Virus record (IMG/VR): IMGVR_UViG_3300024433_000014
Location: 1-43,133 of that record
Source: a virus
Strand: one strand, 5' to 3'
Length of the DNA stretch: 43,133 nucleotides
The translations under genes and the position numbers were made by a program. A model generated the notes under the pieces. The model was not told where the DNA came from. It searched no databases and was given only the letters and a program-made list of their open reading frames with translations. Shown here in pieces: positions 1-43,133 of this stretch; position 1 is the stretch's first letter, and the number at the start of each line of letters is the position of its first letter.

Positions 1-1
1 A

Positions 2-1336
2 CTTAATTATCCTACTTATACCACCTTGACCCTCGATGCCGGTGGTGCGGCAACTGACATCGGTGATGGTATAGTAGGATTGCCCTGTGCGGGTAATCCA
101 TTCATAGAGGGACAGGTTATAAGAATAGAAGGCACAACCAACTATGACGGTGAGCAAACTTTAACATCCGGTGCGACCGCAAGTGAATTGCAATTTACGG
201 ATAGTTTCGTAACGGAGAGTTTTGACGGCACTGAAACGGTAGTTCAATATATAAGTTTGTCGGCCAGTGCAAACAGGATGGATCAGGATGATAATAATAT
301 CAGGTATTTTGGCCACAATATTATTTCCAGTAATTGCATAACAAAAGTTTCGCAAGATGGCATGACGATTGATACTTCCTTTTTTACACCGGGTACGGCC
401 TTTGCGGGCACTACCTGTCTGGGAATTAAGGTATCGACAAATAGTGAGTATCTTTACGCCTATACCGATGGAAGGCAATTATATAAATTTGATTTATCAG
501 ATGGCAGTGAAGTTTGGATGGTCAGCACGGGAACTTCACCCGGTTACGATATAGACATAGACGAAAGTGATAATGTTTATGTATGCAAGCAGGGAACTTC
601 ATACACGCTTTCTAAATTTGCCGCCGCCGATGGCACTGAAACGGACATGACGGATATGGGAGGAGCTACGGGCACCGAAGGAGGTTTTGACGTTCATGTT
701 GATAACGATATGGATGTCGTATTGGTCGGAGGTTACGACTATAAAATTGGCAATGATACAGGCCTCTATAATTTGGCCATAAGGACTTTGGATAACTCCG
801 ACGGGGCACAAACAGCGCTTGGCGGAACTTATGAAGCCGCCCCCCTCTGGATGACTTATACAATTGGCACACAATGTATAAAGACCTACGGTAGCTATAT
901 TTATGTTCTATGCAATGATATTGTCTATAAACTTGATTCAGAATTAAATACCATAGCGCAAGTTAATGCCCCTACTTATAACAGTGGTCTTTTCATTGAT
1001 TTACGGGGAAATATCGTAGTAATCAATCAGCGCGGAACCCAGAACGATGTATTTTGGTTTTATGACACTGGTTTGAACTATTTGACTAAAATCGACGGTT
1101 TTTATACCACAATGTTAAATACCTGGAATAATTATACATGGATGAAAGGAAATGTGGTATTCGATGGTGCGCTCGAAATACCCGGCACGCCAGCCGTTCC
1201 CGCCGTGGAGGCTTTTAGTAACGGTCTTGCAGATGTGCCACCGGCGAGATTACTTTCATTCGATTATCCTAAGGAAGATTCTTACGTCATCGAAGCCGGG
1301 GCAGGATATATGCGATTTTATAAGGATGTGCCATGA
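2..1336 (+). CDS. Nozzle (tail tubular B-like) N-terminal portion with beta-propeller-like region, left end cut off
   Basis: The frame is open from the first bases, so the true start lies outside the window. The middle (about residues 85-360) has repeated short beta-strand blocks such as YLYAYTDGRQLYKFD and YIYVLCNDIVYKLD, which suggest a PQQ/WD-like propeller. The first 70 residues resemble the small beta domain (FCCH-like) often found in phage nozzle proteins. The last 30 residues (ARLLSFDYPKEDSYVIEAG, then GYMRFYKD) match a stretch that in related phage tail proteins runs directly into the next gene's GSPYAIGTPY segment. I therefore read this as the N-terminal half of a split nozzle protein. 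Its stop overlaps the next start (ATGA), so translation is probably coupled. The propeller assignment is only by visual pattern. Confidence 0.6.
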   Translation, partial: LNYPTYTTLTLDAGGAATDIGDGIVGLPCAGNPFIEGQVIRIEGTTNYDGEQTLTSGATASELQFTDSFVTESFDGTETVVQYISLSASANRMDQDDNNIRYFGHNIISSNCITKVSQDGMTIDTSFFTPGTAFAGTTCLGIKVSTNSEYLYAYTDGRQLYKFDLSDGSEVWMVSTGTSPGYDIDIDESDNVYVCKQGTSYTLSKFAAADGTETDMTDMGGATGTEGGFDVHVDNDMDVVLVGGYDYKIGNDTGLYNLAIRTLDNSDGAQTALGGTYEAAPLWMTYTIGTQCIKTYGSYIYVLCNDIVYKLDSELNTIAQVNAPTYNSGLFIDLRGNIVVINQRGTQNDVFWFYDTGLNYLTKIDGFYTTMLNTWNNYTWMKGNVVFDGALEIPGTPAVPAVEAFSNGLADVPPARLLSFDYPKEDSYVIEAGAGYMRFYKDVP

Positions 1337-3627
1337 GATACTTACTGATTCTACTCTTATCGTGTTCGAGCGCCTTTGGGCTTGGCGCCCGGATTATGCA
1401 GGATGGCAGTCCTTACGCCATCGGAACGCCGTACCGTGCTGAAGATTTGTTTGAAATTCAATACGTTCAGTCCGGGGACGTTATGTACCTCGTACACAAC
1501 GAATACGCGCCGCGCAAACTATCGCGATATGGCGATACAAACTGGACAATGGAGGCCCTGGACTTTACGGGCGGGCCTTTCTTGACGGAGAACATCACTG
1601 AAACGAGCACTATCGAGCCATCGGCCAAGACAGGGACTATTACACTGACCGCGACTGCGGATACCTTCGAGGCCGGTCACGTTGGGGCGCTCTGGCGGAT
1701 AAATCATCTTGTGGACTCCAATAGTATCAATGGAGAGTTCACCAGTGCAACAAGCTCAACTACGTTAGAGGTTCAGAACGGCAGGATATTCGATTTGACT
1801 ACGGAAAATGTCTGGGATGGCTCGATAAAACTCGAACGCTCTTATGACGGTACGAATTGGCGCGATGCGTCCCGACTATTCAAGATAAACACTATAAATG
1901 ACGGTAACATCCAATATACGGACCAAGAGACCATAGCAAACGCTACTTACAAGGTTACTGCAACGGCTTACGTTACCGGCACGATAGGATACACTTTGAG
2001 CGCCCGGAGCGGGGTTTTCGGAGGGATAGTAGAGATAGCTACCGTAGGGGATGCCCGGCACGCCACGGCCACGGTAGAGACGGATTTCGACCTTGTAAAT
2101 ACCGCGGCGACTTTTAGATGGTCGGAAGGTGCGTGGTGTACGAAAAACGGCTTCCCCGGCTCTATCGCCTTTTTCGAGGAGAGACTTGTCTTCGGAGGTA
2201 GTAAATTACAGCCCGATACTATATGGGCCTCCCAAACGGACGATTGGTCAGATTTCTATTTTGACGGTCTGGCTACCGGCGCAATCAGTTTCACTATGGC
2301 GTCCGACCAGGTAAATCAAATCCAATGGCTGGTAGGGCATACCTCGATACTGATAGGAACGAGCGGGGCCGAATGGAAGTTAAGGGGCAAGGATGGGCCT
2401 TTGACCTTCGATAATTTCGATATGACCCGTCAATCAACCAATGGCAGCGCAAAAGTCCAGCCGGTAGTCGTTAATAGCAATATCATATACGCCCAGAGGA
2501 ACGCCGAGACTATTTATCAGCAGCAGTTCGCATTCGAGCGGGACAACTGGCTCAGTATAGATATGAGCCTGATTGCGGAGCATATAACCGATGGCGGCAT
2601 TACGGAGATGGCATATCAGAGGACGCCGAGGAACATCCTGTGGCTGGTCAGGTCGGATGGAACGCTGCTCGGAGTTACCTTGGAGGAATCCCAGCAAGTC
2701 GTTGGCTGGTACAGATATACCTTTGACGGCGATTGCGAGAGCGTGGCAGTTATTCCAGGAACGGGCGAGGACCAGGTCTGGGTAATTATCAAGAGGACGA
2801 TTGACGGTGAGGTAACGAGATACGTAGAGCAATTTCAACCGGTCGAATATGACAATCAGGAGGACGGCTTTTTTGTGGATTCCGGCCTGACCTTCACCGG
2901 CGATGGGCCATTTACTGTTACCAGTATAACCCAGACCGACCCTGCGCTCGTAACGGCCACAGACCATACGTTCTCAGACGGGGACCAGATAAGATTCTCA
3001 AGCGTAGGCGGAATGACTGAAGTCAATTACGTTGTTTTTACGGTAGGGCCGGTTACGGGAAGTACATTTGAATTGAGGGACTCTACTGATGATGTTGATG
3101 TTAATTCGGTTGATTTTACGGAATATACATCCGGCGGGGCCGTCGAGCAGGTCGAAAACAATTTCACAACTATTACTCATTTAGAGGGGGAAACAATAGT
3201 TACAAGCGGCGACGGCGGCTATGCCGGTGCCTATACGGTATCTTCCGGGACGATAACTCTTGATGATTTTTATAACAAAGTTCACGCAGGCCTTTCTTAT
3301 ACGGCAAAGTTAAAACCTATGAACCTTGAGTTTGCAACTACCGGCGGGGCGCTTCAGGGTCTGACAAAGAGAATCAATGCAACAAATATCAGGTTCGACA
3401 GGACTTTGAGTTGCTCGGTAGGCCCGACATTTGATAAATTCGATACATACGTATTCAGAACTATGGCCGACCCGTTAGAATCAGCCCCACCGTTATTCAG
3501 TGGTGATAAGAGAATGCTCTTTGACGGGCCTTTTGACAGGGAGGGTGCGCTCTGTATTCAGGACAACTTGCCGTTACCTTTAACGATAATAGCGATTATA
3601 GCGGAATATGAGGTAGGAAGAAATTGA
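1333..3627 (+). CDS. Nozzle / tail tubular protein B-like, C-terminal portion with a signal-peptide-like leader
   Basis: 764 residues. Residues 25-80 carry the hallmark block of phage nozzle proteins (GTPYRAEDLFEIQYVQSGDV, then MYLVH, APRKLSRYG), and GFPGSIAFFEERLVFGGSK follows near residue 270. About residues 510-610 form an FCCH-like beta domain. The protein should form the distal tail tube beneath the adaptor. Oddly, it opens with MRYLLILLLSCSSAFGLGA, a short basic n-region, hydrophobic core and LLSC lipobox-like or AxA-like end. This is a Sec-type leader that family members do not normally have at this point. The ATG at 1333 overlaps the previous stop. An in-frame ATG at 1396 would remove the leader but has no ribosome site. 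Confidence 0.85.
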   Translation: MRYLLILLLSCSSAFGLGARIMQDGSPYAIGTPYRAEDLFEIQYVQSGDVMYLVHNEYAPRKLSRYGDTNWTMEALDFTGGPFLTENITETSTIEPSAKTGTITLTATADTFEAGHVGALWRINHLVDSNSINGEFTSATSSTTLEVQNGRIFDLTTENVWDGSIKLERSYDGTNWRDASRLFKINTINDGNIQYTDQETIANATYKVTATAYVTGTIGYTLSARSGVFGGIVEIATVGDARHATATVETDFDLVNTAATFRWSEGAWCTKNGFPGSIAFFEERLVFGGSKLQPDTIWASQTDDWSDFYFDGLATGAISFTMASDQVNQIQWLVGHTSILIGTSGAEWKLRGKDGPLTFDNFDMTRQSTNGSAKVQPVVVNSNIIYAQRNAETIYQQQFAFERDNWLSIDMSLIAEHITDGGITEMAYQRTPRNILWLVRSDGTLLGVTLEESQQVVGWYRYTFDGDCESVAVIPGTGEDQVWVIIKRTIDGEVTRYVEQFQPVEYDNQEDGFFVDSGLTFTGDGPFTVTSITQTDPALVTATDHTFSDGDQIRFSSVGGMTEVNYVVFTVGPVTGSTFELRDSTDDVDVNSVDFTEYTSGGAVEQVENNFTTITHLEGETIVTSGDGGYAGAYTVSSGTITLDDFYNKVHAGLSYTAKLKPMNLEFATTGGALQGLTKRINATNIRFDRTLSCSVGPTFDKFDTYVFRTMADPLESAPPLFSGDKRMLFDGPFDREGALCIQDNLPLPLTIIAIIAEYEVGRN

Positions 3628-4082
3628 CTGAAATAGAATTAAAAAAAGATTTCATTGAGCAAATGTTCGAGCTTGACGAGGCCCTTGCCCAAGTTGACGG
3701 CGCAAAGTTCGGAGACGATGCCGCTCCGCTAACACATACCTTCGGCGACGGCATTTACATTCGCCAGATTACAATGCCAAAGGGCATGCTCGTAACGAGC
3801 AAACTGCATAAGACGACACATCCATATTTTGTGTTGAAAGGTGATGTTTCTGTAGAAACTGAAACGGGAACGGTTCGGATTAAAGCGCCTTATTGGGGTA
3901 TTACGAAGGCGGGAACAAAAAGGATTTTGTATATTCACGAAGAAACTATTTGGGTGACGGTACATGCAACTAAAGAAACAGATTTGAAAAAAATAGAGAA
4001 AGAAATAATCGCCGACAATTACAACGACCTATTGGAGCATGTGAATAAAAGAAAGGAACTATTATGTCATTTGCCTCAATAG
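3624..4082 (+). CDS. Cupin-like virion-region protein
   Basis: 152 residues starting with TTG, which overlaps the previous stop (TTGA) and follows a GGTAGGAAG ribosome site. Residues about 45-115 give the alternating strand pattern of a single cupin barrel, with an H..THPYFVLKGDVSVETE core. Small cupin-like proteins are common between nozzle and ejection genes in T7-like phages and are thought to be accessory virion or tail proteins. No catalytic role can be inferred. The 3' end overlaps the next gene by 19 bases. Confidence 0.55.
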   Translation: MTEIELKKDFIEQMFELDEALAQVDGAKFGDDAAPLTHTFGDGIYIRQITMPKGMLVTSKLHKTTHPYFVLKGDVSVETETGTVRIKAPYWGITKAGTKRILYIHEETIWVTVHATKETDLKKIEKEIIADNYNDLLEHVNKRKELLCHLPQ

Positions 4083-4528
4083 CATTTGTTGGCGCAATCG
4101 GACTCACTGCATATGGTGGGTATCAGGAGCGCAAGGGCATTGGGATTGAAGGTGAGGCGACCGAAGCTGTTCATAGATTCAATGCTGCTCAATCAAGATT
4201 GGAAGCCAAAAGAGTTCGTAAGATCGGCGCTGAAAAGGAATTTCAAATACGCACCGACCTGCGAGAACGTTTAGCTCGAAACAGGGTAGCGACTGCGGCG
4301 GCGGGAGTAATGGCGTTGGGTTCGCCTCTGGACGCCGAACTCTTAAATGTCAGATACGCAGCGCGCGATATTGCTATTCTGGAAGAAACTGTAATGATGG
4401 AATCAATGAAATTAGAAACATTAGCTGATTTCCAACTTCGCCAGGCTGAACTTACGAAAAAAGCCACGAAAGCAAAGAAGAAGGGCAGTACATTTGGCAC
4501 TATTGGAAAAATATTAAGTATATTTTAA
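4064..4528 (+). CDS. Internal virion (ejection) protein, gp14-like
   Basis: 154 residues. An N-terminal hydrophobic segment (about 4-19) is followed by a long alanine/arginine/glutamate-rich helical region and a C-terminal lysine-rich tail. Position (after the nozzle and before two long helical proteins), size and layout match the smallest of the three T7-type ejection proteins, which leave the capsid to form a channel across the host envelope. Sequence similarity to T7 gp14 itself is not visible by eye, so the call rests on order and architecture. Confidence 0.6.
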   Translation: MSFASIAFVGAIGLTAYGGYQERKGIGIEGEATEAVHRFNAAQSRLEAKRVRKIGAEKEFQIRTDLRERLARNRVATAAAGVMALGSPLDAELLNVRYAARDIAILEETVMMESMKLETLADFQLRQAELTKKATKAKKKGSTFGTIGKILSIF

Positions 4529-4537
4529 GAATCTTTT

Positions 4538-6205
4538 ATGCCGACATTAGAGGTTCCAAAACAACAAGTTCAACCGAAGGTTACGCCAGGTTTGCAATTA
4601 CCACCGGGCGCCTTCGGCGCTGAGGGTCGGGCATTGCAACAACTTGGCAAATCTATGCAATATGCTGCGCATGAACTTTCCGAACTTCGCAAGAGAATCC
4701 TCAAAGCTGAGGAGCAAGACCAATATGATGACGGTTGGTTAGAGCACAAAAGGTCTGTCGCTGAACGAAATTCCGAGTTGGGTAAGAATAGGGAAGCTAC
4801 TCGTGAAGAATTTGATAAAAATTATGATGAAGACCACGCGAAAATTTTAGAAAAAATAAAATCGCCGGAAGCCTATAAAAGGCTGAAACGCGATTTTGCC
4901 CTGGAAGGACTATCGGAAGGTACAAAATATGAGGTTGCTCTTCGCCGATACCGCGTTGCCGAGGCAAGGTTAAAGACACCCATTTTTATCAATCAATTTG
5001 CTCAGGATTTTGCCAATGACGATACACCAGAAGGACAAGCAGATACAATCGGGCGTGTGAAGGAGAAACTTAGCAACGATGTAATATCCGGTGTGCAAAG
5101 TGAGGCTGAGGCTCAGGACATCTTCCGAAGATTTACCATGATGGCCGTGAGGGAGCACGCCGAAAATGACCCGAAAAGAACTGCAGAAGCAGTAAAAAGC
5201 AGGGCATCATTAAAAGAGCTTGGCCTTACCGATGAGATGATTGCATCTTTGAGTGCGGAGGACTTGGATGAGCTACAAAGAGACGCCAAGAGTGAGATTG
5301 AAGGTCGAAAAGCGGAGATAGCCGCTGCGGATAAAGTTGCAGTTGAGGAGGCGGATAATGAATATTATGGTCTCTTTAATGAGGGGGATTTTTCCGCATC
5401 AACACGTCAAAAACTTAAAAATGATCCAAGATATGATAAATTCGAGAAAGAACGAACGGCGATGCTTAAGCGGCGTTCAGATATGATAAAGTCAATAAAT
5501 GACGAAGCGGGGAAAATAGCAACATCTCTTGAAAAATCCACGGCAAGGAATAACTTCAAGAATTTGGTAGATAGAGGTAGGTTCGAGGAAGCAGATAAAT
5601 ATTATACACAAAATGCAGGTATATTTGATTTTCCTGAACTCAAGGAAATGAGTGATTATCTTAGAAGGGCGAAAACAGGACCAACGAATCCCCTTCTCAC
5701 AGATTTTATAAACGCATCAGAAGACTTAACAGCAACAAGGGTAAAAATAGCCGAAGGGGACGAAGAAAAACAAAATGAAGAACGAATAAATGGTATTGCT
5801 CGTAACGCAAATCTTCGCAAGTTATTTGCCGACCCGAAGAAAACAAATAAACAAAAATTTGAAGAAGCAAACGTAATGATTACAGGTGCTCAAGAAGCGG
5901 CGGCTAAGGAAATAACTTTGCATTGGCTTGGAAGATGGTTGAGGCCGAAAGAAACTACACCATTCTGGAGGCATATTGGTACGACTGAAGAAACGGCTCT
6001 TGCCAGGAAGAAAGCAAAGGCCGGAATTAAAGAAGAAATTACTGGAAAAAGTATAAAGTTGCAGCGCGCTCCCGACATTCGACTTGATGATTATTGGAAG
6101 GATTTAACTGATAAGCAAAAACGGGACATTTGGGTCCAATTCGATAAAAATCCAGAAAGTATCAACAGAATAATAGAGATGATACGAAATGCCACAAAGT
6201 CTTAA
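4538..6205 (+). CDS. Internal virion (ejection) protein, gp15-like
   Basis: 555 residues, highly charged and predicted mostly alpha-helical and coiled. The N-terminus is proline/glutamine-rich (VPKQQVQPKVTPGLQLPPG), as in many ejection-complex proteins. There are no membrane segments. It lies between the gp14-like and giant ejection proteins, the usual place of the middle T7 ejection protein, which forms the tube through the periplasm. The end overlaps the next gene by 17 bases. Confidence 0.6.
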   Translation: MPTLEVPKQQVQPKVTPGLQLPPGAFGAEGRALQQLGKSMQYAAHELSELRKRILKAEEQDQYDDGWLEHKRSVAERNSELGKNREATREEFDKNYDEDHAKILEKIKSPEAYKRLKRDFALEGLSEGTKYEVALRRYRVAEARLKTPIFINQFAQDFANDDTPEGQADTIGRVKEKLSNDVISGVQSEAEAQDIFRRFTMMAVREHAENDPKRTAEAVKSRASLKELGLTDEMIASLSAEDLDELQRDAKSEIEGRKAEIAAADKVAVEEADNEYYGLFNEGDFSASTRQKLKNDPRYDKFEKERTAMLKRRSDMIKSINDEAGKIATSLEKSTARNNFKNLVDRGRFEEADKYYTQNAGIFDFPELKEMSDYLRRAKTGPTNPLLTDFINASEDLTATRVKIAEGDEEKQNEERINGIARNANLRKLFADPKKTNKQKFEEANVMITGAQEAAAKEITLHWLGRWLRPKETTPFWRHIGTTEETALARKKAKAGIKEEITGKSIKLQRAPDIRLDDYWKDLTDKQKRDIWVQFDKNPESINRIIEMIRNATKS

Positions 6206-9200
6206 AGAATTAGATTTTAGCGTAATTGAGAAAAAACCTGCCCTCGGCGAGCTGGATTTCTCTGCACTCGAACAGCCCGACTTCGGAATGGCAGCGATTC
6301 CTAAAAAGGAACTGCCCGGCGTCTGGGAATACGATAAACAATTGGATGATTTGTTTTCCGGTGAGACGGAACTTGAAGATATGCTACCTTTGGACGTCAG
6401 GTATGACTTCGGTCGGATAATCGGGATGACCGAAAGGCCGGATGAGGCAAGGGCAAAGATGGTCAATAGTCTTTATTATACAGTTCAATTAGGTATCCCG
6501 CCTGAAACTGCCTTCAATATGACCAATGAGCTTAATAAGATATGGTTTGGTGAAAAGAAACTTCCACTTCAGCCTGGGAAATTGTTTGCCCAGTCTTTCA
6601 TTCAAAGTATGGCTGACAAACCGGCAATGATGTTGAAAGGTTTGGAAGTTTACACGCCCGGCACCGGCAAAGTTGATATGTTATTAGAGAAATCCGCCAC
6701 TTTCCTGCAATCATTAAAAGACCCCAAAACAGCCGAGAAACTTCAACAGGCAAGGGCCGGAAAATTATGGCCAGTTTCTAAGTATGCTAAGTGGCATCAA
6801 GTTCAAGCAAAGTATTTGCCAGAGGTCATAAATGCTTGGGCGACTAATATCGGAGACCAGATACCTATTATGCTCATAACATGGGCTGGTAGGTTGATGG
6901 GTAAAGCGGTCGGTGAACCAGTTGGAACTGCAACTGCCGCCGCCTGGGCTACTGCTACAGGAGGATTAGATCCCACAGATGTCGCAACGGCTCCATTGGT
7001 CAAGACTATCACAAGTGAAATAATCAAACACTTGGGTGGAGCTGCGCCGCTTGTGGCAATGGAAGCCGGCTTTTTCATGGACGAAGCGGAAACCTTGAAA
7101 ATCGACAAGGACATATCCGAAAAGTATGCCAAAATGTATGGTCTTGGCTCCGGTGCTATTGAATATGCCCAATGGTTGTGGGTTTTAGGACGTTACAAAG
7201 CAATTACTAAACCTGCTCAAAAAACCATTATGCGCCAAGTATTAACGCATATCGGCGGTAGTGCAGTTGAGGGTATGGAAGAAATCTCGCAGGAAGGACT
7301 TCAAAATTGGCTGTTACAAAAGGCCGTGGCTGATATGAAGGAACGACATCTTGAATATGAAGGTGTAGCTCCTAAGACTTGGGAAGGCTGGAAAAGAAGT
7401 GGAGCCATCGGTGCGGGAGTTTCTTTTATAACCGCTATGCCCGGAACTGGACTTACAATGGCGCAGGGACGAACGGCAAGAAGGAATATCGTAAAGCCGG
7501 AAACGAAAATGCCCGAAGTCGTTGAGGTTAAAGCACCCCCCACAGAGGCCGAGAAGGCCCCCAGTGAGGCCGCTGAGGCAATAACTACCAAGATTGATAG
7601 ATTACAGGCAGAGATTGATATATTCGTTGAAAAAGGCCAAAAACCGCCTGCTGAGCTTATTTCTGAAATCAATGCTGCCAAAAAAGAATTGAGACAAAAA
7701 CCATTAGAAATAACTGGCATAAGAGCAAAAGTTTTAGGAAAGGCCGAAATAGCCCCCACAGCCAAGCCAGAGGCAGATGTCCGAGACGAAATGAAGGACT
7801 TTTTCGCTGGTTTATATCGGGACAAGTACCAAATCACTCCACCGAAGATAACCAAAGGCAAGGATGGTATTTGGATAAGAACTCCTGATGCACCAACAAA
7901 GGGCGGCATATTTATCGAAGCTGAAGATTGGCAGAAAAATAAACAATTCTACGAAACGTATTTAGAGGATGCGGATGAAAGAGTAATTAAGGCAGCCAAG
8001 CCAGAGGCGGTAGGAGTAGCACCAGAAGTCAAGGCAGAGCCAGCTATAGTAGAGAAGAAAACTCTTGCTGAAATAAAAAAAGAAACTCCAGAGGAACGCA
8101 AGTATTTTACTGATTTATTGTTAGATGAACGAGAACGCATATTTAACGAAGCTAAGGGGTATATTGACCAATTTGGCCCTGATGTTTTAGTTCAAGATTT
8201 TCAACCCAGAATTAACGAAATTGACAAAGATTTGAGGCGGCGAGGATATAATCCCGCAATTTTGCCAAAATTAGGGCCGGAACTTAAAAAAGCAATTGCC
8301 GAAGGATGGGTTCCAGTTAAAGCTAAAGAGAAACTCAAGGCAGAGCCAGTTAAAGTAGAGAAACCGAAGGAATCCACAAAGCCAGGAGTAAGTCTTTTAG
8401 GTGGTGTTCCGGTCGAAGCGCCTGGTCTTACAAGAGACGAAATTCAACATCTCGGAAAGAGGGAGCAGGAAGCCTTACGCGCCGCCCAGAGACGAGGTCT
8501 GAAAGTCGGCTACAAGCAGGGCGCAGCCGAGACCATTGCTGATGCAAGGAGAAGTCTTGACGCTTTCAGAATAAAGGAAGCCATAAGCCAAAAGGGAAAA
8601 ATGGACGTGGCGAGTGTTGTTCTTACCTACGTTCCCAAGGAAAAGCAGGGCGATTACATTAGGAGAATTCTTCAAGCCAAGACCCAAAAGAGAATCGAAA
8701 GATTGACCGAGGCCATAGACAAGTATCTCGACAAATACGAGAAGCGCCAAGCCGTGAGAGGATTTAAGGATTTTGTTAAAGGGATAAAGAAAAAGTATAG
8801 GCGTGGCGAAGTTGCTTTAGGTCAACTGCCGAGTAAGTTAAGAGAGAGTTTGATTGAAGTCCTTGACAAGTTCGACCTTGCGAAAATCAGCGAGAAGAAA
8901 GAGGAGACTTTTGAGAGCAGACTTAAATTTGTAACAAGAATATCAGGGGAATTAGCTAACGGTTTTGAGGGACTTAACACTGAATTTGACAAGGACGCCA
9001 CCGACCTTCTTATGATGGGCAAGGCGAGAATAGAAGAATTGAGGCGTTTAGGTCAAACTTATATAGGCGATCTTGATGTAGATAATATAAAGTATATCCA
9101 GGCGTCTTTGGAGCATCTCTTAAAAATCAATGATTTAAAAGGCAAGTCCAAAGAGCGCCGCAGAATGGAGAATCTGCGCACTGATATAAACAACGCCCGT

Positions 9201-11375
9201 CAGGAAGTCAAGCCTGCTAAAGAAAAAGTTACCGAATGGACAGGATTGCTCGGCGCGTTTCGGTGGATTGAGGTAGAGGGACAATCTCAGATGAGGTCTC
9301 TTGTCGGTCTGGTCACCGGCAAGAATTACGATGCTACTATGAAGATTCTCGTCCACGAGCCTAATAAGACAAATATCGACCGCAAGGGAAAATATAAAGA
9401 TTTCATAATGCACTTTAGAAAGTTGGCGGACAAAGCCAATTTGAAATGGAAGGATGTAAAAAAGTTCAACGAACGGATTAAGATTAAATTAGGCGGCAAG
9501 GAGATAGAGACCGATTATGCAAGTTTATTAAGTATATTAGCGCACATCGAAGCCGAAGGCAATCTGCGACAATTATTGAAAACGAAGGGACTAAATATAA
9601 CGGTCTATGCTCGTGATGAGCATGGTTTTATCACTAAGAAGAATATCTATCGAGTTGGTACGCCCACTTTGGCGGAACTACGGGCGATAATGGAACTCGT
9701 ACCGGAAGCACACAAAAAACTTTTGAATGTCTATTTCAAAACGAACTGGGAAAAACAAGCTCCTGCCATAAATGAAATGTCGATGAAGCATGTAAATTAC
9801 GACCTTGCCGTAAAAAAGAAATATTTCCATATTAACCGCGAAATAGAGAGGGCGGTAGAAGGCAAGAAAGCAGATATATCCGTTTCCATTGACCAGCAAA
9901 GTCGAGGATTGCCCCGAACTGGTGGCACTGCCAGAATCAATATAGTATCATTCCCGCTTGAAGTCATGGAAACTATGCAGTGGAGCGCCGCTTATGCCAC
10001 TATGACAGAGGCAATGGAGAATGCCCGAACATTGGTAGCCAATCCCAAGTGGCGCGAGGCAATGAAACAGGCCGGTAATCAAAGGGCGCTGAAAGAAATA
10101 ACTACTCTGTTGCGCCGCGCCCAGGGGTTGATTACAGACCAATCAGTTCTCGAAGCGATGGCAGGAAAACATTTACGTCAGATTGGAAAAAGTATTCTCA
10201 GTCTCAGATTTAGTGGCGGCTTTGTTCAAACGGCAAGTATGCCCGCGGCAGTAGAATTTATCGGCAAGAAATATTTATTTAACACGGATTTTTCTACGCC
10301 TGCCTTAATTAAGCATTTGAAAAATATCGACCCTGTTTTATGGTTGAGATGGGAAGGAAAGCAATTTGATTATGCGCTTGGCATGGTAGGAGCGCAGAAT
10401 GCTTTTGAGAAATTATTATTTGACCATACACCGCTCACAGATAAATTTTTAGGGCAGTATACAATAGGTGATGAGATAGCTATTGGTAAATTATTTATGG
10501 GGGCTGAAAGACATATAGAAGATACAACAAAATTGAAAAAAGTACGAACGGAAAAAGGAAATACTGAATTTGAAAAAGCAACTTTGGATTTATTGCACGA
10601 GGCAATGACCACGCAGCCACAGTGGGATATGCTTCATCGAACACCTATAACGTCCGACCCAAGCATGTTTATACGGCCTTTTACTATGTTCAGGTCGGCG
10701 ATAATTGCTCAACGTAACGTTTTAGTCCGAGCAGTGGATGATTATTTCTTTAAGGGTAGAATAACTTTAGAACAATTTGCTGAGCGGTTTACTGGTGTGG
10801 GAATGTCAGTTGTTCTTGTGACTGTTTCGAGGCATCTATTTAAGACGTTAGTGTTTGCAGGAGCAACAACCGCCCTTGTGGCTATGGGTTTAAGAGAACC
10901 GCCGGACGAGGAAGAGATAAAAGAGGAAGCCACTAAACTTGTCAAGAAAATCGGCATCCAATCGGTCTTTACTTTTGTCGGACTTGACATCATAGGCTCC
11001 TTATTTGCCAGTATGGGTTATAAGACATTGCAGGTAAGGAAATACGGTTGGGGGATGGGCGATTATGGTGATATACGAACAGGGAATATAATTGCTGATG
11101 TAACTTTAGACATTATGCAAACAGGCGTAGATTTTGCTTTATTTACAGAACAACTAATTAGTGGCGAAAAATATAAAAGCGGAAAGAATAGGGGTCGTTA
11201 CAAGTGGGAAATAACCGGACTAAGATTGATTGATGAAATTGCAGCATTATTTGCGTATAGATATGGCTTGCCTTACGAAGGTCCGAAGTCGGATATAATC
11301 TGGCCGGTAAAAAAAGCATTGCCAGAAAAACCAAAAACCTTAGCAAGAAGAAAGGAAGTAAGATATGAACCTTAA
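6189..11375 (+). CDS. Giant internal virion (ejection) protein, gp16-like
   Basis: 1728 residues, by far the largest gene. The N-terminal 420 residues contain helical and hydrophobic segments. About residues 430-790 form a lysine/proline/glutamate linker with repeated KPE/AEP blocks. The C-terminal half is helical. Two likely membrane segments lie near residues 1535-1565 and 1595-1620 and are followed by a basic tail. Length, position and composition match the large ejection protein of T7-like phages. I see no transglycosylase catalytic motif at the N-terminus, unlike T7 gp16, so wall digestion is not supported. The stop overlaps the tail-fibre start. Confidence 0.65.
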   Translation: MPQSLKELDFSVIEKKPALGELDFSALEQPDFGMAAIPKKELPGVWEYDKQLDDLFSGETELEDMLPLDVRYDFGRIIGMTERPDEARAKMVNSLYYTVQLGIPPETAFNMTNELNKIWFGEKKLPLQPGKLFAQSFIQSMADKPAMMLKGLEVYTPGTGKVDMLLEKSATFLQSLKDPKTAEKLQQARAGKLWPVSKYAKWHQVQAKYLPEVINAWATNIGDQIPIMLITWAGRLMGKAVGEPVGTATAAAWATATGGLDPTDVATAPLVKTITSEIIKHLGGAAPLVAMEAGFFMDEAETLKIDKDISEKYAKMYGLGSGAIEYAQWLWVLGRYKAITKPAQKTIMRQVLTHIGGSAVEGMEEISQEGLQNWLLQKAVADMKERHLEYEGVAPKTWEGWKRSGAIGAGVSFITAMPGTGLTMAQGRTARRNIVKPETKMPEVVEVKAPPTEAEKAPSEAAEAITTKIDRLQAEIDIFVEKGQKPPAELISEINAAKKELRQKPLEITGIRAKVLGKAEIAPTAKPEADVRDEMKDFFAGLYRDKYQITPPKITKGKDGIWIRTPDAPTKGGIFIEAEDWQKNKQFYETYLEDADERVIKAAKPEAVGVAPEVKAEPAIVEKKTLAEIKKETPEERKYFTDLLLDERERIFNEAKGYIDQFGPDVLVQDFQPRINEIDKDLRRRGYNPAILPKLGPELKKAIAEGWVPVKAKEKLKAEPVKVEKPKESTKPGVSLLGGVPVEAPGLTRDEIQHLGKREQEALRAAQRRGLKVGYKQGAAETIADARRSLDAFRIKEAISQKGKMDVASVVLTYVPKEKQGDYIRRILQAKTQKRIERLTEAIDKYLDKYEKRQAVRGFKDFVKGIKKKYRRGEVALGQLPSKLRESLIEVLDKFDLAKISEKKEETFESRLKFVTRISGELANGFEGLNTEFDKDATDLLMMGKARIEELRRLGQTYIGDLDVDNIKYIQASLEHLLKINDLKGKSKERRRMENLRTDINNARQEVKPAKEKVTEWTGLLGAFRWIEVEGQSQMRSLVGLVTGKNYDATMKILVHEPNKTNIDRKGKYKDFIMHFRKLADKANLKWKDVKKFNERIKIKLGGKEIETDYASLLSILAHIEAEGNLRQLLKTKGLNITVYARDEHGFITKKNIYRVGTPTLAELRAIMELVPEAHKKLLNVYFKTNWEKQAPAINEMSMKHVNYDLAVKKKYFHINREIERAVEGKKADISVSIDQQSRGLPRTGGTARINIVSFPLEVMETMQWSAAYATMTEAMENARTLVANPKWREAMKQAGNQRALKEITTLLRRAQGLITDQSVLEAMAGKHLRQIGKSILSLRFSGGFVQTASMPAAVEFIGKKYLFNTDFSTPALIKHLKNIDPVLWLRWEGKQFDYALGMVGAQNAFEKLLFDHTPLTDKFLGQYTIGDEIAIGKLFMGAERHIEDTTKLKKVRTEKGNTEFEKATLDLLHEAMTTQPQWDMLHRTPITSDPSMFIRPFTMFRSAIIAQRNVLVRAVDDYFFKGRITLEQFAERFTGVGMSVVLVTVSRHLFKTLVFAGATTALVAMGLREPPDEEEIKEEATKLVKKIGIQSVFTFVGLDIIGSLFASMGYKTLQVRKYGWGMGDYGDIRTGNIIADVTLDIMQTGVDFALFTEQLISGEKYKSGKNRGRYKWEITGLRLIDEIAALFAYRYGLPYEGPKSDIIWPVKKALPEKPKTLARRKEVRYEP

Positions 11376-12669
11376 AAAAACAATTCTAATGAGTCTATTC
11401 TTGGTTGGTATATGCTGGGCTACCGTCACTGACAATTACGTTCCTGCTCACTTTACTGGCAATGGCAGTACGGTGGACTTTGACTTTCCGTGGCCTATTG
11501 TGGCCACCTCTGACGTAGTGGTAATAATCAGAACGATAGCAACGGGAGCCGAGGACGTCTTAACGGAGACGACAGATTATTCCATAAGCGCCGTCAATAA
11601 CGATTATAGCTCCGGCGGGACGGTAACGACTGTAGCTACCTATACGTCAACTTCGCAGATTAGTATTCTTCGAGATACGCCCCCAACACAAAATACCGGA
11701 CTGGTCGTATCGGGTTCAAACGTATTGAGAGAGGATTCCCTTGAGGACGCCTATGATAAGTTGACTTTGCTCGTCCAGCAGTTGCTTGAAGAAAACGCTC
11801 GGCAGATTACGATACCCAGAAGCGATGTTGATATTACAGTCGAACTGGATGATTCTGTATCTCGCGCCGATATGATTTTAGGCTTTGATAGCGACGGACA
11901 CGTAACCGCTCTAACCAGTATCCCGGAAGGAAGTATTTCGGTAACGGCCTATATGACAACGGTTAATGCCGCCGCCGATGCGGATGCCGCCAAAGTCCTT
12001 CTGGAAATTCCAACGATAGATGCCTTTGCAGAGACCTACCTCGATGATACGACTGCTGCTTTAACCCGTACAACTTTAGGTGCAGTGGGTTTGACGGGTG
12101 ATGAGACCATTGCGGGTACAAAGACATTTTCGAGCGCTGTCATATTCTCCGTCGCCTCAACGCTTGCTGACAGTTCGCAACTTGCCTCCAGCGCAGCGCC
12201 TACGGCGGATGCGGACATATCCAATAAGAAATATTGCGATGACCAGCACTTACCTTATGCCCGGATGTACTGCACGGCCGCGCAAAATAACCTTTCAGAC
12301 ACCACTTGGACAACCATTACATTGGACACGGATACATTTGATTCCGGTACTATCACCGACCTGGCCAATTACAAGATTACCCCTGCCGTAGCGGGTCAGT
12401 ATTTGGTCTGTGGCCAGATTACATATACCAACACGATTGCGAACAAGACTTACTATGCACAGATTTATTTCAATGCGACTTCTGCCAAAGCGATTGCTTC
12501 GTCCCATACCGGCGATGCGACCACAGATATTACCGTTTCGGTGTGTGATGTAATTGTATTTGACGCAGACGACTATATTCAACTCAGAGGTCAGGTAAAC
12601 GCGGGAGTCGATACCGTTGATATAAACGTAGGTTCGACAGACACTTATTTAGTATTGTATAGATTATAA
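11365..12669 (+). CDS. Tail fibre with T7-type N-terminal anchor and a Sec-type leader
   Basis: 434 residues. Residues about 22-150 match the T7 tail-fibre N-terminal domain: FTGNGSTVDFDFPW, VIIRTIATG, TDYSI, ISILRDTPPTQNT, then LREDSLEDAYDKL. This domain joins the fibre to the tail. A short helical linker and a C-terminal beta-rich, probably receptor-binding, domain follow. The anchor domain is preceded by MNLKKTILMSLFLVGICWA, a complete signal peptide with an AxA-like end. The ATG has a strong AAAGGAAG site, and no other in-frame ATG gives the bare domain. Its N-terminus overlaps the giant ejection gene by 11 bases. Confidence 0.85.
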   Translation: MNLKKTILMSLFLVGICWATVTDNYVPAHFTGNGSTVDFDFPWPIVATSDVVVIIRTIATGAEDVLTETTDYSISAVNNDYSSGGTVTTVATYTSTSQISILRDTPPTQNTGLVVSGSNVLREDSLEDAYDKLTLLVQQLLEENARQITIPRSDVDITVELDDSVSRADMILGFDSDGHVTALTSIPEGSISVTAYMTTVNAAADADAAKVLLEIPTIDAFAETYLDDTTAALTRTTLGAVGLTGDETIAGTKTFSSAVIFSVASTLADSSQLASSAAPTADADISNKKYCDDQHLPYARMYCTAAQNNLSDTTWTTITLDTDTFDSGTITDLANYKITPAVAGQYLVCGQITYTNTIANKTYYAQIYFNATSAKAIASSHTGDATTDITVSVCDVIVFDADDYIQLRGQVNAGVDTVDINVGSTDTYLVLYRL

Positions 12670-12680
12670 GAGGAAAATAA

Positions 12681-12905
12681 ATGGCGAAAGACGACCAAAA
12701 TTATTGTCAGATGCACAGTGGAATCATAGAACGGCTCGATTCTCTCGATGACGACAGAAAGGAGCAATGGTTAGCTATTGATAAATTAAGAAACAGACCG
12801 CCAGTATGGGCTACTGTTGTATTGGCTTTACTTACAGGTCTTTTGGGTGCCTCGGCTACTTATGCCAGTCTTGCGGTGAAGATTGCTCAAATGAGCGGGA
12901 GATAA
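12681..12905 (+). CDS. Small one-helix membrane protein, holin candidate
   Basis: 74 residues with an acidic N-terminal half and one hydrophobic segment (about 42-66, WATVVLALLTGLLGASATYA). GAGGAAAATAA precedes the start. It opens a run of small membrane proteins directly after the tail fibre, the place of the T7-like lysis cassette. The layout (soluble head, single membrane segment) resembles XhlA-like lysis proteins, but there is no specific motif. Confidence 0.5.
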   Translation: MAKDDQNYCQMHSGIIERLDSLDDDRKEQWLAIDKLRNRPPVWATVVLALLTGLLGASATYASLAVKIAQMSGR

Positions 12906-12906
12906 T

Positions 12907-13068
12907 ATGAGATTTTGGCCCAAAAAAAGGTTGACACTTCGAGAACAGCGTGCTAATATACGAAATGCTATGAAGAAAGCGCTGGCAGATAATGATATGG
13001 TCGAATATCATCGTCTGAACAAGCATTTGCAATGGTTAAATGGGAAAATTAGGAAGGGGAAGAAATGA
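12907..13068 (+). CDS. Small basic protein, unknown function
   Basis: 53 residues (MRFWPKKRLTLREQRANIR..., ending RKGKK), strongly basic and helical. It starts two bases after the previous stop and overlaps the next start (ATGA). It has a pattern similar to the soluble C-terminus of the spanin-like gene at 13844 (a short helix, then YHRLNKHLQW versus YHQLNAEWM), so the two may be related. No function is recognised. Confidence 0.5.
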   Translation: MRFWPKKRLTLREQRANIRNAMKKALADNDMVEYHRLNKHLQWLNGKIRKGKK

Positions 13069-13163
13069 CTGGCTATATTGGTCCAAATTGGTTACAATGG
13101 ATTTTGGCTATCCCTCACTTAATAATCAGTTTCATTAAAGAGTTATGGAGCAAAGATGAATAA
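13065..13163 (+). CDS. 32-residue membrane peptide
   Basis: MTGYIGPNWLQWILAIPHLI continues to a charged end (KELWSKDE). One hydrophobic stretch is visible. It is coupled on both sides: its ATGA overlaps the previous stop, and its end overlaps the start of the 13156 gene. It may be a lysis regulator or a holin partner, judged only by position. Confidence 0.45.
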   Translation: MTGYIGPNWLQWILAIPHLIISFIKELWSKDE

Positions 13164-13374
13164 ATTAGCAGCGGACATCAAGAATTGGCGGACGACTATC
13201 GTCGGTTTTTTCACAGGTCTGATTATTTGCGCAACACAGATGATAGCGATTCTGGATTCAGACTCTGAGACTGTTTTTGACCTTAATATTTTGCTTGCTG
13301 GCTTGGCTATAATGGGTTTAGGTGTATTTGCCAAAGATGGCGATAAAACCAGCGAAGACGTTGGTATAAAGTAA
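13156..13374 (+). CDS. Two-segment membrane protein, holin candidate
   Basis: 72 residues with hydrophobic segments at about 14-31 (TIVGFFTGLIICATQMIAI) and 44-58 (LLAGLAIMGLGVFA), and a charged tail containing DGDKTSED. The two-helix hairpin with a short acidic tail fits small class II holin-like proteins found in many phage lysis cassettes. The ribosome site GGAGCAAAG is 3-4 bases upstream. Confidence 0.55.
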   Translation: MNKLAADIKNWRTTIVGFFTGLIICATQMIAILDSDSETVFDLNILLAGLAIMGLGVFAKDGDKTSEDVGIK

Positions 13375-13394
13375 CTTTTTTTAAGGAGCAAATT

Positions 13395-13847
13395 ATGAAA
13401 AAATTAGTTGTGTCATTGTTAGTGGTATTGTGTCTATGTCTGCCCGCCCAGGCTAATATTTACAGCTGGATTTGGGGCGACAGCGATGCGGTCGGAGCGA
13501 GGTTAGGTACTGACCTCGCGGAAAATATCGAAGTGGGTGTTTCGGCCCTCTGGTTCCCAGACCAGGAAGCGCCGGAAATTTGGGGAATGTACGGTATTTA
13601 TCACTTACCGGAAATTGTGCAATTCCCCAACCCGATTATCCTGGAGTTCTTGCCGGAGACTATAAAAGGCAAGCCGTATTTTGGCGGAAAGCTCGACATT
13701 GACTTTGAGATTGATAAGGCAAGGGTCTCAATAATTGCCGGTATTGTATTCGAGGATATTCTTTTCATTGAGTACAATTTTGAGTCAATCGACAGGAGCT
13801 CTTACAATGATAGCAAAATTCTTTTTGGGTTGAGAATTAGATTTTGA
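13395..13847 (+). CDS. Exported protein resembling an outer-membrane beta-barrel
   Basis: 150 residues. MKKLVVSLLVVLCLCLPAQA is a clear Sec signal peptide with an AQA cleavage end. The mature part is rich in alternating strands (VSIIAGIVFEDILFIEYNF) and ends LFGLRIRF. A C-terminal phenylalanine in a final amphipathic strand is the usual targeting signal for outer-membrane barrel insertion. In a lysis-region context it could alter the cell surface, for example by excluding superinfecting phage, but this is inference. A good AAGGAG site precedes the start. Confidence 0.6.
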   Translation: MKKLVVSLLVVLCLCLPAQANIYSWIWGDSDAVGARLGTDLAENIEVGVSALWFPDQEAPEIWGMYGIYHLPEIVQFPNPIILEFLPETIKGKPYFGGKLDIDFEIDKARVSIIAGIVFEDILFIEYNFESIDRSSYNDSKILFGLRIRF

Positions 13848-14065
13848 GAACTATTTTTAATATCATCTTGAAATTTCTCTTTTTTTGGTTCAAGAAGACC
13901 CCCAAAGAAAAAAAGGAGAGCCAAATTTATGAGCTGGAACAGAAGCGGGACAAGAAATTATTGGCTATGCAGGACGCTCTTGACGCTGGCCGTATTACTT
14001 TTTATCATCAGCTTAACGCTGAATGGATGCTTATCTGCAAGAAAATCGACCGTTTACGTTCCTGA
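13844..14065 (+). CDS. Inner-membrane spanin-like protein (Rz-type)
   Basis: 73 residues: N-terminal hydrophobic anchor (about 4-16, IFNIILKFLFFWF), then a lysine/glutamate-rich helical region suited to a coiled coil in the periplasm. Another reading frame inside it encodes a lipoprotein-like product, the classical nested i-spanin/o-spanin arrangement. It overlaps the barrel gene by four bases. It is shorter than lambda Rz, so the role rests on layout. Confidence 0.5.
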   Translation: MRTIFNIILKFLFFWFKKTPKEKKESQIYELEQKRDKKLLAMQDALDAGRITFYHQLNAEWMLICKKIDRLRS

Positions 14066-14195
14066 TTCTCAAAGATTGGTTATGCAGGATGTCAACGAAC
14101 CGGCGCCGTTTAAGGGCGTTTTAATTACGCAGGGATATTTTTTCTATTTGAAAAAATGCGAAGGTCTATGTGTGGAACATAATCTTAAACCTTAA
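13929..14195 (+). CDS. Outer-membrane spanin-like lipoprotein (Rz1-type), overlapping frame
   Basis: 88 residues read in a different frame and half-embedded in the 13844 gene. A hydrophobic stretch (about 17-31) ends in LTLNGC, a lipobox-like site, and is followed by a short mature part containing VPDSQRLVMQDVNEPAPFKG. Start choice is uncertain because the stretch before the lipobox is long for a lipoprotein signal. Together with the 13844 protein it would bridge inner and outer membranes at the last step of lysis. The terminator follows 27 bases after its stop. Confidence 0.5.
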   Translation: MSWNRSGTRNYWLCRTLLTLAVLLFIISLTLNGCLSARKSTVYVPDSQRLVMQDVNEPAPFKGVLITQGYFFYLKKCEGLCVEHNLKP

Positions 14196-14221
14196 CAATT
14201 TCTTTTCATTCAATTCCTCCG

Positions 14222-14260
14222 AAGCCAGGCTCTTCTACACGGAGTCTGGCTTTATTTTTT
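14222..14260 (+). terminator. Intrinsic terminator closing the late operon
   Basis: An 11-bp stem (AAGCCAGGCTC with GAGTCTGGCTT, one G-U pair) and a 9-base loop are followed by TTATTTTTT. It lies just after the spanin-like pair and before the early promoter. Confidence 0.9.
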
Positions 14261-14324
14261 CGTCTCGTAACTCTATATCAGAGCAAGAGATAGAAAAAAG
14301 TTGAATTTTCTTTCAAGATTTTCA

Positions 14325-14353
14325 TAGACAGGTTAAAGTTTTTATGGTATAAT
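14325..14353 (+). promoter_or_regulatory. Sigma70-type early promoter
   Basis: TAGACA (14325-14330), a 17-base spacer and a perfect TATAAT (14348-14353). The predicted start near 14360 lies about 30 bases before the pseudoknotted leader. It should drive the early region from 14532 onward with host RNA polymerase. Confidence 0.85.
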
Positions 14354-14389
14354 GCCGATAATTGAAAAGTGAATGTTTGGAGTATAAAA

Positions 14390-14500
14390 GCAATGCCGAC
14401 AATTACAAGACTCTCAAATCAAAACAAGAATCCCAAGAATATTGGCCAAGGGGAGTTCTCTATGCTTTTGTCGGCATTGCTACTCCCTTTGTGCCTTTTT
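14390..14500 (+). ncRNA. Pseudoknotted leader RNA of the early transcript
   Basis: Helix A is a 13-bp perfect pairing of GCAATGCCGACAA (14390-14402) with TTGTCGGCATTGC (14468-14480). Helix B pairs AAGGGGAGT (14448-14456) with ACTCCCTTT (14482-14490) as 9 bp including one G-U. The order A-B-A'-B' makes an interleaved pseudoknot in which the two 3' strands are separated by a single base. The G-U pair would be a mismatch on the other strand, which supports plus-strand function. A T-rich stretch (GTGCCTTTTT) follows. It could act as an attenuator or riboregulator. The function is inferred, the base pairing is directly seen. No gene lies between 14196 and 14531. Confidence 0.7.
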
Positions 14501-14531
14501 AATCCAAAACGTCAGTAGAGGCGAATAGATA

Positions 14532-14813
14532 ATGAATAAAAAACTATTAGATAGTGCATTTGAACGAATTAAATCAGAAGCATTAGCATTGCCCGATGTA
14601 AGTGTAGGACATTGTATGTATCCCAAATATGCTTTGGTTTGCACTTGTTGTATTGTCCCTGATGGCGCAAAATCAAAAACAAGTACAGGAGAAGGTAATT
14701 GGGATTTTCCTTATCATATAGATTATTGTCCGAAACATCGGGATACAAAAGAATACCGAGAATTGATAGAAAAAATTGATAAGTTAATCCAAACAGTCGG
14801 TGCAGCCAGTTAA
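14532..14813 (+). CDS. Small cysteine-rich early protein, unknown
   Basis: 93 residues with a CTCC cluster near residue 37 and a later CPKHRD motif, suggesting a metal-binding knuckle. It is the first gene after the early leader RNA. The start is preceded by GAGGCGAATAGATA. No family is recognised. Confidence 0.6.
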   Translation: MNKKLLDSAFERIKSEALALPDVSVGHCMYPKYALVCTCCIVPDGAKSKTSTGEGNWDFPYHIDYCPKHRDTKEYRELIEKIDKLIQTVGAAS

Positions 14814-14818
14814 ATAAG

Positions 14819-15016
14819 ATGAATCCAGTTTCAAATAAATTTCAGTCGTCTGAATGCTCGAATGATCGAGCAGGCGGGAAATTACCAATAAGGACACGCG
14901 TTTATCCAGCAGTTGTGTGGCAAAATAACGTCTCAGGATGTGTGGAGCGAGTTTTATACCACATCGATTATCGGCCTTACGGCAGACAATATAAATTGAT
15001 TTACGGTTCTTTATAA
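14819..15016 (+). CDS. Doubtful 65-residue gene or non-coding stretch
   Basis: It is open for 65 codons but has no clear ribosome site. A YHIDYRP segment recalls YHIDYCP in the preceding gene, so it may be a decayed copy. The stretch also contains a TGCTCG/CGAGCA hairpin near 14854-14871. I cannot decide between a weak gene and untranslated RNA. Confidence 0.25.
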   Translation: MNPVSNKFQSSECSNDRAGGKLPIRTRVYPAVVWQNNVSGCVERVLYHIDYRPYGRQYKLIYGSL

Positions 15017-15045
15017 TTCTAATTAGGAGAGCTAATAATAAGCAG

Positions 15046-15410
15046 GGGACTTAGAGCTATGAGTTTTGAATTTTTTGTACAAGATGCTGGAACATTTAAT
15101 CAAGAGCCTTTAGCTAAGATATTCAAAAAACGAATATATCTTAATAGGTCTGCCCAAAGGAAATATTCCCTTGAAACCCATACTGTTCTTTTGGGTTTTG
15201 ATAAGGACAAACAACAAATATGTATAAAATCTATTGATTCTTTACAGCCTGGTTCTCGTTCTATGCGTGAAGGTGTAGTATCTTGTAAATATTTCTTGGA
15301 TTATTTCCAAATTTCACGTCCACAGAGCAATCTTGAAGTTTTGGATTCATTAGAATCTGACGCAATAATTATACAATTAAAAGAGGCCGAAGGGACTTAG
15401 AGCTATGAGT
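15046..15410 (+). repeat. 19-base direct repeats bounding the 15059 gene
   Basis: GGGACTTAGAGCTATGAGT occurs at 15046-15064 and 15392-15410 without mismatch. The downstream copy contains the last codons and stop of the enclosed gene plus the next start. Confidence 0.85.
15059..15400 (+). CDS. Early protein of unknown function (cassette-like)
   Basis: 113 residues, mixed alpha/beta, no recognised motif. It starts at 15059 (ATGAGT) after GGGACTTAGAGCT. The same 19 bases recur exactly over its own stop codon and the next gene's start (15392-15410), so the whole gene is bounded by direct repeats. Confidence 0.6.
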   Translation: MSFEFFVQDAGTFNQEPLAKIFKKRIYLNRSAQRKYSLETHTVLLGFDKDKQQICIKSIDSLQPGSRSMREGVVSCKYFLDYFQISRPQSNLEVLDSLESDAIIIQLKEAEGT

Positions 15411-15632
15411 CAAAAGATAAAAGAAACGATTGAATTGTTGGAACAAATGGAATTTGCTGAAAATGATGCTTGTTATGTATGTTACTCATTGAGACCAGAA
15501 CATTCAGAACACTGTCCTCTTAACCAAGCACTCGCCAAGCTCCGAGCAGAGCAACCAGAAGCCGAAGTGCGACATCCCATAGATTCTGAAGGCGTACCAA
15601 ATCTACCCATAATTTATGAGAAGATTGAATGA
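15405..15632 (+). CDS. Small zinc-binding-like phage protein
   Basis: 75 residues. CYVCYSLRPEHSEHCPLNQAL, split as CYVC, H, H and CPL, is a pattern common in short phage proteins of unknown role that start with a helix and end in a CxxC...HxxxCPL knuckle. It is coupled to the next gene by ATGA overlap. Confidence 0.6.
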   Translation: MSQKIKETIELLEQMEFAENDACYVCYSLRPEHSEHCPLNQALAKLRAEQPEAEVRHPIDSEGVPNLPIIYEKIE

Positions 15633-15703
15633 GTACAGGTATCAAGGCGGCTAACCGTTGGCAGGATGCTATTCAAGGGCACGGAGGCCAAAAGCCGCTT
15701 TGA
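15629..15703 (+). CDS. 24-residue peptide
   Basis: It overlaps the previous stop (ATGA) and encodes a short glycine/glutamine-rich peptide (MSTGIKAANRWQDAIQGHGG...). It could be a coupled micro-gene or simply a spacer. The next ribosome site follows directly. Confidence 0.3.
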   Translation: MSTGIKAANRWQDAIQGHGGQKPL

Positions 15704-15715
15704 AAGGAGAATGTT

Positions 15716-15862
15716 ATGTGGATTGTTATTAGTGAACCTTGTTGCAAACGATTGCCTTTTGAAAAGCACAAAGAAAATTGCTATTTCAAGCGGCAAAAAA
15801 GGGAAATGGATAAATTTATACAAAATCTTATTAAGCAATTTGAGCAAGCCCTGAGAAGCTAA
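15716..15862 (+). CDS. 48-residue early protein with cysteines
   Basis: It follows a strong AAGGAGA site. The N-terminal half has CCKRL and a later ENCYF, and the C-terminal half is a basic amphipathic helix (MDKFIQNLIKQFEQAL). Unknown function, possibly metal-binding. Confidence 0.5.
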   Translation: MWIVISEPCCKRLPFEKHKENCYFKRQKREMDKFIQNLIKQFEQALRS

Positions 15863-15867
15863 GGAGA

Positions 15868-15978
15868 ATGGCAAAAGAAAAAGAGACTCCAGTTGAAAAA
15901 GCAGCCAAAAGATTAGCCAGAACTGGTGAGCCGAGAGACCTTCGGAGATACCTGAAAGCAAGGAGAAACGCACGATAG
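15868..15978 (+). CDS. 36-residue basic helical peptide
   Basis: MAKEKETPVEKAAKRLARTG and RDLRRYLKARRNAR make a strongly basic helix. AAGGAGA overlaps the previous stop and gives good initiation. Nucleic-acid binding is likely from charge alone. No family is known to me. Confidence 0.5.
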   Translation: MAKEKETPVEKAAKRLARTGEPRDLRRYLKARRNAR

Positions 15979-15996
15979 AGCTATTGGAGCAAGACA

Positions 15997-16164
15997 ATGG
16001 AGAATGATTACGATTTTCAGTGTATGACTTGTAATTATAAAATCACAGTACCTTTAGGCCAAAAAACACCGCCGAGAAAGTGTGAGAAATGTGGCGATAC
16101 CTGGTGCTATTTGTCCAAAGAAACAATAGAAGAGAACGAGCTTATCAATTCAGAGGAATCATAA
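15997..16164 (+). CDS. 55-residue zinc-ribbon protein
   Basis: Two CxxC knuckles (CMTC at about 9-12 and CEKC at about 29-32) are spaced as in a small zinc ribbon and followed by an acidic tail. The gene abuts the next start. Role unknown. Confidence 0.55.
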   Translation: MENDYDFQCMTCNYKITVPLGQKTPPRKCEKCGDTWCYLSKETIEENELINSEES

Positions 16165-16557
16165 ATGGAACATCTATACGAACTAAAGAAAGACGGCAAG
16201 ACGGTAGGGTATTGTGAATGGACAGAAGATTGGGGCTGGAAATATTACAATGACCTTGAATCGGAAAATAAATTTACTCATTTTATGGTGCCCCAGATTG
16301 GCCTTACCGTCCATCCTTTCGTAACCAAAGACAAAAACGGCAAGGATGTGTTTGCGGGAGATAAAGTCAATTATGTAGGCAACAAAGCTATTATCAAACA
16401 GAACGATGGTGATTTTGGCTATCATTTAGAATTTATGGATTTACCTGCTATGGAATCAATCAAAATAGGCAGGAAAGTAACAAACAATTTGTATAGGGAA
16501 ATGTGTAAAGATATTGAGCTAATCGAGGACAAAGAAGATGATACAGATAAGACATAA
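16165..16557 (+). CDS. YopX-like domain protein
   Basis: 130 residues. The middle contains VTKDKNGKDVFAGDKVNYVG, close to the DKNGKEIYEGDIV pattern of YopX-like phage proteins, then beta-strands. These are common accessory early proteins of unknown role. The 3' end overlaps the next gene by 20 bases. Confidence 0.6.
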   Translation: MEHLYELKKDGKTVGYCEWTEDWGWKYYNDLESENKFTHFMVPQIGLTVHPFVTKDKNGKDVFAGDKVNYVGNKAIIKQNDGDFGYHLEFMDLPAMESIKIGRKVTNNLYREMCKDIELIEDKEDDTDKT

Positions 16558-16780
16558 GTCAGATTGTGCTTTACGCAATGCGCCTTCAAAACCCTGTGAT
16601 TGTGGCGGCGAAAAAACAATGCTTTCCTCCCTGTATGAATTATTAAGACGAGGAGATAATTTAGTGCAGGCAATCGAGAGCGGTGAAAATCTTGCAATTA
16701 GTAATGCAGATTTCAAGATTGGATTAGTTATGATTCGGCAAACCATTATCGAGGATAGAAAAGATGAAAACAGTTCTTAA
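16538..16780 (+). CDS. Early protein of unknown function
   Basis: 80 residues. The N-terminus has H/C residues (RHKSDCALRNAPSKPCDCGG) that could bind metal, and the rest is helical. It overlaps both neighbours, which fits a tightly packed operon. Confidence 0.5.
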   Translation: MIQIRHKSDCALRNAPSKPCDCGGEKTMLSSLYELLRRGDNLVQAIESGENLAISNADFKIGLVMIRQTIIEDRKDENSS

Positions 16781-17048
16781 CATATTAGCTTGTATTTTGA
16801 TTTATGGTAGTGGTGCTGCGACCGGCTTTGTAGTTGCCAGAATTTATCGGAATACTCAGATAGTTAAGTTAGTACCAGTTCAAAGCTACATCCCATCCCA
16901 AAGAGAAATCCAGCAGCGACTTACAGACCTCGGCAAAGCCCGTTATGACCCCAATGGAATTGACGGTTGGATAGGAGTGGACTCAAGAAAGGCGTGGGAT
17001 GCCTATATTTGCGATAGATATGCCAAGAGAGCCATTGAAGGGAGATAG
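16764..17048 (+). CDS. Membrane-anchored early protein
   Basis: 94 residues. An N-terminal hydrophobic segment (about 4-26, with ILAC resembling a lipobox) is followed by a soluble basic domain containing WIGVDSRKAWDAYICDRYAK. It may be an inner-membrane protein or a lipoprotein. Function unknown. Confidence 0.5.
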   Translation: MKTVLNILACILIYGSGAATGFVVARIYRNTQIVKLVPVQSYIPSQREIQQRLTDLGKARYDPNGIDGWIGVDSRKAWDAYICDRYAKRAIEGR

Positions 17049-17050
17049 TT

Positions 17051-17176
17051 ATGGAAGATACAAAGAAAGAATACTGCCCGTATTGTGATGGCATTCTTCG
17101 CAAAGTAGGCGGAAGCGATATGGCCTATTATGTATGTGATGTTTGTGAAGAAATAGTAGAACCTGAAGGAGAATAG
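17051..17176 (+). CDS. 41-residue zinc-ribbon protein
   Basis: CPYC and CDVC knuckles separated by about 20 residues, and an acidic end. It has the minimal zinc-ribbon layout and is one of many such proteins in this genome. Confidence 0.55.
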   Translation: MEDTKKEYCPYCDGILRKVGGSDMAYYVCDVCEEIVEPEGE

Positions 17177-17178
17177 CT

Positions 17179-17403
17179 ATGAAATGTCCATTTGAATTAC
17201 CACTACGGAAATATCAGGCAGATAAAAATAGCAGATATTGTGAAATCCATAGCTCAAGTGGGCACATAGCCGACCTTGTTACACTTGAAGAAGCCGACTA
17301 CATCATCAAAGTTATAAATAGCCACGAGAAATTAGTGGAAGAATTGCAAGAAACGAGAAAACTTCTTCACGATAAGGTTTTCAAAGAAGCGGAGAAACAA
17401 TGA
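17179..17403 (+). CDS. Early protein of unknown function
   Basis: 74 residues. The first third has C and H residues (CPFELPLRKY, CEIHSSSGH). The C-terminal half is a charged helix (EKLVEELQETRKLLHDK). The layout is common in small phage early proteins. It is preceded by GAAGGAGAATAGCT and overlaps the next start (ATGA). Confidence 0.55.
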   Translation: MKCPFELPLRKYQADKNSRYCEIHSSSGHIADLVTLEEADYIIKVINSHEKLVEELQETRKLLHDKVFKEAEKQ

Positions 17404-17717
17404 AAACTCTATTTGAACCACCGTTAGCACGGGATACAGACCCTATCACAAGCCACGAGGCCGCCGAGAAGATGGCCAAGAGTGGTGAGTTGAATCGGCA
17501 AAAAGAAAGAGTTTATGGGGAAATTGTAAAATATAGCACATTATCTAAAGACTTTACTACTAAGGATATAGCTCTTAATATAAGTCAATATACCCATTGG
17601 TCGTATGATAAGTGGTACGACATCTGCCGTAAGCGTTTCTCCGGCCTACGAAACAAAAACAAGATAGAGCGTACTGGTAAAAGGCGTGATGGTTGCCAAG
17701 TGTGGAGATTATTATGA
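17400..17717 (+). CDS. Winged-helix-like DNA-binding early protein
   Basis: 105 residues. The opening DTDPITSHEAAEKMAKSGELN is a motif often seen in phage helix-turn-helix proteins. It is followed by helices and a wing-like FSGLRNKNKIERTGKRRDG. It is probably a DNA-binding regulator or a replication accessory. It overlaps the next gene by ATGA. Confidence 0.55.
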   Translation: MKTLFEPPLARDTDPITSHEAAEKMAKSGELNRQKERVYGEIVKYSTLSKDFTTKDIALNISQYTHWSYDKWYDICRKRFSGLRNKNKIERTGKRRDGCQVWRLL

Positions 17718-18220
17718 CAACAATAAAACAATTACTTGCAATGCCAATAAATCAAAAGACAGGTGGTTATGATTTATCAATTAAAACTTTCAAAAAGACC
17801 TGGCAGGTTGATGAGATATGGTGGTCGCAATGTATCTTTATGGACGAGACGGGGGAGATACCAGCAGATGTTAAGGTTGGTACGTCATACAATCCGTTAC
17901 GAGGTCGGGTTGGTGAACGCATTCATATAATTGTGGCTGAAATCCAGGAGGCTGAATATCTCGGCAAAAACAGAAAGAAACTTGTAGTTGACCAGTTTTC
18001 CATTCCGTCAATTACAGTGAACGAATATGACCAGGCGACTGAGGACTGGGAACATGCACACGAAGATGAAATCATCAAGGGCAAGATAAGGCACGGGTTG
18101 GTTTGCGCCTTGATTCGAGCAAAGTTAATGGATATTCCAAGCGCAGGTCCATACTCTATAAATCAAAACATGAAAAAGTTTATAACGATAGTAGTCGATT
18201 TCATTATGACAGGTGAATAA
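17714..18220 (+). CDS. Beta-rich early protein, possible OB-fold nucleic-acid-binding protein
   Basis: 168 residues from the ATG at 17714, chosen because it overlaps the previous stop. The N-terminal half alternates strands with charged turns (GRVGERIHIIVAEIQEAEYL), compatible with an OB fold. The C-terminal half is helical. It lies next to the SSB-like and recombination genes. The OB assignment is a guess from pattern. Confidence 0.45.
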   Translation: MTTIKQLLAMPINQKTGGYDLSIKTFKKTWQVDEIWWSQCIFMDETGEIPADVKVGTSYNPLRGRVGERIHIIVAEIQEAEYLGKNRKKLVVDQFSIPSITVNEYDQATEDWEHAHEDEIIKGKIRHGLVCALIRAKLMDIPSAGPYSINQNMKKFITIVVDFIMTGE

Positions 18221-18385
18221 ATGAATACAGGCTGCAAACAATGTGATAAGAATTTCATAAAAAACAACGATATGTGTCCCAAACACCGCCTCGAATATAA
18301 AAAATGGGTAGCTGAAACAGCCCAGAATGATTATCTCGAAGAACTAAAAACTCAATCAAGAAAGGAACCAAAATGCCAAATGTAA
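18221..18385 (+). CDS. 54-residue cysteine-rich protein
   Basis: CKQC, a later MCPKH and a C near the end suggest zinc binding, with a charged helix between. The ATG follows the previous stop directly, and the 3' end overlaps the SSB-like gene by 13 bases. Confidence 0.5.
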   Translation: MNTGCKQCDKNFIKNNDMCPKHRLEYKKWVAETAQNDYLEELKTQSRKEPKCQM

Positions 18386-18804
18386 ATGACCTAAAATCAA
18401 GCCAGTTCTTAACTAAAGAGGACGTAGAACCTCCAATTGTAGTAACTATCAAAGGTTACAAAGAACAGAATGTAGAAATGGAAGGAGAACCGGAACGAAA
18501 AAAGTGGACTCTCTTCTTCCACGAACTCGATAAGCCGTTGGTTTTGAATATGACTAATGGCCAGCGTATTGAGGTTATTACCGGAAGCCCCGAATTTGAC
18601 GATTGGATTGGTAAAAAAATAACTTTATATAACGATAGGACTGTAAGTTTTGGTAGAAAATTAACGGGCGGAATTAGGGTTTATGTAGAACCAACTGGTA
18701 TTCCTGAACCTGCCCCGTCAATAACCGAACCGCAATACAGATCTAATCCTGATTATGTAGGCGATGACCCGCCGCCAACAGGAGACGGAGACGTCCCTTT
18801 TTAA
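18373..18804 (+). CDS. SSB-like single-strand DNA-binding protein
   Basis: 143 residues. The pattern LTKEDVEPPIVVTIKGY, KKWTLFFHELDKPLVLN, then DDWIGKKITLYND is a widespread phage early family. The C-terminal tail is acidic and proline-rich and ends GDGDVPF, like the DDIPF tip through which bacterial SSBs recruit partners. It sits next to NinB-like and NinG genes, so binding of replication or recombination intermediates is likely. A ribosome site (AAGGAACC) precedes the start. Confidence 0.65.
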   Translation: MPNVNDLKSSQFLTKEDVEPPIVVTIKGYKEQNVEMEGEPERKKWTLFFHELDKPLVLNMTNGQRIEVITGSPEFDDWIGKKITLYNDRTVSFGRKLTGGIRVYVEPTGIPEPAPSITEPQYRSNPDYVGDDPPPTGDGDVPF

Positions 18805-18805
18805 T

Positions 18806-19219
18806 ATGATACTCCCACGTTTCAAATGTATGCTTGTAAAAGACCATTTGGTCTATGATAGACCCGACCTCTTTTGCGCCTATATTCAGGGCATAGCCGA
18901 AAAAGGCGACCTCGAATGTACGATACAACCTTGGCGCAAAGAAAAGAGTTTGCAACAATTACGATATCTACACGGCGTTGTATTTGTGCTATGTTCGCAG
19001 GCTTCGGGATATACAGTGAACGAGGTCAAAGGATTACTCAAAGGTGAATTTCTAACTGAATATGTTGTAAGCAAAACTTCTGGAAAAGAAATATCGATTG
19101 TTAAAAGTCTTGCTGATTTAACGATGCGACAGATGTCAACTTTCATAGAAGATATTATCATCCTGGCGGCGAAACAATGGAGTATCGTTATACCATCTTC
19201 AGACGAAGCGACTTTTTGA
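18806..19219 (+). CDS. NinB-like recombination protein
   Basis: 137 residues from ATG 18806. An upstream in-frame ATG at 18764 would overlap the SSB-like gene by 41 bases. QPWRKEKSLQQLRYLHGVVF, TVNEVKGLLKGEFL and LADLTMRQMSTFIEDI match phage NinB-like (ORF-family recombination) proteins, which bind DNA and help annealing. It lies upstream of NinG, as in the lambda nin region. Confidence 0.6.
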   Translation: MILPRFKCMLVKDHLVYDRPDLFCAYIQGIAEKGDLECTIQPWRKEKSLQQLRYLHGVVFVLCSQASGYTVNEVKGLLKGEFLTEYVVSKTSGKEISIVKSLADLTMRQMSTFIEDIIILAAKQWSIVIPSSDEATF

Positions 19220-19238
19220 AAGGAAATGTAACCGTGAT

Positions 19239-19328
19239 AAAGGGACGGCGGAATACGCGAACGGTTTGAGCCCGGCGGCAGGTAGCCCAACGGCATGTAG
19301 ACCAAAGGTGAAACCTGCCCGTCCCTTT
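19239..19328 (+). ncRNA. Cloverleaf-like structured RNA, copy 1
   Basis: Closing stem: AAAGGGACG (19239-19247) with CGTCCCTTT (19320-19328). Inside are a GCG/CGC hairpin (248-258), a CGG/CCG hairpin with 7-base loop (262-274), and a 7-bp GGCAGGT/ACCTGCC arm (277-283 with 313-319) abutting the closing stem. The RNA ends in CCCTTTTATT and is followed by a ribosome site. It lacks tRNA loop consensus. Confidence 0.65.
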
Positions 19329-19344
19329 TATTGAAAGGAAAGTT

Positions 19345-19539
19345 ATATTTTGCCCAAATTGTGAAAAAGAAGTCAGTACCTCAATAAGCAAGCATATTGA
19401 TTGTGCTGATTGTCGCGGGACTGGTATAGGATACCCTCCACCAGAGGCAAAATGTGGGGTTTGCAAAGGGCGTGGGTATCTCATCGTAGAGCCATACAAT
19501 GTATGCGATGAATGTGATGAAGCTATTATTGAGAATTGA
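19345..19539 (+). CDS. DnaJ-type zinc-knuckle protein with a non-standard start
   Basis: 64 residues. Four knuckles: CPNC, CADCRGTG, CGVCKGRG and CDEC. The two central ones are exact CxxCxGxG DnaJ-type motifs. No ATG, GTG or TTG occurs in frame before the first knuckle. A GAAAGGAAA ribosome site sits six bases before ATA at 19345, so AUA initiation or a decayed start is the best reading. It lies between cloverleaf RNA copies 1 and 2. Confidence 0.5.
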   Translation: MFCPNCEKEVSTSISKHIDCADCRGTGIGYPPPEAKCGVCKGRGYLIVEPYNVCDECDEAIIEN

Positions 19540-19548
19540 AAAGTTCAT

Positions 19549-19655
19549 AAGGGACGGCGGCGTGTGGGAAACGCTATTACCGAATTACCTGAATCCTCAC
19601 TTGTTGCAACAAGGCGGTCTAAGAGGAAAGCCGGTAAGAATCCGGCCCGTCCCTT
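19549..19655 (+). ncRNA. Cloverleaf-like structured RNA, copy 2
   Basis: Closing stem: AAGGGACGG (19549-19557) with CCGTCCCTT (19647-19655). A D-arm-like hairpin GCGT/ACGC has a GTGGGAA loop (560-574), and a T-arm-like hairpin GCCGG/CCGGC has a 7-base TAAGAAT loop (630-646). The T-arm-like hairpin abuts the closing stem. The middle can pair CCTC (595-598) with GAGG (623-626) around a TTGT/ACAA hairpin. The loop lacks TTC, so it is not a standard tRNA. Confidence 0.65.
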
Positions 19656-19671
19656 TTATTGAAAAGGAAAT

Positions 19672-19710
19672 ATGAATTTACACAAAGAACCGAAAACTAT
19701 TGATGATTGA
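19672..19710 (+). CDS. 12-residue micro-gene
   Basis: ATG at 19672 has a textbook AAAAGGAAAT site directly after cloverleaf RNA 2. It encodes MNLHKEPKTIDD and stops. It could be a leader peptide coupling to the 19724 gene or the remnant of a deleted gene. Confidence 0.3.
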   Translation: MNLHKEPKTIDD

Positions 19711-19723
19711 AAAGGAAAAGATT

Positions 19724-19963
19724 ATGAAACATACAAAAACTTTTGCGACAAAAGAAGAATTTGAAGATCTGCGAAGATTAGCAAATGCAGGATGGAGATG
19801 TGGAGATGTGTGTATTGTAACCTCTATTATGCAGGGAATAACAAAAGACCAAAAAACAATAGATGCCTTAAAGACTTGTCATAAAGTAGCTCTTTCCCAC
19901 GGTTTACCGGAAATCAAAGGCTATTATGGCATCACTGAAGATGGCGAGTTTATAAACTTTTGA
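19724..19963 (+). CDS. Early protein of unknown function
   Basis: 79 residues from ATG 19724, which has AAAAGGAAAAG six bases upstream. Helical N-terminus (FATKEEFEDLRRLANAG), then a small mixed domain. It is placed between cloverleaf RNAs 2 and 3. No family is recognised. Confidence 0.55.
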   Translation: MKHTKTFATKEEFEDLRRLANAGWRCGDVCIVTSIMQGITKDQKTIDALKTCHKVALSHGLPEIKGYYGITEDGEFINF

Positions 19964-19972
19964 AAACTTCAG

Positions 19973-20053
19973 AAGGGACGGCGACTACAAAAAGTCGGTC
20001 GGATGTACCATAGGTTGCAGAAAAGCGGTTAAGACAGTTCCTGCCCGTCCCTT
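19973..20053 (+). ncRNA. Cloverleaf-like structured RNA, copy 3
   Basis: Closing stem: AAGGGACGG (19973-19981) with CCGTCCCTT (20045-20053). Inside: CGACT/AGTCG hairpin (982-997), GGT/ACC hairpin with a 7-base loop, and a GCAG/CTGC arm (20017-20044) abutting the closing stem. The 5' flank TTGAAAA(C/G)TTCA(G/T)AAGGGACGGCG is nearly the same as in copy 2, so flanks are duplicated too. It ends CCCTTTTATTTT just before the NinG gene. Confidence 0.65.
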
Positions 20054-20076
20054 TTATTTTAGCAAGGATGCGATAA

Positions 20077-20502
20077 ATGGCAAAGACAGCCAAGAAAGAA
20101 GCCTGGGAGTGGTGTTCAAAATATATTCGACTTAGAGATGCCATTGAATACCAAGAGAAATATCCCGATGTGTCATTTGGATATGTGAAATGCTGCACTT
20201 GTCCTCGGATAGTTGTTTGGAATAAGAATTGCGATGCAGGACATTACATATCAAAGAGCCGTGGCGGTCTAAGCGGAGTTTACTTTGATGAGAGAAATAT
20301 TCACGCTCAATGCAAGGATTGTAACGGATTTCATCAGGGCAAACAGGAAATTTATTATCAGTTTATGTTAGAAAAATACGGCCAAAATGTTATTGATAAA
20401 CTGGAATTTCTTGACCGTAATCAATCGTACAAAGGCAAGATAATCGGAATAGGATTGATGTATAAAGAGATGTACGAAGGCTTGATGTTGAAAAAAAATT
20501 AG
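20077..20502 (+). CDS. ninG: NinG-type recombination endonuclease
   Basis: 141 residues. The pattern CCTC, then CDAGHYISKSRGG, FDERNIHAQCKDCN and YGQNVIDKLE is that of NinG (Rap) proteins, which carry an HNH-like zinc-bound fold and act on branched recombination intermediates. Length is shorter than lambda NinG because the N-terminal extension is missing, as in many phages. AAGGATG precedes the start, right after cloverleaf RNA 3. Confidence 0.8.
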   Translation: MAKTAKKEAWEWCSKYIRLRDAIEYQEKYPDVSFGYVKCCTCPRIVVWNKNCDAGHYISKSRGGLSGVYFDERNIHAQCKDCNGFHQGKQEIYYQFMLEKYGQNVIDKLEFLDRNQSYKGKIIGIGLMYKEMYEGLMLKKN

Positions 20503-20523
20503 AGAGTTTATGAGAGGGCAAGA

Positions 20524-21753
20524 ATGCCAGATAAGAAGATAATACAATGGCACGGATGTTATGATGATGGTTGGCGGGGCATAATAGTTCCTGAAGCATT
20601 CAGTCATCCAGCCAAGATGTCCTACGGCCTCTTAAAGCGGATATTAGCCCACGCTAAAGAGCAAGGCTGGCTCAAAGAGGGGGACGTTATCCTTGACCCT
20701 TTCGGAGGTATTGGCTCTACGGGGATTCTGGGGGCTTATGAGGGCTATCAGGTGGTCTGTGTAGAGTTGGAGCAGAAATTCGTGAACTTGGCCGAGCAGA
20801 ATTTTGAACTTCACAAAGACGCTTGGGTAGAATTTGGCAATCCGTTTCCAGTGATTATTCAGGGTGATAGCCGAAAGTTATGCGAGCTGGTAGAAGGGGC
20901 CGATTGTGTGGTCGGGAGTCCGCCATTTTCTCAATGCCATACAGATTGCTCCAAAAACAGCAAAATTGTGCGTAAAAATGCTAAAGATAAACGTATTCAC
21001 GCAGGATATGAAAAGCAATTTCACGGTCAGACCCCCGGCCAACTCGGAAGTATGAAGCTAGGCAATGTCGATATGGTAGTGTCAAGCCCGCCGTATGCAG
21101 AGAACCCTGGCTCAAAAGAGGAATTAGGGGGTAAGGTCGAGTCTGGTATGGTTAGAAAAAACCCTCGACATCCGGGCGAAAAACTCTATTTCACAAAATA
21201 TGCAAAGCAAGATACAGAAGGCAATCTCGGCAATCTCAAGTCCGGCGATGTCGATTGCGTGATAAGCTCACCACCGTATGAAGCAAGCCTCGACCGCTCA
21301 AAAAATGCAGGTCGGGTCGAAAATATCAAAAGACGAAAGAAAAAGATGGAATATGGTGGTCTTGCTTCGTATTCAAGCAACGAAAATCAATTAGGAAATT
21401 ATAAAGGCGACACTTTCTGGCAGACCGCCAAAACAATAGTAGAGCAATGTTACCAAATACTAAAGCCCGGCGGCCACGCTATATGGGTAGTCAAATCATT
21501 TGTCCGAAAAGGCAAGATAGTGGACTTCCCAAGCGACTGGCAGCGGCTCTGTGAGTCTGTTGGATTTAAGACCGTCTGTATCCACCACGCAATGTTAGTA
21601 AAAGAGACTACACACAAGACGTTATTCGGCCATACAGAGGTCAAAAAGAAAGAGCGAAAATCGTTTTTTAGAAGGTTAGCCGAGTCCAAAGGAAGCCCTC
21701 GGATAGATTATGAAGTTGTTTTATGTATGCAAAGGCCAGATGGCTCTATTTAA
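20524..21753 (+). CDS. DNA methyltransferase (N4-cytosine/N6-adenine type)
   Basis: 409 residues. The SAM-binding motif ILDPFGGIGSTG is at about 56-67, and the following acidic residue lies in VCVELE. Three catalytic-type motifs follow: SPPF (about 132), SPPY (about 188) and SPPY (about 249), each after an aliphatic strand. It methylates amino groups of DNA bases, probably to protect phage DNA or mark it. Only one motif can be the active one, so the repetition is notable. It lies between NinG and replication genes. Confidence 0.85.
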   Translation: MPDKKIIQWHGCYDDGWRGIIVPEAFSHPAKMSYGLLKRILAHAKEQGWLKEGDVILDPFGGIGSTGILGAYEGYQVVCVELEQKFVNLAEQNFELHKDAWVEFGNPFPVIIQGDSRKLCELVEGADCVVGSPPFSQCHTDCSKNSKIVRKNAKDKRIHAGYEKQFHGQTPGQLGSMKLGNVDMVVSSPPYAENPGSKEELGGKVESGMVRKNPRHPGEKLYFTKYAKQDTEGNLGNLKSGDVDCVISSPPYEASLDRSKNAGRVENIKRRKKKMEYGGLASYSSNENQLGNYKGDTFWQTAKTIVEQCYQILKPGGHAIWVVKSFVRKGKIVDFPSDWQRLCESVGFKTVCIHHAMLVKETTHKTLFGHTEVKKKERKSFFRRLAESKGSPRIDYEVVLCMQRPDGSI

Positions 21754-21765
21754 GAAAGGACTGTA

Positions 21766-22179
21766 ATGGCAAGATACGCAAAAAATACCTCTGTACCGGT
21801 GGCGCGTTCAAAACAAAAGATAGAAGAGCTTTTGACATCTTATGGGATTGAGGAGTCTTTTTTGGGTAGGAGTCCCCGCGGGGATGGCATCGGGTGGAAG
21901 TATAAAGGCAAGGTCTATAAAAAGAATGTTCCAATGCCTTCAAAAGATGACAAAACAGAAAAGCAATATGAACAAGAAGTACGACAAAGATGGCGAATCC
22001 TGTATATGTCAATGAAGATGAAATTTGAGGAAATTGATGCAGATGTTATCTCATTTGAAGACCAGTTTCTTGCCCAGATGAGCTTGCCGGACGGTTCAAC
22101 GGTGGCTGATTTTATGAAACTGCCCGAAAATATTCAAAGGCTTGAAAAAACCAAAATGCCAAAATTCTTAACAAGTTAG
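21766..22179 (+). CDS. Conserved phage early protein, unknown
   Basis: 137 residues. The opening MARYAKNTSVPVARSKQKIE and the later GWKYKGKVYKKNVP resemble a small conserved phage family with no known function, often next to replication genes. It starts after AGAAAGGACTGTA, a 13-base sequence that recurs before the next gene. Confidence 0.55.
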   Translation: MARYAKNTSVPVARSKQKIEELLTSYGIEESFLGRSPRGDGIGWKYKGKVYKKNVPMPSKDDKTEKQYEQEVRQRWRILYMSMKMKFEEIDADVISFEDQFLAQMSLPDGSTVADFMKLPENIQRLEKTKMPKFLTS

Positions 22180-22192
22180 AAAGGACTGTATT

Positions 22193-22447
22193 ATGGCAAA
22201 GAGAAATTCAATGCAAAAGGAAGTTGAGAAATCCGAGCAAATGGATTTGAGTGATGTCAAAGATGTTAAGCACCCACCGAAAATATCCTCGATAGCGATA
22301 ATCAAATCGGCCTGTGGTGAATTAAGTTTCAACGGTTTCGATTTCACCGCCGAACAATATGAGCAAATAGCCGACTGGGTGAAAGGTAAGGAGCAGCTTA
22401 TGATAACAATGCAACCATTACAGAGAAATCTGTCCAGTATGGATTAG
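22193..22447 (+). CDS. Early protein of unknown function
   Basis: 84 residues, charged N-terminus and a C-terminal part with LSFNGFDFTAEQYEQIADWV. A related pattern occurs in short phage proteins near replication genes, but I know no function. AGAAAGGACTGTATT precedes the start. Confidence 0.5.
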   Translation: MAKRNSMQKEVEKSEQMDLSDVKDVKHPPKISSIAIIKSACGELSFNGFDFTAEQYEQIADWVKGKEQLMITMQPLQRNLSSMD

Positions 22448-22451
22448 CAGA

Positions 22452-23363
22452 ATGACAGCAAAACAGGAAGAACGAAAAGGCTATAACCCGCTACTAAAGA
22501 ATTACCCTGATAGTGTGAGGATCAATCGGGTAAGCATAGGAGCGGAGACTTTATATACTCGCTTGTTGGCGAGGTCAGATGATTATGGCGATTATGACGC
22601 TGACCCCCGACTTATATTAGCTGGATTATACGGAAAAAGATGGAAAAATCGGCAAGTTAGCGAGCTTAAAATCAAGAAATGGGTAGATGAATTAGAGGTT
22701 GTTAATCTGGTTATAAGATACCAAGTTGATGATGATATTTATCTTCATTTAGTTGATTGTTTCAAGACTTTGCGCTCCGATATCAAAAGAGATGTAAGAT
22801 ACCCTAAATATTCCCCGGAACTCCTTATAAACACAGGACTTCCCGTACACGGGACGGACACGGGACGGACACGTCCCCCTAACCAGACTAGACTAGACCA
22901 GACTAGACTAGACCAATATGTTCATTTATTCAATAAATTTTGGAAACAATATCCCCGGAAAGATGCAAAGCAAAGAGCGGTCAGATGGTTTGAGAAAAAC
23001 AAACCCACCGGGGAAGATGTCGGGAAGATGGTTTTTACTATTGAGCGGCAGAAGAAAAAAGGCCAACGGCTCTGCTGTGAGAGAAAGTTTATGCCTCTAC
23101 CGGAAACGTGGCTCAATGACGGCGACTGGCGGGACGCTCCGACACAAGCGGATATTGTGAAGCAAGTTGAGGATAAGGCCGCCCAAAAAAAGATAGACAT
23201 CGAAAAGGAAAAACAAACGATACGCGAAAGTGTGATAGGCATAAAGCTAAAAGGTATGACCACTAAAGAACTCAAAGAGATTCTTGCGTCAAAAGATATG
23301 ATGATAAAGCGACAATACTTTACTGAGCATTGGCTAATCAAGGAAATATTGAGCGAAAGGTAA
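22452..23363 (+). CDS. Replication initiator / helicase-loader-like protein
   Basis: 303 residues. The N-terminal 115 residues look like the winged-helix domain of phage replication proteins (ETLYTRLLARSDDYGDYDAD, then a VNLVIRY strand). A proline/threonine linker at about 130-155 is coded by tandem ACTAGACCAG repeats. The middle has FNKFWKQYPRKDAKQRAVRWF, typical of lambda O/DnaD-like initiators. It probably recruits the host helicase to the phage origin. No phage polymerase or helicase is visible in the window, which fits this strategy. Confidence 0.6.
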   Translation: MTAKQEERKGYNPLLKNYPDSVRINRVSIGAETLYTRLLARSDDYGDYDADPRLILAGLYGKRWKNRQVSELKIKKWVDELEVVNLVIRYQVDDDIYLHLVDCFKTLRSDIKRDVRYPKYSPELLINTGLPVHGTDTGRTRPPNQTRLDQTRLDQYVHLFNKFWKQYPRKDAKQRAVRWFEKNKPTGEDVGKMVFTIERQKKKGQRLCCERKFMPLPETWLNDGDWRDAPTQADIVKQVEDKAAQKKIDIEKEKQTIRESVIGIKLKGMTTKELKEILASKDMMIKRQYFTEHWLIKEILSER

Positions 23364-23383
23364 ATGATAAGGAGAATGAGTAA

Positions 23384-23779
23384 ATGTGGGAGAAACAAGT
23401 GCCGAATGAGCCAGGTTATTGGTTAAGAGTTAACGCGGGACACCAAGTTCAGCTACATCAAGTATTTAGAATTGAGGGCAAACTAAAAATATTTTGGGGA
23501 TGGTGTGAAAACAAAAGAATGTGCAATGTTGTTGATATAGCTGATAGATTAAAATGCTTTTATTGGAGAGGTGTTATTCCAGAACCGCCGGCGCAAGCCC
23601 TGAAGATGGTAAGAGATATGGGAATTAAGGAAATCCAAGACCGAACTACTGCGGAACGAAACGAGATGATTATAGCCCAACTTAGAGAACGAATTAGAGG
23701 GATTGAGAAGCTGTTAAGGGAAATAAAAAAAGAGCCTTTAGCAGCGATGAAAATTGAGCAATTCCTAAAAGGAGAATGA
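23384..23779 (+). CDS. Early protein of unknown function
   Basis: 131 residues. The N-terminal half has the NEPGYWLRVN type opening seen in small phage proteins with an SH3-like beta fold. The C-terminal half is a long charged helix (ERNEMIIAQLRERIRGIEKL). A GGAGAATGAGTAA site precedes the start. Confidence 0.5.
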   Translation: MWEKQVPNEPGYWLRVNAGHQVQLHQVFRIEGKLKIFWGWCENKRMCNVVDIADRLKCFYWRGVIPEPPAQALKMVRDMGIKEIQDRTTAERNEMIIAQLRERIRGIEKLLREIKKEPLAAMKIEQFLKGE

Positions 23780-23780
23780 T

Positions 23781-23975
23781 ATGCCTTACGAACCAGAAGC
23801 AATACATAAACTTATAAATCAAAATAAAAATCAAGCCGAGCGAATCAGAGAGCTTGAGCAAGGCATTGGAGAAGCATTAGCATTGGCTAAAGCGGAGTGG
23901 AAAGTGCGAAATAATCATCCAGCAAGTAATTGGGCTAAAGAGGTGGAATACTTTAAGCAAGTTCTGAAGGGATAA
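23781..23975 (+). CDS. Coiled-coil early protein
   Basis: 64 residues, helical and charged. QAERIRELEQGIGEALALAK shares a repeated coding block with the next gene (GCGAATCAAAGAGCTTGAGCA type), which suggests duplication. AAAGGAGAATGAT precedes the start. Confidence 0.5.
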   Translation: MPYEPEAIHKLINQNKNQAERIRELEQGIGEALALAKAEWKVRNNHPASNWAKEVEYFKQVLKG

Positions 23976-23980
23976 ATAAT

Positions 23981-24292
23981 ATGTTATGGGGAATACGAAT
24001 AACTGGAAATCTTGATGGTTTGGAAGCTGGAAAGAAGTATAGTTGCGTGCCAGAAGGAGAACATGAAAAGTTACAAGAGCGAATTAAAGAGCTTGAGGAC
24101 GATTATACAGACCTCAAAGAAATTCAGATAACAGATTATAACCACGCCGTAAGAAATGCCGAGCGAATCAAAGAGCTTGAGCAAAGTAAAAGATTATTGA
24201 GAATTGTCATAGCAGAGGCACTTGAAGAGTGTATCGGAGACGATATTGAAAAAGCTACGACAATCCTTGAGCAAGCTCCGAAAGGTGAATAA
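23981..24292 (+). CDS. Coiled-coil early protein
   Basis: 103 residues with two ERIKELE-type helical blocks, the second nearly identical in DNA to the block in the preceding gene. Local duplication of a coiled-coil module is likely. Function unknown. Confidence 0.5.
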   Translation: MLWGIRITGNLDGLEAGKKYSCVPEGEHEKLQERIKELEDDYTDLKEIQITDYNHAVRNAERIKELEQSKRLLRIVIAEALEECIGDDIEKATTILEQAPKGE

Positions 24293-24293
24293 T

Positions 24294-24524
24294 ATGGAGC
24301 AACACAGAATATCAATTGAACCACGCTCTGGTATATGGCTATTATTTTACGAGACATTGATTTCGTGGAGACACAAAATCTACAAACAACAACTTCTACA
24401 GATATTCAAAGACTTTGATACTGCCGAAAAAGCGGCCTTTCTCGAAGTTCGCAAAAGGAAAATAAGCGCGCCACTGATAGTAAGGGACGACAGTAAATGT
24501 AACATAATGATTAGACAAGCCTGA
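24294..24524 (+). CDS. Early protein of unknown function
   Basis: 76 residues from ATG 24294, placed after GAAAGGTGAATAAT. Moderately basic and helical, with LEVRKRKISAPLIVRD near the end. It is the last clear gene before the early terminator. Confidence 0.45.
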   Translation: MEQHRISIEPRSGIWLLFYETLISWRHKIYKQQLLQIFKDFDTAEKAAFLEVRKRKISAPLIVRDDSKCNIMIRQA

Positions 24525-24539
24525 AAGGAAGTAAGTGAG

Positions 24540-24587
24540 ATGAAAAAAATCCCTTTAACACAAGGCAAATTCGTGATTGTCGATTAG
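24540..24587 (+). pseudogene. N-terminal remnant of an HNH homing-type endonuclease
   Basis: MKKIPLTQGKFVIVD followed by a stop. The IPLTQGK..VD opening is the N-terminal hallmark of a common phage HNH endonuclease family, in which a DEDYE-type sequence should follow. The rest is missing: the next 75 bases before the terminator have no related coding. A good AAAGGAAGTAAGTGAG site remains. Confidence 0.55.
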
Positions 24588-24662
24588 GAGGTGATGCCTA
24601 TGGTTGTGCGTTAAGTAAGGAATTAATCCGGACACAATAGAAAAATGCTTAAAAGTATTGAG

Positions 24663-24693
24663 AGGCCGTAAGGATATAGCTTGCGGCCTTTTT
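24663..24693 (+). terminator. Intrinsic terminator of the early operon
   Basis: Ten-base stem AGGCCGTAAG/CTTGCGGCCT (one G-U), loop GATATAG, then TTTTT. It ends the plus-strand early region just before the minus-strand operon's 3' end. Confidence 0.85.
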
Positions 24694-24782
24694 AATGATT
24701 TCAGGCCATATCAGCTATATCCGAGGCCACAGCTTGCCCTGTGCTGGCCTAACTGCCCTACCTGCTACCAATATGACTTAGG

Positions 24783-24834
24783 ATTTCAACAACATATGCC
24801 GGAGCGTTGTCGTGCGCTTCAGTGAAAGCTGTTA
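24783..24834. repeat. Structured repeat R1 after a minus-strand gene
   Basis: About 52 bases similar to R2 (25043-25106). An outer AACAAC/GCTGTT stem encloses GGAGCG/CGCTTC (801-806 with 815-820). It overlaps the stop of the minus gene at 24832. In the outer stem one pair works only as minus RNA (G-U), and in the inner stem one pair works only as plus RNA, so the functional strand is unclear. Confidence 0.5.
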
Positions 24835-25014
24835 TTCAGTCAATCCTTTCTTTTTTCGATATTCTTCCTCTGTTATTTGAACCATCCAACGACGACAAGC
24901 ACCAGAGCGACATCTATTACGAGACATCCAAACTTTTGTCTTAAAGAAAGAACCACAATGCTTGCAATGCCAATAAATTGTTTTGCGTGAGTTTTTTTCT
25001 GGTTTCTCTTTCAT
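24832..25014 (-). CDS. 60-residue zinc-knuckle protein
   Basis: CKHC (about 17-20) and a later NRCRSGACRRW cluster suggest a zinc finger, within a very basic protein. The ribosome site AAAGGATGAGAA is preceded by GGGCTTTATTTATG, the same sequence found before the operon's first gene. Last gene of the minus-strand operon. Confidence 0.55.
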   Translation of the reverse strand: MKEKPEKNSRKTIYWHCKHCGSFFKTKVWMSRNRCRSGACRRWMVQITEEEYRKKKGLTE

Positions 25015-25042
25015 TTCTCATCCTTTCATAAATAAAGCCCTT

Positions 25043-25106
25043 GATTTCCAACAGCATACGCCGGAGCGCAACAGGAGGAGATGCTGCGCTCCAGTGAAGG
25101 CTGTTA
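25043..25106. repeat. Structured repeat R2 between minus-strand genes
   Basis: Outer AACAGC/GCTGTT (25050-25055 with 25100-25105) and inner 8-bp GGAGCGCA/TGCGCTCC (25063-25070 with 25085-25092). It overlaps the stop codon of the 25104 gene, matching the position of R1 relative to its gene. Shared segments with R1 include CCGGAGCG and AGTGAA.GCTGTTA. Confidence 0.55.
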
Positions 25107-25289
25107 GGTTTTACAATGAGAAATTAAAGCAGATATTTGGCCTCTCATATATTCTGTTTGGTCAAGTTCTCCGGCATCTTCGTCTGGTGGTGTAAAATCT
25201 TTATTTGGCCGTAAATCCGATTTGCCAGATAATGCAATTTGACAATCGTGAAATCCTGCCTCATAACTATCATATTTGAATTTTGCCAT
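25104..25289 (-). CDS. Small acidic protein, unknown
   Basis: 61 residues, acidic middle (FTPPDEDAGELDQ) and a C-terminal EYMRGQISALISHCKT. Short phage proteins with a DYDAGFHD-type opening and RGQ.. end are common, with no known role. Third gene of the minus operon, five bases after the second. A GAAAGGATAGGAAA site is present. Confidence 0.5.
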   Translation of the reverse strand: MAKFKYDSYEAGFHDCQIALSGKSDLRPNKDFTPPDEDAGELDQTEYMRGQISALISHCKT

Positions 25290-25293
25290 TTTC

Positions 25294-25476
25294 CTATCCT
25301 TTCAAATCTTTATGACAATCAGTTCCATAATGTTCGCCAGCAGGCTTACCGCACAATTTGCATATAGCTAAATAGTGTGGCTTATCCCTCGTGCCGAATT
25401 TCTTTTCCCAGATGTCTCTAACTTCATCAGGGATTATTACAAGATGACAAGTTGGGCAGCGTTCAAGTTTTTTCAT
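25294..25476 (-). CDS. 60-residue zinc-ribbon protein
   Basis: CPTC near the N-terminus and CKLC near residue 41, then HYGTDCH. Two knuckles fit a zinc ribbon. Its start overlaps the end of the first gene in the operon (14 bases). Confidence 0.55.
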   Translation of the reverse strand: MKKLERCPTCHLVIIPDEVRDIWEKKFGTRDKPHYLAICKLCGKPAGEHYGTDCHKDLKG

Positions 25477-25621
25477 ACATAGCCCTTAATCTTTTTATGT
25501 CTTCCTCTATTTTGTGAGCAGATTCAATATCACCCCGACAATATGCAAAATCAAGGCCACATTTTTTTATGCGGATAAAATCAAATATCCACTCTTTGTT
25601 TTCTTTGTTTCTTCGTTTCAT
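25463..25621 (-). CDS. 52-residue basic protein, first gene of the minus operon
   Basis: MKRRNKENKEWIFDFIRIKK, then CGLDFAYCRGD and a charged helix. The start at 25621 has GAAAGGATAGGAAA upstream and follows the pseudoknotted leader. Function unknown, possibly a regulator because it is first in a divergent early operon. Confidence 0.5.
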   Translation of the reverse strand: MKRRNKENKEWIFDFIRIKKCGLDFAYCRGDIESAHKIEEDIKRLRAMYEKT

Positions 25622-25642
25622 TTTCCTATCCTTTCATAAATA

Positions 25643-25736
25643 AAGCCCCGACACAATATGAGCGCCGACTAAAACGCAGAGGGAAAGTGCCGAGGCTTAT
25701 GCTCAATTTGATTGTTGTCTTAGTCGGTCTCATATT
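25643..25736 (-). ncRNA. Pseudoknotted 5' leader of the minus-strand operon
   Basis: Read as minus RNA: helix A is AATATGAG-A-CCGACTAA with TTAGTCGG-CG-CTCATATT (25736-25720 with 25672-25655), 16 pairs around a small internal loop. Helix B is AAGCCTCGGCAC (25698-25687) with GTGTCGGGGCTT (25654-25643), 12 pairs with two G-U. Both G-U pairs would be A-C mismatches on plus, so minus is favoured. The order A-B-A'-B' with contiguous 3' strands is the same as in the 14390 leader. B' ends about 22 bases before the first start codon. Confidence 0.7.
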
Positions 25737-25743
25737 AAATAGT

Positions 25744-25772
25744 ATTATCGACTGTTTCTTGAGCAATTGCAA
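25744..25772 (-). promoter_or_regulatory. Minus-strand promoter
   Basis: Minus strand: TTGCAA (25772-25767), 17-base spacer, GATAAT (25749-25744). The predicted start near 25737 is the first base of the pseudoknotted leader. Confidence 0.65.
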
Positions 25773-25858
25773 GAACAAAATAGAAAGTATTTGTCAAGGA
25801 ACAACTAAATATAGCACAACAAAAGACTTACAAGCAAAAATAATTTTATTATTATTTA

Positions 25859-25887
25859 TTGACAGCTCTTGGAAAATATGATTTAAT
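25859..25887 (+). promoter_or_regulatory. Late-operon promoter
   Basis: Perfect TTGACA (25859-25864), 17-base spacer and TTTAAT (25882-25887). It starts the terminase-to-virion operon near 25894. The following leader has a GGTAG/CTACC hairpin (25914-25930 area). Bases 25622-25962 hold no gene, only the two leaders and divergent promoters. Confidence 0.8.
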
Positions 25888-25962
25888 TGTGTTTGTAATG
25901 AACGGTAGGTGCGTAACTACCTGGCCGCCGCCGTAATACCTTAAATGAAAGGGATTAGGATA

Positions 25963-26052
25963 ATGGACGAGATAGGTGTTATTATTGGATTAGGTATAGG
26001 TTCGCTCACAGGTATAATAATTATGTGTTTTATCCGGATGAAATATGGCTAA
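25963..26052 (+). CDS. 29-residue membrane peptide
   Basis: One hydrophobic segment (IGVIIGLGIGSLTGIIIMCF) and a basic end. A GGGATTAGGATA site precedes it. It overlaps the small-terminase-like gene by 8 bases and is first in the late operon. Role unknown. Confidence 0.45.
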   Translation: MDEIGVIIGLGIGSLTGIIIMCFIRMKYG

Positions 26053-26467
26053 AGTAGGCAGACCAAAACGAATATGGACAGATGAGCAAAAGGTAAAGAT
26101 AGAGCAGATGGCTTTGGATAATTGCCACATGGACACAATAGCCTTAGCGTTAGATGTGCCATTACAGACGCTTACAGACCATTTTCGTGGGTATATACGT
26201 CAAAAAAGGGCTGAGGGACGAACTACGTTGCGTAGGGCACAACGAGAGAAGGCTTTGATTGGCAAAGATACAGGAATGTTATGTTTTCTGGGCAAAAATG
26301 AGTTGGGCCAGACAGATAAGCAGGATATTGTATTAAAAGACCAAAGATATACTCCTGAGCAGCGCGACGCTATCCGGGCGAAGTTAGCTGAAAGGTGCGT
26401 AAACAGGGCATTACCGGCTATTCCAGTGGATTCTATTGTCAGGGAGACTGAAGATGTACAAAGATAA
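26045..26467 (+). CDS. Helix-turn-helix small-terminase-like protein
   Basis: 140 residues. GRPKRIW opening, then a helix-turn-helix (DTIALALDVPLQTLTDHFRG), RTTLRRAQREKAL and GMLCFLGKNELGQTDKQ. The last block is typical of phage HTH proteins next to terminases (TMLIWLGKQYLGQ type). It probably recognises the packaging site as the small terminase subunit. It lies two genes before the large subunit. Confidence 0.6.
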   Translation: MAKVGRPKRIWTDEQKVKIEQMALDNCHMDTIALALDVPLQTLTDHFRGYIRQKRAEGRTTLRRAQREKALIGKDTGMLCFLGKNELGQTDKQDIVLKDQRYTPEQRDAIRAKLAERCVNRALPAIPVDSIVRETEDVQR

Positions 26468-26807
26468 GGACAAGCAGAGAGAGGCCAACAGGAAGGCTAA
26501 ACAGAGGCAACGGGCTAAATGTGGTATTGATGATATACCGCCCAGTAAGCGTGAGCAAGATTTAATAACAAAAGGTATGACTAAACAGGGTATGACAGTA
26601 ACAAGCAGCCCCTCAAACGTCATACCCAAGCGAGGCAAGGATATCAAGTGCTTCGCGGACCTGCCGCCGGACGTGCAAGAGACTATCAATGCGATGAGTA
26701 TGGACTGTGACCCAGTTGTAGAAGCGCAAAACAAAGCGATGAGGACAGTCATAGCTCTTGGCTACCAACACCTATACCCGGACAGATATTATTCGACAGG
26801 TATGTAA
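26454..26807 (+). CDS. Conserved small protein before the terminase
   Basis: 117 residues from ATG 26454. The opening MYKDKDKQREANRKAKQRQR is a basic helix found in many phage proteins located between small and large terminase genes. The rest holds a DLPPDVQETINAMS segment. The last stop base is shared with the next ATG (TAATG), so translation is coupled. It may bind DNA in packaging, which is inference. Confidence 0.5.
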   Translation: MYKDKDKQREANRKAKQRQRAKCGIDDIPPSKREQDLITKGMTKQGMTVTSSPSNVIPKRGKDIKCFADLPPDVQETINAMSMDCDPVVEAQNKAMRTVIALGYQHLYPDRYYSTGM

Positions 26808-28180
26808 TGAAGCGCAGAGAGTTCTTAAAAGCAAGCGCAGCAGCAGTTGCAGTTGGAGCTGGTTGGATCGCGGACCTGTCAGCTGCCAGCGACGACGATA
26901 TAGACTACATTGGCGGCAAGATACTCGGATATAAGCCGTTACCAGCCCCGGCGGCTTTCCACAGGAGTCAGGCAAAGTTTCGCTGGATAATGGGTGGGAG
27001 CAGGTCCGGCAAGTCTGAAAGCAATATCGGGTATGATTTATGCTCATTTGCGATAGGGATACACCCGTTTCGTAAAACCCCCAAGAAGGCCACAATATGG
27101 GCTGTAGCTGATTCCTGGCCGTTAGTGGGTAAACTACTGTGGGGTGAGAAGGTCAAGGACTATTTGCCTTCTGAGCAGATAAAAAGGATAATCTGGCATA
27201 ACACACGAGAGGAAATACCTAAAGAGATACAGTTAGTCAACGGTAATAAAATTGAGTTTAAGTCGGGTGAGCAAGGTCGTAAGGCGTTTGAAGGTCGTCC
27301 GTTACATGCTATCTATCAAGACGAGCAGCTAAGCGGAGACTCTGTGGGTATCTTTACTGAGATACAGGCCCGGCTACTGGATTATCATGGATTCTTTGCT
27401 GGTAGTATGACACCCATTCAGCCCCAGCCTTGGCTTGAGGAGCGGGTAATTAACTTACCGCCAACTGATGAGATATTCTATGCCAACTTGAATGACAACC
27501 GTAGGAGTCGGGGCGGATACATTCCCGATGCAGAGATTGATATGATGATAGCTGACTGGCCCGCCGAGGTGCAACAGACAAGAATTGAAGGCTATTTCGC
27601 TGCCTTCTTTGGCGCCGTCTATAAGACGTTTAGCCGCAAGGTCCACGTCTGCAAGCCGTTCAAGATACCTAACGACTGGCAGCGATACCGGGCTATCGAC
27701 TGGGGCTTCAACAATCCATTTGTCTGTTTGTGGATGGCAAGAGACCACGATAATCGCTGGTATGTGTATAATGAGCATTACGCGGCCCAGCAGACATTAG
27801 CCTACCACGCGGCGGAGATTAAGCGAATAAGCGGCAAGGAGCGATATCGCGTTACGTGGGCGGACCACGAGGCCCAGGAGCGGCACGAGTTCAGGCAATT
27901 GGGTATAGATACCATGCCGGCTAAGAAGGACAGGCATTTGGGCATTGAGGTTGTCCGGGCGGCTCTTAAGGTACAGGGCGACGGCAGGCCGAGGCTACAG
28001 ATATTCGATACTTGCAAGCACACGATTAAAGAGATGGGAGGCTATAAGTGGGCTGAAGGCAACGAGACGAGGGATGCAAAGGATGAGCCGTTGCAACTCA
28101 ACGACCACACTTGCGATTGTGTGAGGTATGGTATCTACGGCGTTGACCACAAGGGCTATTTTAGTAGGCTGGTGGCATAA
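26807..28180 (+). CDS. terL: Terminase large subunit with a Tat-type signal peptide
   Basis: 457 residues. Walker A GGSRSGKS at 63-70, Walker B-type IYQDEQ at about 169-174, then a C-terminal nuclease domain beginning RYRAIDWGFNNP (D298) with WADHE (D353) and CDCVRYG near the end. It packages DNA by ATP-driven translocation and cuts it. The N-terminus is MKRREFLKASAAAVAVGAGW, then IADLSAA: a twin-arginine motif (RREFLK), hydrophobic core and AxA-like end. No alternative start codon exists in frame before Walker A, and the ATG is fixed by TAATG coupling. A Tat leader on a packaging motor is highly unusual. Confidence 0.9.
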   Translation: MKRREFLKASAAAVAVGAGWIADLSAASDDDIDYIGGKILGYKPLPAPAAFHRSQAKFRWIMGGSRSGKSESNIGYDLCSFAIGIHPFRKTPKKATIWAVADSWPLVGKLLWGEKVKDYLPSEQIKRIIWHNTREEIPKEIQLVNGNKIEFKSGEQGRKAFEGRPLHAIYQDEQLSGDSVGIFTEIQARLLDYHGFFAGSMTPIQPQPWLEERVINLPPTDEIFYANLNDNRRSRGGYIPDAEIDMMIADWPAEVQQTRIEGYFAAFFGAVYKTFSRKVHVCKPFKIPNDWQRYRAIDWGFNNPFVCLWMARDHDNRWYVYNEHYAAQQTLAYHAAEIKRISGKERYRVTWADHEAQERHEFRQLGIDTMPAKKDRHLGIEVVRAALKVQGDGRPRLQIFDTCKHTIKEMGGYKWAEGNETRDAKDEPLQLNDHTCDCVRYGIYGVDHKGYFSRLVA

Positions 28181-28373
28181 TGAGATACTTGTTGAGAAAA
28201 TGGCTGATATGTAGTTGGTGGCATTACAAACACAGGTGCTATCCAGAGATTTGGAAAGAGCGAAGCTATAAGTGGCATTGTACTAAATGTCAGCCTTGTG
28301 GCTATTGGTTTGACGCAATGACAGGAATACCAACACAAGGGATATTTCAGTAAACTGGTGGTGTAGTATGAGA
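28148..28373 (+). repeat. Imperfect direct repeat bounding the 28180 gene
   Basis: CACAAGGGCTATTTTAGTAG... (28148-28184) recurs as CACAAGGGATATTTCAGTAA... (28334-28373), with most bases conserved through CTGGTGG and TATGAGA. The first copy is the 3' end of the terminase gene. Confidence 0.75.
28180..28353 (+). CDS. 57-residue zinc-knuckle protein
   Basis: Basic, aromatic protein with CTKCQPCGYWFD (about residues 34-45). The start shares a base with the terminase stop. Its last codons and the bases after its stop repeat the end of the terminase gene (28334-28373 versus 28148-28184), so it looks like an inserted cassette. Confidence 0.5.
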   Translation: MRYLLRKWLICSWWHYKHRCYPEIWKERSYKWHCTKCQPCGYWFDAMTGIPTQGIFQ

Positions 28374-28568
28374 GCATATAAATATTGTTTAAGATGTGGC
28401 TATTACTCTAAGGAGTTAAGGAGTGGAGGTGTCTGTAAACGATATCCACCACAAATTGTATTTGTTAATGGTCGTGTTAAAGTATTTTATCCACCAGTAG
28501 GTCGTAGGTCTATTGATGGTTGTGGTGAGTGGATTGATAACCGAGCAAAGCCGTTGGAGAATAAGTGA
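28368..28568 (+). CDS. 66-residue cysteine-rich protein
   Basis: CLRCGYY, then GGVCKRYPP, and CGEW near the end. This CxxC...CxRYPP...CGEW layout is shared with the 29794 gene, and both fit a small phage zinc-binding family of unknown role. GTGA overlap with the next gene. Confidence 0.55.
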   Translation: MRAYKYCLRCGYYSKELRSGGVCKRYPPQIVFVNGRVKVFYPPVGRRSIDGCGEWIDNRAKPLENK

Positions 28569-29275
28569 TTGACATCAGAACATCCAAACTAGGCCAGCAT
28601 ATCGAGTACGTTGATATGATAGACGCCACGCAGGCCGTCTGGGGCGGCATAGCGTGGCCGTGTGAGGACAGGGCTGGTTATATAGTTGTTGTTGGTGCTT
28701 GCAAGGAGCGGCATCCTGGCGGTTACGAATTGTGTGTCCTTGACGATTTCGAGTCCTTTGATGTGCGTGAGCTCGTCCGTCAGTGTGTGGCAATGAACCT
28801 GAAGTACTGGGTGTCATGGCGCAGGATAGACCAGAGCGGAGACCCGGAAGGTAGGTGGCTGGCCGATGAAACACACGATGCTGCCAGGGACTTTCTAGCT
28901 GAGGCCAACGCAGAGTTTCGCCGGGAGTCGAGACTGCACCGGTCTTTGAACAAGCCACGCGAGATAAGACTTCGACATACGGCCTTGTTGGAGAAGGAGC
29001 ATTTATACGACTTTTTACTACCTCAAATAAAATTATGGTTGCAACCTGATAGAATGTTGTTATATTTGAAGGATAGTAAGGTCGCCTTGCACTTGCAGGG
29101 CTTTGATGCTATTGACGCCAGCGATATAAGCGGCCTGAAGATAGGCTATTGTCCGGCCATCGAGGCTTTAGGTTATGTAACCGTGGAGTTGCAGAACTAT
29201 TTGAAGCGTCAGGAAGTTGAGCATCGCGAGGAAGATACTTTCGATATGGGAATATCGAGCTTGTTAGAGGTGTAA
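28565..29275 (+). CDS. Late protein of unknown function
   Basis: 236 residues from GTG (GTGA overlap). The N-terminal half is mixed alpha/beta (AGYIVVVGACKERHPGGYEL). The rest is helical and ends EEDTFDMGISSLLEV. It is the only mid-sized protein between the terminase and portal. No family is recognised, and the complete nuclease domain in the terminase argues against it being a terminase part. Confidence 0.5.
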   Translation: MIDIRTSKLGQHIEYVDMIDATQAVWGGIAWPCEDRAGYIVVVGACKERHPGGYELCVLDDFESFDVRELVRQCVAMNLKYWVSWRRIDQSGDPEGRWLADETHDAARDFLAEANAEFRRESRLHRSLNKPREIRLRHTALLEKEHLYDFLLPQIKLWLQPDRMLLYLKDSKVALHLQGFDAIDASDISGLKIGYCPAIEALGYVTVELQNYLKRQEVEHREEDTFDMGISSLLEV

Positions 29276-29503
29276 AATGAAAAACTATCGAACAAAATGT
29301 AAGCAATGCGGGAAGAAATTAAAAGACCCCGCCGATGAACCTATTTATGTTGTAAGAACCGATGAATATTTTTGTAATCAGGAATGTCTAACAAAAAACG
29401 CACAAGAAGAGATTACGATGGCAGATTAGGCGAAAGGTTTTGTCCTTAGCCAATGTCTGCCCTTTTTGAGCAATATGGGCGTACCGAATTTGTTAGAGGT
29501 ATA
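29244..29503 (+). repeat. Imperfect direct repeat of the 28565 gene's 3' end
   Basis: ATATGGG..TA.CGA..TTGTTAGAGGT.TA occurs at 29244-29274 and 29473-29503, 25 of 31 bases equal. The first copy includes the stop of the 28565 gene. The second lies in untranslated DNA. Confidence 0.65.
29277..29429 (+). CDS. 50-residue zinc-finger protein
   Basis: CKQC and a later FCNQEC around a compact core (CKQCGKKLKDPADEPIYVVR). MYM/FCS-like knuckle layout. It lies inside the region bounded by the imperfect repeat of the 28565 gene's 3' end. Confidence 0.5.
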   Translation: MKNYRTKCKQCGKKLKDPADEPIYVVRTDEYFCNQECLTKNAQEEITMAD

Positions 29504-29516
29504 GGATTGACGAAGT

Positions 29517-29636
29517 ATGATAAAAAATGGGAAATTAATATTGTATCTATGTAAACAATGGAGAGGAAAGTATAGAGACAAAGAGATTAATAGGCTTCTT
29601 GATTTTTGGTTGCTTATTTTGTTAGCAGAGCCATAG
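29517..29636 (+). CDS. 39-residue basic/hydrophobic peptide
   Basis: MIKNGKLILYLCKQWRGKYR, then a helix ending LLDFWLLILLAEP. A weak AGGATTGACGA site. It may be a membrane peptide. The surrounding 29430-29516 is non-coding and holds the repeat copy. Confidence 0.35.
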   Translation: MIKNGKLILYLCKQWRGKYRDKEINRLLDFWLLILLAEP

Positions 29637-29647
29637 GAGAATAAATA

Positions 29648-29794
29648 ATGACTCCAAAAGGCACACGAGTCCATAAAGCATATACTTCTATGCGAAAGAA
29701 GGGTTACAGCAAGGGCAAGGCTGCCAGGATAGCCCAGCACACAACGGGTCAAGCCCTTAAGACAGGAAGACCGCCTAAAAGGAAAAGAAGATAA
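29648..29794 (+). CDS. 48-residue basic conserved phage protein
   Basis: GTRVHKAYTSMRKKGYSKGK, AARIAQHTTGQALKTGRPPK and a KRKRR end. This K.Y.SM.KKGYSK..AA.IAQ..TG..L.TG..PK pattern is common in small late phage proteins. The very basic charge suggests DNA binding inside or near the head. Coupled to the next gene (TAATG). Confidence 0.6.
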   Translation: MTPKGTRVHKAYTSMRKKGYSKGKAARIAQHTTGQALKTGRPPKRKRR

Positions 29795-30006
29795 TGAAGT
29801 GCGGAGATTGTAAATATTGGGCAGAGCAAGATGAGAATGATGGCGAATGTCGTAAGTATTCACCCAGAAAAGTACTTGCGGAAATCTATTTGCCCGATGC
29901 AAACTCTCAAGGCTATGCTGATATGCTGGTAAATAGTATGGAAGATAATGCAGTTTGGCCCTTGACGCATGAAAGTTATTGGTGCGGCGAATTTAAGCCA
30001 ATTTAA
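29794..30006 (+). CDS. 70-residue cysteine-rich protein
   Basis: MKCGDCKYW, GECRKYSP, then YWCGEFKPI. It has the same CxxC...CRKY.P...WCGE layout as the 28368 protein, so the two are probable paralogues. Small zinc-binding phage family of unknown function. Confidence 0.6.
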   Translation: MKCGDCKYWAEQDENDGECRKYSPRKVLAEIYLPDANSQGYADMLVNSMEDNAVWPLTHESYWCGEFKPI

Positions 30007-30039
30007 GCCAAAGGAAATAAAACCAGGAGCACAAGAATA

Positions 30040-30414
30040 ATGGCAGAGATACCTCCATTAGGCAGTCTGGAAAGTTTAGTTGGTCTTAAAGAAAGAATCT
30101 TGAGCGGCGAAGCGCAGCTTATCAACGTTGAAACGGGAAGAGGTCTAAAATTTCCCCCACCTGATTTTATGAAATCATTTATGTTGAGAGCAATTGATAC
30201 ACGCATATCAAGTCTTGGCGGACTTGGCGGACTTGGTGGTTTTGATCTCAGTGGTACAAAAGTAGGTTACGCTGGCGAGGTAGAGCGGGCAAGGCTGGAC
30301 ATCCTTGAAAGGATGAAAAGGACAACGGACAGCCGGGCAAAGTCAAGATTGACTCTGCCGAAGTTGTTCGGTGATGGCAAGACAGAACAGAATATATTGG
30401 CGGATGTGCTATGA
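30040..30414 (+). CDS. Late protein of unknown function
   Basis: 124 residues. There is a tandem GLGGLGGLGG stretch near residue 60 and a helical, basic C-terminal part. Its last codons (30396-30415 with the next start) are repeated exactly at 30526-30545. ATGA overlap with the next gene. Confidence 0.5.
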   Translation: MAEIPPLGSLESLVGLKERILSGEAQLINVETGRGLKFPPPDFMKSFMLRAIDTRISSLGGLGGLGGFDLSGTKVGYAGEVERARLDILERMKRTTDSRAKSRLTLPKLFGDGKTEQNILADVL

Positions 30415-30545
30415 AGAAAAAAACTTTATTTGGTGACATTTTGATTTTACTACTTATTTTTGTAGTTTTATGTTTTATTGCTTTTGTAATTTTTTGTATA
30501 GGCGGAAAGATATTCTAAATGTTTAATTGGCGGATGTGCTATGAA
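30396..30545 (+). repeat. 20-base perfect direct repeats bounding the 30411 gene
   Basis: ATTGGCGGATGTGCTATGAA at 30396-30415 and 30526-30545, each holding a gene's start codon. The first copy also contains the stop of the 30040 gene. Confidence 0.85.
30411..30518 (+). CDS. 35-residue membrane peptide
   Basis: MKKKTLFGDI, then a long hydrophobic stretch to GGKIF. One membrane segment. The gene is enclosed exactly by two 20-base repeats, so it is likely an inserted cassette. Confidence 0.5.
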   Translation: MKKKTLFGDILILLLIFVVLCFIAFVIFCIGGKIF

Positions 30546-30891
30546 ACGTAGAGACTTTCTATTAGGTACGATTTGTGGCGGTTTGTGGAGCTTGTTTCCT
30601 TTCAAGAAAAAACAAGTCCAAGCGGATACTTGTGACTCCATTGGAGATGAGATTACAAAAAAGCCTAAAATTATCAACTTTGGAAGTATACTTGGTTTAA
30701 TTTATGATGATGAGCTTGTCTTTGGTACTTGGGAATATTCTTGGTTTTCAAACTTTGAGCACTATGGAGTCTTTTCCCCTCGTGTTTGTTTTGACTTTTA
30801 TCATTACACTGGTCCTCGTTATATAAGGGCTCATGTATTTGGTTTGTATGCGGAAGAAATATTTGATACGTGGAAAAAAACATTTGAATGA
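30541..30891 (+). CDS. Exported protein with a Tat-type leader
   Basis: 116 residues. MKRRDFLLGTICGGLWSLFP with RRDFLL, a short hydrophobic core, a basic stretch (KKK) and a VQA end predicts Tat export. The mature domain is aromatic (ELVFGTWEYSWFSNFEHYG) and cysteine-poor. No family is recognised. Second Tat-type leader in the late operon after the terminase. Confidence 0.6.
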   Translation: MKRRDFLLGTICGGLWSLFPFKKKQVQADTCDSIGDEITKKPKIINFGSILGLIYDDELVFGTWEYSWFSNFEHYGVFSPRVCFDFYHYTGPRYIRAHVFGLYAEEIFDTWKKTFE

Positions 30892-30906
30892 CAAAAGTTA
30901 ATTAAC

Positions 30907-31007
30907 CCAAAAGAAAAGGCACAGGTAGTTAGCTACTACTGAGATGCCGTAATCATCGAGCCTATTACGGAGGCCGTTGGAGCAATCTGACGGCCTTCTT
31001 CTTTTGG
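30907..31007 (+). ncRNA. Multi-hairpin leader RNA upstream of the portal gene
   Basis: CCAAAAGAA (30907-30915) pairs with TTCTTTTGG (30999-31007). Inside are GGTAG/CTACT (924-937), CCGTAAT/ATTACGG (947-970) and AGGCCGT/ACGGCCT (971-996). This gives a cloverleaf of one closing stem and three hairpins that ends at the portal ribosome site. The last hairpin plus TCTTCTTTT could also act as a partial terminator. Confidence 0.6.
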
Positions 31008-31019
31008 CGGAGATAAATA

Positions 31020-32747
31020 ATGTTTGAATGGCGAACTAAAGAAGACAAGCAGATAGTCAAAGAGATAATGCAGCATCACGCTCGGTTGAAATCTATACGC
31101 AAGCCACTTGAGCCACTGATGAATCTATGCACGAAGCTCTTTTTGCCCCGAACCTGGGACATGCAGAAGAGTATTAAGCCCGGCAAGCAGCAGTACGGCG
31201 TATCAATTTACAACCAGGTGCCCTCAGAAGCCAGGCGGAAGTTTGCGGCGGGTTTTGTTTCGATGACGGCCACTAAGAGGGACCAAGCCGAGCAATCGTG
31301 GATAAACTTTATCGCGCATAAGCGCAAGATGATGGAGATAGACAGCATCAAGCAGTATATGCAGGAGTCGGCGGAGCAGATAAGGAGCGGATTTGACAAG
31401 TCAACATTCTACCACGAGACGGCTTACCAGCAACAGGTGGGCGATGCCTCAGTCTTGTGGGGCGTGATGACGATTGATGAGGACCTAAGGAATGACCGTT
31501 TAGTATTCCAGCGCCGAGATCCAAGAACTCACTGGTTCAGCACTAACGTCTTTGATGATATAGACGTTGACCACTTCGAGCATACGTTCACGGCCAAGCA
31601 GCTTTTAGAGCAGTTCGAGGAAGATAAACTAACCCCGGAGATTATCGCCCAGGCGAAGGGTGAAGGCAGTAAAGACCCATACCAGGAATACAACGTCATT
31701 CAGGCCATTTACGATAACGGCAGCAGGATTGCAGGCAGCAAGAACGGTATCGACAAGCAATTCATTCAATTCTACATACTTTTGAAGGCTGGTATGGGTA
31801 AGGGTGATAGTTTAATCGAGACAAAGGGCTTGGATTGGCGTCCGAGCGTGTTAAGGATAGGAGAGCGGCTTGTTTCCGGTTATCCCCTGACAATGGCTAT
31901 GGACGCCCTTACGGCGGCAACCTATGGCAATACGATAGGAAAACATGGCCTGATAGGTTCACACAGGATGATTCAGCCGACTGCATTGATACATGAGAAT
32001 CTACGAGACCAAATCAGGCGAACTCGATTGAGACCCGATAGTAAAATTTACTATTCTTCACCCGACGAGAAAATCGAATATTTGAACCAGAGGATTGACC
32101 CGCGCTATGCAGAGACTTTACTTGACCGCCACGATGACCAGGTTGAAGGAAGATTCTTTATCAATTTCTTCGAGCTGATAACGAGATTACAGGCCCAAGG
32201 TGGTCAGCCGCCTACTGCTACGCAAATCAGGGAGGCCATAGGCGAGAGGATAGGCCAGTTATCTTCAGTCATCGAATCAAGCGAGGATGACAGTCTGGAG
32301 CCAAGTGTCGATGCGGTATGGATTTATGAGACCGTAGCCGGACGTATGCCCGAACCACCGCAGGAGCTATTGGACGAAGCGGTGGGCGGTAAAGTCAGCA
32401 TACTCAATCGGTTCAACGGTGAGTTGGCACAATTGAAGCGAAACATCCGCCTGAACCAAAGTGCAGTCGAGGCACTGGCCATTATCAAGGAAATGAAGGA
32501 AATATTCCCAAGCTCTTTGGTGATAGTCAAGTCCAAGAAGCTGCTTGAGAAGATGTTAGTCAATCGTATCGGACAGGACACTATTTTCAATGATATGGAG
32601 ATAGCCCAGATTGAGGCCGGACTTGCCCAATTGGCGCAAGAGGAGAGGCAAATGGAGCAGGCCGAGCGAATGAGTAAGGTCATACCAAGCATGACCAAAG
32701 ATGCAGTTAATCCCGAATCGCCCGCAATGTTAGCGGTGGCAAGTTAA
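31020..32747 (+). CDS. Portal (head-tail connector) protein
   Basis: 575 residues, the usual size of T7-like portals. YNQVPSEARRKFAAGFVSMT, then FYHETAYQQQVGDASVLWG, YNVIQAIYDN, the alpha-helical crown region with LTRLQAQGGQPPTATQIREA-type residues (T..Q...A), and a C-terminal EERQMEQ helix are all typical of podovirus connectors. It forms the dodecameric ring through which DNA enters and leaves the head. GGCGGAGATAA precedes the start. Confidence 0.9.
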   Translation: MFEWRTKEDKQIVKEIMQHHARLKSIRKPLEPLMNLCTKLFLPRTWDMQKSIKPGKQQYGVSIYNQVPSEARRKFAAGFVSMTATKRDQAEQSWINFIAHKRKMMEIDSIKQYMQESAEQIRSGFDKSTFYHETAYQQQVGDASVLWGVMTIDEDLRNDRLVFQRRDPRTHWFSTNVFDDIDVDHFEHTFTAKQLLEQFEEDKLTPEIIAQAKGEGSKDPYQEYNVIQAIYDNGSRIAGSKNGIDKQFIQFYILLKAGMGKGDSLIETKGLDWRPSVLRIGERLVSGYPLTMAMDALTAATYGNTIGKHGLIGSHRMIQPTALIHENLRDQIRRTRLRPDSKIYYSSPDEKIEYLNQRIDPRYAETLLDRHDDQVEGRFFINFFELITRLQAQGGQPPTATQIREAIGERIGQLSSVIESSEDDSLEPSVDAVWIYETVAGRMPEPPQELLDEAVGGKVSILNRFNGELAQLKRNIRLNQSAVEALAIIKEMKEIFPSSLVIVKSKKLLEKMLVNRIGQDTIFNDMEIAQIEAGLAQLAQEERQMEQAERMSKVIPSMTKDAVNPESPAMLAVAS

Positions 32748-32759
32748 GAAAGGAACAGA

Positions 32760-33224
32760 ATGGCAAAAAAGTACGAAACACAAACCAAGACAGTAGAGGC
32801 CGACATTCCCGATGTGGAATTGAAGAAGCCGAAGCCTGTAACATTACCAGTGAAAGTTCAGAGAGAAAGGGATATGCGGCGATACATCCGCAAGGATGGT
32901 GTCTTCAGGAAGGACTTTGAGGTAATGTTCAAGGGCAAGACCAAAGCCCAGGCCGAAAAGGTCATACGCGCTCAATGCAAGTTGACCGGCCGCAAGGTCG
33001 AGACGGAGTCGCTTACAGGAAGGCTCAAGGCCGTGCCAGGCTGGGATTTGACGATTCGCGTCCCTGGTATGGCGCGAGAGGAGCAGATAGCCCCCAAGGC
33101 CCCTGAAGGCGAAGCTCGTCAGAAGATTAACGAGAACTTGCTCTTGAATACAGCCAAAGAGAATAAAGAGCTGAAGGCACAACTTGCTGAAATAAAGGCA
33201 CGTCTGGATAAACCGAAGGGATAG
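32760..33224 (+). CDS. Late protein of unknown function
   Basis: 154 residues, basic middle (YIRKDGVFRKDFEVMFKGKT) and C-terminal coiled coil (ENLLLNTAKENKELKAQLAE). It lies between the portal and scaffold, so it may be an assembly factor. AAAGGAACAGA precedes the start. Confidence 0.5.
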   Translation: MAKKYETQTKTVEADIPDVELKKPKPVTLPVKVQRERDMRRYIRKDGVFRKDFEVMFKGKTKAQAEKVIRAQCKLTGRKVETESLTGRLKAVPGWDLTIRVPGMAREEQIAPKAPEGEARQKINENLLLNTAKENKELKAQLAEIKARLDKPKG

Positions 33225-33226
33225 CT

Positions 33227-33556
33227 ATGCCGGAATGGTACGAGACACCGCCCGAACAAAGGACTGACGAGCAGGCGAGACGCTGCCAGCAGGCGTATTA
33301 TCATGCGCTGTTATCAACTGCTGAGGGCAGAGAGGTCATCTGTGATATGCAACGGCGCATTCGTGAAGAAAAATTAGATCGGTTGAAGAATAATGATTCT
33401 GCTGCTCAATTATGTTTGGAAGAATATTTTGAAGACACAATTACTCTGTGCGGAGTAAATGATACGATGCAACTTGTTAGAGCTGAGGCAAGAATCGCCA
33501 AAAGCTACATACACAAGGAAGAAAAACCGGATATACCAGAAGGATATTCAGAATGA
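33227..33556 (+). CDS. Bbp19-like late protein
   Basis: 109 residues. AYYHALLSTAEGREVICDM at about 24-42 and a later helix with LVRAEARIAKSYI fit the Bbp19-like fold (F..T..GR.V...L, then a second helix), found in T7-like phages near the portal. The role in virions is unknown. Its stop overlaps the next start (ATGA). Confidence 0.5.
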   Translation: MPEWYETPPEQRTDEQARRCQQAYYHALLSTAEGREVICDMQRRIREEKLDRLKNNDSAAQLCLEEYFEDTITLCGVNDTMQLVRAEARIAKSYIHKEEKPDIPEGYSE

Positions 33557-33816
33557 AAAAAGGAATACTAATCGGAATTTTGTTGTGTCTATGTCTGGGT
33601 GCGGCAGCCAAGAAAGCGCCCAAATACTGGCAGGACATAATCTTGAAGCCTGAACAGGCGTGGATAGAGGCCTACGGCTATAACAACGAGTCTATCTTGG
33701 CCTACAACGTCCGAAGTCTGATTATGATAGCAAAACAGCAGGAAGTGGTGATTTCGGCTCTCAAGAAGGAACTGGACGCTTTAAGCGACCCGAATGAAGT
33801 AGGGGTGACAAAATGA
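33553..33816 (+). CDS. Small late protein with a Sec signal peptide
   Basis: 87 residues. MKKGILIGILLCLCLGAAA is a clear signal peptide with an AAA end. The mature part (KAPKYWQDIILKPEQAW, YGYNNESILAYNVRSLIMI, then a coiled-coil) is a pattern seen in small phage proteins near the scaffold. Location suggests a virion-assembly role, but export is predicted. ATGA overlap on both sides. Confidence 0.6.
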   Translation: MKKGILIGILLCLCLGAAAKKAPKYWQDIILKPEQAWIEAYGYNNESILAYNVRSLIMIAKQQEVVISALKKELDALSDPNEVGVTK

Positions 33817-33986
33817 AATGTATTGATTGTGGAGATGATGCGGTTTTATTAGCGGATTTAGGGCAATTTTTGCTTTTTGCTTTTTGTAAAAAATGTGCGA
33901 AAAAACGAATAAAACCAAAATTACCTTATTTTGGAAAACAAATGGATATTGATGATTTATTTGAAGATTTATTGCCAAAGGATTAA
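33813..33986 (+). CDS. 57-residue zinc-ribbon protein
   Basis: CIDC and CKKC knuckles with a hydrophobic LLADLGQFLLFAF between them, and an acidic end. It abuts the scaffold gene. Role unknown. Confidence 0.5.
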   Translation: MKCIDCGDDAVLLADLGQFLLFAFCKKCAKKRIKPKLPYFGKQMDIDDLFEDLLPKD

Positions 33987-33989
33987 ACT

Positions 33990-34802
33990 ATGTCAGAACA
34001 AATAATGGAGCACATCGGCGAAGATGGGGCTTTCACAGACGGATTCGCAAAAGCCACTATATCACATTTAGGTGAAGGTTATCAAGATTCCAAGTCTCTT
34101 GACGATGTTCACAATATAGGTGCCTTGGCCAAGATTGCAATTGATAGCCGCCGCGCCAATACAAAACTGACTGAAGCGGCTGCAACGGCCATTCAGCGAC
34201 CGGGCGAAACGGCTACGGACGAGGAGAAGACCACCTATAAGAAAATGCTCCGAACCGAATTAGGCGCAACCGGCAAGATAGAGGATTACTCCTTCGGCAA
34301 ACCTTTGAATCTACCCGAAGGACTGCCGTGGAACGAGGAAGGCGCAAAGAAATGGGCACAATATTTCTGCGATAAAGGTGTACCGGTGGAGATGGCTCGT
34401 GAATTGGTCGCTGCCGTTCACGCAGAGACAATAGAGACGTTCAACAAAAACCAGCAGACAAACAAAGAGGATTTTGATAAAGCTGTTAAAGAAATTACAG
34501 ACAAAAACCAGCCGGACGCTATTAAGGAGATGGGTAGGCTTGCTTTTAAGTATCTCGATACCTGGGGTTCGAACGAGGCTAAAGAAGCGATTAAGGGTAT
34601 GTACGAGATGCCGGAAAACTTCGAGGAATGGAACAAAAGAGGCGTACCGCCCGCCCAGATAGAGCACATGGCCAGAGTCGCAAAAGGTATGCAGTCGGGA
34701 ACGACTAAGGTTGGAGACAAGACTGGCGGAAAAATGGACGCTGATGCCAACTTCGTTGCTATGGTCAATGCTAAGAGTCCGGCCTTGCAGCCGGCAGGAT
34801 AA
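33990..34802 (+). CDS. Scaffolding-like protein
   Basis: 270 residues, acidic and helical throughout, with GKPLNLPEGLPWNEEGAKKW, AQYFCDKGVPVEMARELVAA, and a disordered C-terminus (TKVGDKTGGKMDADANFVAM). Location between the portal and capsid, charge and length all fit a head scaffold that guides procapsid assembly. No DNA-binding motif. Confidence 0.65.
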   Translation: MSEQIMEHIGEDGAFTDGFAKATISHLGEGYQDSKSLDDVHNIGALAKIAIDSRRANTKLTEAAATAIQRPGETATDEEKTTYKKMLRTELGATGKIEDYSFGKPLNLPEGLPWNEEGAKKWAQYFCDKGVPVEMARELVAAVHAETIETFNKNQQTNKEDFDKAVKEITDKNQPDAIKEMGRLAFKYLDTWGSNEAKEAIKGMYEMPENFEEWNKRGVPPAQIEHMARVAKGMQSGTTKVGDKTGGKMDADANFVAMVNAKSPALQPAG

Positions 34803-34807
34803 ATGAT

Positions 34808-34984
34808 ATGGATGATTTGGAACATTATATGGAAGCTACCAGTCGCCTTAAAGCCCAGACTGTAATCCAAGCCAAGCGAATCAAAAAGCTCGAAACAGCA
34901 TTGCAAAAAATCAATTCTCTAAAGGGTGGTGAAGGTTGGGATTTGCTACATTGTAAAAGAATAGCAACCAAAGCCCTGAAATAA
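34808..34984 (+). CDS. 58-residue helical protein, unknown
   Basis: Charged helix (HYMEATSRLKAQTVIQAKRI, KKLETALQKIN) and a short C-terminal part. It resembles the coiled-coil early proteins at 23.8-24.3 kb in pattern (KRIKKLE). Function unknown. Confidence 0.45.
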   Translation: MDDLEHYMEATSRLKAQTVIQAKRIKKLETALQKINSLKGGEGWDLLHCKRIATKALK

Positions 34985-34987
34985 GAC

Positions 34988-35016
34988 TTGACAAAGTATA
35001 TGGAATATTAAATAAT
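34988..35016 (+). promoter_or_regulatory. Internal promoter before the capsid module
   Basis: TTGACA (34988-34993), 17-base spacer, AATAAT (35011-35016). The predicted start near 35023 is only about 7 bases before the 35030 ATG, so that gene would be almost leaderless. The transcript would continue through the capsid leader and gene. Confidence 0.6.
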
Positions 35017-35029
35017 ATATAAGTTTATT

Positions 35030-35260
35030 ATGTTAAAAACATTTTGCAGTTTATGTGGTTCTGAAATCAAGGGTTCGTTACCAGATTATGATGGTAAGCC
35101 GCGAATAGAAGAAACACGAAAAAGCGTTGAGGGCGATGATATTAAAGTAATGTTATGGGTAGATTGTAAATATGACGGTTTTTTATGCCCAGACTGCAAA
35201 CAAATGTATATCGAGAAATTACTGCAAGCGTTAGCAACTACTCGAAAAAGCTGTAAATGA
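35030..35260 (+). CDS. 76-residue zinc-ribbon protein
   Basis: CSLC near the N-terminus and CPDC near residue 55 bracket a beta region (VEGDDIKVMLWVDCKYDGF). It lies between an internal promoter and the capsid leader. No visible ribosome site, which fits near-leaderless translation. Confidence 0.5.
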   Translation: MLKTFCSLCGSEIKGSLPDYDGKPRIEETRKSVEGDDIKVMLWVDCKYDGFLCPDCKQMYIEKLLQALATTRKSCK

Positions 35261-35278
35261 AATATAAGTATTAAAAAT

Positions 35279-35413
35279 AAAGAATATCCTCAGACTACCC
35301 CGCACGGGGCCTGATGCTTAACGGCCAAAGTGGCCGTCGCTGAGCAAGCGTAAAGTGTCAGGAGGGCCTGCGAAAGTCGCGGACTACTCTCCGAAAAAGA
35401 CAATTTATTCTTT
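35279..35413 (+). ncRNA. Multi-hairpin leader RNA upstream of the capsid gene
   Basis: AAAGAATA (35279-35286) can pair with TATTCTTT (35406-35413), next to the capsid ribosome site TTTTAGGAG. Inside are CCCC/GGGG (298-309), a 10-bp CCTGATGCTT/AAGTGTCAGG stem (310-319 with 353-362, tandem G-U) enclosing ACGGCC/GGCCGT and CGCT/AGCG, and CTGCGA/TCGCGG (368-382). G-U pairs support plus-strand function. It resembles the portal leader in having an AAAGAA/TTCTTT outer stem. Confidence 0.65.
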
Positions 35414-35428
35414 TAGGAGATTAGTACG

Positions 35429-36484
35429 ATGACTACTTTTGCATTAAGCGAGCACGTTACAGCATTCGAACTCTCCAAGCATATCCATGAGGGGGCACTT
35501 ATGCCCTTAATTCAGGCGCTCTCGCAGGAAATGGAGATGTTCTCCGATGTCCACATGGAAGCGGCCAATGACGGCTCAGGCCATCTCGGAACGACCGAAT
35601 ATTATCAGCCGACCGGTACTTTCCGCGCCTTCAACGAAGGTATCGCAACCGAAGCACCTTTAAGCGCTGAATTCCGCGAGCCACTGGTAATGTTAGACGG
35701 CAGATTCAAAGCCGACCGCGCCCTGTTGCTGAAAAAGGCAAGAGGCGATAGCGGCTTGGCAGGTCAGTTACGGGCCAGGATGATAGGTCAATACATGGTA
35801 GGTATGTTAAAGAACCTCCAGACCGAGATTATCTACGGCACGCGAAGCAAAGGGAAGAGTCCGTTGGGTCTCGAATTGCGTTCGGACTACAATGCGATAT
35901 CAAGCGCTTATGTCCACGACAACGCAGGAGGTGCGGCTTCATCCACGTCAAATAAGACTTCACTCTTCTTAATTGGTCACGGCCCGGAAAAGTACACCTG
36001 GATATATCATAAGAACGAGGCCCCTGAGGGCGGCAGTATCAGTCAGCCCGGCACGCCTCTTTCAGGACTCGGTGTCACAGTCGAGGCCCTTCCCGATGAC
36101 TGGGTGCTCGATGCCTCAGGCACGGCCAACCGGGAATTCATGGCTGTTAGGAACAATCTCAGCTTGCATGTCTCACATGCGATTATGGATGCGCGGTATG
36201 TACAGAGAATGGTCAATATATCCACGACCAATATCGACGGCGTGGATGACTTCGGATTCGATGAGAGAGTCCTGATTGACATGCTGGAGGCCATGCCTGA
36301 CCTGAATAACGCGGTAATGTATTGCAACAAGACTTTGCGCGCCCAAATCCGCAAGCGCATCAATGAGAAGGGCAATGTCTGGCATTCGGTTACAGACCCG
36401 TTCGGTCGGGTTGTTCCGGGCATCGACAATATCCCGCTGCACATCATCGAGAATATCACAGATGAAGAGGCGTACGTCGTTTAA
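35429..36484 (+). CDS. Major capsid protein
   Basis: 351 residues, the size of T7-like coats. It follows the scaffold, has strong TTTTAGGAG initiation and contains segments typical of the HK97-fold coat (TTEYYQPTGTFRAFNEGIAT, then FKADRALLLKKA; a C-terminal NKTLRAQIRKRINEKGNVWH strand and TDPFGRVVPGIDNIPLHII). It forms the icosahedral shell. The spacing from the leader RNA implies regulated, high expression. Confidence 0.85.
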   Translation: MTTFALSEHVTAFELSKHIHEGALMPLIQALSQEMEMFSDVHMEAANDGSGHLGTTEYYQPTGTFRAFNEGIATEAPLSAEFREPLVMLDGRFKADRALLLKKARGDSGLAGQLRARMIGQYMVGMLKNLQTEIIYGTRSKGKSPLGLELRSDYNAISSAYVHDNAGGAASSTSNKTSLFLIGHGPEKYTWIYHKNEAPEGGSISQPGTPLSGLGVTVEALPDDWVLDASGTANREFMAVRNNLSLHVSHAIMDARYVQRMVNISTTNIDGVDDFGFDERVLIDMLEAMPDLNNAVMYCNKTLRAQIRKRINEKGNVWHSVTDPFGRVVPGIDNIPLHIIENITDEEAYVV

Positions 36485-36525
36485 ACGCCTCGTAAATGAA
36501 AACTAAATTATGAAAGGTTAGTAAA

Positions 36526-36975
36526 ATGAGTATTCCTGATAAAATCACAAGTTTTTCCGATAGTCCGCAAGTAATCACAAGTGCGGCGGTAAGCGAGCAC
36601 CAAATTTCCTTCGCCAGCGATAAAGAGCGAGATGTGTTCATTCATTCCGAAAAGATGATCCGCATCATTGTCGCAGTAGTCGGCTCAGGATTGACTCAAG
36701 GCATGAGGGTCGAGTTCCGTTTCGATACGGAAGCTGGTCTCAATAGTGGCGACCACATCATAGCTGGTGTTTCGAGAATCCTGCTGCCGGAGGTAATGAC
36801 CACCATTGGCGACATGCATCTATTCAGGGTTGACCCGATAAGGTTGCCGGAGGGCTACGATTTCGCAGGTCTTTGGTACGCTGTCGTTAGTACGTCTGGC
36901 GCTGGTGGTTTTGCGGTCTATGCCGACATGGTGGACGGCCCTGAGAGAATGCAGAGATTAGACCCGACTCTGTAA
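36526..36975 (+). CDS. Head-associated protein of unknown function
   Basis: 149 residues, beta-rich and without a signal peptide. Directly after the coat gene, the place of head decoration or head-completion proteins. Contains MRVEFRFDTEAGLNSGDHII and LLPEVMTTIGDMHLFRVDP. A decoration role is inference. GAAAGGTTAGTAAA precedes the start. Confidence 0.5.
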   Translation: MSIPDKITSFSDSPQVITSAAVSEHQISFASDKERDVFIHSEKMIRIIVAVVGSGLTQGMRVEFRFDTEAGLNSGDHIIAGVSRILLPEVMTTIGDMHLFRVDPIRLPEGYDFAGLWYAVVSTSGAGGFAVYADMVDGPERMQRLDPTL

Positions 36976-37009
36976 ACACGAAATGAGTTTTTATTAGAAA
37001 GGTAAAAAA

Positions 37010-40000
37010 ATGAAACGCATATTTTTCATAACACTCCTGATAGTGGCCCTGACGCTGCCTCTAATGGGTCAGGGCGCTACTCAATGGAACATCTACCAAC
37101 GGCCTACTGCTGATTGGTTCAGCGCCGGTAGTCCGAGGGATATAGGCTGGCAGTGGGCGATGGCGATAGACCGTTTAGTTGCGGCAGGCGGTAAAGTTGG
37201 AACCGGCTCTATCTTTTATGTCGATTCCAATGTTACGAATGAAGGTGACGGTTCCAGTTGGGCTAACGCAACAGACACCTTAGATGAAGCAATTAACCTG
37301 TGTACTGACGATGCCGGAGATATAATCTACGTTGCAGAAGGTCACGTCGAAACCTGGACAACCACTACCGGTGATGACGTTGACGCCGACGTTCCTGGAA
37401 TTTCAATCATCGGTTGTGGTCAAGGCGAGCACAGGCCGCAATTTGTTTATGGCGATGTGGATGCCGACTTTGTTATCGGTGACGCCTCTATTCTAATTTC
37501 CAATCTTAGATTTATGGCCAGCGTTGATAGTGTCGTTAATATAATCGAAGTCGAAGCTGATGCCGATGGTTTCATAATCTACAATTGCGAGTTTATGGAA
37601 CCTGAATCAGGAGATGCCACAGACGAATGTGACGACATCATCCAGGTAGCTGCCGGTGCCAACCAAGGTTTTATTATTGGTTGCACATTTTATTCGGCTT
37701 CTGCCGGAGCTACCACAGCAATTGACTTAGATGCCGGTGTCATTGAGGATATTACGATTGCCTATAACACTATTATAGGTGACTTTTCACAAGCGGGTAT
37801 CTTCTCTGATGATATTGATTTGAGGGCAAGAATTGTCGGGAATGTAGTAACCAATACTAATGCCACTGGTTTTGGTATTGAGTTTGATACGACGGCGACG
37901 GGCTGGATGATAGATAACACCGTTGCCTCCAAGAGCATATCTTACATGATTGACCCTGGTAATATGATGTGTAGTGGTAATGAATGGGTAGATACCGACG
38001 GTGATACCTTAGCTGCTGTTCAGATGTTTACTTCGACTACGGGAATAGATACTTTCAGCGCTTCGGAAACGACACAGATGACAGCTGCCACTACTACGGC
38101 AATAGAAGCCGACCATTTAGACCATCTTGCCGCTGTTTCAGTGGATGATGAGATTGCCAACGAATCTTTTCTTGCCGATATAACATCCAAGACGCAGGAT
38201 TGGAGCACATTCGTTGCTGGAGACGATTCTTTGGAGGCAATCTCGGATGCTATCGGCGCTTTATCCGGTGTCGGTTTTCGTGGAACGGCTACAAGTGCAG
38301 GCGCTACTGCTACCTTCATTAGTACGGGTCTTGCCGGATTCGGTAACGACTATTTCAATACGAACTGGAAGATGATTATCGTCTATGATGCCGGTACTGC
38401 AGGCGCGGCTCCGGAAGGAGATATACGTGATATTGTAGATTATGTCTCAGGTACAGGAACATTCACAGTCGCTCCGGTATGGTCAGGCAGTACATCAACG
38501 GCAGAGGGCGATATGGCCTATGTCGTTCGCGACCAGGACTTGAATCCCAATACCGTTACTATTCTTGGTGGTTCCGACAAAATCACCTATGTTAATTCTG
38601 CCGTTGCCGGCACTCCTGATGTAGGTGACCTCGGCGATACTTGGGACTTGGCATATCCAACCATTACCGCCGCTCTTGACGTCGCAGTTACAAGCGGTGA
38701 GGTTATCTATGTCGCTCCTGGTCACTCTGAGACGGTTTCTGCTGCTTATTCGATTGATGATGCCGGTGTTTCGATTATTGGTCTCGGTGAAGGCAGCTTG
38801 CAACCGTTAATCACATTCGATAATATTGATGCACAGTTAGATATTACTGTCGCTGATGTCTTGATTGAGAACATCAGAATAGAATCGCAACTCGATAACG
38901 TCAAAATTGGTATTGACATTTCCGGCACAGGTGACGGCGCTCATATAAAGAATTGCCGATTTACCAACGAGACTTCCTCTGATGAGCTTCTTATAGCTAT
39001 TAACCTGACGACCGACTCTGATGATGTAATCATCGAAGGCTGTACGTTCCTGTCAACCGGTGCTGCATCGACTGAGTGTATCAAGGTGGTTACCGGTGCT
39101 TGTGACAATCTCCAAATCCTGAACAATTGGATTAGAGGAGATTACACCGTAGCAGCTATCTGGAGCGACCAAGCGCTCACAGACTGTTTGATTGCAGGCA
39201 ATGTAATCCATCAGGAAACGGCAAGTCAGCACGCCATCGAGCTTACATCTACGGCGGTAGGAGCAATAGTCAATAACAGGCTCTATGCCGATGATTACGG
39301 CTCAATACTTGACCCTGGTAGTTGTCTTTGTACTGGAAATTTAGCAGTTGATGCTCTTGACCAGCAGGCAATTGTCATCCCCTTGAGCGCTGAAACCACA
39401 GATGTCTTAGAAGAGGATGACGGTTCCGACCTTGAGCGTCTTGAATACCTTCAGAACAAATCTGATGACATTCTTGCAATGCTGAGGTCAACAGGTGGAA
39501 GTTTGGGCGATGTTTTTTATGTCGATGATGGCGGCTCTAACGGCACGGGAATAGATTGGGCTACGGCAAAGACTACTATTGCTGCCGGTTATGCCCTTGC
39601 CTCGGCTGGGGATATTGTCTTTGTCGGTCCTCAGCATGCCGAGACACTTTCAGATGGCACGGCCTTAGCCACCGCAGGCGTGAAAGTAATTGGTCTCTGT
39701 GATGGTGATTTGCGGCCTACGATCACCTTTAATTCAACTGACGACCAATTCGACATTGGTGCTGCTGATAATGTATTTGAGAACCTCAGGTTGTATTCAT
39801 CGACAGCCGATACGACTATTGCCTTCGATATTGCCGATGCCGGCGATGGCACTGTAATCCGCAACTGTGAGTTTACAAACGCAAGCGGATTTGAGTTTTT
39901 GGATGCGATTGATGTCAAAGGCTCCGCCGACCGTGTAACCATTGAGGGTTGTTCGTTTATCAATACTGGTGGAGCTGATGCTACATCCGCAATCCAGGCA

Positions 40001-40729
40001 ACTGCAGGCGTTTGTAACCGGTTAAGTATTATTGGCTGCTATATCTTTGGCGCTTATGACGCTGCGGGTATTTATAGCGATGACATTGATACGCTTGTAT
40101 TGATTAAAGACAATATTATTCACAACACCCAGACAGGCGTTCACGCCATTGAATTTTCCGCCGCTGCAACAGGAGAGGCTATCGGTAATAAGATGTATAG
40201 TGATACCTACGGCGTCGGCTTTGACCCTGGCTCTATGGCGTGTTTTGGGAATAAGCATGTCTATGCGACTGATATGGGAGCTGTTGACGTTCCTCTTGTT
40301 CCTGGTAAGCAATACACGTTGATGGCTGCACCAGCAAGTATTCTTGCTGCTTCCGACCCGGTTTTTACCATAGCTGGCGGGCCAATTCTAATCGTTGATT
40401 TTTATGGTGTCGTGACCTCACAAGTTGGTAATTCCGACCTTACAGTCCAGTCTATTGACACGGCAACTACTACTACGTTCCCTTATTCGAGTACGGTTAC
40501 ATGTGATGGTGACGTAGTAGGCACTACCTACACCTTTACTGGAGCTGTACCAAGTGTTCTTACACCACTTGCAGGTGCACACAACCGTAGTGGCACGCCT
40601 CCTATACAATGGTATGCTCCGATAGGCAATGTAGAAGTTCTTGGCGATGCAGCAGTGGTAGGAATAGTTGAATGGTACATGACATTTATACCTCTAACTA
40701 CCGGCGTTGTTGTCACTGATGCTACCTAA
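37010..40729 (+). CDS. Triplicated right-handed beta-helix protein with a signal peptide
   Basis: 1239 residues. MKRIFFITLLIVALTLPLMG, then QGA, is a Sec-type leader. Three homologous modules start at about residues 62, 520 and 840 with FYVDSN / ITYVNSA / VFYVDDG, each continuing through an IIYVAEGHVET-type block, a VSIIGLGEG-type turn and a ladder of hydrophobic strands (NCEFM, NCRFT, GCSFI). This is the pattern of parallel beta-helices in tail spikes and adhesins. The C-terminus is a compact beta domain. It could decorate the head or bind the host surface. AGAAAGGTAAAAAA precedes the start. Confidence 0.7.
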   Translation: MKRIFFITLLIVALTLPLMGQGATQWNIYQRPTADWFSAGSPRDIGWQWAMAIDRLVAAGGKVGTGSIFYVDSNVTNEGDGSSWANATDTLDEAINLCTDDAGDIIYVAEGHVETWTTTTGDDVDADVPGISIIGCGQGEHRPQFVYGDVDADFVIGDASILISNLRFMASVDSVVNIIEVEADADGFIIYNCEFMEPESGDATDECDDIIQVAAGANQGFIIGCTFYSASAGATTAIDLDAGVIEDITIAYNTIIGDFSQAGIFSDDIDLRARIVGNVVTNTNATGFGIEFDTTATGWMIDNTVASKSISYMIDPGNMMCSGNEWVDTDGDTLAAVQMFTSTTGIDTFSASETTQMTAATTTAIEADHLDHLAAVSVDDEIANESFLADITSKTQDWSTFVAGDDSLEAISDAIGALSGVGFRGTATSAGATATFISTGLAGFGNDYFNTNWKMIIVYDAGTAGAAPEGDIRDIVDYVSGTGTFTVAPVWSGSTSTAEGDMAYVVRDQDLNPNTVTILGGSDKITYVNSAVAGTPDVGDLGDTWDLAYPTITAALDVAVTSGEVIYVAPGHSETVSAAYSIDDAGVSIIGLGEGSLQPLITFDNIDAQLDITVADVLIENIRIESQLDNVKIGIDISGTGDGAHIKNCRFTNETSSDELLIAINLTTDSDDVIIEGCTFLSTGAASTECIKVVTGACDNLQILNNWIRGDYTVAAIWSDQALTDCLIAGNVIHQETASQHAIELTSTAVGAIVNNRLYADDYGSILDPGSCLCTGNLAVDALDQQAIVIPLSAETTDVLEEDDGSDLERLEYLQNKSDDILAMLRSTGGSLGDVFYVDDGGSNGTGIDWATAKTTIAAGYALASAGDIVFVGPQHAETLSDGTALATAGVKVIGLCDGDLRPTITFNSTDDQFDIGAADNVFENLRLYSSTADTTIAFDIADAGDGTVIRNCEFTNASGFEFLDAIDVKGSADRVTIEGCSFINTGGADATSAIQATAGVCNRLSIIGCYIFGAYDAAGIYSDDIDTLVLIKDNIIHNTQTGVHAIEFSAAATGEAIGNKMYSDTYGVGFDPGSMACFGNKHVYATDMGAVDVPLVPGKQYTLMAAPASILAASDPVFTIAGGPILIVDFYGVVTSQVGNSDLTVQSIDTATTTTFPYSSTVTCDGDVVGTTYTFTGAVPSVLTPLAGAHNRSGTPPIQWYAPIGNVEVLGDAAVVGIVEWYMTFIPLTTGVVVTDAT

Positions 40730-40741
40730 TATAGGTTAATT

Positions 40742-40776
40742 GGGCGGGGCTGGTTTTCCGGCCCCAGCCCTTTTTT
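40742..40776 (+). terminator. Intrinsic terminator after the beta-helix gene
   Basis: GGGC-GGGGCTGG, TTTT loop, CCGGCCCC-A-GCCC, then TTTTTT: a 12-pair stem with one bulged A. It divides the late operon and should lower expression of downstream genes. Confidence 0.85.
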
Positions 40777-40788
40777 AGGAGTTAAATT

Positions 40789-40902
40789 ATGGCTAAAGCA
40801 GGAGTTCCAAAACGAAATGGTTCCGGTCGCGGTGTCCGCGCAAATCGCGGGCGCGGCGGCTGCAAGACGACCCGAAAAACCGGCAGAGGAAGACAAAGAT
40901 GA
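40789..40902 (+). CDS. 37-residue arginine/glycine-rich peptide
   Basis: MAKAGVPKRNGSGRGVRANR, then GRGGCKTTRKTGRGRQR. Almost no acidic residues. The composition suggests DNA or RNA binding, possibly DNA condensation in the head. TTAGGAGTTAAATT precedes the start, and the end overlaps the next ATG. Confidence 0.55.
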   Translation: MAKAGVPKRNGSGRGVRANRGRGGCKTTRKTGRGRQR

Positions 40903-41741
40903 AACGATTTATATTGTTGCTATCACTTCTTATAGGGAATGTCTGCTATTCTGCTGCAATAGTTCAGTACAAGCTCAATGATAACACCGATACTGACGTT
41001 GCTTTGGACTCGGTAGGCAGTCATAACGGGACAATTAGTGATGCCGGCGGTACGGCAACCTCAGTAGCTCATCATCATCCGGGACATATAGGCGGGGGAG
41101 CCTTCGAGTTCGATGGTACGGACGACCATATCATTATAAGCGACCATGCTGATTTTACCTTCTCCGGTGCATTCAGTATTTCCGTCTGGATAGAGGCGGA
41201 TTCGGTAAATGGTTTTCCAATAGCATCCAAGTATTCGAGTGGAAATGAGGAATGGCAGTTATGGTTAGATGGTTCTGGTTATCTTAGTTTCGCAATATTT
41301 GACGCAAGCGAGAGCGCCTATATCGGCAGATATTGCAATATATGCCAGGCTGGTATAGAAGGCATTTTTGCTCATATAGTTGCAGTCTATAATGGTGATA
41401 TTTTCTCGAATGGCTGCCGGCTATACGTCAACAATGTACAGGTGGATGATAGCGACTTATCAGCTAATCTCTTTGCTGCAATTGAGAATAAGGACGCTGA
41501 CGTAACAATTGGTTACGGCCACGATAACCTCGCCAGTCCCTTTGCCGATTATGCTGATGGTCGTATTGACAACCTGATTATATATGATGGTGAGCTTAAT
41601 AACAGCCAGATTAACGGTCTTTACAACGATTGGGCTGGAACTGAGGATGTATCTCTCAGTTCTTATGCGGGGAGTAGTATGCGGATAAGATACTCTAACG
41701 GCTATCGGTACAGATATAGAAATAGATACAATTTTGAATAG
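40899..41741 (+). CDS. LamG/concanavalin-type lectin-like protein with a signal peptide
   Basis: 280 residues. MKRFILLLSLLIGNVCYSA is a Sec leader. Residues about 20-245 show a LamG-like jelly roll: YKLNDNTDTDVALDSVGSHN, AFEFDGTDDHIIISDHADF, FSISVWIEAD, then RLYVNNVQVDDSD and GRIDNLIIYDGELN. Such domains bind carbohydrates. The tail is rich in arginine and tyrosine (SNGYRYRYRNRYNFE). Likely a surface-adhesion or glycan-binding protein. Confidence 0.75.
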   Translation: MKRFILLLSLLIGNVCYSAAIVQYKLNDNTDTDVALDSVGSHNGTISDAGGTATSVAHHHPGHIGGGAFEFDGTDDHIIISDHADFTFSGAFSISVWIEADSVNGFPIASKYSSGNEEWQLWLDGSGYLSFAIFDASESAYIGRYCNICQAGIEGIFAHIVAVYNGDIFSNGCRLYVNNVQVDDSDLSANLFAAIENKDADVTIGYGHDNLASPFADYADGRIDNLIIYDGELNNSQINGLYNDWAGTEDVSLSSYAGSSMRIRYSNGYRYRYRNRYNFE

Positions 41742-41750
41742 GAGAAAGAA

Positions 41751-42650
41751 ATGAGATACGGAAGAACAATCGTAGCGATTGCAATGCTGTTAGTTCTTGC
41801 AGTTGGGTCATTTATGTTCGTTTTGCCTCTGACAATGGCCGAGCCGGTGGACACTTATCATTCAAGATGGCATTTAGTTCGTGAGACGGCGGATGAAGAT
41901 GCCGCTGACTTTGCGACCGCTTATGACTTGACCGGTGTGGGAACTACTGACGGCGATTTTGCCAGTAAGGACACTTCGTCCGTCCTGGCTGGCGGGGCCT
42001 TCCAAATACGGTCAGCTAACGCCAGTTTCGGTCACGAAGGCTACTCGGCGGGCGGAGCCTGGATATTTGCCATCTGCGGCAGTAACTACGCCGACGTGGA
42101 TGATACCTTCAGCTTCGACATCATAGGTTGGAGTAAGACCAATGGTATGCTCCAGAAAATAGCCGAAGGCGATGGCGTTATTGGCACACAGGCGGTAGGA
42201 ATTTATCCTGATGGTGGTGACGCACACGGGGCGCTGATTAGTTTAACCAGCGTTGCATATACCCATTCTACAGAGACGTTTACCGAATCGGGCGAGTTTG
42301 GCGATGCCGCCGTGGGTATGATGGCGCGGGTGACGGGTACTGGCTTTACCAATGAGATAGTCGATATTACCACTGCAACGGCCAATACCGTTATCTGTGA
42401 TATTACTACATCAGCGACAGATTGTACTGACGCTACAATTCAGATAAATCCAGCCTTCTGGGCCGATACTATCAATCTCGACGCTACCACAAAATGGCCA
42501 TCTGTTGCTGTTTACAACTCAGGAAATAACCAGGTTTGCATTGTCTTAATAGATACGACCGGTTTGGAGTGGATACAATGGATTTTCTATGATGCTGGTG
42601 CAGGCAGTGGAGAGGCGGGTAATATTACAGTTTATGGGAGACGCTACTAA
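41751..42650 (+). CDS. Late protein with a signal-anchor leader, unknown
   Basis: 299 residues. The hydrophobic N-terminus (about 8-31) ends in LTMA|EPVD, a signal peptide or anchor. The remaining beta-rich part contains DDTFSFDIIGWSK and GMMARVTGTGFTNEIVDITT, a small phage beta-sandwich pattern that recalls the FCCH-like region of the nozzle. It abuts the adaptor gene, so a head-to-tail or tail-decoration role is plausible. TAGGAGAAAGAA precedes the start. Confidence 0.5.
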   Translation: MRYGRTIVAIAMLLVLAVGSFMFVLPLTMAEPVDTYHSRWHLVRETADEDAADFATAYDLTGVGTTDGDFASKDTSSVLAGGAFQIRSANASFGHEGYSAGGAWIFAICGSNYADVDDTFSFDIIGWSKTNGMLQKIAEGDGVIGTQAVGIYPDGGDAHGALISLTSVAYTHSTETFTESGEFGDAAVGMMARVTGTGFTNEIVDITTATANTVICDITTSATDCTDATIQINPAFWADTINLDATTKWPSVAVYNSGNNQVCIVLIDTTGLEWIQWIFYDAGAGSGEAGNITVYGRRY

Positions 42651-43133
42651 TGGCCACTTTCGACAAACTTTACATAGCCAACCGGATGATTTTAATGGTG
42701 GGTGGGGAGACTATCAGCACGTTTCCAGGCATTGCTACAAAGACTCAGCGAATTACCAAAATAATCTACGATGGCATCGTTAATGAGGTGTTCAGTTTCA
42801 ATATACCCTATAAATTTGCCACTACACGGGCGGAATTGAGCGAATTATCCACTACTCCTGCTTTTGGATGGGACCATCAGTTCGCCTTCCCAGCGGCCTG
42901 TGTGCGAATCCTCAGCACTGTTGACGAGGAAGGGGACGATATTCATTATCCTTACCGGCGGGAAGTGGTCTTAACAACCGCACGTGGCAGGACAGTCGAG
43001 ACCGACGTGCTTCTGACGAATCAAAATGAGGTCTTTGTTAGATACGTCTATCTCAGGGCAAATCCTGCTGCCTGGCCGGGCTGGTTTCAGAGACTCGTAA
43101 TCCTTCACGGGGCAATGCAGCTGGTGGCCCCAA
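42650..43133 (+). CDS. Tail tubular protein A (adaptor), right end cut off
   Basis: The ATG shares a base with the previous stop (TAATG). 161 residues are visible. The opening ANRMILMVGGETISTFPGIATK is followed by NEVFSFNIPYKFATTRAEL, then VFVRYVYLRANPAAWPGWFQ: the pattern of T7 gp11-like adaptors that join portal and nozzle. A full adaptor is about 190-200 residues, so roughly 30-40 are missing beyond the window. Joining to the window start would give only nine more residues (NLIILLIPP), which do not look like an adaptor end. Confidence 0.8.
   Translation, partial: MATFDKLYIANRMILMVGGETISTFPGIATKTQRITKIIYDGIVNEVFSFNIPYKFATTRAELSELSTTPAFGWDHQFAFPAACVRILSTVDEEGDDIHYPYRREVVLTTARGRTVETDVLLTNQNEVFVRYVYLRANPAAWPGWFQRLVILHGAMQLVAP

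Follow-up and report, generated by a model that had tools for sequence, protein, structure and literature searches.

Judged from their sequences, the first two reading frames of the window (the whole stretch of 43,133 nucleotides analysed here) each encode one half of a tail nozzle, the ancestral chain of which has been cut between nozzle positions 94 and 95 (94|95). The window is the complete IMG/VR virus record IMGVR_UViG_3300024433_000014, which is linear and without end repeats. Its genes for terminase, portal, a scaffold-like protein, major capsid protein, adaptor, nozzle and a T7-type fibre mark it as a podophage-type genome; a tRNA search for host clues found none. The head-tail adaptor (phrog_394; 42650..43132, + strand), which carries no leader, runs off one contig end, and the N-terminal nozzle chain ORF1 (2..1336, +) runs off the other with its 5' end. 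As adaptor and nozzle genes are usually close neighbours, the missing DNA should lie just upstream of the split junction. The neighbourhood comprises the adaptor upstream of the nozzle and gp14/15/16-like ejection genes downstream. Other parts of the window recur at 99.98–100 % in separate contigs of sample 3300009529; the split junction does not.

The cut was located with a nozzle profile, made from an alignment of 137 single-chain nozzle N-termini and searched against all six frames of the window. Positions 67–94 were found at the C-terminal end of ORF1 (1244..1327, +; E 5e-5) and positions 95–177 in ORF2 (1333..3627, +; E 5e-28), and the six frames of the 43-kb window, a contig that is not closed, hold no further significant match. 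Since the match in ORF1 stops at 94 and that in ORF2 starts at 95, the cut is placed exactly at 94|95 with no residues lost; compared with the single-chain homologues, the two chains are complementary and nothing is missing between them. This bears out an earlier note on this DNA, according to which an ancestral nozzle gene now forms two coupled reading frames at this point. The PHROG models concur (phrog_20269 with 47–92 in ORF1 and 105–355 in ORF2), and ORF2 matches phrog_376, a model found in 210 phage records, with an E value of 1.7e-163. A single polypeptide is the usual state of the nozzle, from which the window with its two reading frames departs, as does the related phage described below; both represent a variant and not an exclusion from the family.

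ORF1 ends with ...PARLLSFDYPKEDSYVIEAGAGYMRFYKDVP-stop (GYMRFYKDVP-stop). ORF2 begins in an ATGA in which its start overlaps the stop of ORF1 (1333..1336, +), and it reads MRYLLILLLSCSSAFGLGA|RIMQDGSPYAIGTPY: the Sec-type leader MRYLLILLLSCSSAFGLGA (1333..1389, +) is followed by the main body of the nozzle, positions 95 to the end (1390..3624, +), which is supported by profile and PHROG matches, a structural model and structure matches. The likely ribosome-binding site of ORF2, AAGGA, is located at 1322..1326 (+). The extra DNA that separates the FYKD codon from the following nozzle codon amounts to 56 bases (about 60 in the earlier note). ORF1 itself consists largely of a propeller-like domain of ~300 residues with PQQ/Mala_s_1-like repeats, inserted at nozzle position 66, i.e. 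between 66 and 67 (approximate limits 311..1201, +). It was recognised by profile matches (Mala_s_1-like E 3.2e-5, PQQ_2 E 1.5e-3, both under the curated cut-offs) and by comparison with a relative. Nozzle positions 1–66 are not in the window and would lie beyond the contig edge; neither this nor the propeller insert was visible to the reader who wrote the earlier note. Inserted domains, mostly FCCH-like, also occur in the loop just past the cut (positions 99–103) in 25 of 148 relatives, and this part of the nozzle protein is therefore permissive.

According to a model built from 34 nozzle sequences (pLDDT 83, with the leader as a low-confidence region), ORF2 folds as a nozzle with propeller plus platform. 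The best structural matches of the model are phage nozzles, namely 8ck1 (Z 26.7, 672 residues, rmsd 5.9), 9efk (Z 23.2) and 9k09 (Z 19.9); the T7 gp12 chains follow with Z 17–18, tied with unrelated propellers (rows of ~17–19). The aligned range of 8ck1 starts at residue 65, and its first 64 residues are without counterpart in ORF2. ORF1 alone, predicted by AlphaFold with no alignment, reached a pLDDT of 32. In T7 gp12 the 45-residue N-terminus gives three strands to the C-terminal platform barrel which is seated on the adaptor (PMC6702177), and a separate N-chain would therefore complete this platform from outside the ORF2 chain. By analogy, strand complementation is probably the expected way in which two chains rebuild one nozzle.

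Relatives were found by terminase and capsid pattern scans; IMG/VR peptide-pattern scans with ORF1 and with the adaptor gave no close relatives. The most informative is G012 (IMGVR_UViG_3300032931_000509, 39.5 kb), which comes from another metagenome and shares 53 % identity in the major capsid protein and 53–55 % in the nozzle body. The nozzle of this phage takes up three consecutive genes, all confirmed by the profile and all starting with a Sec-type leader. Gene A (479 aa) comprises a leader, nozzle positions 1–66, a propeller and positions 67–94 up to the stop; gene B (122 aa) a leader and the plain N-domain, positions 1–94, up to the stop; and gene C (785 aa) a leader and the body from position 95 to the end. 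ORF1 is orthologous to gene A (E 9e-19, 28 % identity across propeller and nozzle tail), and from the latter it can be predicted that ORF1 also has nozzle positions 1–66 and probably a leader of its own. The ribosome-binding sites of G012 and the window are alike (AAGGTGAGCC-ATG against AAGGATGTGCC-ATG); the region upstream of gene C, TTCTATAAATAAAGGTGAGCC-ATG, resembles that upstream of ORF2, TTTTATAAGGATGTGCC-ATG, with AAGGT in the same place as AAGGA. Because G012 has the same cut and a similar ribosome-binding site, the split is probably older than both phages. Thus the inserted bases are not private to the window, and the separate chains of G012 argue against an insertion unique to this gene while leaving the split nozzle untouched.

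The search for the same split in relatives, which the earlier note had suggested, gave G012 alone, so that the split is seen in two phages only. Some 260 further nozzle loci, drawn from viruses and bacterial genomes, have neither this split nor a leader; in the cellular genomes of Desulfobacterota and Zixibacteria, the phyla to which two bacterial hits belong, 23 nozzle loci had no leaders and no splits at this point. L207 was considered as a second split and rejected: it has a short upstream frame, but positions 38–94 stay in frame. Literature searches, with most subscription journals outside their scope, found no report of a split nozzle. In the nozzle tree the window groups with L176 (SH-aLRT 92), a grouping to be read with a long-branch warning.

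G012 genes A and B look like tandem duplicates, because 47 of 93 aligned positions in leader and N-domain are identical. In the simplest history, an ancestral gene for leader plus nozzle had its 5' part duplicated in tandem, and the last copy then lost its N-domain. Such a history requires a leader before an unsplit nozzle, and this is what L291, L176 and L189 have, i.e. a leader ahead of a complete single-chain nozzle N-terminus. The leader of L291 is less certain: it would begin with a TTG that overlaps the adaptor stop, and further downstream there is an ATG in the same frame. That of L176 is similar to the ORF2 leader, which suggests homology, weakly since hydrophobic leaders are low in complexity. 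Considering these three single-chain nozzles and the likeness to L176, the leader of ORF2 is probably the one that the nozzle itself had at its N-terminus.

To score leaders we used a simple rule of our own, based on hydrophobicity and charge, and not SignalP; cleavage sites were judged by eye. By this rule the 19 N-terminal amino acids of ORF2 show the features of a Sec signal (basic start, hydrophobic core, no acid residues, small residues at the cleavage site). Among 630 ATG-started frames in the window just six N-termini, ORF2 included, are as signal-like, and all of them are gene starts on the + strand (ORF2, 13395, 33553, 37010, 40899 and 41751), which makes a chance origin unlikely. The earlier note was right that ORF2 opens with a signal-type leader. 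Its further suggestion of a potentially lipid-modified second chain (LLSC) is not supported: measured against the lipobox L-[AST]-[GA]-C the motif is poor, with L at −2, and no such motif is present in the nozzle leaders of L176, L291, L189 and gene C.

The other five genes encode a 150-aa protein (13395..13847, +), an 87-aa protein conserved in L198 and L287 (33553..33816, +), a beta-helix-like repeat protein found by the rule scan and with homologues in the group (37010..40729, +), a LamG-domain protein (40899..41741, +) and a 299-aa protein conserved in G012 (41751..42650, +), all with Sec-type leaders. A slightly broader rule adds the T7-type tail fibre (11365..12669, +), which has a 19-aa Sec-type leader before its ancestral N-terminus, and two twin-arginine genes, the terminase (26807) and a 116-aa protein upstream of the portal with a Tat-like leader (MKRRDFLLG...; 30541..30891, +), whose positional equivalent in L201 has RRDFLK. 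In all, this phage has about nine leaders, that of ORF2 among them; what is unusual is therefore the phage group and not the split junction. In a census of forward ORFs of at least 150 aa, with the same rule everywhere, leaders were counted in 7 of the window's 22, in 7 of ~30 from L176 and L189 together and in 7 of ~1,017 from all other nozzle loci (p 2e-9 for the window against these), several of the latter being weak RR hits. All seven beta-helix homologues seen within the group bear a leader (L287, L288/G012, L289, L290, L291, L189, L176). The homologue of an unrelated phage (MW202647) is without one, and leaderless Pelagibacter-phage fibres start at the very residue where the leader of the window fibre stops; these controls show the leaders to be additions. 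Portal, scaffold, capsid, adaptor and gp14/15/16-like genes of the group have no leaders by the rule, bar one weak flag (the L291 adaptor, which reads as an ordinary adaptor start). Leader-bearing nozzle, fibre, beta-helix and LamG proteins on the one hand and leaderless head, portal, adaptor and ejection proteins on the other thus track virion geography. The mature leader-bearing proteins contain 1.13 % cysteine versus 0.42 % in the rest, the beta-helix protein contributing most, an excess weakly in line with an oxidising compartment. In literature searches that left most subscription journals out of scope, no report of systematic export leaders on virion proteins of tailed phages was found.

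A special case is the large terminase subunit (26807..28180, +) with its twin-arginine (Tat) leader MKRREFLKASAAAVAVGAGWIADLSAA, which passes the NCBIfam model TIGR01409 (17.1 bits, cut-off 16.7) and scores 19.1 against Pfam TAT_signal, under the cut-off of 22.7. RRxFLK and the leader end are conserved in the terminases of L151–L153 (84–86 % identical); of the other relatives, L155 has RRQLLQ, L156 a Sec-like start instead, and L154 and L157 no leader. Compared with L151–L153 the leader shows pS.29–.74 and pN.08–.13, resembling the body (pS.60–.65, pN.08–.10), and it is therefore translated and under purifying selection.

The best explanation, which we consider somewhat better than an even bet, is a split nozzle whose chains are rejoined non-covalently and whose leaders, like those of other outer tail parts, bring the proteins to or across the inner membrane. 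For its translation ORF2 would use both a ribosome-binding site of its own and coupling at the ATGA. In the platform that faces the adaptor, the first strands would come from the N-chain, which would join the ORF2 body non-covalently in a hexameric nozzle. Both chains probably bear leaders; they would come together in the same compartment and build the nozzle there. Splitting may allow N-domains with different adhesin-like inserts to be mounted on a common body, as is suggested by the plain and the propeller version in G012. By way of their leaders, the fibre, the beta-helix protein and the nozzle chains would reach the inner membrane or pass through it, and the distal tail may be put together at the membrane and meet DNA-filled heads there or at lysis. 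It is the distribution of leaders by virion geography which suggests such a transport; export as well as reassembly are inferred. A more far-reaching version, less likely than not, is that a group of tailed phages builds its virions in two compartments, with heads, portal and adaptor made in the cytoplasm, the distal tail and surface proteins, sent through Sec and in part bearing Tat leaders, placed at or beyond the inner membrane, and N-domains with different modules swappable on one nozzle body. Export is strained by the need of an exported nozzle to meet heads made in the cytoplasm, and we know of no tailed phage in which this is the case.

It is possible, if not probable, that the split nozzle stands and the leaders are uncleaved tethers, the proteins remaining cytoplasmic at the inner membrane face where packaging and tailing take place. 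Tethering would let the nozzle chains meet adaptor-bearing heads in the cytoplasm, and it explains the conserved Tat leader on an ATP-driven terminase, which sits badly with export for assembly; this leader fits membrane tethering better than export. However, several leaders end in ordinary predicted signal-peptidase motifs (fibre ICWA|T, 13395 PAQA|N, terminase LSAA|S), and the beta-helix and LamG proteins look like outer adhesins. An unlikely reading takes the leader codons as captured translation-start modules (ribosome-binding site plus first codons) without targeting function, the hydrophobic peptide being tolerated. Start regions do travel with the leader and the junctions have ribosome-binding sites, but the terminase leaders keep RRxFLK while synonymous sites diverge, and leaders are present on outer proteins and absent from head proteins. 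We give little credit to the idea that ORF2 is a secreted non-virion protein, for example a superinfection blocker, and ORF1 a decayed fragment: the signal peptide would suit it, but ORF2 retains nozzle identity and fold, no second nozzle gene is found in the 43-kb contig (which is not closed), and G012 retains an intact plain N-domain chain beside the body gene. Ribosomal bypass or frameshifting over the 56 bases, raised in the earlier note as the counter-case, is very improbable. In its length (2 modulo 3) the gap is like that of the T4 gene 60 bypass, but there is no strong RNA fold at the gap (z +1.05), ORF2 and G012 gene C have their own ribosome-binding sites, the N-chain is duplicated in G012, and the only matched take-off/landing codons, a GAT pair, would delete conserved residues. 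An assembly or sequencing error, which the nearby contig break within ORF1 might suggest, is very improbable, too, given that the same split is present in G012, whose contig comes from a different metagenome.

Tailed phages are assumed to make and join their tail parts in the cytoplasm, and a lack of signal peptides has been cited in favour of a phage and not a cellular origin of proteins (PMC6199706). A phage group in which nozzle, fibre and adhesin-like proteins have conserved leaders of the export type, and the terminase a Tat leader, runs counter to this. In practice, signal peptides would mislead virus/host classifiers. With a leader-bearing phage group the site of tail assembly becomes testable, and the split nozzle is a natural example of a load-bearing tail component made up of chains that may be interchangeable.

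Among known systems, the podophage nozzles (T7 gp12, PDB 6r21; Cobetia phage Carin1, PDB 8ck1; PHROG 376) resemble the window in profile, fold and gene neighbourhood. However, they consist of one chain with no leader, whereas the window has two chains and G012 three, with signal-type leaders and a propeller in the N-domain. In Pelagibacter-phage nozzles an FCCH-like domain occupies profile position 99, in a tolerant loop next to the same cut point; there the insert is in frame in a single chain, whereas in the window this loop is the site of a gene boundary and the insert sits at position 66. The coat proteins of filamentous phages are, as in the window, virion proteins with Sec signal sequences, but filamentous phages are extruded through membranes and the phage of the window is tailed, with terminase, portal and adaptor. 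Finally, in the bypass of T4 gene 60, too, a single ancestral chain has its two parts separated by ~50 bases; unlike gene 60, the window is without a supporting RNA structure and has its own ribosome-binding site, and its split is conserved as separate genes.

Contigs from sample 3300009529 (L150/L195 and L286) match parts of the window at 99.98-100% identity, and they and the window may represent one phage. They are possibly useful for closing the gap between the two contig ends of the window.

Twin-arginine (Tat) or Tat-like leaders occur on two genes of the window. The terminase large subunit of the window (26807-28180) was compared with those of the loci L151-L157, and among these phages and the window five have the conserved twin-arginine leader, a sixth has a Sec-like leader and two have none. 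A Tat-like start, RRxF(L), is common to the small gene upstream of the portal (window 30541-30891) and to its equivalently located counterpart in the relative L201 (6517-6888); a BLAST comparison of the two proteins gave no match.

At the nozzle locus of L222 a lipoprotein-like protein (MKKRYLLFLLIPLFIIGCQSD..., 6101-6844) adjoins structural genes. Immediately after the capsid genes of the window lies the gene for a leader-bearing beta-helix-type repeat protein of 1239 aa (37010-40729), found in at least seven relatives, which may be a spike, decoration protein or adhesin.

Single-chain nozzles bearing a leader are encoded at two other loci (L176, 5414-8449; L189, 8204-11986), and their loop at nozzle profile position 99 looks to contain at least one LamG-like insert. 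ORF2 itself includes an E1_FCCH-like domain (2950-3153; Pfam E 4.8e-10), apparently the module type found at position 99 of Pelagibacter-phage nozzles.

Follow-up and report, generated by a model that had tools for sequence, protein, structure and literature searches.

Introduction

Several described RNA leaders share part of the organization analyzed here. The classical H-type pseudoknot, in which the 5' arm of stem 2 adjoins the 3' arm of stem 1, has a phage representative of ABA'B' topology in the mRNA leader of T4 gene 32. The put RNA of phage HK022 is a structured RNA that starts several operons of one phage; put sites comprise two simple hairpins of conserved sequence without a terminator, and put-like RNAs depend on specific contacts. 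The pyrBI leader of E. coli lacks a 5'-anchored pseudoknot and its frame is led by a Shine-Dalgarno (SD) sequence. Its leader peptide gene (pyrL), a frame of some 40 codons, has an intrinsic terminator inside it that is suppressed by coupled translation, just as a ribosome near RNA polymerase suppresses intrinsic terminators (PMC5021804, PMC4824070). The ribosome-mediated attenuators of trp and his combine a leader peptide, alternative hairpins and a terminator before the first gene, and leader frames of this type end 20 nt or more before the terminator (PMC4824070).

The leaders described below were first seen in a virus sequence of 43,133 nucleotides (IMG/VR record IMGVR_UViG_3300024433_000014; this whole stretch is termed the window) and differ from each of these systems. 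In contrast to the H-type knot, their two 3' arms adjoin, helix A extends over 10-21 bp and a U-run comes next; a scan of HK022 finds no such pseudoknot; unlike trp and his, they have no regulatory codons and their frame crosses the terminator; and, as compared with pyrBI, most of them are leaderless, the terminator loop of 18-43 nt holds A', and no conserved U-rich sensing tract was seen. They would nevertheless appear to work most like pyrBI, a likeness in mode of action that stops short of established membership.

Two leaders of one design in a single phage

An earlier note on the window had proposed that an early transcript of the minus strand folds in the order A-B-A'-B' with contiguous 3' strands, and that a leader of another operon, near 14390 on the plus strand, shares this layout. 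An unbiased scan of both strands of the whole window, which listed all contiguous pseudoknots of this order blind to that finding, returned these very leaders as the two best-scoring knots: the minus RNA 25736-25643 scores 68.5, the best on its strand, and 14389-14491, with the same layout, scores 58.5, the best on the plus strand, the next-best values being 45.5 (plus) and 41 (minus). When the window was shuffled locally 60 times with dinucleotides preserved, the top score averaged 49.1 +/- 2.9 and never exceeded 56. The fold on the minus RNA is thereby borne out, as is the use of one leader design in two operons of the phage. In the 25736-25643 leader, helix A has 19 bp arranged around a 1x2 internal loop, helix B has 12 bp, and the gap between A' and B' is 0 nt (Table 1); the two G-U pairs of helix B, to which one in helix A can be added, are possible on the minus RNA only, just as had been noted.

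The placement of helix A within a base of the predicted +1 (25737, for a -10 element ending at 25744) also agrees with the earlier note. Promoter scores of this order arise by chance (6 found as against 6.1 expected in the region), so that it is mainly the relatives that tie the promoter to helix A. The 14390 leader lacks this 5' anchoring, with helix A set back about 29 nt from the predicted +1, and the start codon of its frame has a Shine-Dalgarno sequence. The GGAGT holding this sequence (14379-14384) can pair with ACTCC of B' (14481-14486), so that SD and B would compete for B'. Separately, the -10/+1 region of this leader, AATGCCGATAATT at 14351-14363, is repeated 41 nt downstream, at 14392-14404 inside its helix A, as if the leader had been shifted by duplication.

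Table 1. Positions in the window of the two pseudoknotted leaders and their associated features
Feature	Position	Strand	Sequence	Remark
Promoter-like site of the 25736 leader	25744..25772	minus	-35 TTGCAA, 17-nt spacer, -10 GATAAT	consensus match only, 9/12
Helix A, 5' arm	25717..25736	minus	AATATGAG a CCGACTAAGAC	includes leader start codon ATG 25733-25731
Loop L1	25699..25716	minus	AACAATCAAATTGAGCAT	A-rich, G-poor
Helix B, 5' arm	25687..25698	minus	AAGCCTCGGCAC	
Helix A, 3' arm (A')	25655..25675	minus	GTTTTAGTCGG cg CTCATATT	
Helix B, 3' arm (B')	25643..25654	minus	GTGTCGGGGCTT	adjoins A'; U-rich UAUUUAU next; intrinsic-terminator-like
Leader reading frame, 35 codons	25626..25733	minus	MRPTKTTIKLSISLGTFPLRFSRRSYCVGALFMKG	TAG stop overlaps the SD region of the first gene (AAAGGATAGGAAAATG)
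First gene of the minus operon, 52 aa	25463..25621	minus		without Pfam match
Promoter-like site of the second leader	14325..14353	plus	TAGACA-17-TATAAT, extended TG	11/12
Second leader, helix A, 5' arm	14389..14402	plus	AGCAATGCCGACAA	
Second leader, helix B, 5' arm	14447..14456	plus	CAAGGGGAGT	
Second leader, A'	14468..14481	plus	TTGTCGGCATTGCT	
Second leader, B'	14482..14491	plus	ACTCCCTTTG, then TGCCTTTTT	adjoins A'; GGC/GCC could lengthen the stem up to the U-run
Second leader reading frame, 41 codons	14393..14518	plus	MPTITRLSNQNKNPKNIGQGEFSMLLSALLLPLCLFNPKRQ	GGAG upstream; stop 13 nt before the gene at 14532

The window has some further elements of interest. The stretch GGGCTTTATTTATGAAAGGAT around B' and the SD of the 25736 leader recurs without a pseudoknot before a later gene of the same operon (window 25012-25040, minus), and the same recurrence is seen at 6012-6041 (minus) of the related record L011. 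Related hairpins of the form AACAGC..GGAGCGCA..TGCGCTCC..GCTGTT lie at 25050-25108 and 24784-24836 (minus), each starting at the stop codon of a minus gene, with the gene 25014-24832 between them; they resemble the attC sites around an integron cassette, with R' boxes (GTTGGAA/GTTGAAA) that depart from GTTRRRY. The large terminase subunit of the window, of L005, L006 and of relatives shows a Tat-signal-like N-terminal stretch, RRxFLKxSAA (26807-26860 in the window), and the Pfam TAT_signal model matches the terminase start with E 0.0012, under the cut-off.

Relatives of the leaders in other phages

Relatives were gathered via the large terminase subunit (TerL) of the window, the set of related viral-contig loci growing from 9 to 54 and then to 80. 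Whole records were fetched, since TerL loci with short flanks mostly lack a leader in the vicinity of TerL; the leaders lie in putative early regions. As covariance models take no pseudoknots and the leader sequences do not align, a purpose-written descriptor was used, in which a structure scan of the related records (about 2 Mb of related phage DNA) was followed by the addition of promoter and U-run; a GC limit of 55% removed the GC-rich records L093 and L096, which yield many chance knots. The result is at least 18 leaders in 11 uncultured phage records, alike in shape and unlike in sequence, with up to four per phage: besides the two of the window, four occur in G032, three in G001, two in G028, and one each in L011, L084, L104, L120, G005, G007 and G026, i.e. 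16 further leaders in 10 other viral records. A near-identical record, IMGVR_UViG_3300009529_000092 (99.9% identity to the window), adds nothing.

The specificity of the search was gauged in several ways. Structure and U-run alone, applied to 1.8 Mb of relatives (locus overlaps counted), recover all leaders except that of L134, plus two other matches. Control DNA of 545 kb (54 bacterial loci, lambda, HK022 and a Faecalibacterium phage) yields two weak matches, scoring 53 and 52.5, and the same scan finds no leader in 118 kb of three further cultured phages. In scans made blind to the frame, the true leaders head the lists, and the chance matches lower down have either short frames or no frame that extends past B'. 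It is thus very improbable that the leaders are a product of chance or an artefact of the pairing search: the helices were indeed selected by pairing, and two weak chance matches occur in the phage set (L080:3167 and L177:5255), but the shuffle maximum of 56 falls short of 68.5, and the open frame, the 5' ATG and the gene just downstream, none of which was used in the search, accompany the high-scoring set.

One such relative is L011, whose terminase is 71% identical and which carries its leader at the corresponding site and in the same orientation, with the putative early region on one side and the terminase genes on the other. Here the promoter spacing of the window and the tail TATTTATGrAAGGAyAGGA are kept, and the helices are wholly unlike those of the window (A AGATATGA/GCTGCTCGA, B AAAAGTCCCCGGTC), both arms having changed together. 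Since the helices were found by pairing, pair counts across leaders are no independent proof of covariation. A classical covariation count would need close homologues, and protein searches gave none: the 14532 protein, the 52-aa protein and the L084 integrase each matched only the same virus or record. An exact-pattern scan of viral and genome collections with the tail TTTATTTATGRAAGGAYRG, a pattern that mostly equals SD context, returned only L011 and the twin of the window as true instances.

Other pre-gene elements were encountered among the related loci. On the minus strand of L019 (1223), which has the tail sought in the exact-pattern scan, an 18-bp hairpin with a 25-nt loop and without a clear helix A ends directly at this TTTTATTTATGAAAGGATAG tail before a gene. 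At L008:460-510 and L081:1140-1190, pre-gene leaders share a short hairpin and the tail CCGTTTTTTGTTGCCC, and are perhaps a separate terminator-type element.

A common shape without a common sequence

Read from the sequences, the helices and the A'|B' junction recur throughout: A' and B' adjoin directly in 15 of the 18 leaders and are at most 2 nt apart in the others; helix A spans 10-21 bp and helix B 8-16 bp, with mean energies of -18.7 and -21.0 kcal/mol, respectively. Over the leaders there are 54 G-U pairs that exist in the sense RNA only. Loop L1 is rich in A (46%) and poor in G (9%), L2 is without strong bias, and the 18 leaders have neither a common helix sequence nor a common loop motif. 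The strand order is similar to that of self-cleaving HDV-like ribozymes, in which the helix corresponding to A is about 7 bp long; such a ribozyme was rejected in view of the length of helix A and the absence of an Rfam match.

All 18 leaders have a U-run after B', and the B:B' stem contains G+C; in 14390, L104 and L134 the U-run is a few bases off, and lengthening the stem across a bulge could bring it up to the run. B:B' therefore looks like an intrinsic terminator with a long loop: at 18-43 nt (mean 30) the loop exceeds the usual short loop of intrinsic terminators (about 3-8 nt) because A' lies inside it, and a simple terminator scan of the window does not report B:B'. Upstream, 5-8 nt separate the -10 element from helix A in most leaders, so that the predicted 5' end of the RNA is the first base of helix A. 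Some leader promoters score only 7-9 of 12, and L215:9678 has no recognizable one. Just before the latter leader, at L215:9634-9677, lies a tRNA-like half with a T arm GCAGGTTCAACTCCTGC and an acceptor-like CAGGGCA, in which ARAGORN calls no tRNA.

This combination bears on the proposal of the earlier note that the two leaders share a regulator, for example antitermination or a phage protein that binds them. CCGAC/GTCGG is indeed present in both helices A of the window but means little, the helix A sequences of relatives being wholly different, and it was rejected as a binding motif given its absence there. Control of termination or antitermination fits the form of B:B' with its U-run, whereas a leader-binding phage protein finds no support in helices and loops without common sequence. 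The particular case of processive antitermination, where the folded 5' RNA would stay with RNA polymerase, as put RNA of HK022 does, and carry it past later terminators, could account for leaders at the 5' end of several operons per phage (as in G032 and G001); it is improbable in that it leaves the U-run after B' and the open frame unexplained, a conserved sequence or loop is lacking, and the shape differs from that of HK022, where the same scan finds no leader.

The first genes after the leaders are equally dissimilar. That of L084 encodes a tyrosine integrase (Pfam E 3e-18), those of L104 and G032 encode HNH-like proteins, those of G001 and G005 helix-turn-helix or replication-like proteins, with a zincin-like one also in G001, and those of the window encode proteins without assignment; the 52-aa protein of the minus operon has matches in this virus only. 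This diversity argues against autoregulation by one leader-binding protein. We accordingly regard as unlikely a leader that binds a protein or protects the mRNA, be it through a sealed 5' end that slows decay or through autoregulation by the 52-residue basic protein or a zinc ribbon: the start of helix A at the predicted +1 would leave the 5' end paired, as such protection would have it, but the first genes vary from leader to leader, the 52-aa protein is confined to this virus, and no shared sequence is available in helices or loops.

A reading frame open through the knot

In 18/18 leaders a frame (16 ATG, 2 TTG) begins at helix A and stays open past B', whereas the other two frames are open past B' in 2/18 and 7/18, the stops across the three frames numbering 0, 41 and 17. 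The TTG-only starts are those of L211 and L215:10667. When pairs and loops were shuffled with the structure kept, 4.2 of the 16 ATG frames were expected to be open, and the probability that all are is about 2e-10. Start codons were sought at most 20 nt from helix A, so a little choice is built into the frame test; a first-ATG rule gives 15/16. The ATG itself is enriched: it lies at most 20 nt from the start of helix A in 16/18 leaders against a background of 28% (P = 1.3e-7).

In most leaders the start codon falls at predicted +1 to +5, which leaves no room for an SD; those with room upstream (14390, L139) have an SD-like GGAG or AAAGG before it. Neither a sequence common to the leader peptides nor a run of regulatory codons was found in the 18 leaders. 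The frames stop at least 7 nt after B', and in most leaders the stop falls inside the first gene, at it or a short way ahead of it; two leaders of G032 have a stop codon that shares bases with the following ATG, and in another G032 leader the frame runs on into the gene without interruption.

Proposed mechanism

The helices, their junction, the U-run and the open frame are read directly from sequence; the start of transcription, translation of the frame, termination, pausing and the sign of the control are inferred. On balance, we favor the leader as probably being a translation-controlled transcription attenuator, analogous to pyrBI with an added pseudoknot. Transcription would begin at helix A, placing the start codon at the 5' end of the RNA, and B:B' with the U-run would be an intrinsic terminator ahead of the first gene. 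A:A' would conceal the start codon and, by drawing its ends together, pack the long loop, so that without translation the RNA would fold up into a compact knot and transcription would end. A ribosome that engages the 5' start codon ahead of the synthesis of A' would instead follow RNA polymerase, and its presence on A, L1 or B during the synthesis of B' would keep the terminator from closing, with the operon being transcribed as a result. B' is made about 30 nt after B, i.e. about where a coupled ribosome would cover B; if no ribosome came, A:A' would reclose the start codon. Given a frame open past the U-run and usually ending near or within the first gene, translation could then pass on to the gene.

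Timing is the demanding part of this scheme. Ribosomes have been argued to rarely catch polymerase in the first 100 bp unless it pauses (PMC4824070), so with leaders of 80-105 nt either the polymerase would have to pause or ribosomes would have to load very quickly on a leaderless start; the scheme assumes that the host initiates on leaderless RNA. No conserved tract, such as a U-rich sensing tract, was seen upstream of the terminator in the 18 leaders. A:A' could itself serve as a pause hairpin: the exact A'|B' junction may leave a distance of about 11-14 nt between it and the polymerase at the point where B' is almost fully made, giving the ribosome time to catch up.

Nested fold predictions give A- and B-hairpins that are similar in energy and mutually exclusive, a result that can also be read with the opposite sign. 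In this main rival, to which we give a clearly lower though still appreciable likelihood, A:A' is an antiterminator: by forming ahead of B:B' it would lock B inside a closed loop and block the winding of B:B', making read-through the default, and a ribosome or factor on the 5' arm of A would free A' and permit termination. Its merits, beyond the exclusive hairpins of like energy, are that A' is always made just before the adjoining B', and that in the 14390 leader the pairing of GGAGT upstream of A with ACTCC of B' would make the two states exclusive. It leaves unexplained why the frame is open through B' and past the U-run in 18/18 leaders, and a ribosome on A would soon be over B.

More tentatively, the leaders may constitute a previously undescribed class of RNA regulators defined by shape alone, in which a 5'-anchored knot with adjoining 3' arms would lock the start codon, terminate transcription and be translated as a leader all at once, and which one phage would use repeatedly so that its operons need a ribosome at the 5' end. 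If true, such operons would fall silent once translation breaks down, and likewise under transcription entering from outside.

Novelty and significance

Rfam, at gathering and permissive thresholds, gives no family match: the window has 0 matches, a 201-base stretch that includes the 25736 leader gives nothing but a miRNA match attributable to chance (E 0.78), and five stretches holding ten leaders give only a tRNA elsewhere. In the open literature, which was the part searched (subscription papers lying outside it), we found no description of this leader architecture. What appears to be new is the pseudoknot whose 3' arms adjoin, together with the leaderless start and the use of several such leaders by a single phage.

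Since no fixed sequence defines the device, it is missed by sequence-based families such as those of Rfam; it precedes very different genes. If it works as proposed, it would be a compact, portable switch that ties transcription to translation, and would offer a test case both for the speed of leaderless ribosome loading on nascent RNA and for the sensing by phages of translation shutdown by host defence.
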